Origin: Wolfiporia cocos
Taxonomy: Eukaryota > Basidiomycota > Agaricomycetes > Polyporales > Phaeolaceae
Assembly: GCA_029448655.1 (NCBI GenBank)
Contig: JACCLO010000007.1
Coordinates: 3,472,001-3,536,000, forward strand
Reading direction: 5' to 3'
DNA length: 64,000 nt
Shown here: piece after piece, positions 1 through 64,000 of the stretch
How positions within the stretch are numbered: the stretch's first letter is position 1
Layout: each line of letters opens with the position of its first letter
The notes under the pieces: generated by a model
What the model was told of the DNA's origin: nothing
Seen by the model: only the letters and a program-made list of their open reading frames with translations
Databases searched by the model: none
Translations under genes and position numbers: made by a program

Positions 1-342
1 GTTCCGATTGATCCTACCAGGAATTGGACTTTTCGCGTTTTCTGGGTTTTTGGATATCGTAGTAGTATGGTGGCTTCTTGGTCTATTCGCCCATCTTTGT
101 TTTCTGTTCCGTCAACATTTTTGACGATGATCGGGTTCTTCAAGGGTTGCGTGGGCACCTTGTATTTTTCTACCACTCTGCTGTGGATCAGGTTCGACAT
201 TGCTCCTGAGTCGATTAGTGCATTGCACTTCACGGGTTTTGCCAGCGTCATGATTACCGGGATGAAGAGGGATCGATTCTTCTCGAACGAGGTAATTACA
301 TGTGCTGCTTTCTCGGAGGGTAAGACCGTGGGCTTCCCTCCT
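1..342 (-). CDS. pol: Pol polyprotein, N-terminal fragment with retropepsin-like protease (partial)
   Basis: This is the start of a Ty3/gypsy Pol reading frame, cut by the window edge. On the minus strand the frame carries an aspartic protease signature (ALIDSGAMSNLIH, roughly at bases 180-225) followed by a segment with NVDGTENKDG, which matches the flap-side pattern of retropepsins seen in the other elements here (NADGT..). The frame is -1 relative to Gag. The Gag stop at 341 sits beside a run of T residues (GATTTTGCC in sense), which is a candidate -1 slip site, but shift signals cannot be proved by eye. The protease would process Gag and Pol inside virus-like particles. No downstream domain is visible. 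Confidence 0.75.
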
Positions 343-2200
343 AGGCAAAATCCTGTTCTTCTACGAGCCGTGCTAGGAGCTCGGGGTTCTTGGCTTTCAG
401 AGCCCTGATTGCTGTGACCGCTCTGTTGGCGGTGATGTATTCAGTCTCTTCCTCAGAGACTTCTTCAATGCGAGCTTCTTGCTCGGCTTCTTCTTCTTCG
501 GTTTTTCGAGTAGTCCGTCTAGGGTGGGCTGGCTTCCTTGGCTTCTTCGGGCAATCTCTCGACATATGTCCCGGCTGGTGGCAGGTGAAACACTTGCCCT
601 TCTTGATGTGATCGTCCCTTTCCTGGGTGGTCATTCGATCTACATCCATCGCATTCGGATCTTTCGGTGCGGTCGTCTGAGGAGCACTAGTGCGTCCGTT
701 ATTCTGGTTCGAGGCTTGCCAAGCCTTCTTCTTGATAAACGGCTTATCCCGTTTCAAGAATATCTTGTACGTATTTTCATAGTACGAGGCAGCGGACTGC
801 CATTCGTCAATGGTCGCCGGCAGCGGCCGTACCCCAATGATGTATCGGGTCGTGTGTTCGGGTAACCCTTTCTCGAAGAGGGTTATGAGCAATGCGTTTC
901 CGTCCGCGCTGTATCGATCGTACTGGGCCTTTCCGGCCAAGTTGTTGAACTCGGTGATATAATCATCGATGTCCTTTCTGTCCTGGGTTACGTCCAGGAT
1001 TTTCTTCCGCGCTTTCTGTACCTCTTCGATGGCTCCGAAGGCTTTCTGGAAGTCTGCATCAAATTGTGCAAGACTAGGCGGGAAGAATCGTTTCGTCTGG
1101 GGGTTCGTATAAACCCGGTGATAATTCTGTTTCCATTGGCCCGTTTTCCCCTTGTTCGAAATATAAGAGAGGATGAAGATCACTCTCTGAACGTCGTTCT
1201 GGAACGACGTTTCGTACATCGTAAACCAGGAATTGCACTGGTTTATGAAGTTCTGCATGTCGGATCGTTCCCTGTCGAATACGTCTGGGGGATTGATCTT
1301 TATCATCGGGGGTCGGTAATACGGGTTCGGCGCCGGAGGTTGAGGCTGCGGCGCATTCGGTGGTGGAGGCCCTCCTGAGGGTCCTCCTCCTCCCGGGTAT
1401 CCTCCACCCGGGTTTCCTGGATTTCCTCCGGGGTTCCCTGGGTTTCCTCCAGGGGTTCCTCCTCCGGGGTTCGCGGGGGTTCCTCCTCCGAGTCCTCCAG
1501 GAGGGGGGGCATTCCCTCCTCCGAGTCCGAAGTTTCCTCCCAGTCCTCCTCCGCTTGTACCTGCGGAGGTTCGTCCAAATAGGCCTGAAGGCCATGTTCC
1601 TGGGTTTGTTGTTCCCATTCCTCCGCTTGGGCTAGTCCAAGACGGATTTCCTCCGCTACCCATTCCTGGTGCGTTCTGTGGGGGGTTTCCAAAGAGGTCT
1701 GTTCCTCCAGCCATAGGCTCAATCCCACTCTGCGCAAAAGCAGATATAAATCCTGGAGGGTCCTGTCCTCCGGTCTGGCTGTTATCTGTGCCTGTAAAGT
1801 TTCCAGGATTTCTCCCATCATCTCCGATGCGTTCAATTCCTGCCATTCCTGTGGCGCCCGAAGGCTGATTCGTATTTCCATCGGCATCGAAGGTTCTGTT
1901 GATGGTTTCGGTTTCGTTTTCGGTCAACGTCGCGGTTGACATCGGAGGGATTTCTCCGAATCGTTCGAACGCTTCACGCGTTATTTCCCAAGCGGTCGTT
2001 CTTGCGGAGGGGTATACTTCTACCCACTTCGATGCCCTATCTTCTCTTGGAATGACAACAATTCCTCCGCGGTTACGGAAGGCTCCAATGGTGTCAGTCC
2101 ACTCGTATCGGTTGAGTCTGTAGACTCCCTGAATGTCCTCGGGCAAGAGTTCAATCAGTCGTGCTGGGAATTCTGGTCCAAATATCATGTGCCCTTGCAC
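341..2200 (-). CDS. gag: Gag polyprotein of element G with CCHC zinc knuckle
   Basis: A 619-aa Gag. The N-terminal half is low complexity, with a long Gly/Pro/Asn region (about residues 160-290) ending in a Pro-rich stretch. The central part (about 300-480) has the retrotransposon Gag capsid-like pattern (DVFDRERSDMQNFINQC.., W.....F). A classical zinc knuckle CFTCHQPGHMSRDC lies near residue 545, followed by a basic segment and an acidic tail. The start is chosen because it lies only 34 bp from the LTR and an in-frame ATG is present. Gag builds the particle and binds the RNA. Pol follows in the -1 frame. The Gly-rich insert is unlike the other Gag proteins in this window. Confidence 0.85.
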   Translation of the reverse strand: MQGHMIFGPEFPARLIELLPEDIQGVYRLNRYEWTDTIGAFRNRGGIVVIPREDRASKWVEVYPSARTTAWEITREAFERFGEIPPMSTATLTENETETINRTFDADGNTNQPSGATGMAGIERIGDDGRNPGNFTGTDNSQTGGQDPPGFISAFAQSGIEPMAGGTDLFGNPPQNAPGMGSGGNPSWTSPSGGMGTTNPGTWPSGLFGRTSAGTSGGGLGGNFGLGGGNAPPPGGLGGGTPANPGGGTPGGNPGNPGGNPGNPGGGYPGGGGPSGGPPPPNAPQPQPPAPNPYYRPPMIKINPPDVFDRERSDMQNFINQCNSWFTMYETSFQNDVQRVIFILSYISNKGKTGQWKQNYHRVYTNPQTKRFFPPSLAQFDADFQKAFGAIEEVQKARKKILDVTQDRKDIDDYITEFNNLAGKAQYDRYSADGNALLITLFEKGLPEHTTRYIIGVRPLPATIDEWQSAASYYENTYKIFLKRDKPFIKKKAWQASNQNNGRTSAPQTTAPKDPNAMDVDRMTTQERDDHIKKGKCFTCHQPGHMSRDCPKKPRKPAHPRRTTRKTEEEEAEQEARIEEVSEEETEYITANRAVTAIRALKAKNPELLARLVEEQDFA

Positions 2201-2234
2201 CGTGGTAGGTGAGGGTGTGATAAGCTCGACCTTC

Positions 2235-2946
2235 TGTTACGGGTCGAATACCCGTTCGTATATTCGTGTCGCGAATATAGATCGTTCTTCTGCACGTAGG
2301 CACGTCGCCGTATGCAAGGCAAATACTCGTTAGATGCCTTCGGGTCCTAAGTGAAGTCCTTAGGAGATCGGTTAATATCCAATACGCGTTAGAGGATATA
2401 ATCTGTTCAGGTGCGAGTCGAATAGAATATAAGACTCGCCTAAGTCCGAGAAGTCAGTGTGTACTTCGAGGACTTAGTCGTTCAGTTGCTCGAGAGAGAA
2501 ATACTGAGCGTAGTTTCCTACGTTTGAGAACGAGTATAAGACTTCTTGTTTGTACAACAAGGTCGAGCTGAAGAGCCTCGACTGTAAGTACATGAGTTTT
2601 TATACTACGTTAACTTCCAGGGGTCAAGTCTGTCCCAGATGTCACCGCTACTATCTACGCTATAGTACCAAACGTTTGATAAGTATGTAGTGATATATCC
2701 GAGACGATAGATAGGAATGATGGTGGTTGAACACCATCTATCAGCTAAGTAAAATGATGAACCTGCAACGATGGCAGAGCTGGATCTGCCAGAGATGAAA
2801 CGAGTCCCGTTAGACTAGTACAACTGGGGATATGCCCAGTAAGATCACGAGTAGCCAGGGGAGGTTGGTTGCGCAACAAGTCCCTGTATCGTATTCGCCC
2901 AGTGGTGAGTTCTGCCGATATTTGAAAAATCAAAATAACCGTAACA
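2235..2946 (-). repeat. LTR of element G (712 bp)
   Basis: Termini TGTTAC..GTAACA. In sense (minus) orientation a TATA-like TATAAAAA is followed about 30 nt later by a hairpin (GTCGAG..CTCGAC) whose 3' arm overlaps the self-primer sequence AGCTCGACCTT. A second copy of this LTR family is the solo LTR at 21543-24130, and a degenerate one starts at 5568. Confidence 0.85.
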
Positions 2947-2951
2947 GATGC

Positions 2952-5567
2952 CCTTACTGGCCACCATGTAGCACGTAGCTTACCTCAGCGCTGACGCCTT
3001 ACAGGCCATGCCATAACATGTACAAACAGTAGTAGAGCTATATAATAGCCAGACAGTCTTGAGCGACCCTCAGACTTGTCTTGGCCCCTTCTGCCTTAGA
3101 TTCCCCGGACCAGGAAGGCGCCTTTGAGTGAGCCCCCTTCCCCCGAATGTGTGTCTTGGGTAGTAGCATGTGTCAGATAGCCTGTACTGTAGATACCCAC
3201 AAGTTTCAGGAGTTTTCTGAGGCATCACATTTGTGGACACAATGTTACAAGCAAAGTGATGATGACACCAAGCATCAGCAAGGTGGAGGAAGTGGCTGAG
3301 TGGGCAGAGAACAAAGGACAGGTGCAACAGGGTGATCACACACCCTGGAGGTTGGGTGGACTCAAAATGTCTCCATCTAATGTATTTTTCCCTTATTCTA
3401 TCAGTTATCACACTTAAGTGACAATTGACATTTGTGGCAAAGCTGTGGGTAATTAAACTTGTATCCAGATTACAGGACATTATATGTAGAATGTCCATTG
3501 ACAATCATAAACCATGTTCAAAGAACTGGTCCAATTCATAATCTTCGTCTGCTCCATGGGCTTCATCATCTTGATTGACCGATATGAGCTTCATTATCTG
3601 GGCATCATCAGCTCCACACATCATACACTAGAAATGAAGAGCAGCCTGCCTTATTCAATGGCAGCACATGAACACAGTGTCATGAAATTGCTGCAATTTC
3701 CACTACCATCTTGGCTGCATGGCATATGACTTGGTCAGGCCAAAGGATTGAGACACCTAAGTAGCAGTCATAATATAGGCAACCTCTGACCAGAGGGTAT
3801 TGTCGGTATGGATCTTGAGGAATGTCAGTGGGTATCAGCTCTGCCAAGGTTTCCACCACCAAAAAAATCTCCTCATGCTCCCTGCCCTGTGCATCTTTCT
3901 TTTTGTGTGTCACAAAGTGACATTTTCTTTATTTTTGTACGTTTCCTCTCTTCTACAGCCATTTTCCTATAGATTATCCAGTATAGTACATCTATGCTAT
4001 GGTCTAAATGTAGTATGTCCTCTACACCCTGTGCTCTGGACTATGAGCACCCTAGTGGTAGCGCTAGCAGGTCCATCACATGATGACGTGGCCATTACTG
4101 GTCACTCATCACTTGACTGTTACATAGAGTAGTCACATCATCACCTTAGTTACTTAGCTGGCGCACAGACCTCTACTTTAGGGCTAGTACATTCCCTAGG
4201 TAGCTCATGTATATAGTCGTGCTGCTTCTGAGGTTACTCCTCAGAATTAGTATTCTCGGCATTGGGCCTTAGTGCCCCTTACCTTCTTGTCTCCCTGCAT
4301 GCTGCCTGCTGTTGACACTCTTCATCATGACTCGCTCATCTGGGTCTGCCTCGCTCTTAGAGGATATACGCCATCTGGCCTATATATGGAGGTTCCCTGG
4401 TGCCCGGTCACACAGACATTAGGTCAGTGTCATTGTGAAGGAATATCTTCACAATGTGGCTGGCATGCTGTGTGTGAGTATCTGGGGCCTCAAACATGAT
4501 GTTAATGTGCTTCATACTGCTGTGATGATCACGATAGGTGATGCCTTTGATGAAGACCCTGGTGCAGGACACAACAGTGGGAGATAGGGATATGCGATTG
4601 TGAGTGCCCTATGCCTGTGTATGTCAGTGTACAGTTTGGCACCTGGCTCCTGGTTCAGAAGCCGGACCAGTGTGTTGAGTGTCATATCATCCAAGGTCTT
4701 GGTTCTTGCAGCCTTTCCTGGGTTGCCTCATGGAGTGGAAGGCAGCTGCATATTCATGATCTCGCAAAGTCTAGTGCCATGCCTATCCTCCATATATACT
4801 GCATCATATGCATCCACAAGCTCTGCCACAATGTCATGTACATAATCTTCCTGTATCACTGCCCAAAGATTCGCTGCTTGGCAGGTATGGATCATGTACA
4901 CTAACTTGAGCTTGCCTGGGTATGTGGGAATTAAGATTCAAACTTCCATGATTGTTGTGCAACATACTTACTGAATTTGAGATTTGTGTGTTCACATTGC
5001 AGTATATAGTTTAGTCACTCTGAGAAAAAAATTCTGACAGAGTGAACTGGGCCGAATTTGTGAAGAAAATCGCCCACGTGTAATGCTAGATGGTGATTTG
5101 GTTTGAAATCCACCTCCTTGTAAAGCCCTTTCAGAGACTTGAGATAGCGAGCTATGGATGCATTTTAAAGCATGATTAGGTCATTGTATGTCTCCAGCAA
5201 ACTGCTCACCATCACAGTGGTCACTAGTTCCATGAAATTGTGCAGCATACCATGCTTCCTGCTTGTAGCTGACTCTGCACCCCAGAGTCAGATCAGTGTG
5301 ATTGGAAAGTTGACAGTGCAAACAGTCAGCCACTGATTGGCACATAGCTTGCCTTGATCCAGTGTCCCAAGGTTCACAGGAGTGGGATTGATCCATGACA
5401 GAAGCTTGGTGCAAGCTAAATCGACATGGATCTGATGCAAAGTTTCACACCCAAGGACAGCGGTCATGGTATTTTAATTGCCAGTTCTGTCCTTGAGTAC
5501 TGGAGGCAGGGTCTGGACTGGAGGCAGGATCTACATAGATCAATATCAAGTTCTGAAGACAGCAGGG
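2952..5567. other. Degenerate intergenic DNA, mostly unassigned
   Basis: No intact gene is visible. A stretch around 4030-4420 resembles LTR DNA: ATGTATATAG is followed by a CTGAGG..CCTCAG hairpin, as in LTR H and LTR D, but no ends or TSD can be found. A decayed reading frame at 4512-4900 is listed separately. The rest (2952-4030 and 4905-5567) shows only short open frames broken by stops, and I can assign nothing there. Confidence 0.4.
4512..4900 (-). pseudogene. Decayed protein-coding fragment of unknown family
   Basis: On the minus strand one continuous frame reads through about 130 codons with a single TGA. It begins near MIHTCQAANLWAVIQED and continues after the stop with a helical, Leu-rich part (MTLNTLVRLLNQEPG). 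Base composition and codon rhythm look coding-like, and no second exon could be placed with confidence. I do not recognise the family; a transposon-encoded protein is plausible given the surroundings. Confidence 0.3.
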
Positions 5568-6030
5568 TGTTACAGATCGAATATCCATTCAGCTGAAATG
5601 ACTAAGACGAGTTACTCAGCAAATCAAGTAGCACACTACTTGCCGGCCTTTGCAAAGGCAGAGTGTCAATATACAAGCTGAGGGCTTTATTGCTTAGGCC
5701 TTTGAGAACGAGTATAAGATCCTTGTAATTCAACAAGGTTGAGCTGAGGAACTCGACCAGTATTTACATCAAGTTATATACTGTGATCCTATAGTCAGGG
5801 TCATAGTGTCCTTGGTACTGCTACTATTAAGTCCATCAGGCTAACATTCTAAGCAAATAAAGGAGAAGTGTTGCGGTTGAGTGCAACAAGGGATGAAACA
5901 TGAGAATCCTGTGGTTGGACATAGGATATCAACTAGAACATGATGTGATGGGGATTATGGGCATAGGGTTGTTGCACATGAAACAAGGGCCTACAGTTGA
6001 GCAGAAGCCCCTAAAATAAAGCGTGCAATA
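5568..6030 (-). repeat. Degenerate LTR related to element G
   Basis: The start TGTTACAGATCGAATAT matches the LTR G start TGTTACGGGTCGAATAC, and the block around 5700-5760 (GAGAACGAGTATAAGA.., CAACAAGGT.GAGCTGA) matches the LTR G core. The right end is eroded, so 6030 is approximate and no TSD was found. Confidence 0.5.
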
Positions 6031-6225
6031 GAGCGGTTGAATGCTAAGTCCCTTTACACAGTGATGCATCAAAAGAATATATGTGAGTACCTGCAAGATC
6101 ATAACAGGTGGTGAAAATCTGGTATGCCATATTGAGGAGTGGTAAGTAGGCAAACATAATGTGAGGATGGGTAGTATCAAGACCATTGTGAAAGATATCT
6201 GTGGAACAACTCAGTATATACTGTG

Positions 6226-7167
6226 TGACACAGGAATATACCACATCTATAGTCTAACTGCCTATCTCCTATCCTTAAGTCTTGAGCCCTAGACGAAGGT
6301 GTTGGAGAACTCCTCAGACTAGCAAGTTGAATAGTAAGAGGGTTGGGGGTGATAGCAGACAACCGGCATAGAGTATTGGAGTAATCCCTTGGGCAGAGCG
6401 CCCCAAGGTCGAGATTGATTGTGTTAGAGACAGAAGGTCTAATGTTGGCTTATATACATGCAGTGCACTATACGACGATGTGTCTACTCTAAACGACAAG
6501 GTCCGAGCGCACTATTGTAAGCATGTGATATATGTGTCAGGTGCAGACCGGGCCGGGGTATGCTTCAAGACATTATCTAATCTAATCTACTAAAGGTGCC
6601 TGATGAATGGCAGAGTGGTGGAACGTACAAGAGTGTCACAGATTATTCTGCGACGTTAATACATTACGGTCACATGTCTCTATAGATTAGATTTCCGCCT
6701 CTGCTAGGCATCTGATAGATAGAGATACCAGTACAGTCACGTGACTGCCAGGTCATATGACATTTACGATACACGTGCCCCATGGGCACATGATCTTACG
6801 ACGTAGCGCTGTGCGCACAGGCCCCGCCATTAGGGCAGGTACTACATAGGTAGTTACAGGGCCAACATGTATATAAAGTAGAGCGTTCTGAGGCTTACAC
6901 CTCAGAACCATTATTCTAGTCATTGCCCCTAGTGGGCCTAGCTTTACTCTCTCATGCGTGCTAGCCTGGGATGATCGCTTACCTCAACGTCGGACTGGTC
7001 TTTGATGACGCGGCTTAGAGGCGTAGCCTTAGACTTGGGCGTGTGGGATGTCAACAGTTAAGTCTGTGACAAAGAGAGGTCACATGACAGGGCCATGAAC
7101 ATGCCGGTTTGAGTCCCCTTGGTTGGGTACCCCAAAAATATGGCATGTCACGTAAATTTCTGTGACA
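6226..7167. repeat. Solo LTR I, interrupted by solo LTR H
   Basis: The ends are TGACACAG..CTGTGACA. The 5-bp TSD CTGTG is present at 6221-6225 and 7168-7172. The LTR is split by LTR H (6634-7071), so its own length is about 500 bp. A TATATACATG promoter-like core is present near 6450. No internal coding region remains. Confidence 0.85.
6634..7071 (+). repeat. Solo LTR H (438 bp), nested in LTR I
   Basis: The ends are TGTCACAG..CTGTGACA. The TSD AAGAG is at 6629-6633 and 7072-7076. ATGTATATAA near 6870 is followed by a GAGGCTTACACCTC hairpin-like sequence, placing the promoter in plus orientation. Confidence 0.85.
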
Positions 7168-7321
7168 CTGTGCTTTTCGGAGAAGTGTACCAACTCACAA
7201 GTGAAAGCCCCATATAATAGATTAAAGTCAAATAAACAGGTCACAGGCAGCAGACTATTGACCAGCACTCAATCTCACTGCATCTGAAGTCGTAACAATT
7301 GCCAGCTGTCAAGATGGTTAT
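7168..7321. other. Short pre-insertion backbone segment, unassigned
   Basis: This is the original DNA between solo LTR I and solo LTR D. Before the D insertion it was contiguous with 20625 onward. No gene recognised. Confidence 0.4.
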
Positions 7322-7693
7322 TGTCACAAGAAAAGCTGTGATGTTAACTTTCCTCTGTTTTACAGATATTCGCTCCTTAGCCGCTCGTATGGGAGCACGT
7401 GCATGGGTGGATAAATGCTTTACTATCTTATCGATTTACATGGTCATGTGGTATGTCACTGGAGTCACCCTCATTATGTAGTGATGTGATGACGCCATCA
7501 CAGTGTGCACAGGCCATGTCATTAGGGCAGGCCTTGTAGCTATAGTAGATAGCATCTGCATGTATATACACTACGTAGTGTTCTGAGGTACTCCTCAGAA
7601 CTGACACAGAACTAACTTGATATGCCTAAAGGTCTTGCTTATAGCTGAATGGCTAAGGTTGGGCAAGAAGGCGGGTCAGTGATAGGGTCAATG

Positions 7694-8392
7694 TGACACA
7701 GACTAGACTGTGGGACTCACACTATAACCTAATAAGCGACTTGAAGGAGTTGCTGGAGGTTGGTGAGGAGGCTAGTGGGCGCAAGCAGAGAGGATATGTA
7801 ACTGTGCGAATGCAGAGAACAAATCTAAGGCTTATCCGCAGTGATAGCCCTACTTATATACATGCATTGTTTGGTTACCAGTAAGGGAGCCAAACATGAA
7901 GACGGTCTGTGCGCAGACATAACTAATACAGCTAAGTCGTAAACTACAATAGACCATGTGCGCCGGTAATGGCCGCACCAGTAAGATCGTTTGTTTGGAC
8001 CGTAGGTCCATGTTGTGGAAGTGGCTGTAGCTACGTTAGTAAGCCATGCATGTGATTCTTATATACCGGCATCGGGATATGAGTAATCGTAAGGGCATTG
8101 GCATGTGATAACGAGCGGGCCGCTTATCCAATCGTACTGACATAGCCCGGGATCGGGATATGAGTAAGGCGCGTGACACCGGAGGTTAGTCCGCTGAGTC
8201 ATTGACGCGTACGAACGTGTTATGTACGTGTTGTTATGACAAGTGGACGTATACCGCGTTGTGTACGTGTTGTTTGGTTGCGTGTACGTGTAGACGGGCG
8301 CTTAACAGCGTAAACGTCTACAAGGTCGTAGAAATACCAGATAAATAGGTAAAAATACGGGAAAAATAGTGGCATGTCCCAAATCTGTGACA
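7694..8392 (-). repeat. 3' LTR of Element 1 (699 bp, family A)
   Basis: The ends are TGACACAG..CTGTGACA on the plus strand. The first bases form a terminal hairpin (CACAG..CTGTG). It is preceded in sense by a polypurine tract (GAGGGGGTAA, complement of 8393-8402). A solo copy is at 24590-25286. Confidence 0.95.
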
Positions 8393-8431
8393 TTACCCCC
8401 TCTTCAGGTTTCATTGTCCCTAATGGAACGA

Positions 8432-11400
8432 TTACTTTCCTGTGGAGCCGAATCCACCAGTACCGCGCTCGGATTTAATCTTTTCAAAGTAAGATTTTCC
8501 GTGTAGCGTAATATGCGGGTCCTTAGCAACTTCGCAGATGAGCTGAGCAATCTTATCGCCGGCCCGAATATCGATAGATATGTCGGAGTGATTCCGGAGA
8601 ATGATGATTACTTCGCCTTGATAATCGTGGTCGATAACGCCACCCATTACGTCTATGCCTTTTCGGGCAAGACTAGAGCGGGGGGCGATACGTCCGTAAG
8701 TGCCGAAAGGTACCTGGATCTTCAGTTTGGTGTTGTATTCTGTCTGCCCGTGAGCTGGCAGAACGTCGCCTGTTGCAGTGTACAGGTCAAACCCAACCGA
8801 GTCCTTGGTTCCCTTTTCCGGCATTCGGCCGCCTTCACCGACTACAATTTTCAAGTCCGCGTTTTGGTTAATGTCAGCTGACATCCATCCCCCGTCGGGG
8901 TGTCTAACCATGCGCTGCTTAGGATCTTTCGCAAATTCTTCGCGATACTGCGGCCAGTCGTCTGGCCACGTGCATTCGTCGGCTTCCCAGTCGTCGCTGT
9001 CAGGGTCGAAGACGTGAACTGCTTCTTTCCTTCTAGCTGAGCGCCTGAGGGGGACATCCTGCATTGGAATGGCGTGTGAAGCCTTGTATTCCTGCAGAAT
9101 GTCGTATGCCGTGTCGAGATCGGCTTCGCGTACCCAGGAGTCGTCATTGATACCGAATCCCTTCCAACGGATTCTGTATTCAACTCTTCCTGCGCGGAGA
9201 CGATGATCTAAGATCTTCTCGACTTCCCATAACTCCTCGCCGTCGACCATTTCTGGTTGAGGCTCTGGTTTTTTCTGATGCACCGGGTCCTTGTACATGA
9301 CCAACTTGGAAGCGTGAAATACGGGGTGGTAAGCCCTGTATTGCTCGTCCATGTGTACCCTAAAGGTGACCGGAGATAATTGTTCAATTATCTTAAATGG
9401 TCCCAAATAGCGTGGACTAAGACTTCTTTCGGAGTCCTGCCAGCTACGGGCGTCAACGAGTACTTTGTCGCCGACTTTAAACGGTACCGAGCGCTTGTGT
9501 TGATCATAATACCAAGACCAGCGTTCAGCAGCCAGTTTCATAGCTGCCTTAGCTTGTTCTTGTGCTGACCATCTGGCGTAAGCAAATTGATTTAAATCCG
9601 AATATTGCGTCGGCTTCAAATCCGTAGGTCCTGCATTGGGATGCCTTCCTAGTTCGACGAAGAATGGACTATTCTTGGTCGTCTCACTAGCCGCGTTATT
9701 GTACGCGAACTCTGCCGTGGGGAGATAGAATACCCAGTTATCTTTTTGGATAACGTCGATGTAGCATCGTAGGTATTGTTCTAGAATTTGGTTAATTCTC
9801 TCCGTTTGGCCGTCCGCTTGCGGGTGATAGGCTGTTGTCATCGACCTCTGAATTCCCAATTGCTCGCACCATCCCTTGAATAGCTCAGAAGAGAATTGCG
9901 GTCCTCTATCCGAAATGATTTGTTTCGGAAGCCCGTGGTTCGGATAAATCCGAAGGTACAGGAGGTTCGCTAATTCCTTTGCCGAGATATTGTCCGAAGT
10001 GGGAATGAAGTGTGCGCGCTTGGTTAATCGGTCCACTACTACCATAATGGCAGTGAATTGTTTACGTTCGCCACTAGGCGGTAAGTGGACAATGAAGTCG
10101 ATGGTGATTGTGTCCCATGGTGCTTCCGGAACTGGGAGCGGTTGCAGGGGTCCGTACGGGGTCTGGTTGCGGTTCTTCATGCGCTGGCATGTGTCGCAAC
10201 CTTCCACGTATTGCTTTACCATCGTGGTCATTCCAGGCCACCAGTAATTACGCGATAGAAGTTCATAGGTCTTCCATCGTCCGAAGTGTCCGGCAGTCAC
10301 ATGGTCATGATGTAACTCCAGGATCTTCGTGCGCAATTCCTTAGGCTCTTTTGGAACGTACACTTTTCCTCGTCTGAGGAGTAATCCGGCCTCCATGTTC
10401 CATTCCTGGAGATCTTTACCGAATTCCTTGGGACCACTTTTCAGTAGTTCCTGGTAATCTTTGGTAATCTGATCGTCCATGAGGGCTTGTCGGATTTGTC
10501 GGAGAAGGTCCTCGTCGCCTGATTGTATCTCCTGCTGTGACGCTTCTAGCGCCCTAACCGTAAAGTATTCCGGTTTCAGCAAAATTTGATCGCGATTGTC
10601 GAGTTCCACCCCCTCTTCATGGTCTGGCCTCCGTGACAGAGGGTCAGCCGTGAGCATTGTTTTACCGGGTTTGTGACACATGGTGAAGTTGAACCTTGTC
10701 AGGTAAAGACTCCAACGTGCCTGTCTCCGGGTTAGCCGTTGTGCCGATTTGAAATATGTCAGATTGAGATGATCCGACCATACTTCGAATTTATGTGGAT
10801 GTCCCTCGAGGTAATGTCTCCATTCCTCTAGAGCGCGGATGATTGCGAGCAACTCCTTGTCGTAAATCTCATAGTTCCTTTCGGGTGCTGATAGAGATTT
10901 CGAGTAAAAGGCTACCGGGTGCCAGAGCTTATCCTCCGAAGAGTATTGTGATAGCACTGCACCAGTTGCGTAATCGGAAGAATCCGCTTCCACGCGGAAC
11001 GGGGACTCCTGATCTGGGATCCGGAGTATTGGAGCCGATGTGAAAGCTTCCTTGAGAGTTTGGAATGCTTCCGCTTGTTCGGGTCCCCAGTTCCATTGCG
11101 TGTTTTTCTTGGACAGTTCGGTTAACGGCTTAACCACTTTGGAGAAGTCTTTAATGAACCGCCGGTAGTAGTTGGCGAAGCCAACAAAGGCCTGGACGTC
11201 CTTCACCTTGGCAGGTGTAGGCCAGTCCATTACGCCGGCTACCTTCTTAGGGTCCATTTCGACTTTTCCTTTGGAAATGATCATTCCCAGGTATTCAATA
11301 CTGCTTTGTTCGAAGAAGCACTTTTCAGGCTTCGCGAACAAGTCGTTGTCTTGCAAGATTTGTAATACTTGCTTGACAATACGACGGTGTTCCAACAGGT

Positions 11401-12967
11401 CGTTTCCGAACACAAGGATGTCGTCTAGGTAGACAATGACCTTTCCTTCTCTGATAAGGTCACCTAGAATATCGTTCATCATGTGTTGGAACGTGCTGGG
11501 TGCATTACAAAAACCGAAGTACATGACTACAGCTTCGTAAAGGCCGTTAGGCGTAATGAATGCGGTCTTCCATTCATCTCCCTCCTTGATTCTTACGTTG
11601 TTGTAACCCCAACGCAAGTCGAGCTTCGTAAATATCGAAGCCTGGCTAAGCTTATCGATAAGCTCGTCTATGCGTGGGAGAGGGTACCTGTTTTTAATGG
11701 TCAAGTCGTTTACTTTCCGGTAATCGACTACCATTCGGGCTCCGCCGTCTTTTTTAGGGACGAAGAAGACCGGGCTCGCGATCGGGGATTTCGAGTGTCG
11801 GATGTAGCCCTTCCGTAACTCTTCCTGAATCCACTGATCTAGCGAGTTCGCTTCCTGAGGAGACATTTTGTATGCCTTACTCGGGGGCGGTAGTACCGCG
11901 TCATCGGGGAAGTCGATGGCGTGATCGTATGGTTTCCGTTCGGGCATCCTTTCGGATGCGCGCTGAGAAAATACCGTGGGACCAAACTCCTGGTATTCCT
12001 CTGGAACCAAGGATTTCCATTTCTGGAGATCCGCATCTGTCAGGAATTCATCATCCGACTTCTCCGTTATCGACTGAATGGCATCGATAAGGAGTTCCGT
12101 TCCTTCGTCAAGGGTGTTCACCCAAGCGACAAAGGGATTCTCCGGCTCCTCTAAGCCGAGAAAATCTATTGGAAAGTCATTGATGATCTGATAGATGTTG
12201 CGGGGTTCGATTTCGTCCTCTTCTTCAGAAATCGAAACCCGTTTGCCATGTTTACATTTTTCCGTACACCGATATGTGAAGGTTCCTTCCGGCCAATTGA
12301 AGTCCGGGTTGTGTTTCAGGAACCAGTCATATCCGAGGATCACATCCGCATTCTGTACGTCCATTACGTACAAGAATTCGGTGGACTTGTGTTCCTCGTG
12401 CACCATATAAGCTTTTACTGCCATATTGATATTACCGGCGGTATTAGAGGTACCGTCGGCGTTACGAATCTCGAGAGGTGAAGGTAGTTTCTGAGTGACT
12501 AACTTTTCCTCATGTACGAGTTTCTTATCAATGACGCTTATTGATGCACCGGTGTCGATTAATGCCATGGCGTTGACTTTCTTTCCATATACCCACAGTT
12601 CCACTTCGATAGAGAACGATTTATTGTCGTCTCGAGAATCGTTTCCATGTACATTATACAAAGTGAAAAACTTCGACGCGAGCGGGTCAGGATAAAAGTA
12701 TTTTACAGGAGGGGCACGTGTAGCTAGTGTCCGAGTCCTCCGGGCAAAGTCCATTGCCGAGTTACCGAATATACCGAGATGGGATACCGGGTGACGTACG
12801 ACCGCCTTATCTTCCCACAAGATAAGGGGTCTCTGTGAAGCCTCTTCGTAGAGGTGCGCTTCTTCGGGGCGCTGTACACTCCCAGCCGCTGCGGGGCTGG
12901 TGTGTTCTTCACAGAACGTCTTCGAGACGTGTGGTTGGGGCGAGGGGAACCGAGATGGTCCCGACAT
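8432..12967 (-). CDS. pol: Pol polyprotein: PR-RT-RNase H-integrase-chromodomain-dUTPase
   Basis: 1511 aa, in the +1 frame relative to Gag with a 58-bp overlap. Visible domains in order: retropepsin (ALIDTGAS near residue 136); reverse transcriptase with the YLDD active site near 512; RNase H (EADSSDYATGA near 660); integrase with an HHCC zinc domain (HHDHVTAGHF.. and CDTC) and a DDE core (TIDFI, SDRGPQF, then the distal Glu); a chromodomain (VEYRIRWKGF..DDSWV, about 1245-1295); and a complete trimeric dUTPase at the end (about 1380-1511) with all five motifs (SVGFDLYTA, GRIAPRSSLA, GVIDHDYQGEV, AGDKIAQLI, RGTGGFGSTG). The chromodomain typically directs integration to marked chromatin, and the dUTPase would keep uracil out of the cDNA. 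The dUTPase stops only 39 bp from the 3' LTR. Confidence 0.95.
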   Translation of the reverse strand: MSGPSRFPSPQPHVSKTFCEEHTSPAAAGSVQRPEEAHLYEEASQRPLILWEDKAVVRHPVSHLGIFGNSAMDFARRTRTLATRAPPVKYFYPDPLASKFFTLYNVHGNDSRDDNKSFSIEVELWVYGKKVNAMALIDTGASISVIDKKLVHEEKLVTQKLPSPLEIRNADGTSNTAGNINMAVKAYMVHEEHKSTEFLYVMDVQNADVILGYDWFLKHNPDFNWPEGTFTYRCTEKCKHGKRVSISEEEDEIEPRNIYQIINDFPIDFLGLEEPENPFVAWVNTLDEGTELLIDAIQSITEKSDDEFLTDADLQKWKSLVPEEYQEFGPTVFSQRASERMPERKPYDHAIDFPDDAVLPPPSKAYKMSPQEANSLDQWIQEELRKGYIRHSKSPIASPVFFVPKKDGGARMVVDYRKVNDLTIKNRYPLPRIDELIDKLSQASIFTKLDLRWGYNNVRIKEGDEWKTAFITPNGLYEAVVMYFGFCNAPSTFQHMMNDILGDLIREGKVIVYLDDILVFGNDLLEHRRIVKQVLQILQDNDLFAKPEKCFFEQSSIEYLGMIISKGKVEMDPKKVAGVMDWPTPAKVKDVQAFVGFANYYRRFIKDFSKVVKPLTELSKKNTQWNWGPEQAEAFQTLKEAFTSAPILRIPDQESPFRVEADSSDYATGAVLSQYSSEDKLWHPVAFYSKSLSAPERNYEIYDKELLAIIRALEEWRHYLEGHPHKFEVWSDHLNLTYFKSAQRLTRRQARWSLYLTRFNFTMCHKPGKTMLTADPLSRRPDHEEGVELDNRDQILLKPEYFTVRALEASQQEIQSGDEDLLRQIRQALMDDQITKDYQELLKSGPKEFGKDLQEWNMEAGLLLRRGKVYVPKEPKELRTKILELHHDHVTAGHFGRWKTYELLSRNYWWPGMTTMVKQYVEGCDTCQRMKNRNQTPYGPLQPLPVPEAPWDTITIDFIVHLPPSGERKQFTAIMVVVDRLTKRAHFIPTSDNISAKELANLLYLRIYPNHGLPKQIISDRGPQFSSELFKGWCEQLGIQRSMTTAYHPQADGQTERINQILEQYLRCYIDVIQKDNWVFYLPTAEFAYNNAASETTKNSPFFVELGRHPNAGPTDLKPTQYSDLNQFAYARWSAQEQAKAAMKLAAERWSWYYDQHKRSVPFKVGDKVLVDARSWQDSERSLSPRYLGPFKIIEQLSPVTFRVHMDEQYRAYHPVFHASKLVMYKDPVHQKKPEPQPEMVDGEELWEVEKILDHRLRAGRVEYRIRWKGFGINDDSWVREADLDTAYDILQEYKASHAIPMQDVPLRRSARRKEAVHVFDPDSDDWEADECTWPDDWPQYREEFAKDPKQRMVRHPDGGWMSADINQNADLKIVVGEGGRMPEKGTKDSVGFDLYTATGDVLPAHGQTEYNTKLKIQVPFGTYGRIAPRSSLARKGIDVMGGVIDHDYQGEVIIILRNHSDISIDIRAGDKIAQLICEVAKDPHITLHGKSYFEKIKSERGTGGFGSTGK

Positions 12968-14945
12968 TGGCGACGGTGGTGGCGGGGGCCGAGGGTCCTG
13001 CTGAGCTTGAGTCAGCTGTCACTTCTTCCCAGATCGTTCGGGCACGATACGTCTTGCCATCCGCGGGGGGCGCCGAGTACGGCTTCTTGCCAGAAGCCTG
13101 TCCCTTTCCACTACCCGAAGGAGCAGCCGTGGTCTTTCCAGACGCGGCAGCTGCATCCTTCGCCCTTTGTTGTTCGGCCCGCTGAGCAGCAGGCACGAAC
13201 GTTCCCGCAGCCTTGTCTGCCGCAAGCTTAGGACACTTGTTGAAGTAGTGTCCCGTCTGCTTGCAGTAAGTACAGACGGCGTTGGCGGTGTCGGCGGGGG
13301 CTTTGGCGGGCGCCTTTCCCTTGTCCTTCTTTTTCTCCGACTTCTTTGCAGAAGCGGAGGACGTTTCCTTCTTTTCGGCAGGTGCCGAGTCCTTCTTGCC
13401 GGCCTTTTCGAAGATCGAACCCTTGATCTTGTCTGGGTATGACGTTTGGTACATTTCCAGAGCGAAGTCGATCAGAGGTTCGATGTCGGTCGGGGCCTTG
13501 AAGAAGGGGGTTTTGCCGAGGACGTTCAAGGTGTCCTTAACCTTTTCGGGGAGAGTCTCGGTGAATTCCCACACCAGAGTCTCGTTGGCGGTTTCGGAGA
13601 GGCGGCCGAGGGTGCGGAACCGTTCGCAGTAATTGAAGTAGTTTGATTCTGCTAGTTCCTTACCCTTGGTACCGTAGTAGCCGCGAATTTCCTTTTTAGC
13701 TATCTCCTTATCCGTCATCTTCCCGTATTGCACCATTACGGATTTGGTGAAGTCCTCCCAGGTGCCGAGAGGTTCACCGTTTCCTGCCTTCTTGATGAGA
13801 GGCGAGAAAAATTTGTATGCGTCCCCTGTGACGCGGAAGAGGGCCGTGGTGATACGGTCATGGTCGTCGTAGACCCTGAGCGTACCGAAGTACAGGCCCA
13901 TCTTCTCCACCCATTCCTGAGCAGTCACCTTTCCAGATGACCCGGAGAATTCGGGGGGAGGGGGGATTTTCAGGTTTTGAGGCAGACCTGGAATCTGCGG
14001 GGCGACGGCTGCTGCGGCAGCGGCTGCAGCTTGTGCGGCGGCAGCGGCCTCGGCTGCACGGGCTTGAGCATTGCCGGGGGCCGGTGCGGGTTCTTCCGGG
14101 GGCGTGCGGATGCCGGGAGGGTTGGGAACGGAGGGATTCTTGCGAATTCTCCGAAGTTCCTCGTCAACCTTCTCCATGCGCTCTGCGAACGCATCCTCGA
14201 GGTCGTCCAGCCGGGACCGGTAGTCCTTTCGGAGCTGCTTCTCCATTTCGGAGAGCTTGGCGGTGTACTCCTGTCGGAGTTCCTTGCCGAGGTCCACCAT
14301 GGTGGACAATACCTCGTTCCGGACCGAATTGACCGCTTCGTGTAGCTCGTCTTGGGCCTTCTGTTCGATTGCCCTGGATTGCCCAACCAGGGAATCGATT
14401 CTGCCATGGATGCGATCCAGGCGGGCGTACACCATTCGTCCGAGGGTATCGGTGGTGTCGTAGGAGATGGCCGCACTTCGTTGTACGGCTGAATCAATGA
14501 TTGGCCCATGCAGGGCCCCATCCACCTTGTGATGTTCCTCCTCTGTGAGGTACGCCTTGAGGTTGTCGGCGGCCACTGCATCGGTCCACCGTACTGGACT
14601 GGAAAATTCCATTTCCAGGTTGGTGACGGGCCCGATTGGTCGGGTACGACGAGTCGGGGGGTAACCGGCAATGGGGGTGCCTGGGCGTGTACCCATGGGG
14701 TTGGTCGGAGAATCCCTCTGTGGGGGAACGAACTCCTGTACTGCTTCTTCCTCTTCCTCCTCCTCTCCCTCGCTTAGGTGCTCCAGCGTCACCAGTTGCT
14801 GAGTTCCCGAGGGACCAGCTACCGGGGTCACCGGGCCTTCTGAGCGGAGGCGCATCTTGCGGGGGGCGAGTGGGGTGCTAACGGAGGAGGTGGAAGACAT
14901 TTTTGTGAATCTGTTTGTGACGAATGTTAGTTTCCGGTTACTCAT
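12909..14945 (-). CDS. gag: Gag polyprotein of Element 1
   Basis: 678 aa. The N-terminal third is acidic, with an EEEEEEE run near residue 65. A predicted coiled coil spans about 190-275 (heptad-like, rich in Glu/Lys/Leu), then an Ala/Pro linker, then the capsid-like region typical of fungal Ty3 Gag (TAQEWVEKMGLYFG.., W..F...V). A CCHC knuckle CTYCKQTGHYFNKC lies near residue 575. The C-terminal basic part overlaps the start of Pol, which is read in the +1 frame, so a programmed shift or re-initiation is needed for Pol. The ATG 12 codons downstream is an alternative start. Confidence 0.9.
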   Translation of the reverse strand: MSNRKLTFVTNRFTKMSSTSSVSTPLAPRKMRLRSEGPVTPVAGPSGTQQLVTLEHLSEGEEEEEEEAVQEFVPPQRDSPTNPMGTRPGTPIAGYPPTRRTRPIGPVTNLEMEFSSPVRWTDAVAADNLKAYLTEEEHHKVDGALHGPIIDSAVQRSAAISYDTTDTLGRMVYARLDRIHGRIDSLVGQSRAIEQKAQDELHEAVNSVRNEVLSTMVDLGKELRQEYTAKLSEMEKQLRKDYRSRLDDLEDAFAERMEKVDEELRRIRKNPSVPNPPGIRTPPEEPAPAPGNAQARAAEAAAAAQAAAAAAAAVAPQIPGLPQNLKIPPPPEFSGSSGKVTAQEWVEKMGLYFGTLRVYDDHDRITTALFRVTGDAYKFFSPLIKKAGNGEPLGTWEDFTKSVMVQYGKMTDKEIAKKEIRGYYGTKGKELAESNYFNYCERFRTLGRLSETANETLVWEFTETLPEKVKDTLNVLGKTPFFKAPTDIEPLIDFALEMYQTSYPDKIKGSIFEKAGKKDSAPAEKKETSSASAKKSEKKKDKGKAPAKAPADTANAVCTYCKQTGHYFNKCPKLAADKAAGTFVPAAQRAEQQRAKDAAAASGKTTAAPSGSGKGQASGKKPYSAPPADGKTYRARTIWEEVTADSSSAGPSAPATTVANVGTISVPLAPTTRLEDVL

Positions 14946-15046
14946 TGTCTTAGATTCTTAAGAAGGGGTTTGGTTTGAAAGCTGCAACTTTCGTTATAGA
15001 TCACACTCGCACTCTATTTCAGAGTTAAAAGATGATAGTATTTCTA

Positions 15047-15946
15047 CTATACAATCGCGAGTATATCCTCTTCTACCGAAGTAGTTGAGGGCCCTGCCAC
15101 CTTGTCAGGTGGTGTTACACCGAAGGCAAAAGTAATTTGTAGCGCTACGCATTCTGCTACGATACGAGCTAAGTCCGTACGCCAATCCAAAAAGGAAATA
15201 TTGCCGAGCTGTTTGCAATACTTTTTCATAATTCTCCAGTCTCTATTGGTGATCCTTCCTCGTCTCGCTCTATCCTTTACGTTATCCACCAAGTCCTCCA
15301 ATTCTACTACCATAGTATGGAAACGCATGTCGTTTTCCATATGGAAGCCTGGGTAATTAGGAGGGTGGTTGGCGAGAGGGGTAAGACGAGTGAGGGTGCC
15401 TTCTAGCATGGGAATAACTTGATCGCATGCTTGGAGGGGTTTCTTCTTCCCGAAGACGAGGGAAGGGTCGAGGATCTTGTGGTTGGCCGGAACAGAAGGT
15501 CCGGCCGCCGGGCTGGAGAGACGGAGGGCCAGTGAAGAAGCTGCTTGCTTGGCTTCCTTGGCGGCTTGTTTGGCGGCGATTCGCTTATTCAGCTTATCGC
15601 GGGCGAGCTTGAGCTTGTTGAGTTCGCGGAGTTCGATAAGGTTCTCCATGGCGGTAATGGAAGCGGCTAGCTTCTCTTCCTCTGTCCAGATGCGCTTGGC
15701 GAGCGGAACTGGCTTGGGAGGTCGAGGAGCGGGTTTCCCAGCCTCAGCGATGTGCTTTGGCATGTGGACGGGAATCTCCCAAAGATGGAGCTTCCCGGTG
15801 TAGTCTTCTTTTACAGGAAGAGTGTACGTGACGTCCTCTGCCCGAGGAATGTCGGCGGTGTCGATGCGGCTGAGAAGGGACCGCTTCGCCGGTTTGACGT
15901 AAGGGGCAGTGGAGGAGCCACGGGTGCGACGGGTAACGCGGGGCAT
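15047..15946 (-). CDS. ORF0: accessory coiled-coil protein upstream of gag, unknown function
   Basis: A 299-aa ORF between the leader and Gag, separated from Gag by 101 bp and in the same orientation, so it is probably the first ORF of the element's transcript. I do not recognise the family. Visible parts: a basic N-terminus (MPRVTRRTRGS), a GKLHLWEIP motif near residue 52, a Lys/Glu/Ala-rich predicted coiled coil (about 90-140), and a compact helical C-terminal domain (about 165-290) with VIPMLEGTL, RITNRDWRIMKKYCKQLGN and a final acidic tail. Element 3 (59941-60784) and Element 4 (63324-64000) encode related proteins in the same position. The conserved position and domain order suggest a function in the retroelement cycle rather than chance. 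A host-derived gene or an unusual Gag-like protein are alternatives. Confidence 0.8.
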   Translation of the reverse strand: MPRVTRRTRGSSTAPYVKPAKRSLLSRIDTADIPRAEDVTYTLPVKEDYTGKLHLWEIPVHMPKHIAEAGKPAPRPPKPVPLAKRIWTEEEKLAASITAMENLIELRELNKLKLARDKLNKRIAAKQAAKEAKQAASSLALRLSSPAAGPSVPANHKILDPSLVFGKKKPLQACDQVIPMLEGTLTRLTPLANHPPNYPGFHMENDMRFHTMVVELEDLVDNVKDRARRGRITNRDWRIMKKYCKQLGNISFLDWRTDLARIVAECVALQITFAFGVTPPDKVAGPSTTSVEEDILAIV

Positions 15947-16992
15947 TATTCTAAGAAAGTGCAGCTTTCATGAGAAACGAAGTTTCCCAGTGATACGTCC
16001 AAGAACAGGAATAAAAGGGATTATGTAAGGTAGGGTAGTGGACTCCTTTTCAGGAGCAAAGAAGGTGTACTACGGGGCATAATTACTCTTATGTTGCGCG
16101 CAAACCCTGTGCCGAGACGGCGCGGATATTCGCATGACCCTGACGGTCAGAGGCGCCGACTCCAGGGGTAGAGTTGCTGACTGCCAGGCCGGTTCCTGGG
16201 TCAGATGATTGGGAATCGGATACACGACACCGCCCCGGAGGGACGATGCCGGAAAGTGGCTGGGATTTTACATCCCTTAGCCTGTCCATGCTTCAACAAT
16301 GAGGTTGCCGTCTGTAGCCACATGGGTGTCACATCAGGGCTAAAAAACCACTGTCGATCTAAGATCGCGAGACAGCAGCGCTCCACATCCCGAAGGAGTG
16401 GGCCACGCGCTTCTCTTCCAATGGGGCCCCAAATCCGTTTGACCCATGCTCGCACGCCGAGCTGCCCGGAGGACTTATGCTATTGGCTACCGCGAGTGAC
16501 CTATGGCAGGGTGATTTTTTACGTCACCCCCCTCACTGCTTTTCCCATAACGGGTTCAAAGCAGGTCCCTTACGCCTGGGAGGCGGCTTTGGAAAATTCC
16601 CATGCCATCATAATGATGACCCTGTGGATAGTGATGGGGCGCTGAACAACGCTTGCCATGACAGGGGGTTGGGCGCACACAGGCAGACCGTCCCCTTTTC
16701 TCCACAGGCGGGTCTTAACCGCGCATGGTCCAAGCTTGTCAGCGAGGACCATGTCTCCTTGACCCTGGAGTCCGGGTTAGGTAGGCCTCCTGCCTAAAAA
16801 GGCGGTGTGGCTTCCCTGGTTGCCAATCCTCTGCCGAGGATGGCGATGTATCCCCCAGATCTCAACTATCACCCCAATCGCCTTGTCAGGCAGAAAGGGA
16901 TGTGCGCAGCAACGAGCAAAATACCCCTGTAGGATAGAAACCCAGGCCCAAGCGCAAGCGCAAGGGCGGGGGTAGGGGGAGATTTGTTCTTA
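15947..16992 (-). promoter_or_regulatory. Long leader (about 1 kb) of Element 1 with self-priming site
   Basis: Non-coding between 5' LTR and ORF0. Bases 16980-16990 (AGATTTGTTCT) are complementary to LTR bases 17115-17125, which lie about 30 nt past a TATA-like box in sense. A 16-mer at 16846-16861 (ATGTATCCCCCAGATC on the plus strand) is repeated in the leader of Element 3 at 61315-61330, a possible packaging or dimerisation signal. Confidence 0.65.
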
Positions 16993-17691
16993 TGACACAG
17001 ACTAGACTGTGGGACTCACACTATAACCTAATAAGCGACTTGAAGGAGTTGCTGGAGGTTGGTGAGGAGGCTAGTGGGCGCAAGCAGAGAGGATATGTAA
17101 CTGTGCGAATGCAGAGAACAAATCTAAGGCTTATCCGCAGTGATAGCCCTACTTATATACATGCATTGTTTGGTTACCAGTAAGGGAGCCAAACATGAAG
17201 ACGGTCTGTGCGCAGACATAACTAATACAGCTAAGTCGTAAACTACAATAGACCATGTGCGCCGGTAATGGCCGCACCAGTAAGATCGTTTGTTTGGACC
17301 GTAGGTCCATGTTGTGGAAGTGGCTGTAGCTACGTTAGTAAGCCATGCATGTGATTCTTATATACCGGCATCGGGATATGAGTAATCGTAAGGGCATTGG
17401 CATGTGATAACGAGCGGGCCGCTTATCCAATCGTACTGACATAGCCCGGGATCGGGATATGAGTAAGGCGCGTGACACCGGAGGTTAGTCCGCTGAGTCA
17501 TTGACGCGTACGAACGTGTTATGTACGTGTTGTTATGACAAGTGGACGTATACCGCGTTGTGTACGTGTTGTTTGGTTGCGTGTACGTGTAGACGGGCGC
17601 TTAACAGCGTAAACGTCTACAAGGTCGTAGAAATACCAGATAAATAGGTAAAAATACGGGAAAAATAGTGGCATGTCCCAAATCTGTGACA
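16993..17691 (-). repeat. 5' LTR of Element 1 (699 bp, family A)
   Basis: Appears identical to the LTR at 7694-8392. In sense, the TATA core (GCATGTATATAAG) is followed by a hairpin and then the self-primer AGATTTGTTCT, then the CACAG..CTGTG terminal hairpin and the end at 16993. Confidence 0.95.
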
Positions 17692-18279
17692 CAATGGTCT
17701 GTTATAAGGACCAAAGACTAGAGAGTCTAAGCAAGTATAGTTGAGGTACTGAGTTGGGCCTTGCTAGGGCTTAAGTATAGCAGTGGAAACTTAAGTAGAC
17801 CTTGACAGGTACTACAAAAGGGGTTATAGACAGTGGACGTTGAAATTAACTAGTCTGAGTCCTAAGCGACTCAGAGTATGGTATATATACATGTAAGGGC
17901 TAGGACCCTTGGTACTACGGCAGGACTAATGATACTGGCATAGATACATGTGATAGATAATAGCGACCAATAGGGTCGCTTGGCATAGAGCCGGGGATAT
18001 GCATGTGATTAACGACCAGTAATGGTCGCTGCATGATTGGTTGGTCTTAGACATGTGATGAGTGACTCATACACCGACCGGGGTATGTCTTGATATATGA
18101 CTATGCGGTTTGTAAGGCGCTACAGTAAAGCACGTGACGTGCTGTAACCGGTAATGGTGTACTGTAGTAGTCATGGTTATGGTATCCGAGTTACGTAAGC
18201 ATAGGGCTAGAGCTCGATGAGATAGCTACTTGGTATTGGCCGTCGATGACGATCGAGCCATACCCCTGACGGGGTATGC

Positions 18280-19439
18280 TGACACAGTAAGCCTGTGGGA
18301 CTCACCAAGTGCCTATATTCTTGGATAAGGCGACTTAGAGAGGTAGACTGTACCAGCGCAGCAGGATGTGAGAGGTTATTCTACGGCGCAAGCCGAGAGA
18401 ATAATAGAACTAAAGTTATAGGGCGTCAAGCCCCTAGTTATATACATGTTTAAGGGAAGGTCACGTGCTACTAGCTAGTCGTTACCTTTCCGGGTTATGT
18501 GGCTTTGCCAAGTGGCGAAGCTTATCTTATCTACTGTTTATGGACTCTACATAGAATGGCCGTGGAAAGGCCCTAATGGCCGAACCAATCGTATGAGAGG
18601 GATTTGTGTGTGTTATCATATGAACGCGAGCGCAGCCCGGGTATATGGGAAGCCGGTTGCCGGATACCGTGAGGTATAATGGCGATTGGCCGGTCTTCGT
18701 GTGATGACCAAGGCGAGGTGCCGAGGTCGTTATGCCATTGGACGGGAAGTACCATGGCATGTGTTACAGCCCGGTCCGGATGGTTACCGGGGCATGTGCT
18801 GGACTTAGCCGTGGGGCGAGGTCCGGTGTTTGGGCAACGCCGTGATGGCAGAAGCCCGGGACTTGGGGAACACCGAGTCCGTGGGATGGCCGAGAAGGCC
18901 GAGCCTATAGCGATATTGCCTTGGTGCTAATATAGTGCTATTTGGCCGTGTTGCCATTATTATGCGAAGGCGTGGCGCGCCTGAGATGCCATTGTGATCA
19001 AGGATCTGATGGCGGTGGGAAGCCGGGATGGCCGACCCAATAGTACAAGGCCGCGAGGCACTGTTTGTACTTGTGGACATTATTATGCGAGCGTGCCGCG
19101 CTCGGCCTATCATTATGATCTAAGATCTATGACGTGGCTTGGTCTTGCTCTGTCGGGCGAGACCTATGACGTATGCTATGACGATTGCTATTGTCTAGAC
19201 GTTTATGATGTATTGCGGATATCGGACCGTAGGGTTACCGATGATAGTGCGATGATATCATTAGTCTTGTGACGTAGCGGTGTCTATGCTGGTCATGTGG
19301 TTGATAAGCCCAGTTAAGGACTTGTCGTTGTGGCAGTGGGAGTTAACCCGTAGATAACTTGTAGGTAGACGTATAAATCCCAGGTAAATTGCTATAATCT
19401 ATAGGAAAAATGCTGTAAGCCCCAGATAAATCTGTGACA
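18280..19439. repeat. Solo LTR B1 (1160 bp), nested in LTR C
   Basis: The ends are TGACACAG..TCTGTGACA, with TSD TATGC at 18275-18279 and 19440-19444. It is an unusually long, GC-rich LTR with many short inverted repeats. Two shorter copies (1095 bp) lie at 31520-32614 and 44040-45134; B1 carries roughly 65 extra bp near its right end. Confidence 0.9.
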
Positions 19440-19809
19440 TATGCCAGCCATAATGATTGTGTTACTACGTGATAAGATGAGATGTAACTACAGAGATAAG
19501 ATACTATCCTAGATAAGGTCACGTGCTAGATGAGGCTGTAGGGCGTCAACTAGCGTAAAGCATTGATATTGAGCTAACAAATGGGATAAATTGCTAGAAA
19601 TAGCAAGGAAATTTGTAGGAAACAGATATAATCTGTGACAAGAACATATCTTCTCATCGTTGGGGGCGTGTCTCCTCGGCAACCTTTCCTCTACCGTGTG
19701 CTGTGTGCTAGGTGACTACTCTCTCCACTACCACTGCTAGTCTGGGGTACAACATCTAGTGTCCTCGTCGATGGATGGACAGACCCTCGGATGACTGGCA
19801 GGGTCCACG

Positions 19810-20530
19810 TGTCACAGATTTATCTAGATTCTACCCTGGCTTTACGCCATTTTCCTGCAATTATCCAACCTATCAGCAACCTATCTTCCCTTATCCTAGG
19901 GATAGGTCCCTTATCCGTCACGTGCCCCATTACATAAGGCACAGACACACCTAATGGGTAGAACCCTAGAAGTGGTTCCCAAGACAGTCTACATCAATGA
20001 CGTCCCTAATACCCAACCTAACAACGAAGGGCCGCAACTCCCATCAATCGTCGTCATACACTATAGAAGCTTCCCGAACATACCAGAAGCTTCTCCAATG
20101 TTCTACGTCTAGACCCTATGATGTCAGACCTAGACTCTATGGCTTCTCGAAGTCACCAGAAGGTTCCACAACCTTCTACAACATTCTAATGACACTAGGG
20201 CTAGCCCCTTATCCGTTACCAAGCCTCGGTCAGCCCCTCGGCCTTAGTAACCACGTCAACCTATGCACATGACCCGCTGACTTATACCGGCGGTCCTATG
20301 CCCCATGTCATATGCTTGCATTACTTATGTATGTACCAGAGGTCCCACGTAGTATTAGGGGTCTCCTTTATCAATGTACATATAAGCACCTTATAAGTGG
20401 GTTTTGCCCTTAGAACTATTCACCTCTTGATAACCTAGCTCCTGCTGTTAACGCACCTGCTTACCGCTACCTCCTACCCCAATATCACGCCTTCTAGGAT
20501 AAGGCCCAGGGTAAGTCTTAGTTTGTGTCA
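19810..20530 (+). repeat. Solo LTR E (721 bp), nested in LTR D
   Basis: The ends are TGTCACAG..TTGTGTCA, with TSD CCACG at 19805-19809 and 20531-20535. A promoter-like TACATATAAG lies near 20380. Confidence 0.85.
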
Positions 20531-20624
20531 CCACGTCAAGACTTCGTCGACTCCTATTCTCCTTGTAGGATAGGAGATAGGGGGGAGATCCCTACTGCGT
20601 AGCAGCACGGTGGTTACCATGACA

Positions 20625-21542
20625 GTTATCATGAAATTCAGCATTCCCATCATGATTGTTCCATGGTGAGGTCACTTTGTTGATTGTAGACAGCATTGTG
20701 ACTCTTCATACTGTAGGCCCCTCTGGCAAAGAGAGACCAGGTTGTTCATTAATTGACCGCTGTTGAGGGGAAGAAGAACCTGTGGCTCTTGAAGATATGA
20801 TTAAAAATTGTGGGATTGAGACTGACCAGAGGCCAGAAGGATAAAGATGACAATCTGGGGATACACAAGTCAACTGAGTCAGTGGCAGTGATGTGAGTAG
20901 GTGTTGGTGCATCAGGAAAACTGGGCATGCATTGCATTGCAACCAGTAATTAATGATGTGATTGAGAAGTGGGGAGGGGCAACACTGTGTAAACAGCATC
21001 TGCTGCACAGCTTATGGCTAAAGAGCTTTGCATGTATTAATGTAGGCGCTTTGTGACAGTGTCTGTAACAAGATTTGATTGTTCCCTGCAGGTAGCTAAT
21101 CACCCCATATACTTTCACCCAAGAGGGTTCTTCAGGCCCCGGGCAACTCCCCCAAGGATTTAGCATATTTGAGGACCTCAAATTGGTCTCCTGTCTGTCT
21201 GTTTTAGGGTGCCAAAAACCAGAAGGTCTGTCTAACTTAGCGTATTTGATGACTCTGGTAATTGCCACTGTAAGATATTGTATGGTCTGGTATTTGACAA
21301 TGTAGGCTACCTCTGCTGTACTTATGCCACATTCAAGCATTGTTCAATAATTGCAACCAGGTGGGACTCCACTGTGTGGCCCGGGCTTGTGAGCTCAATT
21401 GCATTTTTGAGGCCAGTTTTGAGGCCAGTTTTTTGGGAAAAAATGGACAAACCCTTAGGGGAGTTGCCCAGGGCCTGGTTCTTCTTGTCACGAATTTGTC
21501 AAATGAACATACAACTTTCACCCAGTGCCTGTTTTTCTTTAC
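20625..21542. other. Backbone segment without recognisable gene
   Basis: Before insertion of LTR D this was contiguous with 7321, and before the G solo LTR with 24131. The open frames on both strands are short and show no known motif. Possibly decayed transposon DNA. Confidence 0.4.
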
Positions 21543-22082
21543 TGTTACGGGACGTATACCCATTTGTTATACTTGAATCACAAGTATAGATCTCCTGCAC
21601 CAAGTCATATAGACTTGTCATTCGTGCAATACCCTAAGTCAAAAGACTAAGGGGTTGTTTGATATTCAGTACATGTTAAAGAAAATATATGGATTCACAA
21701 GCAAGTACAGGATAGTACTTGCCTAAGTCCAAGAAGTCAGTGTGCACTTCGAGGACTTAGTCTTGAAGCTCGAGAATATACTGAGCATAGTTTCCTACGT
21801 TTGAGAATGAGTATAAGACTCTTGTTATTACAACAAGGTCGAGCTGAAGAGCCTCGATTGAGTTACATGAGTTTATATACTATGCTGGGTTTTCGAAGTC
21901 CTATCTGTCCCAGATGCCACTAGTACTATTTACCCTTTAGGCTTAAATGTATGATAAGTATGTAGTGATATATCGGAGATGATAGATAGCAATGATACTA
22001 CAGTGGAATGCCATCTGTCAATCATGAAATGATAAAGATGAAATGGTAGCAGAGTTGGATCTGCCAGTGCTGAAACGAGCCC

Positions 22083-22641
22083 TGACACAGACTTACGTCT
22101 GTGCTACCCCTGGGCTCAGGGGGAACCATACACGCCGTTGAGCGAGCCTATAAGTCACCGTGCCAGCGCTGAACGCAGAGGCAACGTGGGGGTGACTAGT
22201 CCCCTTGTGTACGTCGAGGTAACAGAGGCGGCTCACAGACTAGCACGACGCGATACGGGCCCCGGGCCAGAGAGCGTCACAGCGATAGTAAGAAAGGGGC
22301 TATGCCCAATTGTCGAGAATCTTAGGAATGGGGAGTAAGCCCACATTCCGTCGTAATATATACATGAGCGATGTGACTACTAGTACTGCCCTAAAGATGA
22401 GGCCTGTGCGCCGTATCTACTGGGTCATGTGCTAAGTGACGCTACATGTAACTACTGTGACCATAACGTGAGTACCGGAGGCGCGCGCTACCCTACAGCG
22501 CTAACCTAACGACCAGGTGACCTGCAATAACTGGGAGTGACGCTGGAGGTGACTATGGAGTAGAGGCGCGGCGTACGCCTAGCGCCGCACATACAACCTA
22601 TAGCGAGGGAGTCTTAATTAATAAAGGAATAATTTGTGACA
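22083..22641 (-). repeat. 3' LTR of N1 (559 bp)
   Basis: TGACACAG..TTTGTGACA, nearly identical to 23431-23989. The first bases form a terminal hairpin, CAGAC-TTAC-GTCTG. Confidence 0.9.
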
Positions 22642-23430
22642 TTACCCCCCCTCTCGAAAAACGTCGTCCCTGACGTTCTACCTTGAATCCTACGACGCTC
22701 GCTACCTTGGTTGCTTGTTTAACACACGGCTCATGTGGTTCATGAGGAGCTTCCATGTGCACGGTCCGTCCGCCGGTGGTGGAGCGAAGTGAGCTAGCCT
22801 GCAGGAAGAATTGGGAGTTCCACTCATCCCGGATTCCTTACATCCCGCAACGTGAGTCGACGAGGCGTGTCAGCGGTGAGCGGGCCCATCGGAGTTGGGT
22901 AATGGCCAATCATTCCGCTCCTAGGACTGACGCCGACATGGCTACGCGTGGCCTACCGACCTCGGGGTATGTGGTTCGCTCGTTGGTATTCGATAGTCTG
23001 TCGTGGTGGATTGCCTTCTGACCTTAGTGATCGCCGGTGTGGGGTTGGGTACCCTTGCGGGACCCTTCGCATACCCACAGATCAATGCTCTTGACGATAA
23101 CCCCTGCCGCCCAGGGGTAAGTGGCCGGACTGCCCTAGACCTCCACGCGCACGCGCATTCCCTTTGCAGGGGTGACGGCGGCGGGTCCTCAAACGGGGCT
23201 TACGTCGGTCGACCCCTTCTATCTTGCGTTCGAAAGAGGGCGGACTTGCTTACTCACTCCGTACGGGTACTTCGCCTGGTGTAACGCTTCGTGGGGGCTC
23301 GTAAGACTACGGACCTCTGGTGCTTCTACCAGAGGCTGCCCCGCCGCGTTGCCATGGCACCCTGTACGTGGAGAACCCTCGGCCCCAGCGCAGGTGGCGG
23401 CGGAGGGGAGGTAAGATATTCCTAAGATTA

Positions 23431-23989
23431 TGACACAGACTTACGTCTGTGCTACCCCTGGGCTCAGGGGGAACCATACACGCCGTTGAGCGAGCCTATA
23501 AGTCACCGTGCCAGCGCTGAACGCAGAGGCAACGTGGGGGTGACTAGTCCCCTTGTGTACGTCGAGGTAACAGAGGCGGCTCACAGACTAGCACGACGCG
23601 ATACGGGCCCCGGGCCAGAGAGCGTCACAGCGATAGTAAGAAAGGGGCTATGCCCAATTGTCGAGAATCTTAGGAATGGGGAGTAAGCCCACATTCCGTC
23701 GTAATATATACATGAGCGATGTGACTACTAGTACTGCCCTAAAGATGAGGCCTGTGCGCCGTATCTACTGGGTCATGTGCTAAGTGACGCTACATGTAAC
23801 TACTGTGACCATAACGTGAGTACCGGAGGCGCGCGCTACCCTACAGCGCTAACCTAACGACCAGGTGACCTGCAATAACTGGGAGTGACGCTGGAGGTGA
23901 CTATGGAGTAGAGGCGCGGCGTACGCCTAGCGCCGCACATACAACCTATAGCGAGGGAGTCTAAATTAATAAAGGAATAATTTGTGACA
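23431..23989 (-). repeat. 5' LTR of N1 (559 bp)
   Basis: TGACACAG..TTTGTGACA. It carries the predicted transcript start complementary to the adjacent leader segment 23418-23429. Confidence 0.9.
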
Positions 23990-24130
23990 AGCCCTATATG
24001 CTAGTACAACTGGGGTTACACCCAGGGGATCACGAGTAGCCAGGGGAGTTAGTTGTACAACAAGTCCCTGTATCGTATTTGCCCAATGGTGAGTTCTGTG
24101 AGCATTTTGAAAATTAAAATGACTGTAGCA

Positions 24131-24589
24131 TTTACCTCCTTTCACTTTTCATTAAGCTGTGGGAGCCATTTTCTTTGGACAAGTGCCAATCTGTCTCTGT
24201 GTGCGGCATACAAAATCACACATGCACACAATTGGTACAACTCTTGCAACAGGTCTAGTATTTCCTCTTCATTATCAGATTCATGATCATCACATTCAAT
24301 GTTTTGGGCTGTATGGGCCAGTGGATGGTGCTTACATTGGGCAACGTTGGCACACACATCAACACATGCATGTGATAAGGTTACATCGCTCAGACCACAC
24401 CAGTATTAGTAGACCTTCCTCACTGCCATCATAATATTCATCAACATGTTCATGTTTGCCACCTATATACACAGCCAGATTGTACTGATCTTGCCTAACA
24501 TCAGCCTGCACACCCACGGTTGCACGTAGAAAACTGTAAATGTTCGGTGTTTTTGGAGATTATGCTGCAACAACATTATATGAACTTTA
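24131..24589. other. Backbone segment with a weak minus-strand reading frame
   Basis: A minus-strand frame at 24142-24357 (71 codons) includes a Cys/His-rich start and an acidic HESDNEEE run. I do not recognise it and no exon partners were found. The rest is unassigned. Confidence 0.3.
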
Positions 24590-25286
24590 TGTCACAGATT
24601 TGGGACATGCCACTATTTTTCCCGTATTTTTACCTATTTATCTGGTATTTCTACGACCTTGTAGACATTTACGCTGCTAAGCGCCCGTCTACACGTACAC
24701 GCAACCAAACAACACGTACACAACGCGGTATACGTCCACCTGTCATAACAACACGTACATAACACGTTTGTACGCGTCAATGACTCAGCGGACTAACCTC
24801 CGGTGTCACGCGCCTTACTCATATCCCGATATCGGGCTATGTCAGTACACTTGGATAAGCGGCCCGCTCGTTATCACATGCCAATGCCCTTACGATTACT
24901 CATATCCCGATACCGGTATATAGTTATCACGTGCATGGCTTACTAACGTAGCAACGCCACTTCCACAACACGGACCTACGGTCCTAACAACGTTTCTTAC
25001 TGGTGCGGCCATTACCGGCGCACATGGTCTACTGTAGTTTACGACTTAGCTGTATTAGTTATGTCTGCGCACAGACCGTCTTCATGTTTGGCTCCCTTAC
25101 TGGTAACCAAACAATGCATGTATATAAGTAGGGCTATCGCTACGATAAGCCTTAGATTTGTTCTCTGCATTCGCACAGTTACATATCATCTCTGCTTGCG
25201 CCCACTAGCCTCCTCACCAACCTCCAGCAACTCCTTCAAGTCGCTTATTAGGTTACAGTGTGAGTCCCACAGTCTAGTCTGTGTCA
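24590..25286 (+). repeat. Solo LTR of family A (697 bp)
   Basis: Inverted relative to Element 1: TGTCACAG..TGTGTCA, with TSD CTTTA at 24585-24589 and 25287-25291. It is highly similar to the Element 1 LTRs, with scattered substitutions, so it is an older insertion. Confidence 0.9.
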
Positions 25287-25981
25287 CTTTAATCTGACAT
25301 ACAATAAACAATTTAGCTATGATGTACACCCATTCACAACAAGGATTAGATGAACAGATGAAGACGACACATATATGAGTAAGCATCTGTCACAATCCAA
25401 GTGACATCTCAGGCTGCTGGTGCAGAGTCCAAAGGGGAGCCCAAATTAGAGGGCTATAAGCCAGTGGGGTGCATAGTACAAACAGCAAGAGGCAATTTAT
25501 CACAGAGGACAGGACAGGGAAATGCCCCCACACCTAACGTAGAGTATTTAGGATGCTTAGATTGCTAAGTCTAAGGCCTTAGGGTGCTTAGACCTACTGC
25601 TTATATACATACAAGACCTTCTAAATATCTATACTAGGGTTAGCCCTAAAGTGGAGGTCTGTGCACATAGTATGGTGCCATAATGCCAGTAATGGCGGCA
25701 TATTTGTGTTATGATGGCGCCACAGTAATGTAGGTGCTGATTTAGTAAAATGACTTTATGTGTCATATGTAAGTAGTAAGCGGGCCACACTGTCATACCA
25801 GCTGGGTAAGTGGGCTGTGCTAAAGATAGGTCTATGATGCCATATTCTAGGACCAGTATGGGCCCTGACATCATAAGTGAGGTCATAACAGTCCAGGGCC
25901 AGTATGGGCCCTGATGTCATAACTTGTGCATGTAGAGATAAGATAAGAGTCACCTGATCATGTACCTGTGATGGTACCCTA
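25287..25981. other. Degenerate LTR-like DNA, no gene
   Basis: A TATATACATAC core near 25600 and a GGTCTGTGCACA block near 25655 resemble the middle of the LTRs in this window, but no ends or TSD can be located. No gene seen. Confidence 0.35.
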
Positions 25982-26375
25982 TGTCACAGACTTACCGTCT
26001 GTGCGACCCCTGGGCTTAGGGGGAATCCTCAACGCCTGGCAAGGCGGTGTACCAACGGCAATGCTGTACTCATAGGACAACCTCGCCGAACTCATAGGTC
26101 CATCCCTAAGGTGCCCAGCCGGCAAGGTCCCCAGACATCGAAGGCAAAGGCACACAGACAAGCGAGACAAGAAGAGGGCCCCGGGCCAGCGAGACACACA
26201 GAGGGTGGTAAGAGAGGAGCACTAGGCTCATTGACGAGAATTCTAAAGATGGGGAGTAAGCCCCAACTAGCTACATCTTATATACAGGGTGTGAGAGTGG
26301 AGTGGGTCTACCATGAAGTCATAGCCTGTGTGCATGTAACTACTAGTGACCGTGATGCCACACCTTTCAGTGACA
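25982..26375. repeat. LTR fragment related to solo LTR F
   Basis: Starts TGTCACAGACTTACCGTCTGTG with the same terminal hairpin as LTR F (45368-45927) and shares the block GACGAGAATTCTAAAGATGGGG. The right end is lost, so 26375 is approximate, and no convincing TSD was found. Confidence 0.55.
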
Positions 26376-26462
26376 GTAGGTGACGGTTCAGGTCAACCGG
26401 CTTGTACCAACCCCTAACGGTTCAGGTCAGCCGGTCGTCGGCCCATGCCCTAACCGTCCGGC

Positions 26463-26756
26463 CTACCGTCGGGTGGGCCGACGTCTTCTGTGACCAGACG
26501 GTTGCAACAGTTGTGGGTGGGCCCAAGACTGCTGCGACTAGATGGTTGTGACGGTTGCGGGTCGGCCCACAACCACCGTGACCGGATGGTTATGACAGTC
26601 GTGGGTCGGCCCACGACTTCCGCGACCAGACGGTTGTGACAGTTGTGGGTCGGCCCACGACCATCATGACTTGACGGTCGTGATGCTTGCGGGTCGGCCC
26701 ACCAATGCTGTGACCAAATGATTGTGACAGTTGTGGGTCGCCCCACCAATGCCGCA
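26463..26756. repeat. Minisatellite, about six copies of a 44-bp unit
   Basis: The unit has the form GACCRGAYGGTTRTGACAG.. followed by GTGGGTCGGCCCACGAC. The core GGGTCGGCCCA is near-palindromic, so each unit can form a small hairpin. Copies diverge by several substitutions, and less regular copies occur at 26390-26460. The minus strand is open through it, but the frame looks incidental. Confidence 0.75.
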
Positions 26757-27446
26757 ATTTCCCCTTCATAGTTGATGACAATGTCAACTACAGGAAGGGA
26801 CATGGTGATGGTTTGTTGATGGGAGCTGGCAAAAGAGTGATGACCTGCATTGTTCTTGCATTATTTGATGCATCAGTCACAAATTCCACAGCTTCCAAAG
26901 TTCCATCCCAAACAGCCTCAAGACTTGGGATTGCCACAATCATGCTTCATGTGGAGTGTACAGATACATTTATCCATGGTGAGTTCTTAATTTATGTGTA
27001 TCAGGTATCCCAACACATCTACCAGATGCCAGGGATATCATCAAGGAAGCCATAGAAGACAATTCCCTCATGGTATTGGGCAAGACCATTAGTGGCCAGG
27101 GACACCAAAGGAGATGGTGCAGATGATATGCCCATTAGGACACTGTCCAATTTCTCCATCCATGAATGGTACAGCCAGCAACTCATAGACATTGCTTGTC
27201 TCATGACTGTCAACATGAATTCCAAAATCCATACATGTACACCTGACTGCTGTGCCTGCAGCAGCTGAAATGTCATTGAGTTTACCTGTTCCAAGATGAA
27301 GCAAAAACTGTTGCCTTACATTCCAGTTTATTTCTTTGTCTGGTTCAAATTGATTTTCTCCTCACAATGAAGCAATGAAAAAATCATATATTATACATTT
27401 ATACAATGAACAAAAGGTAATACAGTTGTATGCTGACTGGAACTGC
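26757..27446. other. Intergenic DNA downstream of gene X1, with coding-like traces
   Basis: On the minus strand short open stretches (27019-27304, 26790-26940) look like pieces of a decayed gene, but I could not join them by convincing splice sites and recognise no motif. Confidence 0.3.
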
Positions 27447-30400
27447 TCAGTCAGACCCACCGATATCCATATCTGTGTCCTCATCACCTGTAAAGATATT
27501 GGTGGTGAGCATTCCCCTTTTTAAGCCTCCTCAGAGTACCAATGCTCACCTTGCCCACTGGCAACAGGAGAATCCAGTTGCGATGACAAGTGGGTGTCAT
27601 CATCTTCCATTGAAATGTCCTGACCAGTCGTAGATCGACTTTAGAATGTGCGGGCAGAGTGAGAGGGGAATGATGGTACTTACAGTGGGGCTGACGTCTT
27701 CATTGTGCACAGTGTCGTCAGTTGCATCGTTCATGGGTGCATGTTCAGAGGCTGGAGGGACCACAGAAGCTGGTGTGGACGATGTCATGGAGCTACCAGT
27801 CACAGAAAGCACGGGGGTCGCGGTCGCGGAGTTCGCGAGAGGCGCAGGTGCCACGGTCGCGGTGGTCACGAGAGCCACATCGGGCGCGTCAGGTGCATCA
27901 GGTGGCGTTGCGGAATGCATGGGTGGCGGTGTCACGAGATGTGCGGGGGGCAGTGCCGCGAGACGTGCGGGGAGCGAAGGGACTGCGGTCGCAGAGGTCG
28001 CGAGAGGTGCAGGGGCCGCAGTCGCGGAGGTCGTGAGAGTCACATCGGGCACGTGAGAGGCATCAAGTGGCGTCACGAGATGCACGGGGGGTGGCGTCAT
28101 GAGAGACACGGGGGGCGGCGTCGCGAGAGGTGCGGGGAGCAAAGGGACCGCGGTCGCGGAGGTCGCGAGAGGTGCAGGGGCCGCGGTCGCGGAGATCGCG
28201 AGGGTTGCAGGGGCCGCGGTCACGGAGGTCACGAGAGTCACATCGGGCACGTGAGAAGCATCAAGTGGAGTCACGAGATGCACAGGTGGTGGCGTCGCGA
28301 GAGACATGGGGGGCGGCGTCGCGAGAGGTGCGGGGAGCGAAGGGACCGCGGTCGCGGAGGTCGCGAGAGTCATATCGGGCATGTGAGGAGCATCAGGTGG
28401 CGTCACGAGATGCACAGGTGGTGGCGTCGCGAGAGACATGGGGGGCGGCGTCGCGAGAGGTGCGGGGAGCGAAGGGACCGCGGTCGCGGAGGTCGCGAGA
28501 GGTGCAGGGGCCACGGTCGTGGAGGTCGCGAGAGGCACCCCCATCGCCACCTGTCGCAGGGCCTCAAGCTGCGCCTGCAGACCTACGTGACCCACCTGCA
28601 TCTCATGGACAGTCTCTTGTAGGATGTCCACTTTACGGACGAGCTGGTGAAGCATGCCACTCATTTGAGTGACCGCCTTCAACAGCTCGTCCCGGTCGTC
28701 CCCCACCTGGCTGCGGTAGCAACTGTACCCGCCCTCGTTGTCCGCTATATATAGATATGTGAAGGCTATTTATTAGAATAGAGTAATTAAGTTTTTTTTT
28801 GCTCACCTGATGGCTGCTCTGCCTGAACATAGACACTTGCTTGAGGAGCTTGTGAGGCCTCACGACGCTCACGCTCGGCCACCCTCGTCGACCGTCGGGG
28901 CACCTGTTTGCCCTTGCCGGCCAGTCGTGTGGTTGAAGGGCCAGCAGAAGGACCAGCCGAAGGGCCAGCCGAAGGGCCCGCTTCCCCCTCCCCATCCATC
29001 TCCGTGTCGTCGCCGTGCCGGAGTCTCTGGAATGCGGCTGCAACTGAACCGTCAGTTTCAGCCCCCCCTGATTTCGCCTCCTCCTCCCTGCCCATCTGAT
29101 CCTCCTCGTTCTCTTCGTCCTCCTCCGATTCGCTGGCATCTTTCTCCATTGGCTTTTCTCGGGTTGACCGCTTCTTGTGTCCAGCCTTGGTAGCAGCATT
29201 TTTTTCCGCCACTATAATATAATCAGTACCAAATGAGAAATAATGGCATGCTGACTCACCAATTTTTGCGATCTGCTTCTTCTCCTTCTGAGAAAGAAGA
29301 GTCCTCTTATCAAAAATGAAATCATTTTTCTCTGCGTTGTAGCAGACCACCTTGAGGTCATTAAAGTTGTCTGGTCGGCTGGCTTCATCCTCATACGTCT
29401 TCTGAAACTTGCGGGAAATCACGTAGACTTCTTGCCCCGTGATAGCGGCGAATTCTCCATCTTCGATCTCCTTGGGGACAAGACTACACTTAAGACTTTT
29501 AGTAGTGCAGCGCTCACATCTTGCTCGTATATTGGTGTCGATAGTGCATACGGTTGGTGCTGTCCTGCATGTTATACATTGTAAGACCTGAGAATCAGGT
29601 TAGCAAAAAATCTGCAAGCCGACGAAGATCTTACTGAGCGCTTTGCCTCATCTGAGAACTTAGGCCTGGGCTTAGGAGTTTTGAGCACAGAGGGTTTTGA
29701 TGCCTTCTTCCCCTTGTTGGAGCCTTTTGAACGGCTATGGCGAGCTGGGGGGGGGCTGTCCGACTCCAAGTCCGACGACTGTCGGGCAGTTGATGGCGAC
29801 TGGTGGATGGATCGCTGGCGCTTTGGTGGCCTTGTTCCCGACTTGGACCGTGTCTGGCTCACGACAGTTGTCGAAGTCGCGGTGTCGCGAGACTTGCGAC
29901 CTGGCTCGCGACGGTCGTGAGTGTCACGACTTTTCTCGCGACTGCCGCGAGTGTCGCGACTTTTCTCACGACTGCTGCGAGGCCCGCGACTCCGCTCGCG
30001 ACGATCACGAGGCTCCCGACTCGGCTCCCGACTGTCGCGAGGCTCGCGACTGGTCTCGCGACCTTGCTGGTCATCTTCACTCCCTCCGCGACCATGATCC
30101 TCCTCCTCATCTCCTCCCAACCCATCGTCCTTTCCACCCTCCTTCTCCGTGCTCTCCTCGTCCGAGTCCTCCCGACCTCTCTTTTTGGTTGCATGCTGGG
30201 CGGTCGAGCTGCCCTCTGCCTCAGTCAATGTATTGTCTTTTTTGCGAACATTCTCAATTATTGTAAATAAGAAAATTTTTGAGTTACTACATACCTGCTG
30301 TCCACCACTGGTTAGGCCCCAAGTCCTCCACAACTGGGAGGGGTCTGGTGGGGTCTACTGTTGGCGCAAGATTCTTGATACTCGCAATCCTCGTGTCGCC

Positions 30401-30725
30401 TTCGTGGACACGAATCTTGTTGAATTCCTCCCCATCATTTCTCACCTGTGTATACTCCGCCACCATGCTGCCGTATAGCTCGGGTAGCCTGTACCCGAGC
30501 TCGAATACCTTATAGGGAAAGTTTCCCATGTTGAATGCCTGAAGGGTCATGCCTCAGCTTCCTTGAATGGTTTCAGAGAATGATATCACTTACAAGCTCT
30601 TCCATGAACTTGGTCTGCCACTGGGTATAGTCCTCCCCCTCCATGCTCTCGGGAGCCGCCCTGAGCGCCGCAACTGCACGGGCGATCATTCTGTTGGCGG
30701 TGTTCATCAACTGGTTGTCTGACAT
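27447..30725 (-). CDS. Gene X1: eight-exon gene, Cys-cluster protein of unknown function (about 960 aa)
   Basis: Splicing by eye gives exons (minus) 30725-30594, 30538-30295, 30236-29635, 29587-29260, 29211-28807, 28744-27684, 27619-27550 and 27487-27447. All introns are 47-62 nt with GT..AG borders and the phases agree, giving 960 codons and a TGA. The protein starts MSDNQLMNTANRMIARAV. Exon 3 is a Ser/Arg/Glu/Asp repeat. Exon 4 holds a Cys cluster with spacing C-x2-C..C..C-x2-C-x6-C, reminiscent of fungal zinc clusters. Exon 5 is acidic with a GPSA repeat. Exon 6 starts with a Leu-rich coiled coil, then a long Ala/Thr/Pro repeat. Exons 3 and 6 contain arrays of the TCGCG motif in different frames. 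It is divergent from X2 (341 bp apart). The family is unknown; a DNA-binding or scaffold role is only a guess. Confidence 0.75.
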
Positions 30726-31066
30726 AGTGATTTGTGAGGTTTCAAAGCTAGTGGATATGGGAGGAGCAGAGCGAGTGCGAGCGCGAGACGAAAAGTGGGG
30801 TGATGGTTCGAAGTTGAGCCGTCGGAGTCGCGAGTCGCGAGCTGTTGATATATATCTCGCGGCCTCATGGCACATCCGGGAGCCGGCCCGAGAAGCGCTT
30901 AATCTCCGTTTCGGGACATTTCATTAGTGCGCCGGCGTCTACGTAGCACATGATCACTTCTGTTCTCACGCTGCCCTTCTGTGCTTCTGTTCTTCTATGG
31001 AACTACCCGTATCAATTATATCTTGTTGCCGCGACTATATTCTTTCCCGCCCACCCTCACCCCAAC

Positions 31067-33107
31067 ATGAATCCATCAAAACAGCTCAGTCCCTCTCCAG
31101 TTCCCCAGTACCCGATGCCCTTCAAGTTCTTACACTTCCGCACCAGTGCAGTGCGGGACTCCCTACTGGAAGAAGGGGCATCACCCACACAAAACAGTCA
31201 AGAACCTCAAGAAAATGAAGACATTGAGATGCAGGAAGGTACATATTTTTTTTGCTCAAAACTTTCTATTTCAAACTTCTATATTCACAGAAAACCCACA
31301 CTATCCAGCTTGGGGTTTCAACACAGTGGTGCTGCTGCCCGCGACCTCAACTGCGACCTCCGCGACCGCGACCTCCACGACCGCGACCTCCGCGACCACG
31401 ACCTCCGCGACCGCGACCTCCGCGACCGCGACCTCCGCGGTCGCAATATTCGCGACCTCCGCGACCCTCGCCACCGCGGCATCCGCAACAACTACAGCAC
31501 CCGCTTCACGTGCAGAATATGACACAGTATGCCTGTGGGACTCACCAAGTGCCTATATGCTTGAGATAAGGCGACTTAGAGGGATAGACAATACCAGCGC
31601 AGCAGGATGTGAGAGGTTATTCTACGGCGCAAGCCGAGAGAATAATAGAACTAAGGTTAAAGGGCGTCAAGCCCCTACTTATATACATGTTTATGCGGAT
31701 GGCGCGTGCTACTAGCTAGTACTACCATTCCGGGTTATGTGGCTTTTGCCAAGAGGCGAAGCGCTATCTTATCTGATGTTTATGGACTCTATCTACAATG
31801 GCCGTGATGGGCCCTAATGGCCGCACCAATCGTAGGAGAGGGATTTGTGTATATTATCATATGAACGCGGGCGCAGCCCGGGTATATGGGAAGCCGGTTG
31901 CCGGATACCGTGAGGTATAATGGCGATTGGCCATGCTTCGTTGGATGACCAAGGCGAGGCGCCGAGGTCGTTATGCCATTGGACGGGAAGTACCGTGGCA
32001 TGTGTTACAGCCCGGTCCGGATGGTTACCGAGGCATGTATTGGACTTAGCCGTGAGGCGAGGTCCGGTGTTTGGGCGACGCCGTGATGGCAGAAGCCCGG
32101 GACTTGGAGAACACCGAGTCCGTGGGAGGCCGAGGAGGCCGTGACCTATAGCGATATAGCCTTGGTGCTATTATAGTGCTGTATGGTCGTGTTGCCATTA
32201 TTATGCGAAGGCGTGGCGCGCCTGAGGTGCCATTGTGATCAAGGATCTTATGGCGTGTGGGAAGCCGAGAAGGCCGACCCAATAGTACAAGGCCGCGAGG
32301 CACTGTTTGTACATGTGGACATTATTATGCGAGCGTGCCGCGCTCGGCCTATCATTATGATCTACGATCTATGACGTGGCTGGTCTTGCTCTGACGGGCG
32401 AGACCTGTATGACGTATGCTGTGGTGTTGCTATTGGACCGGAAGGTGCCGTAGCGTTACGTAAGCTGGTCATGTGGTTGATAAGCCCAGTTAAGAGCTTG
32501 TCGTGGTGGCAATGGGAGTTAACCCGTAGATAACTTGTAGGTAGACGTATAAACCCCAGGTAAATTGCTATAATCGTAGGAAAAATGCTGTAAGCCCCAG
32601 ATAAATCTGTGACAGAATATCCAGAGTGGAACTTTGATCCATCAGTTCTCCTCTGCAATACCTCAACCGCGACTGCCGAGACCGCCACCTCAAAGCCGGA
32701 CTATCCAGAATGGAGCTTCGACCCGGCTGTTCTGCTGCCATCAACCTCAGCCGAGACCGCCGCGGCTGCGGCTCCGTCAAGAACAGTAAAATCTGCAATG
32801 CGCCAGACACGAAAAGTGAATAAGCGGAAGACACGGGCCATTGATAAGTCTGCGGACCTGGGTGATGAATCTGCTCCAGGGCCCTCAAGTTCAGGCAGAA
32901 AACGGGTCCGCTTTGTGGCTGAGGATGGTGAGCTATTTCTGCAAATCTCCTTGGCTTATTCTCATCCATCATCTACATAAAGAAGTTGCTAGATACAAGA
33001 TACTGGACAGAGTGCAGGAAAACATGGATTCTCTTTATGACATGAGTGATGGTACTCCCCCTTCCTATTACAGCTCGGTCCGCCACAGGCTGTGGAAGAG
33101 TCAGTAG
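31067..33107 (+). pseudogene. Gene X2: three-exon gene interrupted by solo LTR B2
   Basis: Exons are 31067-31238, 31291-32927 (containing the LTR 31520-32614) and 32983-33107, with 52- and 55-nt GT..AG introns and a TAG stop. The host frame is continuous on the two sides of the LTR and its TSD (GAATA), so the gene was open before insertion. The protein (about 265 aa without the LTR) is unrecognised. It has three copies of a YPxWxFxxxVLLPxTS motif, the first two separated by an Ala/Thr/Ser repeat encoded by GCGACC arrays, and a basic Arg/Lys region near the C-terminus. It is transcribed away from X1 over a 341-bp gap that probably holds both promoters. The insertion introduces stops within the exon, so the present allele is likely null unless the LTR is spliced out. 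Confidence 0.7.
31520..32614. repeat. Solo LTR B2 (1095 bp) inserted in exon 2 of X2
   Basis: TGACACAG..TCTGTGACA, with TSD GAATA at 31515-31519 and 32615-32619. It is close to B3 (44040-45134, same length) and B1 (18280-19439). Confidence 0.95.
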
Positions 33108-35525
33108 AATACAAGGTCTTTGGATGTATCATACAGTTTTGTAGTTGTGTACCACAATTTCAATGGATTTTTCATGTATTATATGGTTTTGCATTTGGGT
33201 ACCACAAACTAAATGGAATGGTTTCATCTGGCTCTGTGAGCACAATAAGTGGGGAATCTCAAATGAAATGCCATCCCAGCAGATGAAGCAATTGCAATGG
33301 CCCTCAGGAAGAGGTTACAGAACTCATGGTTGCAGGAGTCTAAGGCTCCGGCCATATGATATACATGTAGGAAAAATCAGTCAACATATGGTATATGAGC
33401 ATGGCCACTGTTTTACAAGATGGACATAGAGATCATCTCCATTTTCAGTGAACCATAGGTATCAGCACATAGCTGGCATGAGGAGTTGACATGCAGTCAG
33501 CATTCAACATTCCATGGCCATACTACAGTCCCGGACAAGCAAACTCCGCAATTTTTGTACAGCATCTCTGAGAGGATTTTACTACATTCTGAGTGCATAT
33601 CTGAACTCTGGAGGCCTGAAAACATCCAAATCCGCCCCATTCATATTTTTCCCACAACTTTTGGGTCACCGCCAAATTTTCGCCCCAAAAAACATATAGG
33701 TGCCCAATGGCTCCCAACAAAAAAACATATGTAGACTACTCCATACTCAATTCTATAGCTTGAATTGCCTGTTCAGAAACCTGGGGTGCCATTTTTTGCT
33801 CCCACACAGCCCATGCTGCTGCCTTCTCCATCAGCCCAAGTTGATAAGAACTTAGCCAGGAACAACTTATAAAATGTCTGATCATTTCTATTGGGTTAAG
33901 CTCACAATGGAACTTGGGCAAGAAAACACAATAGCCTGGCTTCTTGAATCATTGTCTCAAGCACTGATGGCTAATTCATGAAGTTGTCTTGCTGACTTAG
34001 CAGCTGTGCCATGCAACAGTTCTTGCTCTCAAAAGAACAGACTGTGGAGCATTTTGCACAGAGCTTGCTGACATCTATCCTTCAAGTACTGGTTTTAGGC
34101 CTTTTGGCTCACCTGCCAGTGTTGTCATCTTCTGAGGAAGTCCCCTAAGGGTAGTGACAGGGTTAGACATGGGAATAAATGTGTCTCACTGTGAGCGCTG
34201 CTTGCCTCCATCCAAACCATTCATGTTGGATGCCCAGAGAGCATTTGGGGAAGAGCAGCATGATTTATCATCCATTGGATCATCTTCAACCCATTGTGCA
34301 AGATAAGTTCTGAAATCTTCATTGTCAAGCTCTTCCCAATCACTACATTCACCCACTCCAGTGCCACTCGTTGTATCTTCCTCTTTGACATCACTCTGAG
34401 CTTCAGTACCTTAGTTGCCTTTAGGGCTCAGAACACAGGATCACACAAGCATATCTCCAGCAGAATGATTGCATTTTATTGGGTTCAAATGAGCAGTAGA
34501 TGCCTGACAAGTATGATTTCAAAGGCCAGATGTATTTTTGGGCTGTTTAGGATGTCGCCCTAAGCTGTGTTTGATGCACAGTAGTAGTGCTTATCACACC
34601 ATAATTGATTTATGGAGGATGACATAGGAGTATTAATCCATTTCTGATTATGCAATCAGATTGCGACAATGAAAAGGAGTCGATTGGTATATTTTCCGAG
34701 ATTTTAGCGCTTATTTTGAGGTCACTGCCAATTTTTTGGACTCAAAAAACTAAGAATGGTTTTTTTTGAGAATCAGCTCGTACAACTTGCAACTCTTTAT
34801 CAAGTAATGCATGATTATACATGATTATACTATTTTTAAGACCCTAGGGAGCATAGAAAATTCATTACTCAAGTTGGCGGAGTTTGCTTGTCTGGGACTG
34901 TAGCAGCAGGAACGTCCAGGAAATTGCACTAAATGCACAAGATGATGGGGACCTTATCTGCATGAGACTAATGTTGCGGTCACTATGTGGCAACGTATAG
35001 CATTGATTAGATCTTACTTTCTACTGAACAAGGGGGTAAATTGGAGTTTGTAAATTATATCCCAACATCCATGTGGTCGTGTAGCTATAATCATATCCAA
35101 GTCTTATATATTGTCGCACCATACAATCTGTAGAACACATATTTCAGTCAGATACACTATCTGTCACTAGCTTATTTATCTGTGGCTTCACCACAGATGT
35201 CAGTTGTCACTTAAACATGAGATCTCAAATGAAAGCTCATTGAAGCTCTACACAAAGTAAGGCATTATTGATACAGCATTCAATAGCAAAGATCAATCGA
35301 TTGCCAATAGATTGTCACACTACCTTTTGGGAGTTCTTGAAGAAACATGCAAGAACAACATGGCTTTCTCATCCGCATCCCATTAGTATTATATGTCTAC
35401 TGAAGGTCTACTCATAGACATATTGAATGCACTCACAGTAACTGTATACCATTTTATATACCATGTATATACCATGTACTCAGCCACCTATAAATACATG
35501 TATATAGTGTTCATAAAGAACAACA
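33108..35525. other. Intergenic DNA with a DDE-transposase relic; otherwise unassigned
   Basis: Apart from the relic listed at 33736-34330, I see only AT-rich sequence without convincing genes (33108-33730 and 34570-35525). The sequence near 35440-35520 has several ATATACCATG-like short repeats. Confidence 0.4.
33736..34330 (-). pseudogene. Relic of a Tc1/mariner-like DDE transposase
   Basis: On the minus strand the frame at 33736-33936 reads FLPKFHCELNPIEM, the block around the last catalytic acidic residue of IS630/Tc1/mariner-type transposases (known family pattern PxxxELNPIE). It is followed by the C-terminal signature IRHFI.CSW...YQLGL.EKAAAWAV, with the usual spacer of some tens of residues missing. 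Upstream, frames broken by stops (about 33950-34330) carry further coding-like pieces, including an acidic ECSDWEELDNEDF segment. It is clearly dead, and the ends of the former element were not found. Confidence 0.55.
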
Positions 35526-36074
35526 TGTCACAAACTTTCGCTATGCAGGTTTGTACTCCCTCGCTATAGGACGCACGCGCGGCGCTAGGCGTACGCCGCG
35601 CCTCTGCGCTGTAGCCACCTCCGGCGTCTCCCAGTTATTGCAGGTCACCTGGTCGTTAGGTTAGCGCTGTAGGGTAGCGCGCGCCTCCGGTACTCACATT
35701 ATGGTCACACTCGTTACATGCTCGTTACCTAGCACATGACTCAGTAGCTACATGGTGCACAGACCATTAGTTTAGGGCGGTCTCGGTAGTAGATACTAGC
35801 GTGTATAAGTACGACGGAATGAGGGCTTACTCCCCATTCCTAAGATTCTCGACAACTGGGCATAGCCCCTTACTCTCACCTCTTTGTGTGCGCTCTCTGG
35901 CCGGGGGCCCAGCTCGTCTTGCTTGACTGTGCGCGCCTCAACATGTCGACTCTAGGAGTCCCTCTTTAGGGTACAGCCGACAAGTTCACCGCTGTTGCGG
36001 TTGCGCACCGCCCTGTAGGGCGCGTTAGGATTCCTCTGTAGTACAGAGTCCCACAAACGTGTAAGTTTGTGTCA
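35526..36074 (+). repeat. 5' LTR of N2 (549 bp)
   Basis: TGTCACAAAC..GTTTGTGTCA. The U5 end forms a hairpin CAAAC..GTTTG, equivalent to CAGAC..GTCTG in N1. Confidence 0.9.
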
Positions 36075-36819
36075 TAATCTTAGGAATATCTTACCTCCCC
36101 TCCGGCGCCACCTGCGCTGGGGCCGAGGGTTCTCCACCTACAGGTCGCCAAGGCAGCATGGCGGGGCAGCCGACGGTAGAAGCGCCGTCGGTCCGTAGTT
36201 TTACGAGCCCCCACGAAATGCTACACCTGGCAAAGCGACCGTAGGGAGTGAGTAATCAAGTCCGCCCCCCGTGAACATTGGGTAGCGGGATCGACTTGCG
36301 TAAGCCGCGTTTGAGGACCCGCCATCCACCCCTGCAAAGGGAATGCGATGTGTGGAGGTCTAGTGCAGCGGAGCCATTATCCCTGGGCGGCAGGGGTTAT
36401 CGTCAAGAACCTTTGATCAGTGGGTATGTGAAGGGTCCCGCAAGGGTACCCAACCCCACACCGACGATCACGAAGGTCAGAAAGCAATCCTCGACGACCG
36501 ACTACTTCTCCGACAAAACCAACCACATACCCCGAGGTCGGTGCGCCACGTCCATCTATGTCGGCGTCAGTCCTAGGAGGCGGAATGAACAAGCATTACC
36601 ACAACCTCCGATGGGCCCGCTCACCTCTGGAGGGCCTCGTTCACTCACGTTGCGGGATGGGGGGACGTTTTCTTCACTCCTCCACCGGCGGACGGACCGT
36701 GCACATGGACGCTCCTCATGAACCACATGAGCCGTGTGTCAAACAAGCAACCAAGGATGCGAGGGTCGTAGGAAGATAGGTAGAACGTCAGGGACGACGT
36801 TTTTCGAGAGGGGGGGTAA

Positions 36820-37368
36820 TGTCACAAACTTTCGCTATGCAGGTTTGTACTCCCTCGCTATAGGACGCACGCGCGGCGCTAGGCGTACGCCGCGCCTCTG
36901 CGCTGTAGCCACCTCCGGCGTCTCCCAGTTATTGCAGGTCACCTGGTCGTTAGGTTAGCGCTGTAGGGTAGCGCGCGCCTCCGGTACTCACATTATGGTC
37001 ACACTCGTTACATGCTCGTTACCTAGCACATGACTCAGTAGCTACATGGTGCACAGACCATTAGTTTAGGGCGGTCTCGGTAGTAGATACTAGCGTGTAT
37101 AAGTACGACGGAATGAGGGCTTACTCCCCATTCCTAAGATTCTCGACAACTGGGCATAGCCCCTTACTCTCACCTCTTTGTGTGCGCTCTCTGGCTGGGG
37201 GCCCAGCTCGTCTTGCTTGACTGTGCGCGCCTCAACATGTCGACTCTAGGAGTCCCTCTTTAGGGTACAGCCGACAAGTTCACCGCTGTTGCGGTTGCGC
37301 ACCGCCCTGTAGGGCGCGTTAGGATTCCTCTGTAGTACAGAGTCCCACAAACGTGTAAGTTTGTGTCA
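36820..37368 (+). repeat. 3' LTR of N2 (549 bp)
   Basis: Same ends as the 5' copy, directly preceded by the polypurine tract. Confidence 0.9.
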
Positions 37369-37373
37369 CAACA

Positions 37374-38016
37374 TATACTTGGTATGTGCATTATATGGCT
37401 TGAGCCTTACAGGAGTCAAGAGTGTTGCGGTCACAAAGGTCGCGAGAGTTGCGGTCGCGGAGGTCACGAGAGCCGCGGAGGTCATGATCGCGGAGGTCGT
37501 GGTCGTGGTGGTCGCGACCCTCAGGACCCTCACAAAGAGGTCGCAACGGTCACAGCGGTCGCGATAGTTCTTGCAAGCAAAGTCTGTGGCCCAGATCTTA
37601 GGTTGGCCATTACTGCTGAGCTATTCATTCAGCCTTCCTTCAATGCTAGCCATTGTCGGCAATGGCAATGAGGGTGGAGGAAACCAGGCAAATGCTGAAG
37701 TCTTATGGATTTGCTTTTGTTTCATGATGAGAAGGGCCCGGCTTGATATCTCTCACATGGATGCTTGGAGCAGTTTGGTATAGCATGGCAGTGTCATACC
37801 ACCAGTGGGTCTATATATCCACAGATCTCACATTGCCACACTGTTCTAACAGCAAAACCCCCAACCTGTCTCCATTCTTGCTGATATGAAACCAGTCTGC
37901 ATATAATTGTAAAGATAAAGTGTATTCTCTATGATCAGTACAGCAATTAGGCACATCAAATATTTAAGTAGCAAGGCGATCTAATCACCAACTACCAAGC
38001 AAACAACATGCCACAT
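37374..38016. other. Intergenic DNA with a TCGCG-motif array
   Basis: Bases 37428-37565 are an array of GGTCGCGA/GGTCGCGG units in plus orientation. The remainder up to the X3 stop is unassigned; no gene seen. Confidence 0.55.
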
Positions 38017-41000
38017 CTATGTATGGTGTCCTTCCTTCCTTTTAGATCTAAGTCGGCGAGATGATGGAGACCTTGCAGTGTCCGATCTGGAAGCATGCTT
38101 GACACGCCTGTGGGTTGCCTGCCGTTTCGGTGCTGGCTCGACTGCGCCTTTCATCCGCACCATATCCCTCCGACGTTTGGCTCCCAGTTGTGCTGTGGAT
38201 GCACTGCTTCCTTCCCCTCCACCCGAGCCTTCTTCCTGAGCATCAGCATCTCCAGATCCATCTCCAACCCTACCTGCCCCCTCAACAACCTCTGCCCTAG
38301 CATCTGTGACATCCCCTTCAACTTCTACAATACCCTCAACATCTGTGTGAGCCCTAGTGTCAGTGGTCACCAAGGCCTCTACCACTCCATTTGCATCCGA
38401 ATTCTGCTCGAGGACCTGACCTCCACCCTCATCATCAGATGAGAAATCCCACAGGGATTGGAACTCTGGATTCTGCCACAATGGGGCCAGAACAGACTTC
38501 CCATCAAGCAATCTGATCATGACAGACACCAGCATGTCCAAAGCTCCAATGGAAATGCCTTCGGGGTTAGAATCCATCGTAATCTGGCTGTCGATGAGGT
38601 ATTGAGGCGCCCCTTCCCTAGGGACATCTGGCTCGACCCAAACAAATTGAGCATCCTTCATCTCCCGGTAGAGGATGCCGATCGTCAATACGATGCGCTG
38701 GATCAATGCCTTGTCAGAAGTCAACTTGCATTCATCGTCCTTCATGGGCTGATCATGTCGAAGCCAGTAGGCAACTTCGTCAAGTCCAGAGGGACCATGA
38801 ATGTCAGCCCTTCTGTGATGCTCCCAGGTCCAGGATGCCCAATGAGGACCATCTTCATCTTTGCTGAAAAGTACCTGGCTTCCCTGAACACCAAGGGTCA
38901 GTGGTGGGAGACAATCAAGGAGGACATTCATACGATGAGCTCGGAGCACTTCACCACCATGGTCTTGTATGATTCCCCAGTGCCAAGAGCAAGGAGATAG
39001 TTTTGTCGGCGGGTTGGACTCATGAGAGCCCACACTGGAGGGAGATGACGGATATTTTCGGGATTGTCGCTTTGGTCGGTGGCACCCCAATTGTCGACCC
39101 AGTCAGTGATGGTGATGCGTGCACGACCTTTTCCCTTTCCTGACAATGTGAGAGGCTCAGATTGTGTCCATTGGTGAGGACGATTCATGGCCATGTTGGG
39201 GTCACTGTCACTTGAGGCATTGACATCTTCGTTGGACTTGTCTTGGCCACCGCGATCTTCCCCACGACCTCCGCGACCTCCGCGACCTCCGCGACCTCCG
39301 CGACCTCCGCGACTGCTGCGGCCACGAGTTTCGCGACCTACTTCATTTTTGGCAAGGCCACCGTCCATCTGCTCATCATCATTTTCACTCCTTCTCAGTG
39401 CCTGTGTCCCACTGACAGAAGGTCCTCCAGCTGCCATGCTGCTTCCAGGTCCAGCCTCATCAATCTCGACATATTCTTTGGTCTGGGGCTTCTTTGCTGG
39501 GGGCACACTACTCGGTAGGTTCCTGTAGATGGCATTGCGGAGCTCATGCTTCGGATTGTTCCTGTAGGCGGTTGTGTATTTCTTGAATCGGAAGAGGACC
39601 GCACCGCTCCTGCCACTCTTGGCATCCTCCCAGTGCTGTAGGATGGCAATGCAGTCCTCCTTTCTCATGTGATGTGGCTCGGCAACCGTGCGGCATCATG
39701 GCATCGTCAAAGAAGCTCTCAGGCTCACTTGCCATCAAGCCCCAGGGACAGGCACGGTCAGATGCTCCACAGGCCAGCTCTATTTGCAGCTCAGCAATCT
39801 AATTATAACTTTATGAGGAGGACCCACTCACGGTAATGTCTGTTAAGGAACAATCTGATAATTTGCCGCATTCTAGCTAGACGGAGCCGCTTTCTTGGAT
39901 TATACGGAGGCAAGATTGGCAATCCCTCATCGTCCATGGGCAAGGAAAACTTCCTGTCATCATCCGAGTCTCCTGAGTCATCTTCCTCATCAGATCCTTG
40001 GGACGTCTTCTTGTCGAGAATCACCTCATGACTGTATGCCTTCCATTGCCCCCACAGGTCATTCTCCCACTCGGCCCTGTCTTTAAATGAAGGGGCCGAG
40101 TCAAAGGCATCATTAAAGTCATGACTGCCAAGGAATGAGCTCTGGGGTGACCCTAGTGATTTTAAACTCACAGCTCAACATAGGCTTGGTTGTCCTTGGG
40201 GTATGCCGTCAACACAAGCGTTCGGACACCAAGCTCAGTTGCCATTTGGTCTGCGAACGCCTTGCACCAACTATGCATCTTCCTATTTACTTTGCTATGG
40301 AAGATTGTCAGTCATGATGAATGGAAATGGGGCAGCCACGTGAGTTGCAGTTGCAGCACTCGCGAGAGTCGCAGCCGAGAAGGTCGCGATCGCGAGAGTC
40401 GCAGCCGAGAAGGTCGCGATCGCGAGAGTCGCGAGAGTCGCAAAGGTCATGGGAGTCGTGGTCGCGGAGGCCGCGGAGGCCGCGAGTGTCGCGAGTGTCG
40501 CGGTTGCGAGTGTCGCGGAGGTCGCGGTCACAGAAACATGCAGCTACTCACTTTGGCTGTACAGCTGCCATTGTCCCTTCACGACTCTTAACCTGTCCCT
40601 CAAACTCCTCTTGCTGCTCCTTCGTCAGCTCACCCCAAAGCTCCGTTCCCGCCCTGCCCCAGAAAACAACCTGATCCTTGGTTTCCTCGTTCGACTCTGC
40701 CATGAGCTTTGCCTGTCGAACCTTCACCTCGTCTGGATGCTCCTTGGCCCACAGTCTCCACATTGAAAGCTTCTTGCCAATTTGGACTTCCTCTTTTGAT
40801 GACTGGCCTCCGATTGCTTTTGAATGGTTCCTCAGCCATTCCCTGACTTTCTGTGGCCGAGCATAAGGCTGTAATGCTTCACATGCAGGAGACCCACTCA
40901 CCGCTGCTAATACTGAGTCCTCCACCTCTGCCAGGTCCTCAAACTTGCTTTTTAGCTCCTGAGTGAGGGAGTTTGAGATTTCCGTTCTTTCCACCGAATA

Positions 41001-41099
41001 TGTTGCCGCTTGCTGATAGTCGTGCAGCTTGGTCGCGACCACCGCTTTTTGTGCCTCTGTTAGAGGCGGCGCAGAGCTCGCTTTGTCGTGCTTTGCCAT
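38017..41099 (-). CDS. Gene X3: five-exon gene of unknown function with an RGG repeat and a probable frameshift
   Basis: Exons (minus) are 41099-40552, 40294-40172, 40124-39832, 39779-38934 and 38883-38017, with GT..AG introns of 47-52 nt except intron 1 (257 nt), which contains a TCGCG array. The start MAKHDKASSAPP is the first ATG. The layout (an N-terminal W..W.ELTKEQQEEFE segment, then KMHSWCKAFADQMATELGVRTLVLTAYP, LHDFNDAF, HHMRKEDCIAILQHW and a final basic, low-complexity tail) recalls a family of uncharacterised proteins I know as common in Agaricomycetes; I cannot name a function. Exon 4 encodes RGRSSRGGRGGRGG, again from the TCGCG array. Near 39690-39700 the frame must shift by one base, so the gene may be inactive or the sequence in error. 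It is divergent from the TET/JBP 5' end. Confidence 0.65.
39248..39335. repeat. TCGCG-motif array inside X3 exon 4
   Basis: Consecutive GCGACCTCC 9-mers on the plus strand; on the coding (minus) strand they give Gly-Arg-Gly repeats. Confidence 0.85.
40350..40535. repeat. TCGCG-motif array inside X3 intron 1
   Basis: Units such as GGTCGCGATCGCGAGAGTCGC and GCGAGTGTCGCG fill most of the intron. They cannot be explained by coding constraint, unlike the exon arrays. Confidence 0.85.
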
Positions 41100-41538
41100 T
41101 GTATTACAGGAATGTAGCAGGGCAAGGAGAATGCAGGAGGATCACAAGCAGATCACAGGCAGCTGTAAATTGAGAGCAGGGCAGAGGCGACAACAGCTAA
41201 CAGACTCCCCAACTCGGCCAGAGGCACCGGAGCACATGGGCATTATCTGTAAACCAATGAGATTGCCCTGATAGTCCCGGGCCGACTTGTGGCGCTAACC
41301 GTATGGAGTGCGATCGGAGATTCGACTCGGCGGCTAATCCGAAATGGGCAATACAATGCTGTTTCAGGCTGGCGCTACCGGTGCTCTGGTGCGCGCTAAC
41401 CGCATTCGGCCCAGATCGAGATTAGTGCACATTGTAGACACTGTGCACCACATTTGTGGACGGAACGCGCGAGAGCGCGAGAGAGCATTGGTGTGCATGG
41501 CAGCAGCGTGTTTGCAATGCGCACCGCTGCCTCTCTCC

Positions 41539-41605
41539 ACGACCTCCGCGACCCCTTCCACCCGCGACCTCCGCGACCTCCGCGACCTCCGCGACCTCTG
41601 CAACC
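41539..41605. repeat. TCGCG-motif array between X3 and the TET/JBP 5' end
   Basis: CGACCTCCGCGACC.. units in the 538-bp gap between the divergent starts at 41099 and 41638. Confidence 0.8.
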
Positions 41606-41637
41606 CTGCTGCTTTTCCACTGAATTAATATCCAATC

Positions 41638-41832
41638 ATGAGCTCATCACCTGTCACTGGACTTGAGTTGGAGGCTCTGTGTGCATCATATTTCCGATCA
41701 CTTTTTGTCTATTTCACTCGGTGCATCCGGGGCGAACATCCGGCCATCCCACATGTTCCAGCGTCACTCTACATGTCCTGTGCGCTGGTGGTAGAGTGCA
41801 CTAGCATTGCAGAGAAATTGGCATTGGCATTT
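41638..41832 (+). CDS. Putative 5' exon of the TET/JBP gene, cut by Element 2
   Basis: An open frame of 65 codons starting MSSSPVTGLELEALCASYF runs into the insertion site of Element 2. After the element and its TSD (CATTT) the frame stays open for only a few codons (ANKGV) before a stop, so a splice donor must lie in or near this stretch if it belongs to the gene that continues at 51410. The exon junction could not be resolved. Position and strand make it the best candidate for the N-terminus of the dioxygenase gene, but an unrelated small gene is possible. Confidence 0.4.
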
Positions 41833-42205
41833 TGACACAAGCAACACTTCAAGCAACTACTCAGGGGATTGTTACTCGCGTTTCAGCGCAATCCTAGTCT
41901 GAGGCTACTCAAGGCGTATAAGGCCAAGACGAGTCTGGGGTGCTACCCTGCTCATCGGCCAGTATATATGCTATTCTACTGTTTGTACATTGTTTGGCTG
42001 CTGTACAGTTATTACGTAAGCTGAGAGTCCGATACTATGGTAAACCCTATAATGGGTGTAGGTACACGGCACAGAGTGTCCGGGGGGCTGGTAGCACGTG
42101 GTAGGGTGTTCGGGGTCTTGTACGTGACTGCTTAGGCGCGCGCTTAGATAAGATAAGGGTTCTGGCTCTAGTCACTAGCTAGGCGAAAGAAATCGGCTTG
42201 TGACA
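41833..42205 (-). repeat. 3' LTR of Element 2 (373 bp)
   Basis: TGACACAAGC..GGCTTGTGACA, matching 50989-51361 in length and almost every base. The last codons of Pol run into it. Confidence 0.95.
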
Positions 42206-44039
42206 GTACCCCCTCTTCTAGCTGCGTGTCCCCACACCCAGCAATCACTTTGCAGAAGTTTTGGTCAATGTGGCATGGGTGGTCATGGTCGTGCTTTTGA
42301 CAGATGTGTGGATTCGCCATCTGTATGGTATACTGTACGGGATAGATCCAACCCGGGTTGTTGGGTATCGTGGATTCTATGCATTGTCCCACTTGTATTC
42401 CATATTGAATTACACGATTTTTTGGATTGCAAAACCAGAAGTTCCTGGCGACGAGTTGTTTTGGGTAGATATAGAAGGGAATTTTCGCATCCTTCAGTAA
42501 GTCGATATCTACGTCGTCGTGGATGATGAACTCGTTCGGGTTTTGCCTGAGTCCCATGGCAATGGCTTTCTTCTCGAAGTCCTCCCATTCCGGGTCCCAT
42601 TCAGTGTGTCTGTTTTTCCACTGGTGGCCTGGAGCGGTTGGTCTTTCTTCGAAGTATTTGGTTACCAAATCCTGCCAGGGAGTCAATCCGCGTTTCCTTT
42701 CCCATGTCGTCGTCCCATCAGACCATTCAACTTTCAGCTCGACTCGCCCTCGGTCTTCCCTGGATGCGAGGATCCTGAGAGGCCTGCGAGCGTCATTGCT
42801 TTCCGTCTGTTTGTTGTGGTCCTGATTGGGGAAAGCCGGAGCATGATACGGTAGTAGTAGGACTTCGTTAAATACGGGGTATATGCCTCGCATGTCTGCG
42901 GGCAAGTCCAGTGCGTATGCTCCATGTCCGACTTTCTTGGTGACTTTGTATGGACCGTACCGCTTTGAATCGAGTTTCTTCGTAGGGTTTCCCATGTTAA
43001 TGTTTCGCCCATCGACCCAAACCATGTCCCCTTCGTTGTATTCGTGGGGGTTGGTTCGTTTCCGGTCGTAGTATTCTTTCATACGAAGTTTGGCTTTCTC
43101 GAGATTCTTTGAAGCGGTTTGGCTGACCTCGTGCATGTGTTCGACCCAGTCCTTGGCTGTTCCCACCCCCTCTTCCAGCTCTGGTGCCTCCACGCCTGTA
43201 AATGGGTGGTATCCGTGAGTGAGGTAAAAGGGGCTGTAGCCCGTGCTACTATGTACATGACACTTGTACGCGAATGCTGCTAGCGGGAGTAAGTCCGGCC
43301 AGTTGGTATGGGTGTCGTTAATAAATAATCGTAGGTACACCTCCAGTTCCTGGTTCATTCGCTCCGTCTGCCCGTCTGTCTGTGGGTGGAACGCGGTACT
43401 GGGGTTTCCCTCGATGCCTAATCTACGGTATACATCTTTGATGAAGTCCGATACAAACTGTGGTCCTCTGTCGCTAAATACTTTCTTTGGTAGTCCGTGT
43501 TGTGCATATACTTTATCTACAAATATGTTGGCCCAACCTTCGGCAGTAAGCCTGGTTGTGGTTGGGACTGCGATATAGTCCTTGGATTTCATATCTACAA
43601 CTACAATAATAGCGTCCCGACCCTTGGATACTGGGAGTCCCGTGATCATATCGACGGAAATGTTCTCCCAGTTGTGTGTGGGTGTTGGATTCGGGTTCAG
43701 TGGTGCGGCTCTCTTCGAGCGGTCTGGCTTGGCTCTTTGGCACTTGATACATGCCTTGACGTACTGGCGGATGTCGTTTCGCATCTTTGGCCACCAGTAT
43801 GATCAATGAACGGCGGTGTACGTGTTTTCAGTGCCGGGATGTCCTGCCGAGACCGTGTCGTGGAATGACGAAATGATTTTTCCGATTAATTCCTCGTCTC
43901 TCGGAATGATCAGCTTCCCCCTCCTGTAGCGTAGGCCGTCCTCGGCCGTTTCCACTGATCCTTCTACTACCTCCTTGTCGTAGAGAGCGGCTTCCGCTTT
44001 GACCCTCTCTTTTACCTCCTCGTGGGTGATCCCGTGAGG
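42168..44039 (-). pseudogene. pol: Element 2 Pol, integrase and C-terminal part
   Basis: This segment continues the Pol frame after LTR B3. It begins with the pre-integrase region and zinc-binding His pair (..SSFHDTVSAGHPG), hits a TGA at 43803-43805 where the family usually has an Arg before SYWWP, then continues in the same frame with CIKCQRAKPDRS, the DDE core (SVDMITGLP, SDRGPQFVSDF, then the distal Glu) and a C-terminal module (KVEWSDGTTTWERKRGL) that resembles a degenerate chromodomain. An extra tail of about 130 residues follows with no recognised domain and ends in the LTR. The stop is a CGA-to-TGA type change, typical of CpG deamination. Integrase function is probably lost. Confidence 0.85.
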
Positions 44040-45134
44040 TGACACAGATGGCTCTGTGGGACTCACCAAGCCAGTATCCTTGCGATGAACTAAGGCGACT
44101 AGGTGAGGTAGAGGTTATCAGACGCAATAGTAGATGGAAGGTTCTTCTACGGCGTACGCCGAGAAGAATAGAACTAGGGTTATAGGCCGTCAAGGCCCTA
44201 CTTATATACACATATATAACGGGTCATGTGCTACTGTATAGTACATGCCCGATAAGGAATGTGGGCTTGGTTGCCATAAGGGCGACCAAGTGGTATGACT
44301 ACTCTACAAAGGCCGTGGCCCGCCGGTAATGGCCGGGCCAATGGTAAAATAGAGAGTGTGTGGTCTCATCATTAGATGGACATGTGAAGACGGGCGCAGC
44401 CCGGGTATAAGGGATGCCGGTTGCCGGATACCGCGAGGTATAATGGCGATTGGCCGGTCATCGGATGCTGACCAAGGCGGAGCGCCGAGGTCGTAATGCT
44501 ATTGGGCCAGTAGGCACCGTAGCATGTGATATGTCCGGACCGGAAGGTTACCGGAACATATGGTGGTCTTAGCCGTGAGGCGAGGACCGGTGTTTGGGCA
44601 ACGCCGTGATGGCAGAAGCCCGGGACTTGGAGAACGCCGAGTCCGTGGGATGGCCGAGAAGGCCGAGCCTATAGCGATATTGCCTTGATGCTAATATAGT
44701 GCTATTTGGCCGTGTTGCCATTATTATGCGAAGGTGTGGCGCGCCTGAGGTGCCATTGTGATCGAGGATCTTATGGCGGTGGGAAGCCGGGAAGGCCGAC
44801 CCAATAGTACAAGGCCGCGAGGCACTGTTTGTACTTGTGGACATTATTATGCGAGCGTGCCGCGCTCGGCCTATCATTATGATCTAGGATCTATGACGTG
44901 GCTGGTCTTGCTCTGACGGGCGAGACCTGTATGACGTAGCTGTAACTATGCTATTGGACCGGAAGGTGCCGTAGCGTTATGTAAGCTGGTCATGTGGTGA
45001 TAAGCCCAGTTAAGAGCTTGTCGTGGTGGCAATGGGAGTTAACCCGTAGATAACTGGTAGTTAGACGTATAAATCCCAGGTAAATTGCTATAATCGTAGG
45101 AAAAATGCTGTAAGCCCCAGATAAATCTGTGACA
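44040..45134. repeat. Solo LTR B3 (1095 bp) inside Element 2
   Basis: TGACACAG..TCTGTGACA, with TSD TGAGG at 44035-44039 and 45135-45139. It splits the Pol frame of Element 2; the coding frame on the two sides is continuous once the LTR and one TSD copy are disregarded. Confidence 0.95.
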
Positions 45135-45139
45135 TGAGG

Positions 45140-45367
45140 TAAGGTATAAAATGAGTATCTCAGCCTTTCTGCGCTGTCTTTGGCGAAGAGGTGCTCCTTC
45201 AAGACGATCTGTCCTTCGAGGTGATCCTTGTTGTCGTCGTGATCGCCTCTTCGGGATAGGCCGTCTGCCCTTCCATTGGTCTTCCCGGGGATGTGCACGA
45301 GTTGTAGGTCGTACTCGGCGAGTTCCGTCATCCACCGGGCTTGTCGTGGATTAATCTTTTGTGGGGT
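45140..45367 (-). pseudogene. pol: Element 2 Pol, end of RNase H and connector
   Basis: A short stretch of Pol stranded between solo LTRs F and B3. It reads KINPRQARWMTELAEYDLQ and HIPGKTNGRADGLSRR, the conserved end of Ty3 RNase H (RQARW.., NGRADGLSR). The frame matches the neighbours on both sides. Confidence 0.9.
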
Positions 45368-45927
45368 TGTCACAGACTTACCAGTCTGTGAGGACCCAGG
45401 CATCTGGGGAGGCCCTAACGCCTAACAAGGCGGTGCGCAAGCCAGCAAGACCGCGACGTCGGCTGTATCCCATGGGGGAACTCCTAAGAGGCGACGAGTT
45501 GAGCTGGCACACAGACAAGCTAGTCGAGAGGGGCCCCGGGCCCGAGCGCACGCAGACAGAGGATAAGAAAGGAGCGTTAGCTCATTGACGAGAATCCTAA
45601 AGATGGGGCTGTAAGGCCACCATCTTGTCGTATATATACATGCATGAACGTTGAGAGCACGAATCCTACCCTAATGTAATGGCCTGTGCGCCGTAACTAA
45701 GGGATCACGGGAACGTAACGTAACATGTAACTAATGTGACCATCATGTGTCCGTATGATGAGGCGCGCGCTACCCTACAGCGCTAAACTACTAAGTCAGA
45801 TGATCTATATGGCTGGAGGAGACGCTGGAGGTGGCTAAAGATCAGGAAGACGCGCGCGCACCTAGCGGCGCCTGTGAATACCAATAGCGAGGGATGTACA
45901 GATACCCCCCAGGAGTGATCCGTGACA
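45368..45927. repeat. Solo LTR F (560 bp) inside Element 2
   Basis: TGTCACAG..CCGTGACA, with TSD GGGGT at 45363-45367 and 45928-45932. The left end is a hairpin CACAGAC..GTCTGTG. It interrupts the RNase H domain. Confidence 0.95.
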
Positions 45928-48900
45928 GGGGTCTTAAAGTATTCTAAATTCTTATGGTCCGTTAGTACTTCTACAGGGTGTTTTGCACCCATTACAAAAT
46001 GCCGCCATTCGTCTAGGGCGCGCATTATGGCCAGTAGTTCGCGATCGTAAATCTCGTAGTTTCGTTCTGCTGGTAGTAGCGTCTTTGAGTGGTACGCTAT
46101 GGGTTTCCAGATGCCGTCTTGATTCTGCATGAGGCAGGCTCCAGTTGCGAAGTCTGAAGAGTCTGCTTCGATGCGGAATGGATCGTCATCGTTTGGTATC
46201 CCTAGTACAGGTGCTGTGACGAAGATATTTTTTAACTTGTCGAAGCATTCCTGTTCCGTCACGCCCCATTGCCATTCTCCATCTTTGGTTAGATTGATAA
46301 GGGGGCGTGCTACCGTTGAGAACTTGGGTATGAATCTCCGGTAGAAGTTGGCAAATCCTATGAAGGATTGTACTTCTTTCTTGTTCCGAGGTGCCGGCCA
46401 TTCGGCTACTGCGGCGACCTTCGCGGGGTCCATACGGATTTCCCCGTGAGAGATTATGTGCCCTAGGTACTCTACTTCGGATTTCTCGAACTCGCACTTT
46501 TCTGGTTTACAGGTCAGCTTATTTTGACGGAGAACCAAAAGAACCTTGCGCAGGATCTCTCTATGTTCTTTCTGGTTCTCCGTGAAAATAAGGATATCGT
46601 CCAAATATACAATGACCTTCCCCGTGAGGACTAGGTCTCTAAATATGTCGTTCATCAAGGTCTGGAACGTGCCTGGTGCGTTGCACATTCCGAAGAACAT
46701 CACTAATGGCTCGTAGAGCCCCCTATTAGTGATGAAGGCGGCTTTTTCCTCGTCGCCTTCCTTGATTCGGACGTTGGTGTATCCCCAACAAATGTCCAAT
46801 TTGGAAAAGTACTTAGCCCGTTTAAGCTTGTTAAGCAGCTCCGTGATGAGCGGGAGCGGGTACTTGTTCTTTTTGGTCATCTGGTTCAACTTTCGATAGT
46901 CCTGGATAGGGCGTAGTTTCCCATCCTTCTTTTTGACAAAGAAGAAGGGTGCCCCCCATGGTGACTTCGATGGGCGGATGCGGCCCGTGCGCAGTTGTTC
47001 TTCTAGGAAATCGTCCAATGCTTCTTGTTCTCTAGGTGAAAGGGCATAGATCTTGCCCGCGTATGGTTCTGAATTGGGGAGGAGCTCGATGGCGTGGTCC
47101 CACGGTCGCCGTTCTGGGAGTGTGTCGAATTCCTTTTCCTCAAACACGTCTTTGAATTCGTGCAAGTACTCGGGTACGACTTCCTCGAACGTCTTGGCTT
47201 CCGTGGTTTTGCCAGTCGCGATGGCGATTTCGGTTGCCTTCGTGGCGCGGACTCTTTCGGCGATGTCCGCTCTGCATTCATCCCTGTTTCGGATCCATGC
47301 GTCAGCGAAAATGTAATAGACGTGATCACCGTCCTCGATCTGCTCGTGTTCGCAGTCACAAGAGAACGTGATCCGTCGCTTCTTCCAGTCAATGGAAGGG
47401 TTGTGGTCTTTGAGCCAGTCGAAGCCGAGAAATATGTCCGCAGAGCTGAGTTCCGTGACGTGGAACTTGCGAGTTTCCAAGTGCATGTCGATCTGCATTT
47501 GGAGCTCAACGTAGTGCGTCATGAGTCCCATGCTGTTGGTCGATCCGTCCGCGTTGAACAGCTTGATAGGGCGGTCTAATGGGATCTGCTCGAGTCGGTG
47601 TTCCTCCACGTAGGACTTACTAATCACCAATCCAGTGGAACCGGAATCGATGAGAGCCTTTGTGAAGAGGGCGAGTCCGGATCGTGGAGCAATGCGTCCG
47701 TATACACCGGCTGGCATCCTGATCTTGATGCCAGTGTCTACGGTGATACGTTTCCCATTAGGAACAACGACCTCCTCCGCAGAGTAGAGGTCGTACCCGG
47801 CGGCACCTTCGCTTTTGCGCTCAGGTGGGATTGCCCGCGGGTGGTCTAGGTATATGTCGAGCGTGACCGTCCTTTTCTTGACGCGTCTACGCCGCACTTT
47901 CTTTTCTGATTTTTTAGTGGTACCTGATGCGTCTGCCATTTCCACATCAGGTGTCACTACCGGGTCCACATCCATCGGAACATATGTTACATTAACGTTG
48001 GAGGAATTAAGCACGGTATTTGCCTCCCGCCACGCTCCAGTGGGAGGCGCCTCCAAGGCTGTTACAAACGAGTCGTCGGAGCATGTTGAAGCTCCGTCGT
48101 CGTCATCTATGTCCGATTCTACAGATGCGAGAGGTACAGATACTGGTTCTAATATCGGGGCCCCGGTCTCTAGCCCATATAGTCCATCCACCGGTTCGTC
48201 GTTCTCCGTGGCAGCCGAGTCACTTTTTTTGGAGTTTACTGGTTCTTCTACTTCCAATACTGAAAAGCGATTCGAGGGGGAGGGACTTACCTGAGTGGGC
48301 GCGAACCCGGCTTCTTTTGCGGCGTCAGGGTTCTCCTTGGCCCAGGCGGCCACCATTCGGACAAAGTCCTCCTGGGGGATCTCGCTAAGGACCGTGGGAG
48401 CGTCGTTCCCTGCAATAGCCTGCCGAGTTCGCTGTGTTCCGGATCCACTGGCGGTGGGGGTAGCGTTGGTCTTGGGCCGCCAGTTTGGTTGGTGCCAGGA
48501 TGTCTTGGTGCATCCCTTACCAGGTGCCTCGGCCTGTGTCTTGCTGCAAGAGTGGCACTTCCTCTTGAGCAAGTTTGCCCTTTCTTCCGCAGTTGGCTCC
48601 GTGCGGGGGGCGCGCTCGGGCTTAGCACGCTCCTTGCCCTTGTCCGTGGTGCTCCTTCCGCTCCGCAGTTTTTCCTCGTCCCGGAGTCGACGCATCGCGT
48701 TGTCGGTCCGGAGGATAGCCTGTTTCCAGGATTCGTAATCCTCCGGGATCTGGACATTGTACCCACGTTGCGATTTGTCGTTGACGGTGGCGGCGACGAA
48801 TGCCTGGTGGACCGAGGAATAAATGTCCTTGGGGATGGCCCTGGTGACCCAGCTATGGACCACCTGGTTCTCCCGGTCGTATTTGGCTTCTCCCAGGAGT

Positions 48901-50294
48901 CGTTCCAACTCCTGGAAGTATTCCTCGCCTTTGCCGAGCGTCATGGTGAGTCGCTCTGCCGCTACTGCCGCCTTTTTCTCCAGGTCCGGGTCGTCGAACT
49001 TTTGGTGCAGTTCCCAGACGAACCGTTGCCAGCTGATCCTCCACTGTCCTCCCAGGTAGTTTTCCCTGGTGAAGGCCGTTACCCATGCATCGACCTTTGG
49101 ACCGCGGATCAACAAGATTGCCGCGCCCACCTTCTTGGAATCGGTGAAGAGGATGGGGGCGTTGTCGTCGATGTACAACTGGAGCCGCATGTACCAGTCC
49201 GTGAACCCGGTGCCGGTGAACGCCTCCGGTTCCCTGACCTTGGACTTGTACCGGGGGTTGGGCTGTGGTTCGGGCAGTATTGAGTATGTGTCCCACTGCG
49301 ACGATGCCGGTTTTATTGGTCTCCACATAGACACGCGAGTTCCCTGGAGAGGCGCGGCTCCCCAGGTGTTCACGCGCGCGTTCTGTGTCGGCACGGGGTT
49401 ACCGAACATATCGTGCGTCAGTGGGGGACGGACTGCCTGGGCGAAGGTGTCGGGGCGGACGGGTGCTGGGGCCGTAAGTACCGGGGGTGTGTAGCCGGGT
49501 AGGAATGGGTTCGTTTGCCGGGAGTTTCCACGAGTCGGGGGAGTGGGGAGAGGTCGGGATCCGCGCGGTGTCCGCTGGGGAGAGTGCATGTGCACCGATC
49601 TGACCCAGTTTTCTACCGGACGGAACCTACTCTCTGCGACCGAGACGGGGGTCCTGACGGGGGGAGGTGCCTGGCTGTGAAGTGACGCTGCGTCTCCGGC
49701 TTGGAGAGCGTCCGCCTGTAATCGTTGGGCCTCCCGGAGGAATCGTGCTCCCATTTCCCGCGACCATGTCCCTACCGCTACCATTGCCTGCGCGACCTGT
49801 TGGCATCGCGCGCCGAAGTCTGCCGTTGTGGGGTCGGGCGGGAATGCCCATTGCATGGCGAGCGGCGAGTCGATGTGTCCCAGCTGGTTATTTGCGCGCA
49901 CCGTGTTGGACTGCTCCCTTGCCATCTGGAAAGCCAGGTCCATCATTTCCGTGCCGGGGCCTTGGTTTTCCACCGATCCGCCGAGAACGAGCGAGCGGGG
50001 GGGTTGGTGTTCACCTATGGTTTCCGTGTGGACTGGAGCGGCTTCTACCGGGGGTCGTGGGGCGTGCATGCTGTCGGCCACTGAGAGGAGGGAGAACTCC
50101 TCTGGTAGCCCGTGCACTTGATAGTTTACCCACTGCCCTGGTAGGAATGGGTTTGTGCCGGCGGAGCCGGGGAGCGGGACGTTGGCTGGAGTTGGGGCGT
50201 CGGGCCGCGGGTTGCGGATGTAGTCGATGTCGTGGGGGGCGGCCATGGTATGTAGGATGAAAGTGTATAGTATGAAAAGTGTAGTCGCGATCAA
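45928..50294 (-). pseudogene. gag-pol: Element 2 Gag-Pol: Gag, half dUTPase, protease, RT and RNase H
   Basis: A single long frame of about 1455 codons. The start at 50294 gives a hydrophobic leader (MIATTLFILYTFILHT); an in-frame ATG 15 codons later (MAAPHDIDY) is the more likely Gag start. Gag has a capsid-like region (FTGTGFTDWYMRLQLYID) and a non-canonical Cys/His cluster (CHSCSK..GC..SWH near residue 580). Next comes the front half of a dUTPase (about 805-868; motifs AGYDLYSAEE and GRIAPRSGLA) joined directly to the protease (ALIDSGSTGLV near 881), then RT with YLDD near 1232 and RNase H (EADSSDFATGA near 1375). The frame ends at solo LTR F. Gag and Pol share one frame, unlike the other elements. 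Confidence 0.9.
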
Positions 50295-50988
50295 GACCGC
50301 TACCTGCCCACTGTGGCGCCTCCGAAGAGCTATCGGGGTGGTAACTAGAAAGTCTCAATCCACTACAAACTGCGTCCACCTCTTTTTGGAGATGTGCCAA
50401 GAAACGCTAAGGGGTTTTCTTCCCAAAGCCGGCGAGAAAACGCAGCCTCCGAAACCTCGTCCAGCCCTGAAGCTAATTCAGGATACCGGGGGCACGGGAA
50501 CTATCCGCCTATGTGGTGGGGCGTGTAAAAGTTCTACCGTAAGGCGATTTCCTGCCTCTTCAGCCGCGGGTTACGCGCTGGGTTGTATAGTAACGGGGGC
50601 GCGGTAATGCGCGTATCGTTGGGGCAGTAAGGCCCGTAAATAGACGACCAGTGCCTCTGTACACTGCCACAGGGCCCCTTAACGCCTTTGACTATTACGC
50701 GTCGGGTGCACAGTTACTGTGGTGGGGTTGTAACCCAAGACCTTTACAACCGCGTTGCACGGTGTTGGTCCAGTAGCTTAGAAGCAGTGGCAGGAGAGGT
50801 CCCCTGCACGCTGTTCGCAAGATTCCCCCAGAACTCTAATCCCTTAACCCTGGGATGTGGCGGGTATGAAAACCGATCACGTGCTCGGAGAACCGAAGTT
50901 CAACAAGAGCGAAAGAAAGGTGCACTTTGCCCCTAGTGCGCCGGGGTTGTGTAGGGTAAACCGCTACACGGGGTGGAGACTCGTCTTA
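50295..50988 (-). promoter_or_regulatory. Leader of Element 2 with self-priming site, no ORF0
   Basis: 694 bp without a convincing ORF. Bases 50977-50987 (AGACTCGTCTT) pair with 51082-51092 in the LTR. The lack of ORF0 separates this element from Elements 1, 3 and 4. Confidence 0.7.
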
Positions 50989-51361
50989 TGACACAAGCAA
51001 CACTTCAAGCAACTACTCAGGGGATTGTTACTCGCGTTTCAGCGCAATCCTAGTCTGAGGCTACTCAAGGCGTATAAGGCCAAGACGAGTCTGGGGTGCT
51101 ACCCTGCTCGTCGGCCAGTATATATGCTATTCTACTGTTTGTACATTGTTTGGCTGCTGTACAGTTATTACGTAAGCTGAGAGTCCGATACTATGGTAAA
51201 CCCTATAATGGGTGTAGGTACACGGCACAGAGTGTCCGGGGGGCTGGTAGCACGTGGTAGGGTGTTCGGGGTCTTGTACGTGACTGCTTAGGCGCGCGCT
51301 TAGATAAGATAAGGGTTCTGGCTCTAGTCACTAGCTAGGCGAAAGAAATCGGCTTGTGACA
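50989..51361 (-). repeat. 5' LTR of Element 2 (373 bp)
   Basis: TGACACAAGC..GGCTTGTGACA. In sense, the TATA (GCATATATACTG) lies about 30 nt before the self-primer AGACTCGTCTT. Confidence 0.95.
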
Positions 51362-51409
51362 CATTTGCCAACAAAGGTGTGTGACCATCCTTCACTCCTA
51401 GCATTTTAG

Positions 51410-52503
51410 CTGCTGTAACCCTGCTGGTGTGGACCTCATAGTGTCTGTACCCTGGGACATTGACAGGTACACAGACATGCTTGGGAGCAGGCCAAGTGGT
51501 ACCAATGATATGTTGGAGCTTCGGCTTGAAAGGAAGTGGGGTCCTGTGCAGCAGGGACCCCTGCTTGAGATTTCTCGTTCGTCCATCATTATGGATGAGC
51601 ACAAGAAGATCCTCGCATGGTGCTTGCCATTTGTGCTCTCAGAGAGGCGTCAGGTATGTGTGCATGTAGAAATGTGTTGACAAACACTAAATCTCCCTCA
51701 CAGATATTGATGAAGGCTGCAACAATACATCTCAACCAGCAGCTCAAATTTAAGAACACCCCAGATGATAGTGCAGAAGAGCCGTCAAGGAGCACAAGTT
51801 GGAGAACAGACAGACGGTATTTCAGAGAATGGAGCCAGCTCGAGCTTAATTCCGGTGTCGTCAACCTCTCCCCTGGGTGGCACCACCAAGGACATGAAGT
51901 AAGTCCTCTTGATGCTTACACCTGCTCTCCTCAATCAACTGTCCACATCAGGGACTGAATGATCCAATCTACATCTCTGCCAGCCTCAGAGACAAGAACA
52001 AGCAGGCAGGCGATGAGTGGCTCCGCGACATACAAGAGTCGTCCGCCATTCTCTCCAGAATGATGGCGGTCATGCACCCTGACCTGCATGCGGCGGGGCA
52101 GGAGTGCATGAGACGACTTGCACAGAATGGGGAGCTGAAGGATACCTTAAAACGGTGGGCTTCCATATTCAATGGGGCACAGATCATAAGCAATCGTGTC
52201 ACCCCAGCTCACCGCGACTCGAAAAGTCGCATGCAATGGTACGATCTGCTTGCCAGCATCGGTTCCTACCACAATGCGTCCCTCGACCTACATGGAGCCA
52301 ACATTTCAATCAAAGATGGACCTGGAACTGTGATTGCTCTCTGTGGCACAGCAGTTCGACATTCATTGATGAAGTATGAAGGTGACAGGTTATGTTATGC
52401 TTACTTCATGAGGGACAGTGTGCATGCTAGCATGCATGTGGAGGCTGCCGGCTGGTGCAAGACGGACCATGTGGAGGCACTTTTGATGTTGCAGGGGCTG
52501 TGA
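51410..52503 (+). CDS. TET/JBP-type 2OG-Fe(II) dioxygenase, 3' part (three exons)
   Basis: Exons 51410-51653, 51704-51898 and 51952-52503, with 50- and 53-nt GT..AG introns and a TGA stop, encode about 330 residues of a protein whose 5' end was separated by Element 2. The catalytic core is visible: an H-x-D motif in NRVTPAHRDSKS, then WYDLLASIGSY, GTVIALCG, a second His in RHSLMKYEG and the Arg-containing DRLCYAYFMRDSVH. This order matches the fungal TET/JBP family, Fe(II)/2-oxoglutarate enzymes that oxidise 5-methylcytosine or thymine in DNA and that in basidiomycetes are known to be associated with KDZ transposons. A KDZ transposase fragment lies convergently at 55562-56312, which supports the reading. 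The catalytic part is intact, but the gene is unlikely to be expressed normally with 9.5 kb inserted. Confidence 0.8.
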
Positions 52504-52504
52504 A

Positions 52505-52704
52505 GGTCGCAGAGGGAGGTCACGGAGATCGCGGAGGTCGCGAAATGAGGCCGCGAGGATCGCGAAGGTTGCGGTCGTGAAGGTTGCGGTGGCCGCGGTG
52601 GTCGCGGTGGTCGCGGTGGTCGCGGAAGGAGGTTGCGGTGGTCGCGAGGGTCGCGAAACAAGGTCGCGAGGGTCGCGGGTGGCAGTCGCGGGGCTGCAGC
52701 AGTC
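52505..52704. repeat. TCGCG-motif array at the 3' end of the TET/JBP gene
   Basis: GGTCGCGGAGGTCGCG-type units start at the stop codon of the dioxygenase gene and continue on the far side of the palindromic element at 55169-55290; the two parts formed one array before that insertion. Confidence 0.85.
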
Positions 52705-53315
52705 TGTCACGGTAACCACCGTGCCACCCGCCTCAGCGGGGAACCTCTATATCCGCCCTATCCCTAACACCTAAAGCCCCTCACCCTCCATAGGCGGAGA
52801 ACAAGAAGGCGCTCCTATTGAGGAGCCCTGCCGCATTGCACAGACAAGCAGGTAAAGATAAAGAGACAAGGTAGATGCAATGAATAGAGGCCCCCACGCC
52901 CAAGTAGGACGTAGCAGGCTTTGTCGACTAAGACCCTGCACGCAGAGACGAGCAAGCAGACGGTATATGAAAGGTTGCCAGGGGACACGCCCCCAACGAC
53001 GAGAAGATAAGTTCTGAGGAGTACCTCAGAACGCTACCTAGTATATATACATGTGGACGCAGACCCCTATAGCTACAAGACCTGCCCTAATGGCGTGGTC
53101 TGTGCACACTGTGACTACGCCGCACATGACTAAGTAACGATCGTGACTCCAGTGACGTACCACGTGACCTATGTAAGAGATAAGATATGGCGAAGACTTA
53201 TCTATTTCCCAAGCACGTGCAGTCCCGGGCGGCTAGGTATAACGTAGCGAATATCTGGGGAATAAAGGTGAGTAAATCGACAGGGAACCCCTTTATTCCG
53301 GAATTTCTTGTGACA
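52705..53315 (-). repeat. 3' LTR of N3 (611 bp, family D)
   Basis: TGTCACGG..TTCTTGTGACA. It contains a short inverted repeat GGAATAAAGG..CCTTTATTCC near the right end, the same place where the 5' LTR turns back on itself. It differs from the 5' arm at many positions. Confidence 0.9.
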
Positions 53316-54023
53316 TCACCCCCCCCTTAGAATTTTCGTCGGCCCGACGAAGGATGTTCCCCCTAGCTACTCCCTGTCGACGATTCTTCGACGCTCGCAC
53401 TCACCGCTGGTCGACCTGAGTGCCCACCTCCAGTTTCGGCACCTAATCCCCAGCCTACCTCCCTAAGCCGGTCCCGTCCTTGCGCTCGCCGCTTTTGCAT
53501 TTTCACCGGCGGTAGGAGCCGTTTTCGGCGCTCTTGGTACTGGCGCTCCCACACGGTGTGCTTGGTTATTTGCACGCGGTTGGTAGGACGTCGGTTGGAT
53601 GGTGGGTGGTTGCCCTGGTGGCGTTTTGGTCTCTGGGCCTCCTTGGTGGTGGAGGTCGCGTCTGTCGTCTAAGGGCGTCCATAGGTACGGGACACCTGTC
53701 GTCCGGCTTCACTTCGCTGACCTGCCGACGTGGGGTTGCACCGGGGTGCTTCACATACCCACTAAGGTCGAGTGTCGCCGATCCTCTCGCTGCCGAGGAA
53801 CTCCGCTGTGACCTGCGGAGTCCAGCTGGCTTCTTCAATCCGCGGTCGGTCCTGGGCGCTCGTCGCCCTGACAACGCTTATGTGGGGGCTGGCATGTATG
53901 TCTGCCGACCTCTGACGCTTGTGCCAGAGGCTGCCCCGCCACGTCGTCGAACCTATGCGTTGAAGACCCCGAGGGCCCGTATACGACGTCAACGGGCGGT
54001 CGGGTAGAATAGAACTTATCTTA
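53316..54023 (-). other. Non-coding interior of N3
   Basis: 708 bp without a convincing gene. It holds a polypurine tract at its left end, a self-priming segment near 54010-54022 (AGAACTTATCT, complementary to LTR sequence AGATAAGTTCT) and a leader hairpin at 53909-53930. Confidence 0.75.
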
Positions 54024-55168
54024 TGTCACGGTAACCACCGTGCCACCCGCCTCAGCGGGGAACCTCTATATCCGCCTATCCTAACCCCTAAAGCCCTCCA
54101 TCCCCCATAGGCGGAGAACAAGAAGGCACGTCTATTGAGACGTCCTGCCGTATTGCCCAGACTAGCAGGTAAAGGAATAAAGACGAGGTGGATGCAATGA
54201 ATAGAGGCCCCCACGCCCAAGTAGGACGTAGCAGGCTTTGTCGACTAAGACCCTGCACGCAGAGACGAGCAAGCAGACGGTATATGAAAGGTTGCCAGGG
54301 GACACGCCCCCAACGACGAGAAGATAAGTTCTGAGGAGTACCTCAGAACGCTACCTAGTATATATACATGTGGACGCAGACCCCTATAGCTACAAGACCT
54401 GCCCTAATGGCGTGGTCTGTGCACACTGTGACTACGCCGCACATGACTAAGTAACGATCGTGACTCCAGTGACGTACCACGTGACCTATGTAAGAGATAA
54501 GATATGGCGAAGACTTATCTATTTCCCAAGCACGTGCAGTCCCGGGCGGCTAGGTATAACGTAGCGAATATCTGGGGAATAAAGGTGAGTAAATCGACAG
54601 GGAACCCCTTTATTCCCCAGATATTCGCTACGTTATACCTAGCCGCCCGGGACTGCACGTGCTTGGGAAATAGATAAGTCTTCGCCATATCTTATCTCTT
54701 ACATAGTTCACGTGGTACGTCACTGGAGTCACGATCGTTACTTAGTCATGTGCGGCGTAGTCACAGTGTGCACAGACCACGCCATTAGGGCAGGTCTTGT
54801 AGCTATAGGGGTCTGCGTCCACATGTATATATACTAGGTAGCGTTCTGAGGTACTCCTCAGAACTTATCTTCTCGTCGTTGGGGGCGTGTCCCCTGGCAA
54901 CCTTTCATATACCGTCTGCTTGCTCGTCTCTGCGTGCAGGGTCTTAGTCGACAAAGCCTGCTACGTCCTACTTGGGCGTGGGGGCCTCTATTCATTGCAT
55001 CCACCTCGTCTTTATTCCTTTACCTGCTAGTCTGGGCAATACGGCAGGACGTCTCAATAGACGTGCCTTCTTGTTCTCCGCCTATGGGGGATGGAGGGCT
55101 TTAGGGGTTAGGATAGGCGGATATAGAGGTTCCCCGCTGAGGCGGGTGGCACGGTGGTTACCGTGACA
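54024..55168. repeat. 562-bp inverted repeat (head-to-head LTR arms)
   Basis: Arm 54024-54585 and arm 54607-55168 are reverse complements with no net indel (paired positions sum to 109192). The only mismatch I found is 54485/54707. The spacer is 54586-54606. The final 27 or so bases of the normal LTR are absent from the middle. Confidence 0.95.
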
Positions 55169-55561
55169 CAGTCGCGGTGGCCGCGGTGGTCGCAGTGGTC
55201 GCGGTGGTCGCGGTGGTCGCGGAAGGAGGTCGCGGTGGTCGCGAGGGTCGTGAAACAGGGTCGTGAGGGTCGCGGGCGGCAGTTGCGGGGGTCGTGGAGA
55301 TCCATGGTGATATCTCTGTGGCTGCGATGCAGGTCATTCTAGTAGCAGTAGAGGTTGATATGGTGCCTATGTATACAGAACTGTTCTCCTTATGTACATG
55401 TCCTGACCAAGGCTTCTTTATGTTATGCGAATTGAGATTGAAAGCCACATCTGCTTTGGTTGAAGCTGAGACCTTGTTTCATGATCCCTGGTTCTCAGAC
55501 TCATTTTGGATGTATTTTCCGGTGCTCATATACAAGTGAAACTCCTCATGGCTTTTCCTAT
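55169..55561. other. Intergenic DNA between the TET/JBP and KDZ genes with the rest of the TCGCG array
   Basis: The array occupies 55169-55290. The remainder is unassigned and reaches the stop of the KDZ fragment. Confidence 0.6.
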
Positions 55562-56312
55562 TTATGTGTGGCCCTTGAATGTGCTAGCTGCAGACTGAGC
55601 CATCTCTACCCACATTGCCTGCTGTTGAAAAGCATATGCCTCTGCTCCTCGTTGGGCTGTTCCATCTGCTATCTCCTGCCAATCCCTCGCCCTCTTCTCA
55701 AAATATCTCACCGTCCAATTCATCTCTGCCAGCACGATGGCATGCTCCTCTTTCCATCTATCATTTCTTGCCTTGGTCCTTAGCCAGTTCACCCGTTGCA
55801 CTTTCAGCTCACATCAATAGGTGGACGTGCTGACCAGGACAGCTTGGAGACTCACATTCAGCCAACCAGTCAGACTGGCTGGTGTCCCCTGCCACATCCA
55901 CCGCCCAGATCCAGGACATGGGCTGGTTGTGCATGCCCTGGACTGTGTTGTCCATTATGTGAGTGATTGCCTTGAGGTCTTGTGGCTTGAGAACCTTGTA
56001 CTTTGCCAGTATATCCCCGTTGGCCCCGAGCCGTTCCATTGCCCGTCTTGCCTGTGTATAGACCCGTGCGTGTCGAGCCACCATCTTGGCCACCACCTGC
56101 ACTTCGCCCCATGCCCGTGTCTTTGTTTGCTGGCTGTTGGATGGCCTCACTCTGTTCCGGAACAGGAATGACTTGTGTCCGATCGCCACTCGGATCTCAT
56201 GCAGGGCATCATTGGCCTGTCCTTGCCGTAGCTGTAGCTCCACCTCAGCGATGTGCCCCCATCCTCTTCTCTCGATTGCTGATGCCCCGAGCTGTGAAGG
56301 TAATGAAAGGCA
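55562..56312 (-). pseudogene. KDZ transposase, C-terminal fragment
   Basis: On the minus strand an exon from about 56312 to 55856 and a last exon 55800-55562 are joined by a 55-nt GT..AG intron and end in TAA. Recognisable KDZ-type features: LPSQLG, the helix AEVELQLRQGQANDALHEIR, MSWIWAVD, then RVNWLRTKARNDRWKEE and EMNWTVRYFEKRA..W. These are the helical C-terminal segments of basidiomycete Kyakuja-Dileera-Zisupton transposases as I know them. The catalytic and Cys-rich N-terminal parts are missing, because upstream sequence has been replaced by Element 3. It is convergent with the TET/JBP gene, about 590 bp apart before N3 inserted. It is fused in frame with the RT of Element 3. Confidence 0.75.
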
Positions 56313-57851
56313 CGCCTTAACCTTGGTTGGTTGAGGCCAATCAAGAACCCCTTCGTACTTCTTTGGGTCCATCGCAACGGAGTTATGGGAGATAATCATC
56401 CCCAAGTACTCGATGGACTTTTGTTCGAAGAAGCATTTCTCGGGTTTCGCATAGAGGTCGGAATCCTGAAGTCGCTGCAATACGGCTTTGACTAGTTTCC
56501 GATGCTCTTTGAGGTCGTTTCCGAAAATTAGAATATTGTCTAGGTAAACGATAACCTTTCCCGACTGAATGAAGTCGGAAAGGACGCTATTCATCATCGC
56601 TTGGAATGTGCCTGGCGCGTTACAAAAGCCAAAGTACATTACAGTAGCTTCATACAGCCCCCTATGGGTAATGAAGGCTGTTTTCCACTCGTCCCCTTCC
56701 TTTATCCGCACGTTGTTGTACCCTCAACGGAGGTCGATCTTTGTGAAGATTGATGCGGATGCGAGCTGATCTATCAACTCGGATATGCGAGGAATGGGAT
56801 ACTTGTTCTGTACTGTGATTTCGTTTAGCTTTCGATAGTCGACTACCATGCGCAGTGACCCGTCTTTCTTTGCTACAAAGAAAACGGGTGATGCTATCGG
56901 CGATTTGGATTCTCGGATATAACCTTTGCGAAGTTCTTCATCAATCCACTCATCTAAGGAGTTTTGCTGAAGCTTAGACATTGGGTAACGTTTTACGGGT
57001 TTCGGCAGTGTTGCGCCTTCGACAAAGTCGATGGCGTGGTCATAGTCCTTGCGGACAGGCATCCGCTCTGACGCCTTGTGACTGAACACTGTCGGACCAA
57101 ACTCATGATACTCTTTAGGGACTAGCGATCTCCACTTTTCAGTTGAAGACGAGTCTAAGGATTCTTCATCCTTTTCGAGTATCTCTGCTACAAGTTGAGC
57201 TAGAGTTTTGTTATCTTCGTTATCTAGCTGCGATAGCCAGTTAACGAAGGGATTGTCGGAATCTCCTTCTCCTAGTGTGTCCAGAGGAAGATCCCATATG
57301 CTGACCACTTCGTCAGGGAGTTCATCTGCCTCCTCCTCCGACGGTTTGGCGGGTCTTTGCCTTTTAGCAGCATGTATGCATTTTCCTTCTTTTGTACACC
57401 GGTCATAAGATATCGTTCCTGCACTCCAGTCGAAGTGCGGGTTATGACGTGTAAACCATTCGTACCCTAGTATAAGATCTTGACCACTAAGTTTAGTTAC
57501 GGCGAGACCGACAGTCTCCTTATGAATGCCGTGGACCATGAAGGCCTTAACTAAAGTGTCGATCTTTCCCGCTTTGTTGTAGGTGCCGTCTGCATTATGT
57601 ACGTTAATGACTGGGCGAAGCGGTTGGGTTAACAGGTTATTGGCGGTGACGAAGTCGGAATTAATGACGCTAATTTGAGCGCCACTATCTACAAGCGCTG
57701 TAGCCTGTACTTTCTTTCCGTATACCCAGAGATCCACGTTAATCTTGAAAGATGTAGACGTGTCGCGCGATTGATTATGATAAATATTATTGATCTCTGC
57801 AGTGGGTACCATACAACTACGCTCGGTCATCATACATGGACAGGCCGTCAC
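56313..57851 (-). pseudogene. pol: Element 3 Pol: protease and reverse transcriptase, truncated
   Basis: The frame is -1 relative to Gag. It contains a retropepsin ([12 protein letters not shown]), an acidic connector, and RT up to the thumb region (LDW.QPTKVK). A TGA at 56724-56726 replaces the Trp of the LRWGYNN motif that is intact in Element 1; the change is a G-to-A in sense. Beyond it the frame reopens and carries YLDNILIF, where the catalytic YLDD has become YLDN. RNase H, integrase and chromodomain are missing because the sequence switches at about 56312 to the KDZ gene. It is non-functional. Confidence 0.85.
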
Positions 57852-59818
57852 ATACGATCGTAGTAAAAATCCGAAGTATATTTTTTCTTTAAGAGCCGCT
57901 TCGGCGGCTCCGAGAGGGTGGACTGGTGAGCGATAACACCAGTCGTGTCGGGGACGGTATCCTTATCGGCGTCCGAGTCCGTCGCCGCGACCTCCTCGAT
58001 GTGCGCGTGGGTGAGCATCCCCACGGTGGATGTGGTTGCGCTCTGCCCCTCGTCGTTGTCCTCCTCGTCCGTCTCATATCTTTCAATGATACGGACGAAG
58101 CGGCGCTTCTTTCCGTCGTTAGCAGGTGCCGGCCTGCTCGACGTCGTCGATGTGTTTGATGACGACCCGGCTGTCATCTTGGACGCTGAGGGGGCGGTTC
58201 CCTTCGGCTGGCCCTTCCACTTGCAATCGTTCCAGCCGGTCGTACAGTTGTCGCGACCGCACTGGGCGCACTTGTGGGGGGGAGAGACTAGAATTCTCTT
58301 CCCATCCTTGAGTACGCGCCACGATGCATCGGGCCTAGCGTTGTCGGGTAAGCCCTGCCCTGCCTTCTTCGTCTTGGTGCCCCCACCGCTGGCGGTCTTT
58401 TCAGATCCGCTGGTTTGGGACGTAGTGATAGTGGCGGCCTTTTTGCCGCCCGAGCTTCCCTCCACCTTCTTCGTCTCCTTCTTCCCGTCTTCGAAGATAC
58501 TCCCGGAAATAGCGTCGGGGTACGCATCCTTGTAGAACTCGATAGCCATATCGAGATACTTTTCCCACTCGGTGGGGGCGGGGTGCTTGATGATCTTCAA
58601 CATCGAGAAGCCATCGCGTACCTTTTCGGGTAACGCGTCCTTGAGCTCCTCCAGCACCGTCGAGTTCTCGGACTTCGCCGCTTTGACAAGTTGGCGAAGT
58701 CTTTCTGCGTACGTGAAGAAGTTGGCTTTCGCCTTCTTCTTCCCCTCGTCGCCGAAATACCCTTTGATCTCCTTACGGGCCACCTCCTGGTCCGTCTTCT
58801 TCCCGTAGACGCGCTCCATATCGTCTTCGAACTCCTTCCACGTTCCTAGGGACTTCGTTACGTCTACCGAGTCCCTAATCCTCTTTTCCTGATATTGGAA
58901 AGCCGACCCTGATAGACGCTGCAGGGCTTCGACGATCTGCTCCCGGTCCTGGTAGATTTTTGCTACCGAGAAGTACATGATGCACTTCTGGATCCATTCC
59001 TTCACTGGGATTTTTGATCCATCCCCGGTGAAGGTCGGTGGGGGCGTCGCCTTGGGGCGGAGAGGTGCTACTCCAGCCGGAGTAGTGGTGGTGGTGGATG
59101 TGGAGGCGGCTGTCGTGGTGGCAGCGGCCTCGAGTTTGGCGAGGCGATCGGCGAGATCGCGTGTGGTCGTGGACTCCAATTTTCGGAGTCTGGTGAGGGC
59201 GGAGTCGAGGTCGTCACGGGTCGACTTGACCCGGTTTTCCGATGCTGTTAGGCGCGCCTCCAGAAACTTGGTGTACTGGCGGTGCTCGTCTGCCCTGTGA
59301 AGGACGAGACGTAGCCTGGAGTCGAGAGTGTATCGGAATCGACGAAGTTCCTCGTCCGTGTACCTTGCCGCGACGTTGGCGTTCTCGTTCATGAAGTTCA
59401 GACATAACTGAAATGTCTGGCGTAGAGCGATATGCTCTGCTTCGGGTATGGACTCATATGCGTCTTCGGCCACCTCGAATTCCTCCCTGACGGGTAGGAC
59501 TTCCTGACTCTCAAACTCCAAAGCCGTGTACTCGCCAAAAATCGGCGGTAACTGCTTGTTCCCGACTACGGGGCCCGAGAAGTGGGACGGCCAGAGCTCT
59601 GATGGGGGGAGTTTGGGTCGAGGGGCTGAACGGGGAGCGGGCGTGCGTGGTGCACGTGCGACGGGTGTGGGGGAGGTGGTTCGCTCCGGGGTGTGCACGG
59701 GTGTGTTAACCGCGGTGCGGGAGCCGGATGCTTCGGGTTGCGACATTGCTAAAAACCTGGTGAGCACTTGTTTGACAAAAGCGCGGGACAGCCTGTAAAA
59801 GGAGGAGAACCGAAGCAA
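57848..59818 (-). CDS. gag: Gag polyprotein of Element 3
   Basis: 656 aa. A basic, Pro-rich N-terminus (about 20-80) is followed by an acidic helix-rich region, a coiled coil (about 165-235) and the capsid-like domain ([30 protein letters not shown]) closely similar in layout to Gag of Element 1. The Cys cluster [16 protein letters not shown] near residue 515 lacks the His of a CCHC knuckle, an odd variant. The C-terminus overlaps Pol by 4 bp (stop within TATGTGA), with Pol in the -1 frame. The reading frame is intact although Pol is dead. The nearer ATG at about residue 25 (MSQPEASGS) is an alternative start. Confidence 0.85.
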
Positions 59819-59940
59819 AAAGGTACGTAATTACTAAAAATATCTACTGCCATGTGTTGTGCCTTTCTTGAGCGCGAGCTTGAAGTCACACCAGTAGAAG
59901 CGTTAAAGCAAGACCCCTTATCAGGTGGTCTGCGAGGGTT

Positions 59941-60784
59941 TTACATTTGGTGGACGGGGAACCATACATTGAGGGCGTTAATGCCCCGTATTATACGTTG
60001 TATGTGTTCTCTATCTACGCTAGGATATCCAGTCATAAAGTTCCCTACGATCTTACAGTTCTTAACTAACAGCCGCATTTGGCTGTTGTCGATCCGGTCC
60101 ATAAGGACCGCCTCGATGAATCCCTTGCATACCGTTTGGAGATCCCGTATAAGGTTGGTTACCTCATAGGTGGGATGTCCGTTGCAGAGATCCGCGTTCG
60201 CCACGATGCAAGTATACACCGGGGACAATACCTTCACGGTCTCTAGTAGCGTGGGTATCACCTTGGCACCCCAGTCGAACTTCTTCTCCGTGCAGGAGAT
60301 GTCGAAGACGTTGAAGTCTCGAGGGATGTCGTAGAGGCGTCTTTCAGCCCACTCGGCCCGCGGTAAGCGGACGAGGTCGACGATCTTCTGGAGTTCGTCG
60401 GGCGTGAGGATCCGGTTCATAAGCGACTGGTCGGGGGGCGGAGGGGCGCGTAGAGCGCAGGAAGCTGCGTCGGCCTCGACGTGGCGAGCTACTTCGGCTT
60501 CTTCCTCTAAGCGTCGCTCGAGGGCGCGCTTAGCAGAAAGGGCCGCGTACTCTCGCATGGCCTTAGCTTCTTCTTCCGCTATCTGCTGGTTCCTTGTTTT
60601 GATGGCTACGGGGCGGAGGCGAGGCCCGTGGTACCTCCTTTCGGCTCTTGGACGGAATGTCCCAGAGCTCCGGTTTGCCGTTGGCCGCGTTGGTAACTAC
60701 CATCTTATCCGGCATCTTGCCGGTGTCACCCTTCTGCTTCTGCTTCTTAACGATCGGGCCGGCCCTCAGGCGAGCCTCAACCAT
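59941..60784 (-). pseudogene. ORF0 of Element 3, frameshifted
   Basis: Same position as ORF0 of Element 1 (just upstream of gag, 122 bp away). The first part (60784 to about 60610) starts MVEARLRAGPIVKK and carries GKPELWDIP, matching GKLHLWEIP of Element 1. A one-base frame change near 60600 is needed to enter the second part, a Glu/Arg/Ala coiled coil (about 60580-60470) followed by the helical domain with KKFDWGAKVIPTLLETV and MRLLVKNCKIVGN, which align with VIPMLEGTL and WRIMKKYCKQLGN of Element 1. The order coiled coil then helical domain is conserved. Function unknown. Confidence 0.75.
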
Positions 60785-61435
60785 CTTGATGGACTTCTCT
60801 TGTCACTCGGCAGGCATGGCTGTGTAACTACGTGAGAAAGCTGTACTACAACTATATAAAAAATGTCCGGGAACGGCCGTTCTTGATGCGGTAAGGTGTC
60901 ATGTCGGTGTGTTGACGACGGCGTGCATCTCTCTCATACACATCCAGAGTGGAAGATACAACGGGTCCCGCTTCCCTTGCGGTCCCGGTAACAGGCCAGA
61001 TTAGGGTATTACACCCATGCTGGCTAGCCGCAGCGCTCCCAAACGTCCACTGCAGGCAAGCTAGCCGCCGCTGAGAAGCGGTGACCGGGAGATCCCGTTA
61101 AGGTTCAATCCCATGTGGTCATTAGGCCGGCAAGCCGGGTTTTAGTCTGGTTCCCGAAGGAACGAGGCTGTGTCCTTTCGTCTGGACAATAAACGTGTTA
61201 CTAAGTAACGGGGATAGGTCTGGGACATCGCCCAAGTCTGATCCACCGCCGCCGTTCACATTAACGGCCCTTTGCAGGTACCGCTAATAACCTATTGAAT
61301 GGCTGGTCGTCGCCATGTATCCCCCAGATCCCAATACAAAAAATACCTGTAAAGGAATCGACACCAAACCGCCGGCCTAGAAACACAAATCCCCAGGGCC
61401 AAAAGGCCGGGGGGCGATAAACAGAATAGTTCTAA
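60785..61435 (-). promoter_or_regulatory. Leader of Element 3
   Basis: Non-coding. It carries the self-priming segment at 61423-61433 (AGAATAGTTCT) and, at 61315-61330, the 16-mer ATGTATCCCCCAGATC also found in the Element 1 leader. Confidence 0.65.
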
Positions 61436-62039
61436 TGACGCAGACACTCACTAAGACTGAATATAAATGTTGAGGGGCGGTGTCGATAAGTGTGAGGTGT
61501 AAGAGTCAAGCAGTTGGTAAGAACAACTAGTCGATTGTCGAGGAGAACTATTCTGAGTCTACAACGTACTCAGAGGCCAGCTTATATACATGAAGGGTAA
61601 GACCCATAACACCGTAGGTAAGACTAGAGATACCGCAGGGCGTAGGGTTATGTACCGGTAATGGTACGACCCGAAGCTTGTGATAGTTCCTAAGGTCACT
61701 GACTGAGCGTAAGGCTACAGCATGTGACGTGAGTTGGGCCGCTGACTGAGCGAGAGGCTGCGGCAGGTGACGCGAGTCACTAGAAAGCCATGTGACGTGT
61801 GGCAACGTATGTTGTGAACTCTTTGTAGGGTCACGTGCAGGAAAGATAAGATGTGTCTACAGATAAGACGAGGCGCCTGTGATAGGCGCTGAGCTAATGT
61901 GCACAAGAGATAAGATAAGAGCTATCTACGAGAGTGAGATAAGGGTGAGACATAACGTGATATGGAAAGCGAGTAGAACGAGCTGTAGAAAATCAGAGAA
62001 AATAGGGAAAAATAGGGAAAAATAAGAGAAACCGTGACA
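61436..62039 (-). repeat. 5' LTR of Element 3 (604 bp)
   Basis: TGACGCAG..ACCGTGACA. In sense, TGTATATAAG is followed by a CTGAGT..ACTCAG hairpin and the self-primer AGAATAGTTCT. The left start has CGCAG where most families have CACAG. Confidence 0.85.
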
Positions 62040-62346
62040 GTAAGCCCACATTCCGTCGTACTATATACACGCTAGTGTCTACTACCGAGACTGCCCTAAA
62101 CTACTGGTCTGTGCACCATGTAACTATGGGTCATGTGCTAGGTAACGAGTATGTAACAGTGTGACCATGAGTGACAGTACCTGAGGCGCGCGCTACCCTA
62201 CAGCGCTAACCGGACGACCAGGTGACCTGCAATATCTGGGAGAGACGCTGGAGGTAGCTATGGAGTAGAGGCGCGGCGTACGCCTAGCGCCGCACATACA
62301 ACCTATAGCGAGGGAGTCTAAATTAATAAAGGAATAATTTGTGACA
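62040..62346. repeat. Partial LTR of the N1 family
   Basis: From GTAAGCCCACATTCCGTCG to TTTGTGACA it matches the right half of the N1 LTR (for example 23683-23989). The left half is missing: Element 3 inserted into it and the far side was later deleted. Confidence 0.8.
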
Positions 62347-63323
62347 GTATGCATCCCCTTAGGGGGCTTGAGGACAAGACGTATACTTGGGTTCTGGGGG
62401 AAATATTATGCCTGATCCCCAAGGCTAAGGGGGCGCCTCTGTGCGCAGTATTGAGGACCCAGGACACCGCTTCTCTAGAAATAGGAAGTGGTTACTGCGG
62501 CGATCACCACGTCTTCGCCCATATGACGTAAGGGCCTGTCATAAATTCTCAGAAATAGGTACCCCCCCTGTCTCGAACCAAGGGCTGTAGGGTACTATGG
62601 TCATGTGACGTAGAATAGGCGGTCCCGCGTAGTGTAACGGTTACGCGTAGCATAGCGCGGCTACCCAGGCCACGTGATAGGCTTACGTATGCAGAGGCTG
62701 TGTAGATAGCGCACGGACCCTTACTTGAGGGCGGGCCTTACTGCCTGCCACGCGCATCTCCTCATGTATATAAGGCTTGTCGTCTGGGGCTTACTCCCCA
62801 GACTTGTCAATCTCGTTGTTGGGGGCGCTTCCCCTCTTACTGCTACCACTAGGCGTGCGCACTTGAGCCCAACCTTCTCACCTCGCTATGCGACTCCTAT
62901 ACTGAGTCTTTACGGCGTTGTACCTCGTCTATACGACTTGGAGCAGGAGGATATGAGGCTATACGCGTATGTCCTATGTCAGTTTGTGACAGGGCCAGCC
63001 TTAGTCGCTTGCGACAGGGTCTGTGGGAAAGCCATAGCGCTTAAGCCAATAAGCCGGAGCTAACAAGTCTCCGGCTGTGGCGCCATCTGCTATCAGGTGG
63101 ATAAGCTCGCGTACTGGTCCCCATAGGTTCTAGGCTGGGAGTCCGGCTCCAGCGGTGTGTAAACACCCGAATCCGTTCCTGGCATGTAGGCCCATGACCA
63201 GTGTACCCCCCGTTTTCGACTCGAAAGTAGACCCTCATGCATACATCAAGAAGCAGATCTAGGCCCTTTTATTTTTAGACCCACACTTAGAATACGTAGT
63301 AGCTTACGTGTAAGAACCTAGCC
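62347..63323 (+). promoter_or_regulatory. Leader of Element 4, interrupted by solo LTR L
   Basis: No ORF precedes the ATG at 63324. Position and length (about 520 bp without LTR L) fit a leader upstream of ORF0, as in Elements 1 and 3. The element's own 5' LTR is not visible. Confidence 0.5.
62537..62991 (+). repeat. Solo LTR L (455 bp)
   Basis: TGTCATAAAT..TTTGTGACA, with TSD GGGCC at 62532-62536 and 62992-62996. TGTATATAAGG near 62766 is followed by a CTGGGG..CCCCAG hairpin, placing the promoter on the plus strand. Confidence 0.8.
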
Positions 63324-64000
63324 ATGCCAGCCGACCGCCGCCCACGTGCCATGCAACCCCGCTACACTCCCAAAGAGATAAGGGAGCTGGAAGCGCAGGC
63401 AGAAGCACGCGAAGATGCGGAGCGTGAAAACGTCCGCGAAACCGAGGCCCAGCGCCTCGCCCGGAGAGAAGAGGAGTATGCGCGCCCCTACAGGCGCCTG
63501 CGCCGTGGAAGGGTCGAACTGACCTTGAGAACCGACACTCCGGTAGTCCTAGACCACATCCCCGCCCGGCTCACCAAAGAAGAACGACAAGACATCCAAA
63601 TCGAAGGACAACGAAACCGCCAGAAGCGAGAGATCCAAGACGCCCGCCGGCTTGAGCGGCAGCGAGCTCGAGACGCCCTCGCGCGATCTCGGGAAGTTGC
63701 AGCCCAGGCCAGGGCCGAGGAAGAAGCACGACAGCGCGAAGCAGAAGAGCTAGAACGTCACCAGAAACGGCACCAGGACTGGCTCGAGAACGGTGAGGGC
63801 CGATTTGGCCCAGAGGAAAGGATCGAACGGATCACCAACAAAATCAGGGTGGACTACAACTGGTTCCAGGAGAACATCGACAGTCTCCCCCCCTGGTGCG
63901 ATCTACGCGAGGTCAAGTGCACTGAAGCCCAGTGGTACTTAGCTCGCAAGTCCATGCCCCTCATCGCCCGCCTGACTCAGAAGTGCCAGGCCTTCTATGC
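63324..64000 (+). CDS. ORF0 of Element 4 (partial, runs off the window)
   Basis: An open frame of 225 codons from ATG 63324 to the window end without a stop. It starts MPADRRPRAMQPRY, has a long Arg/Glu/Ala coiled coil (about residues 15-55 and 105-160) and then a helical segment with PPWCDLREVKCTEAQW and KSMPLIARLTQKCQAFY. This last part aligns with FDISCTEKKFDW..VIPTLLETV in ORF0 of Element 3, so it is a third, divergent member of the same accessory family, here on the opposite strand. A gag gene is expected to follow outside the window. Function unknown. Confidence 0.65.
   Translation, partial: MPADRRPRAMQPRYTPKEIRELEAQAEAREDAERENVRETEAQRLARREEEYARPYRRLRRGRVELTLRTDTPVVLDHIPARLTKEERQDIQIEGQRNRQKREIQDARRLERQRARDALARSREVAAQARAEEEARQREAEELERHQKRHQDWLENGEGRFGPEERIERITNKIRVDYNWFQENIDSLPPWCDLREVKCTEAQWYLARKSMPLIARLTQKCQAFY

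Follow-up and report, generated by a model that had tools for sequence, protein, structure and literature searches.

Inverted LTR-like terminal repeats are a family trait of DIRS and Penelope elements, and DIRS-like elements carry a tyrosine recombinase and are not known to leave a target duplication. For elements with direct LTRs, the LTR complexes of grasses are explained by aberrant template switching, in which two elements become joined ahead of integration (Sabot and Schulman 2007, PMC1950507), and in HIV-1 the 3′ end of minus-strand strong-stop DNA is described as priming on minus-strand DNA, giving aberrant cDNA that is reduced by nucleocapsid (PMC4668388). The LTR polymorphisms of co-packaged HIV-1 RNAs reveal which RNA was used in each strand transfer (Cappy et al. 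2017, PMC5651808). Finally, the Tf1 and Tj1 elements of the Ty3/gypsy group have a primer-binding site (PBS) complementary to the 5′ end of their own mRNA (PMC4600332).

The window analysed here, a 64,000-nt stretch of the Wolfiporia cocos genome (contig JACCLO010000007.1), contains a short LTR element of 2464 nt on the minus strand (52705-55168), here called N3, which has the TG...CA LTR ends, PBS, polypurine tract (PPT) and 5-bp duplication of an LTR retroelement, probably a non-autonomous one, and which departs from the normal LTR layout in its 5′ LTR. Its features are as follows, in window coordinates:

52700..52704, target-site duplication CAGTC, left flank
52705..53315, minus strand, complete 3′ LTR of 611 nt, with U5 of type B at its left end and the U3 terminus at 53315
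53004..53015, minus strand, self-primer sequence AGAACTTATCTT within the 3′ LTR, predicted mRNA start (R), with TATATA beginning 34 nt away
53259..53299, minus strand, inverted repeat GGAATAAAGG/CCTTTATTCC of the 3′ LTR (halves 53259-53268 and 53290-53299, 21-nt loop), near the U3 end and unbroken
53316..53329, minus strand, PPT adjoining the 3′ LTR
53316..54023, minus strand, internal region of 708 nt between 3′ LTR and inner arm
54011..54022, minus strand, PBS AAGATAAGTTCT, complement of the self-primer in R
54024..54585, minus strand, inner arm of the palindromic 5′ LTR, U5 of type A, LTR unbroken up to 54616
54586..54606, minus strand, spacer of 21 nt, contiguous with the inner arm
54607..55168, plus strand, outer inverted arm, its end coinciding exactly with the U5 terminus
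55169..55173, target-site duplication CAGTC, right flank

The first-pass annotation had described a palindromic 5′ LTR, its 562-nt arms differing at one position (54485/54707) and separated by 21 nt, with outer ends that are both U5, CAGTC on both flanks, and a turn-around falling on an inverted repeat already present in the LTR, and all of this was found again. The U5 sequence at both outer ends is TGTCACGG...CCGTGACA, and the repeat GGAATAAAGG/CCTTTATTCC is whole in the 3′ LTR, where no other inverted repeat pairs 10 nt perfectly across a loop of ≤60 nt. The spacer has the orientation of the inner arm, and the outermost 16 nt of U3 are missing from the 5′ LTR. No pol was seen in N3, and the only stop-to-stop frame of ≥150 aa in the 708-nt internal region is a 163-aa antisense frame. 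This internal region has 12 near-full-length matches in the genome (97–100% identity, N3 itself counted), LTR-PBS junctions likewise number 12 in the genome, and in the family to which N3 belongs (family D) a perfect 5-bp duplication was found at 26/29 solo LTRs and 8/8 complete units fetched.

The grass complexes and the structure of N3 share a single 5-bp duplication around the whole unit, but the former are direct repeats with a common middle LTR and N3 has inverted parts with U5 at both ends (PMC1950507). A third direct LTR between two internal regions, as in those complexes, is not what we see, since the arms are inverted, and the main text of PMC1950507 has no word starting with 'inver', 'opposite', 'palindrom' or 'head-to'. 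A direct complex of the template-switch type does occur elsewhere in this genome, at positions 1-3311 of locus L044, with three identical direct LTRs, two internal regions and one duplication (GAACA).

The right flank of N3 is a repeat with 24 matching places including its own, 17 of them whole-length at 100% identity (rounded), and 14 of the other 23 copies were fetched as paralogous empty sites. When the N3 flanks were joined with a single CAGTC, the joined sequence matched across the junction in 14/14 copies; 13 of these have gaps elsewhere in the minisatellite-like flanks, and the remaining one (L050) matches without gaps at 438/442 positions. N3 thus arrived as one insertion in an existing repeat, unless a normal copy was changed later.

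A search for further insertions of this kind in family D, proposed at the outset, returned N3 alone: the U3-stem pattern of the family occurs at 96 places, all of them listed, and only N3 has two stems in close head-to-head position. Five more insertions came from two other short families (N_D7 and N_D8), the U5 tips of which were found at 99 places (all listed) and 122 places (100 listed). These lists contain at least 10 opposite-strand pairs within 5 kb, all 10 facing outward. The pairs come from eight loci, and at six of these a perfect 5-bp duplication lies directly outside both U5 ends. Two of the six, L067 and L068, are the same insertion, identical over 2949 nt, with L068 lying on a second contig, flanks included. 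There are therefore six independent two-U5 insertions including N3, each with its own perfect duplication (N3 CAGTC, L063 CTCTG, L064 AGACC, L065 GGTAC, L066 CATGT and L067 GTGTA), and two-U5 structures account for 7 of 215 listed loci, a working count in which 80 of the 100 listed U5 matches of family D (139 places) were used and the 20 with three mismatches were left out. The idea that N3 was a unique case, on which a single fold-back junction and the family D scans had agreed, was overturned by these U5-tip scans. Joined flanks of L065 match an internal region with one GGTAC, and those of L067 match an LTR with one GTGTA. The two other loci, L069 (contig C5) and L070 (C7), are without a duplication and were treated as neighbours.

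As a control, 100 listed of the 161 U3 tips of a single type were compared, and none has an opposite-strand neighbour within 5 kb; the U3 tips of L063-L065 fall outside this type. The U5 list of family D (100 listed of 139) contains two outward pairs within 3 kb, both from N3, and three inward pairs, while 100 listed of the 816 tips of the large E1 family include three outward and two inward U5 pairs closer than 5 kb; outward orientation is thus not special in every list. The three outward E1 pairs were likewise treated as neighbours: none has a target duplication, and a PBS adjoins two of the right ends directly and precedes one left end, as it does in normal 5′ LTRs. Of the inward pairs of family D, those at C76:3398673/3399353 and 3400672 were set aside as a solo LTR beside a normal element, and the remaining one lies at C4:2756406/2759020. 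So far, two-U5 insertions are found in short elements alone, with none among the 100 listed of 816 E1 tips.

The six insertions turn at different points: in U3 in N3, in U5/R in L063 and L064, within the internal region in L065 and at the PBS in L067, while in L066 U5 is joined close to the internal 3′ end. The 5′ LTR of L063 is a U5/R palindrome with arms of 119 nt and a spacer of 52 nt, and L064 follows the same plan with arms of 127 nt that differ at three sites and a spacer of 13 nt; in both, only U5/R is present, the spacer continues the outer arm and the inner arm extends into the PBS. L065 consists of two outward-facing LTRs, with arms of about 699 nt and two mismatches over 698 compared positions. 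In L066, an inverted U5 piece (1 difference/137) is followed at the joint by the internal 3′ end, PPT and LTR, and the joint holds a 1077-nt insert (403-1479) with TGTCAC...GTGTCA ends and its own duplication GGAGC, which matched none of the window LTRs tested and is probably a solo LTR of a family outside these. L067 is an inverted dimer of half-elements from two subfamilies, one half ending within 2 nt of the outer end of the PBS and the other about 10 nt short of it. Matching bases at the turns, counted by eye, number 10 in N3, 5 in L063, 7 in L065 and about 2 in L064 and L067, and are imperfect in L066.

Two types of U5 are present within N3. At 22 columns, all within 52756-52873 on the U5 side, the 3′ LTR departs from both arms, and it has zero differences to the inner arm at the remaining aligned positions (52705-52755 and 52874-53299). 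The U5 of the arms is that of the intact elements L011 and L012 (0/167 columns differ), and the U5 nearest to that of the 3′ LTR among the LTRs compared belongs to L044 (6/171 columns differ); the internal region has nine differences each to L044 and L015, and 18 and 19 to L011 and L012. As background, seven of eight other family D elements with both LTRs show no differences between them and L030 has four, scattered; the eight include L046 and L047, possibly a single insertion. Four further elements of the window have LTR pairs 0-1 site apart. Because a single RNA has just one U5, N3 needs two RNAs, or later conversion. L063 repeats the pattern, with arms that are identical (0/119) and 14 columns away from its own 3′ LTR, and the LTR stretches of the two halves of L067 differ at 180/592 columns. 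Three insertions, N3, L063 and L067, thus carry the marks of two RNAs; L067 is evidence of two different molecules, and N3 and L063 have two U5 types with arms alike. Counting against this is the identity of U3-R in the three LTR segments of N3 (save the one arm mismatch) despite their differing U5s, which means that the two RNAs must have had that part in common. No donor with the U3-R of N3 was found among 47 full LTRs, the nearest being 18/429 columns off. Clear signs of two RNAs are absent from L064, L065 and L066, and self-priming is just as possible for these three.

Two further observations concern family D LTRs. The LTRs of L011 and L012 agree in U5, have one gap in U3 and differ at eight columns within LTR positions 331-386 (R), so that R in this pair behaves as though it were recombining separately. 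L046 and L047 lie on two contigs, do not differ in their LTRs and are both flanked by GCCGT; they are probably one insertion within duplicated sequence.

All five LTR elements tested in the window, with four primer sequences between them, have a PBS complementary to 11-12 nt of their own LTR, a length reached by 0-1 of 1000 shuffles. TATATA starts 32-34 nt before this self-primer in four of the five; an exact TATA match was not found for N_D8. The five elements share the self-primer arrangement of Tf1 and Tj1 (PMC4600332), with the predicted mRNA start (R) at the self-primer, and a fragment of the mRNA would therefore prime the minus strand, which would begin where U5 meets the PBS. Complementarity of the PBS to the (here predicted) mRNA 5′ end is common to both, but no two-U5 insertion was noticed in the account of Tf1 and Tj1 (PMC4600332), and no pol was seen in N3.

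We propose, with a probability of roughly 0.76, that N3 and its kin are insertions of linear cDNA with U5 at both ends, generated by priming of minus-strand DNA on minus-strand DNA. The 3′ end of a growing minus strand would pair with another minus strand in the particle, in some cases possibly with the priming strand itself, where an inverted repeat or a short run of matching bases allows it, and would copy this template up to its 5′ end. Every minus strand starts at the U5/primer junction, so the copy would end exactly in U5, and integrase could then join the two U5 ends with the usual 5-bp duplication. In the case of N3, plus-strand strong-stop DNA from a type-A RNA would have been transferred to the minus strand of a type-B RNA, the minus strand would have copied the type-A strong-stop back to the hairpin near the U3 end, and it would there have switched onto the displaced type-A minus strand and run to its end. 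We infer this order of steps, the displaced strand as template and the two RNAs per particle. As the spacer of N3 continues the inner arm, the switching strand would be the minus strand in the 5′ LTR; in L063 and L064 the spacer belongs with the outer arm, as would suit strong-stop DNA that primes itself. We favour a single rule, in which a minus strand primes on a minus strand, with both routes in use. N3 would need an intermolecular second transfer, and in HIV-1 this transfer is reported to be generally intramolecular, with an argument that it can be intermolecular (PMC5651808). LTR polymorphisms mark the RNA used in both systems, but the HIV-1 second-strand transfers described by Cappy et al. 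have normal ends and no inverted arm (PMC5651808).

It is reasonably likely that cross-priming between the minus-strand cDNAs of co-packaged RNAs recurs in these self-primed elements, producing inverted heterodimers and palindromic-LTR molecules that were integrated normally; if so, the insertions record the stage of minus-strand synthesis and which RNAs shared a particle. RNA made from the inner arm of N3 would have the normal layout, and the palindrome should therefore not pass to new copies, each case being a single event. Consistent with this, all six structures differ, and the only repeat sighting (L067/L068) is a duplicated site. The inverted repeats of DIRS and Penelope elements are a family trait, whereas the two-U5 insertions are single events in families otherwise with direct LTRs, and their 5-bp duplication sets them apart from DIRS-like elements.

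The alternative that survives best overlaps with this reading: truncated minus-strand strong-stop DNA would self-prime, serve as plus-strand strong-stop DNA and be transferred via the PBS to another minus strand. It fits L063 and L064, with their spacer in the outer arm, U5/R only and an inner arm running into the PBS, and also the identical arms and different 3′ LTR of L063, and it has a described precedent in HIV-1, where minus-strand 3′ ends likewise prime on minus-strand DNA (PMC4668388). The HIV-1 products are however aberrant cDNA, and the products here were integrated; moreover, N3 turns in U3, after minus-strand transfer, unlike strong-stop self-priming in HIV-1 (PMC4668388). As this scheme fails for N3, with its spacer on the inner arm, and for L067, a two-subfamily inverted dimer joined at the PBS, we regard it as a tentative explanation of the whole class, although some of the six may have arisen in this way.

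The mechanism originally suggested for N3, in which the minus-strand 3′ end of a single finished cDNA, lying in the 5′ LTR, snaps back on the hairpin, extends through U3-R-U5 and is integrated, holds in part. A two-U5 molecule formed before integration and used by integrase agrees with the 14/14 empty sites and the five further insertions with duplications, and N3 does turn on the only 10-nt hairpin of its LTR, with a spacer in the inner arm, in keeping with a minus-strand 3′ end located in the 5′ LTR. The hairpin folds as single-stranded DNA at -6.7 kcal/mol, but 11/200 shuffles fold equally well. What is not supported is the single finished cDNA: its template strand would run on into the PBS, leaving the exact U5 stop unaccounted for, as are the unlike U5s of arms and 3′ LTR, both of which a second minus strand as template accounts for. 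A simple self-snap-back also fails as a rule for all cases, since the inner arm holds the spacer in N3 but the outer arm does so in L063 and L064, and we consider this explanation unlikely.

Still less probable is a change after integration, in which fold-back template switching during chromosome replication or repair made a normal 5′ LTR palindromic. Short matching bases are present at both joints of N3, the outer one being GTGACA only, and because both LTR tips, U3 and U5, contain GTGACA, the duplication would survive a second switch at that point, so that for N3 taken alone a later fold-back in the chromosome is conceivable; however, six insertions each end exactly in U5 with their own intact duplication, the U5s are unlike, L067 joins two subfamilies, and opposite U3 pairs are absent among 100 listed of 161 tips. 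Long perfect palindromes are a known class of artefact, but fold-back reads in sequencing or assembly would hardly end at LTR termini or create target duplications, the arms are not identical in N3 (1 site), L064 (3) and L065 (2), and L067 is found again with its flanks on a second contig, which makes this the least credible explanation of all.

Priming on minus-strand DNA (PMC4668388) and direct template-switch complexes (PMC1950507) were thus already known, and the novelty lies in the integrated two-U5 insertions: among the open-access papers listed, no title or abstract opening describes an LTR element integrated with U5 at either end. As products of minus-strand priming, they would sit in the genome with intact duplications, so that integrase would need no U3 end in these elements, and they would reveal the extent of minus-strand synthesis, and whether a particle held two different RNAs, in a natural genome. 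Two-U5 units would probably be overlooked or wrongly classified by programs built around direct LTRs, and may be commoner than known.

The window contains several other repeats. The E1 element (7694-17691) has identical 699-nt LTRs, a duplication CAATG (by eye) and an open frame (8432-13018) for protease, RT, RNase H, integrase, a chromodomain and a C-terminal dUTPase, and its U5 tip occurs at 816 places with ≤3 mismatches; the E1 family is large and autonomous. Three more LTR elements (22083-23989, 35525-37368 and 41833-51361) have one LTR difference and a self-primer match each. A repeat region at 27810-28538 contains four copies of a 234-nt unit (73-100%), and the surroundings of N3 (52400-60700) consist of the host repeat followed by long minus-strand frames (55809-60696). 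Elsewhere in the genome, four same-strand U5 tips with a spacing of 1349 nt (C34:147871-151942) possibly form a longer tandem array.
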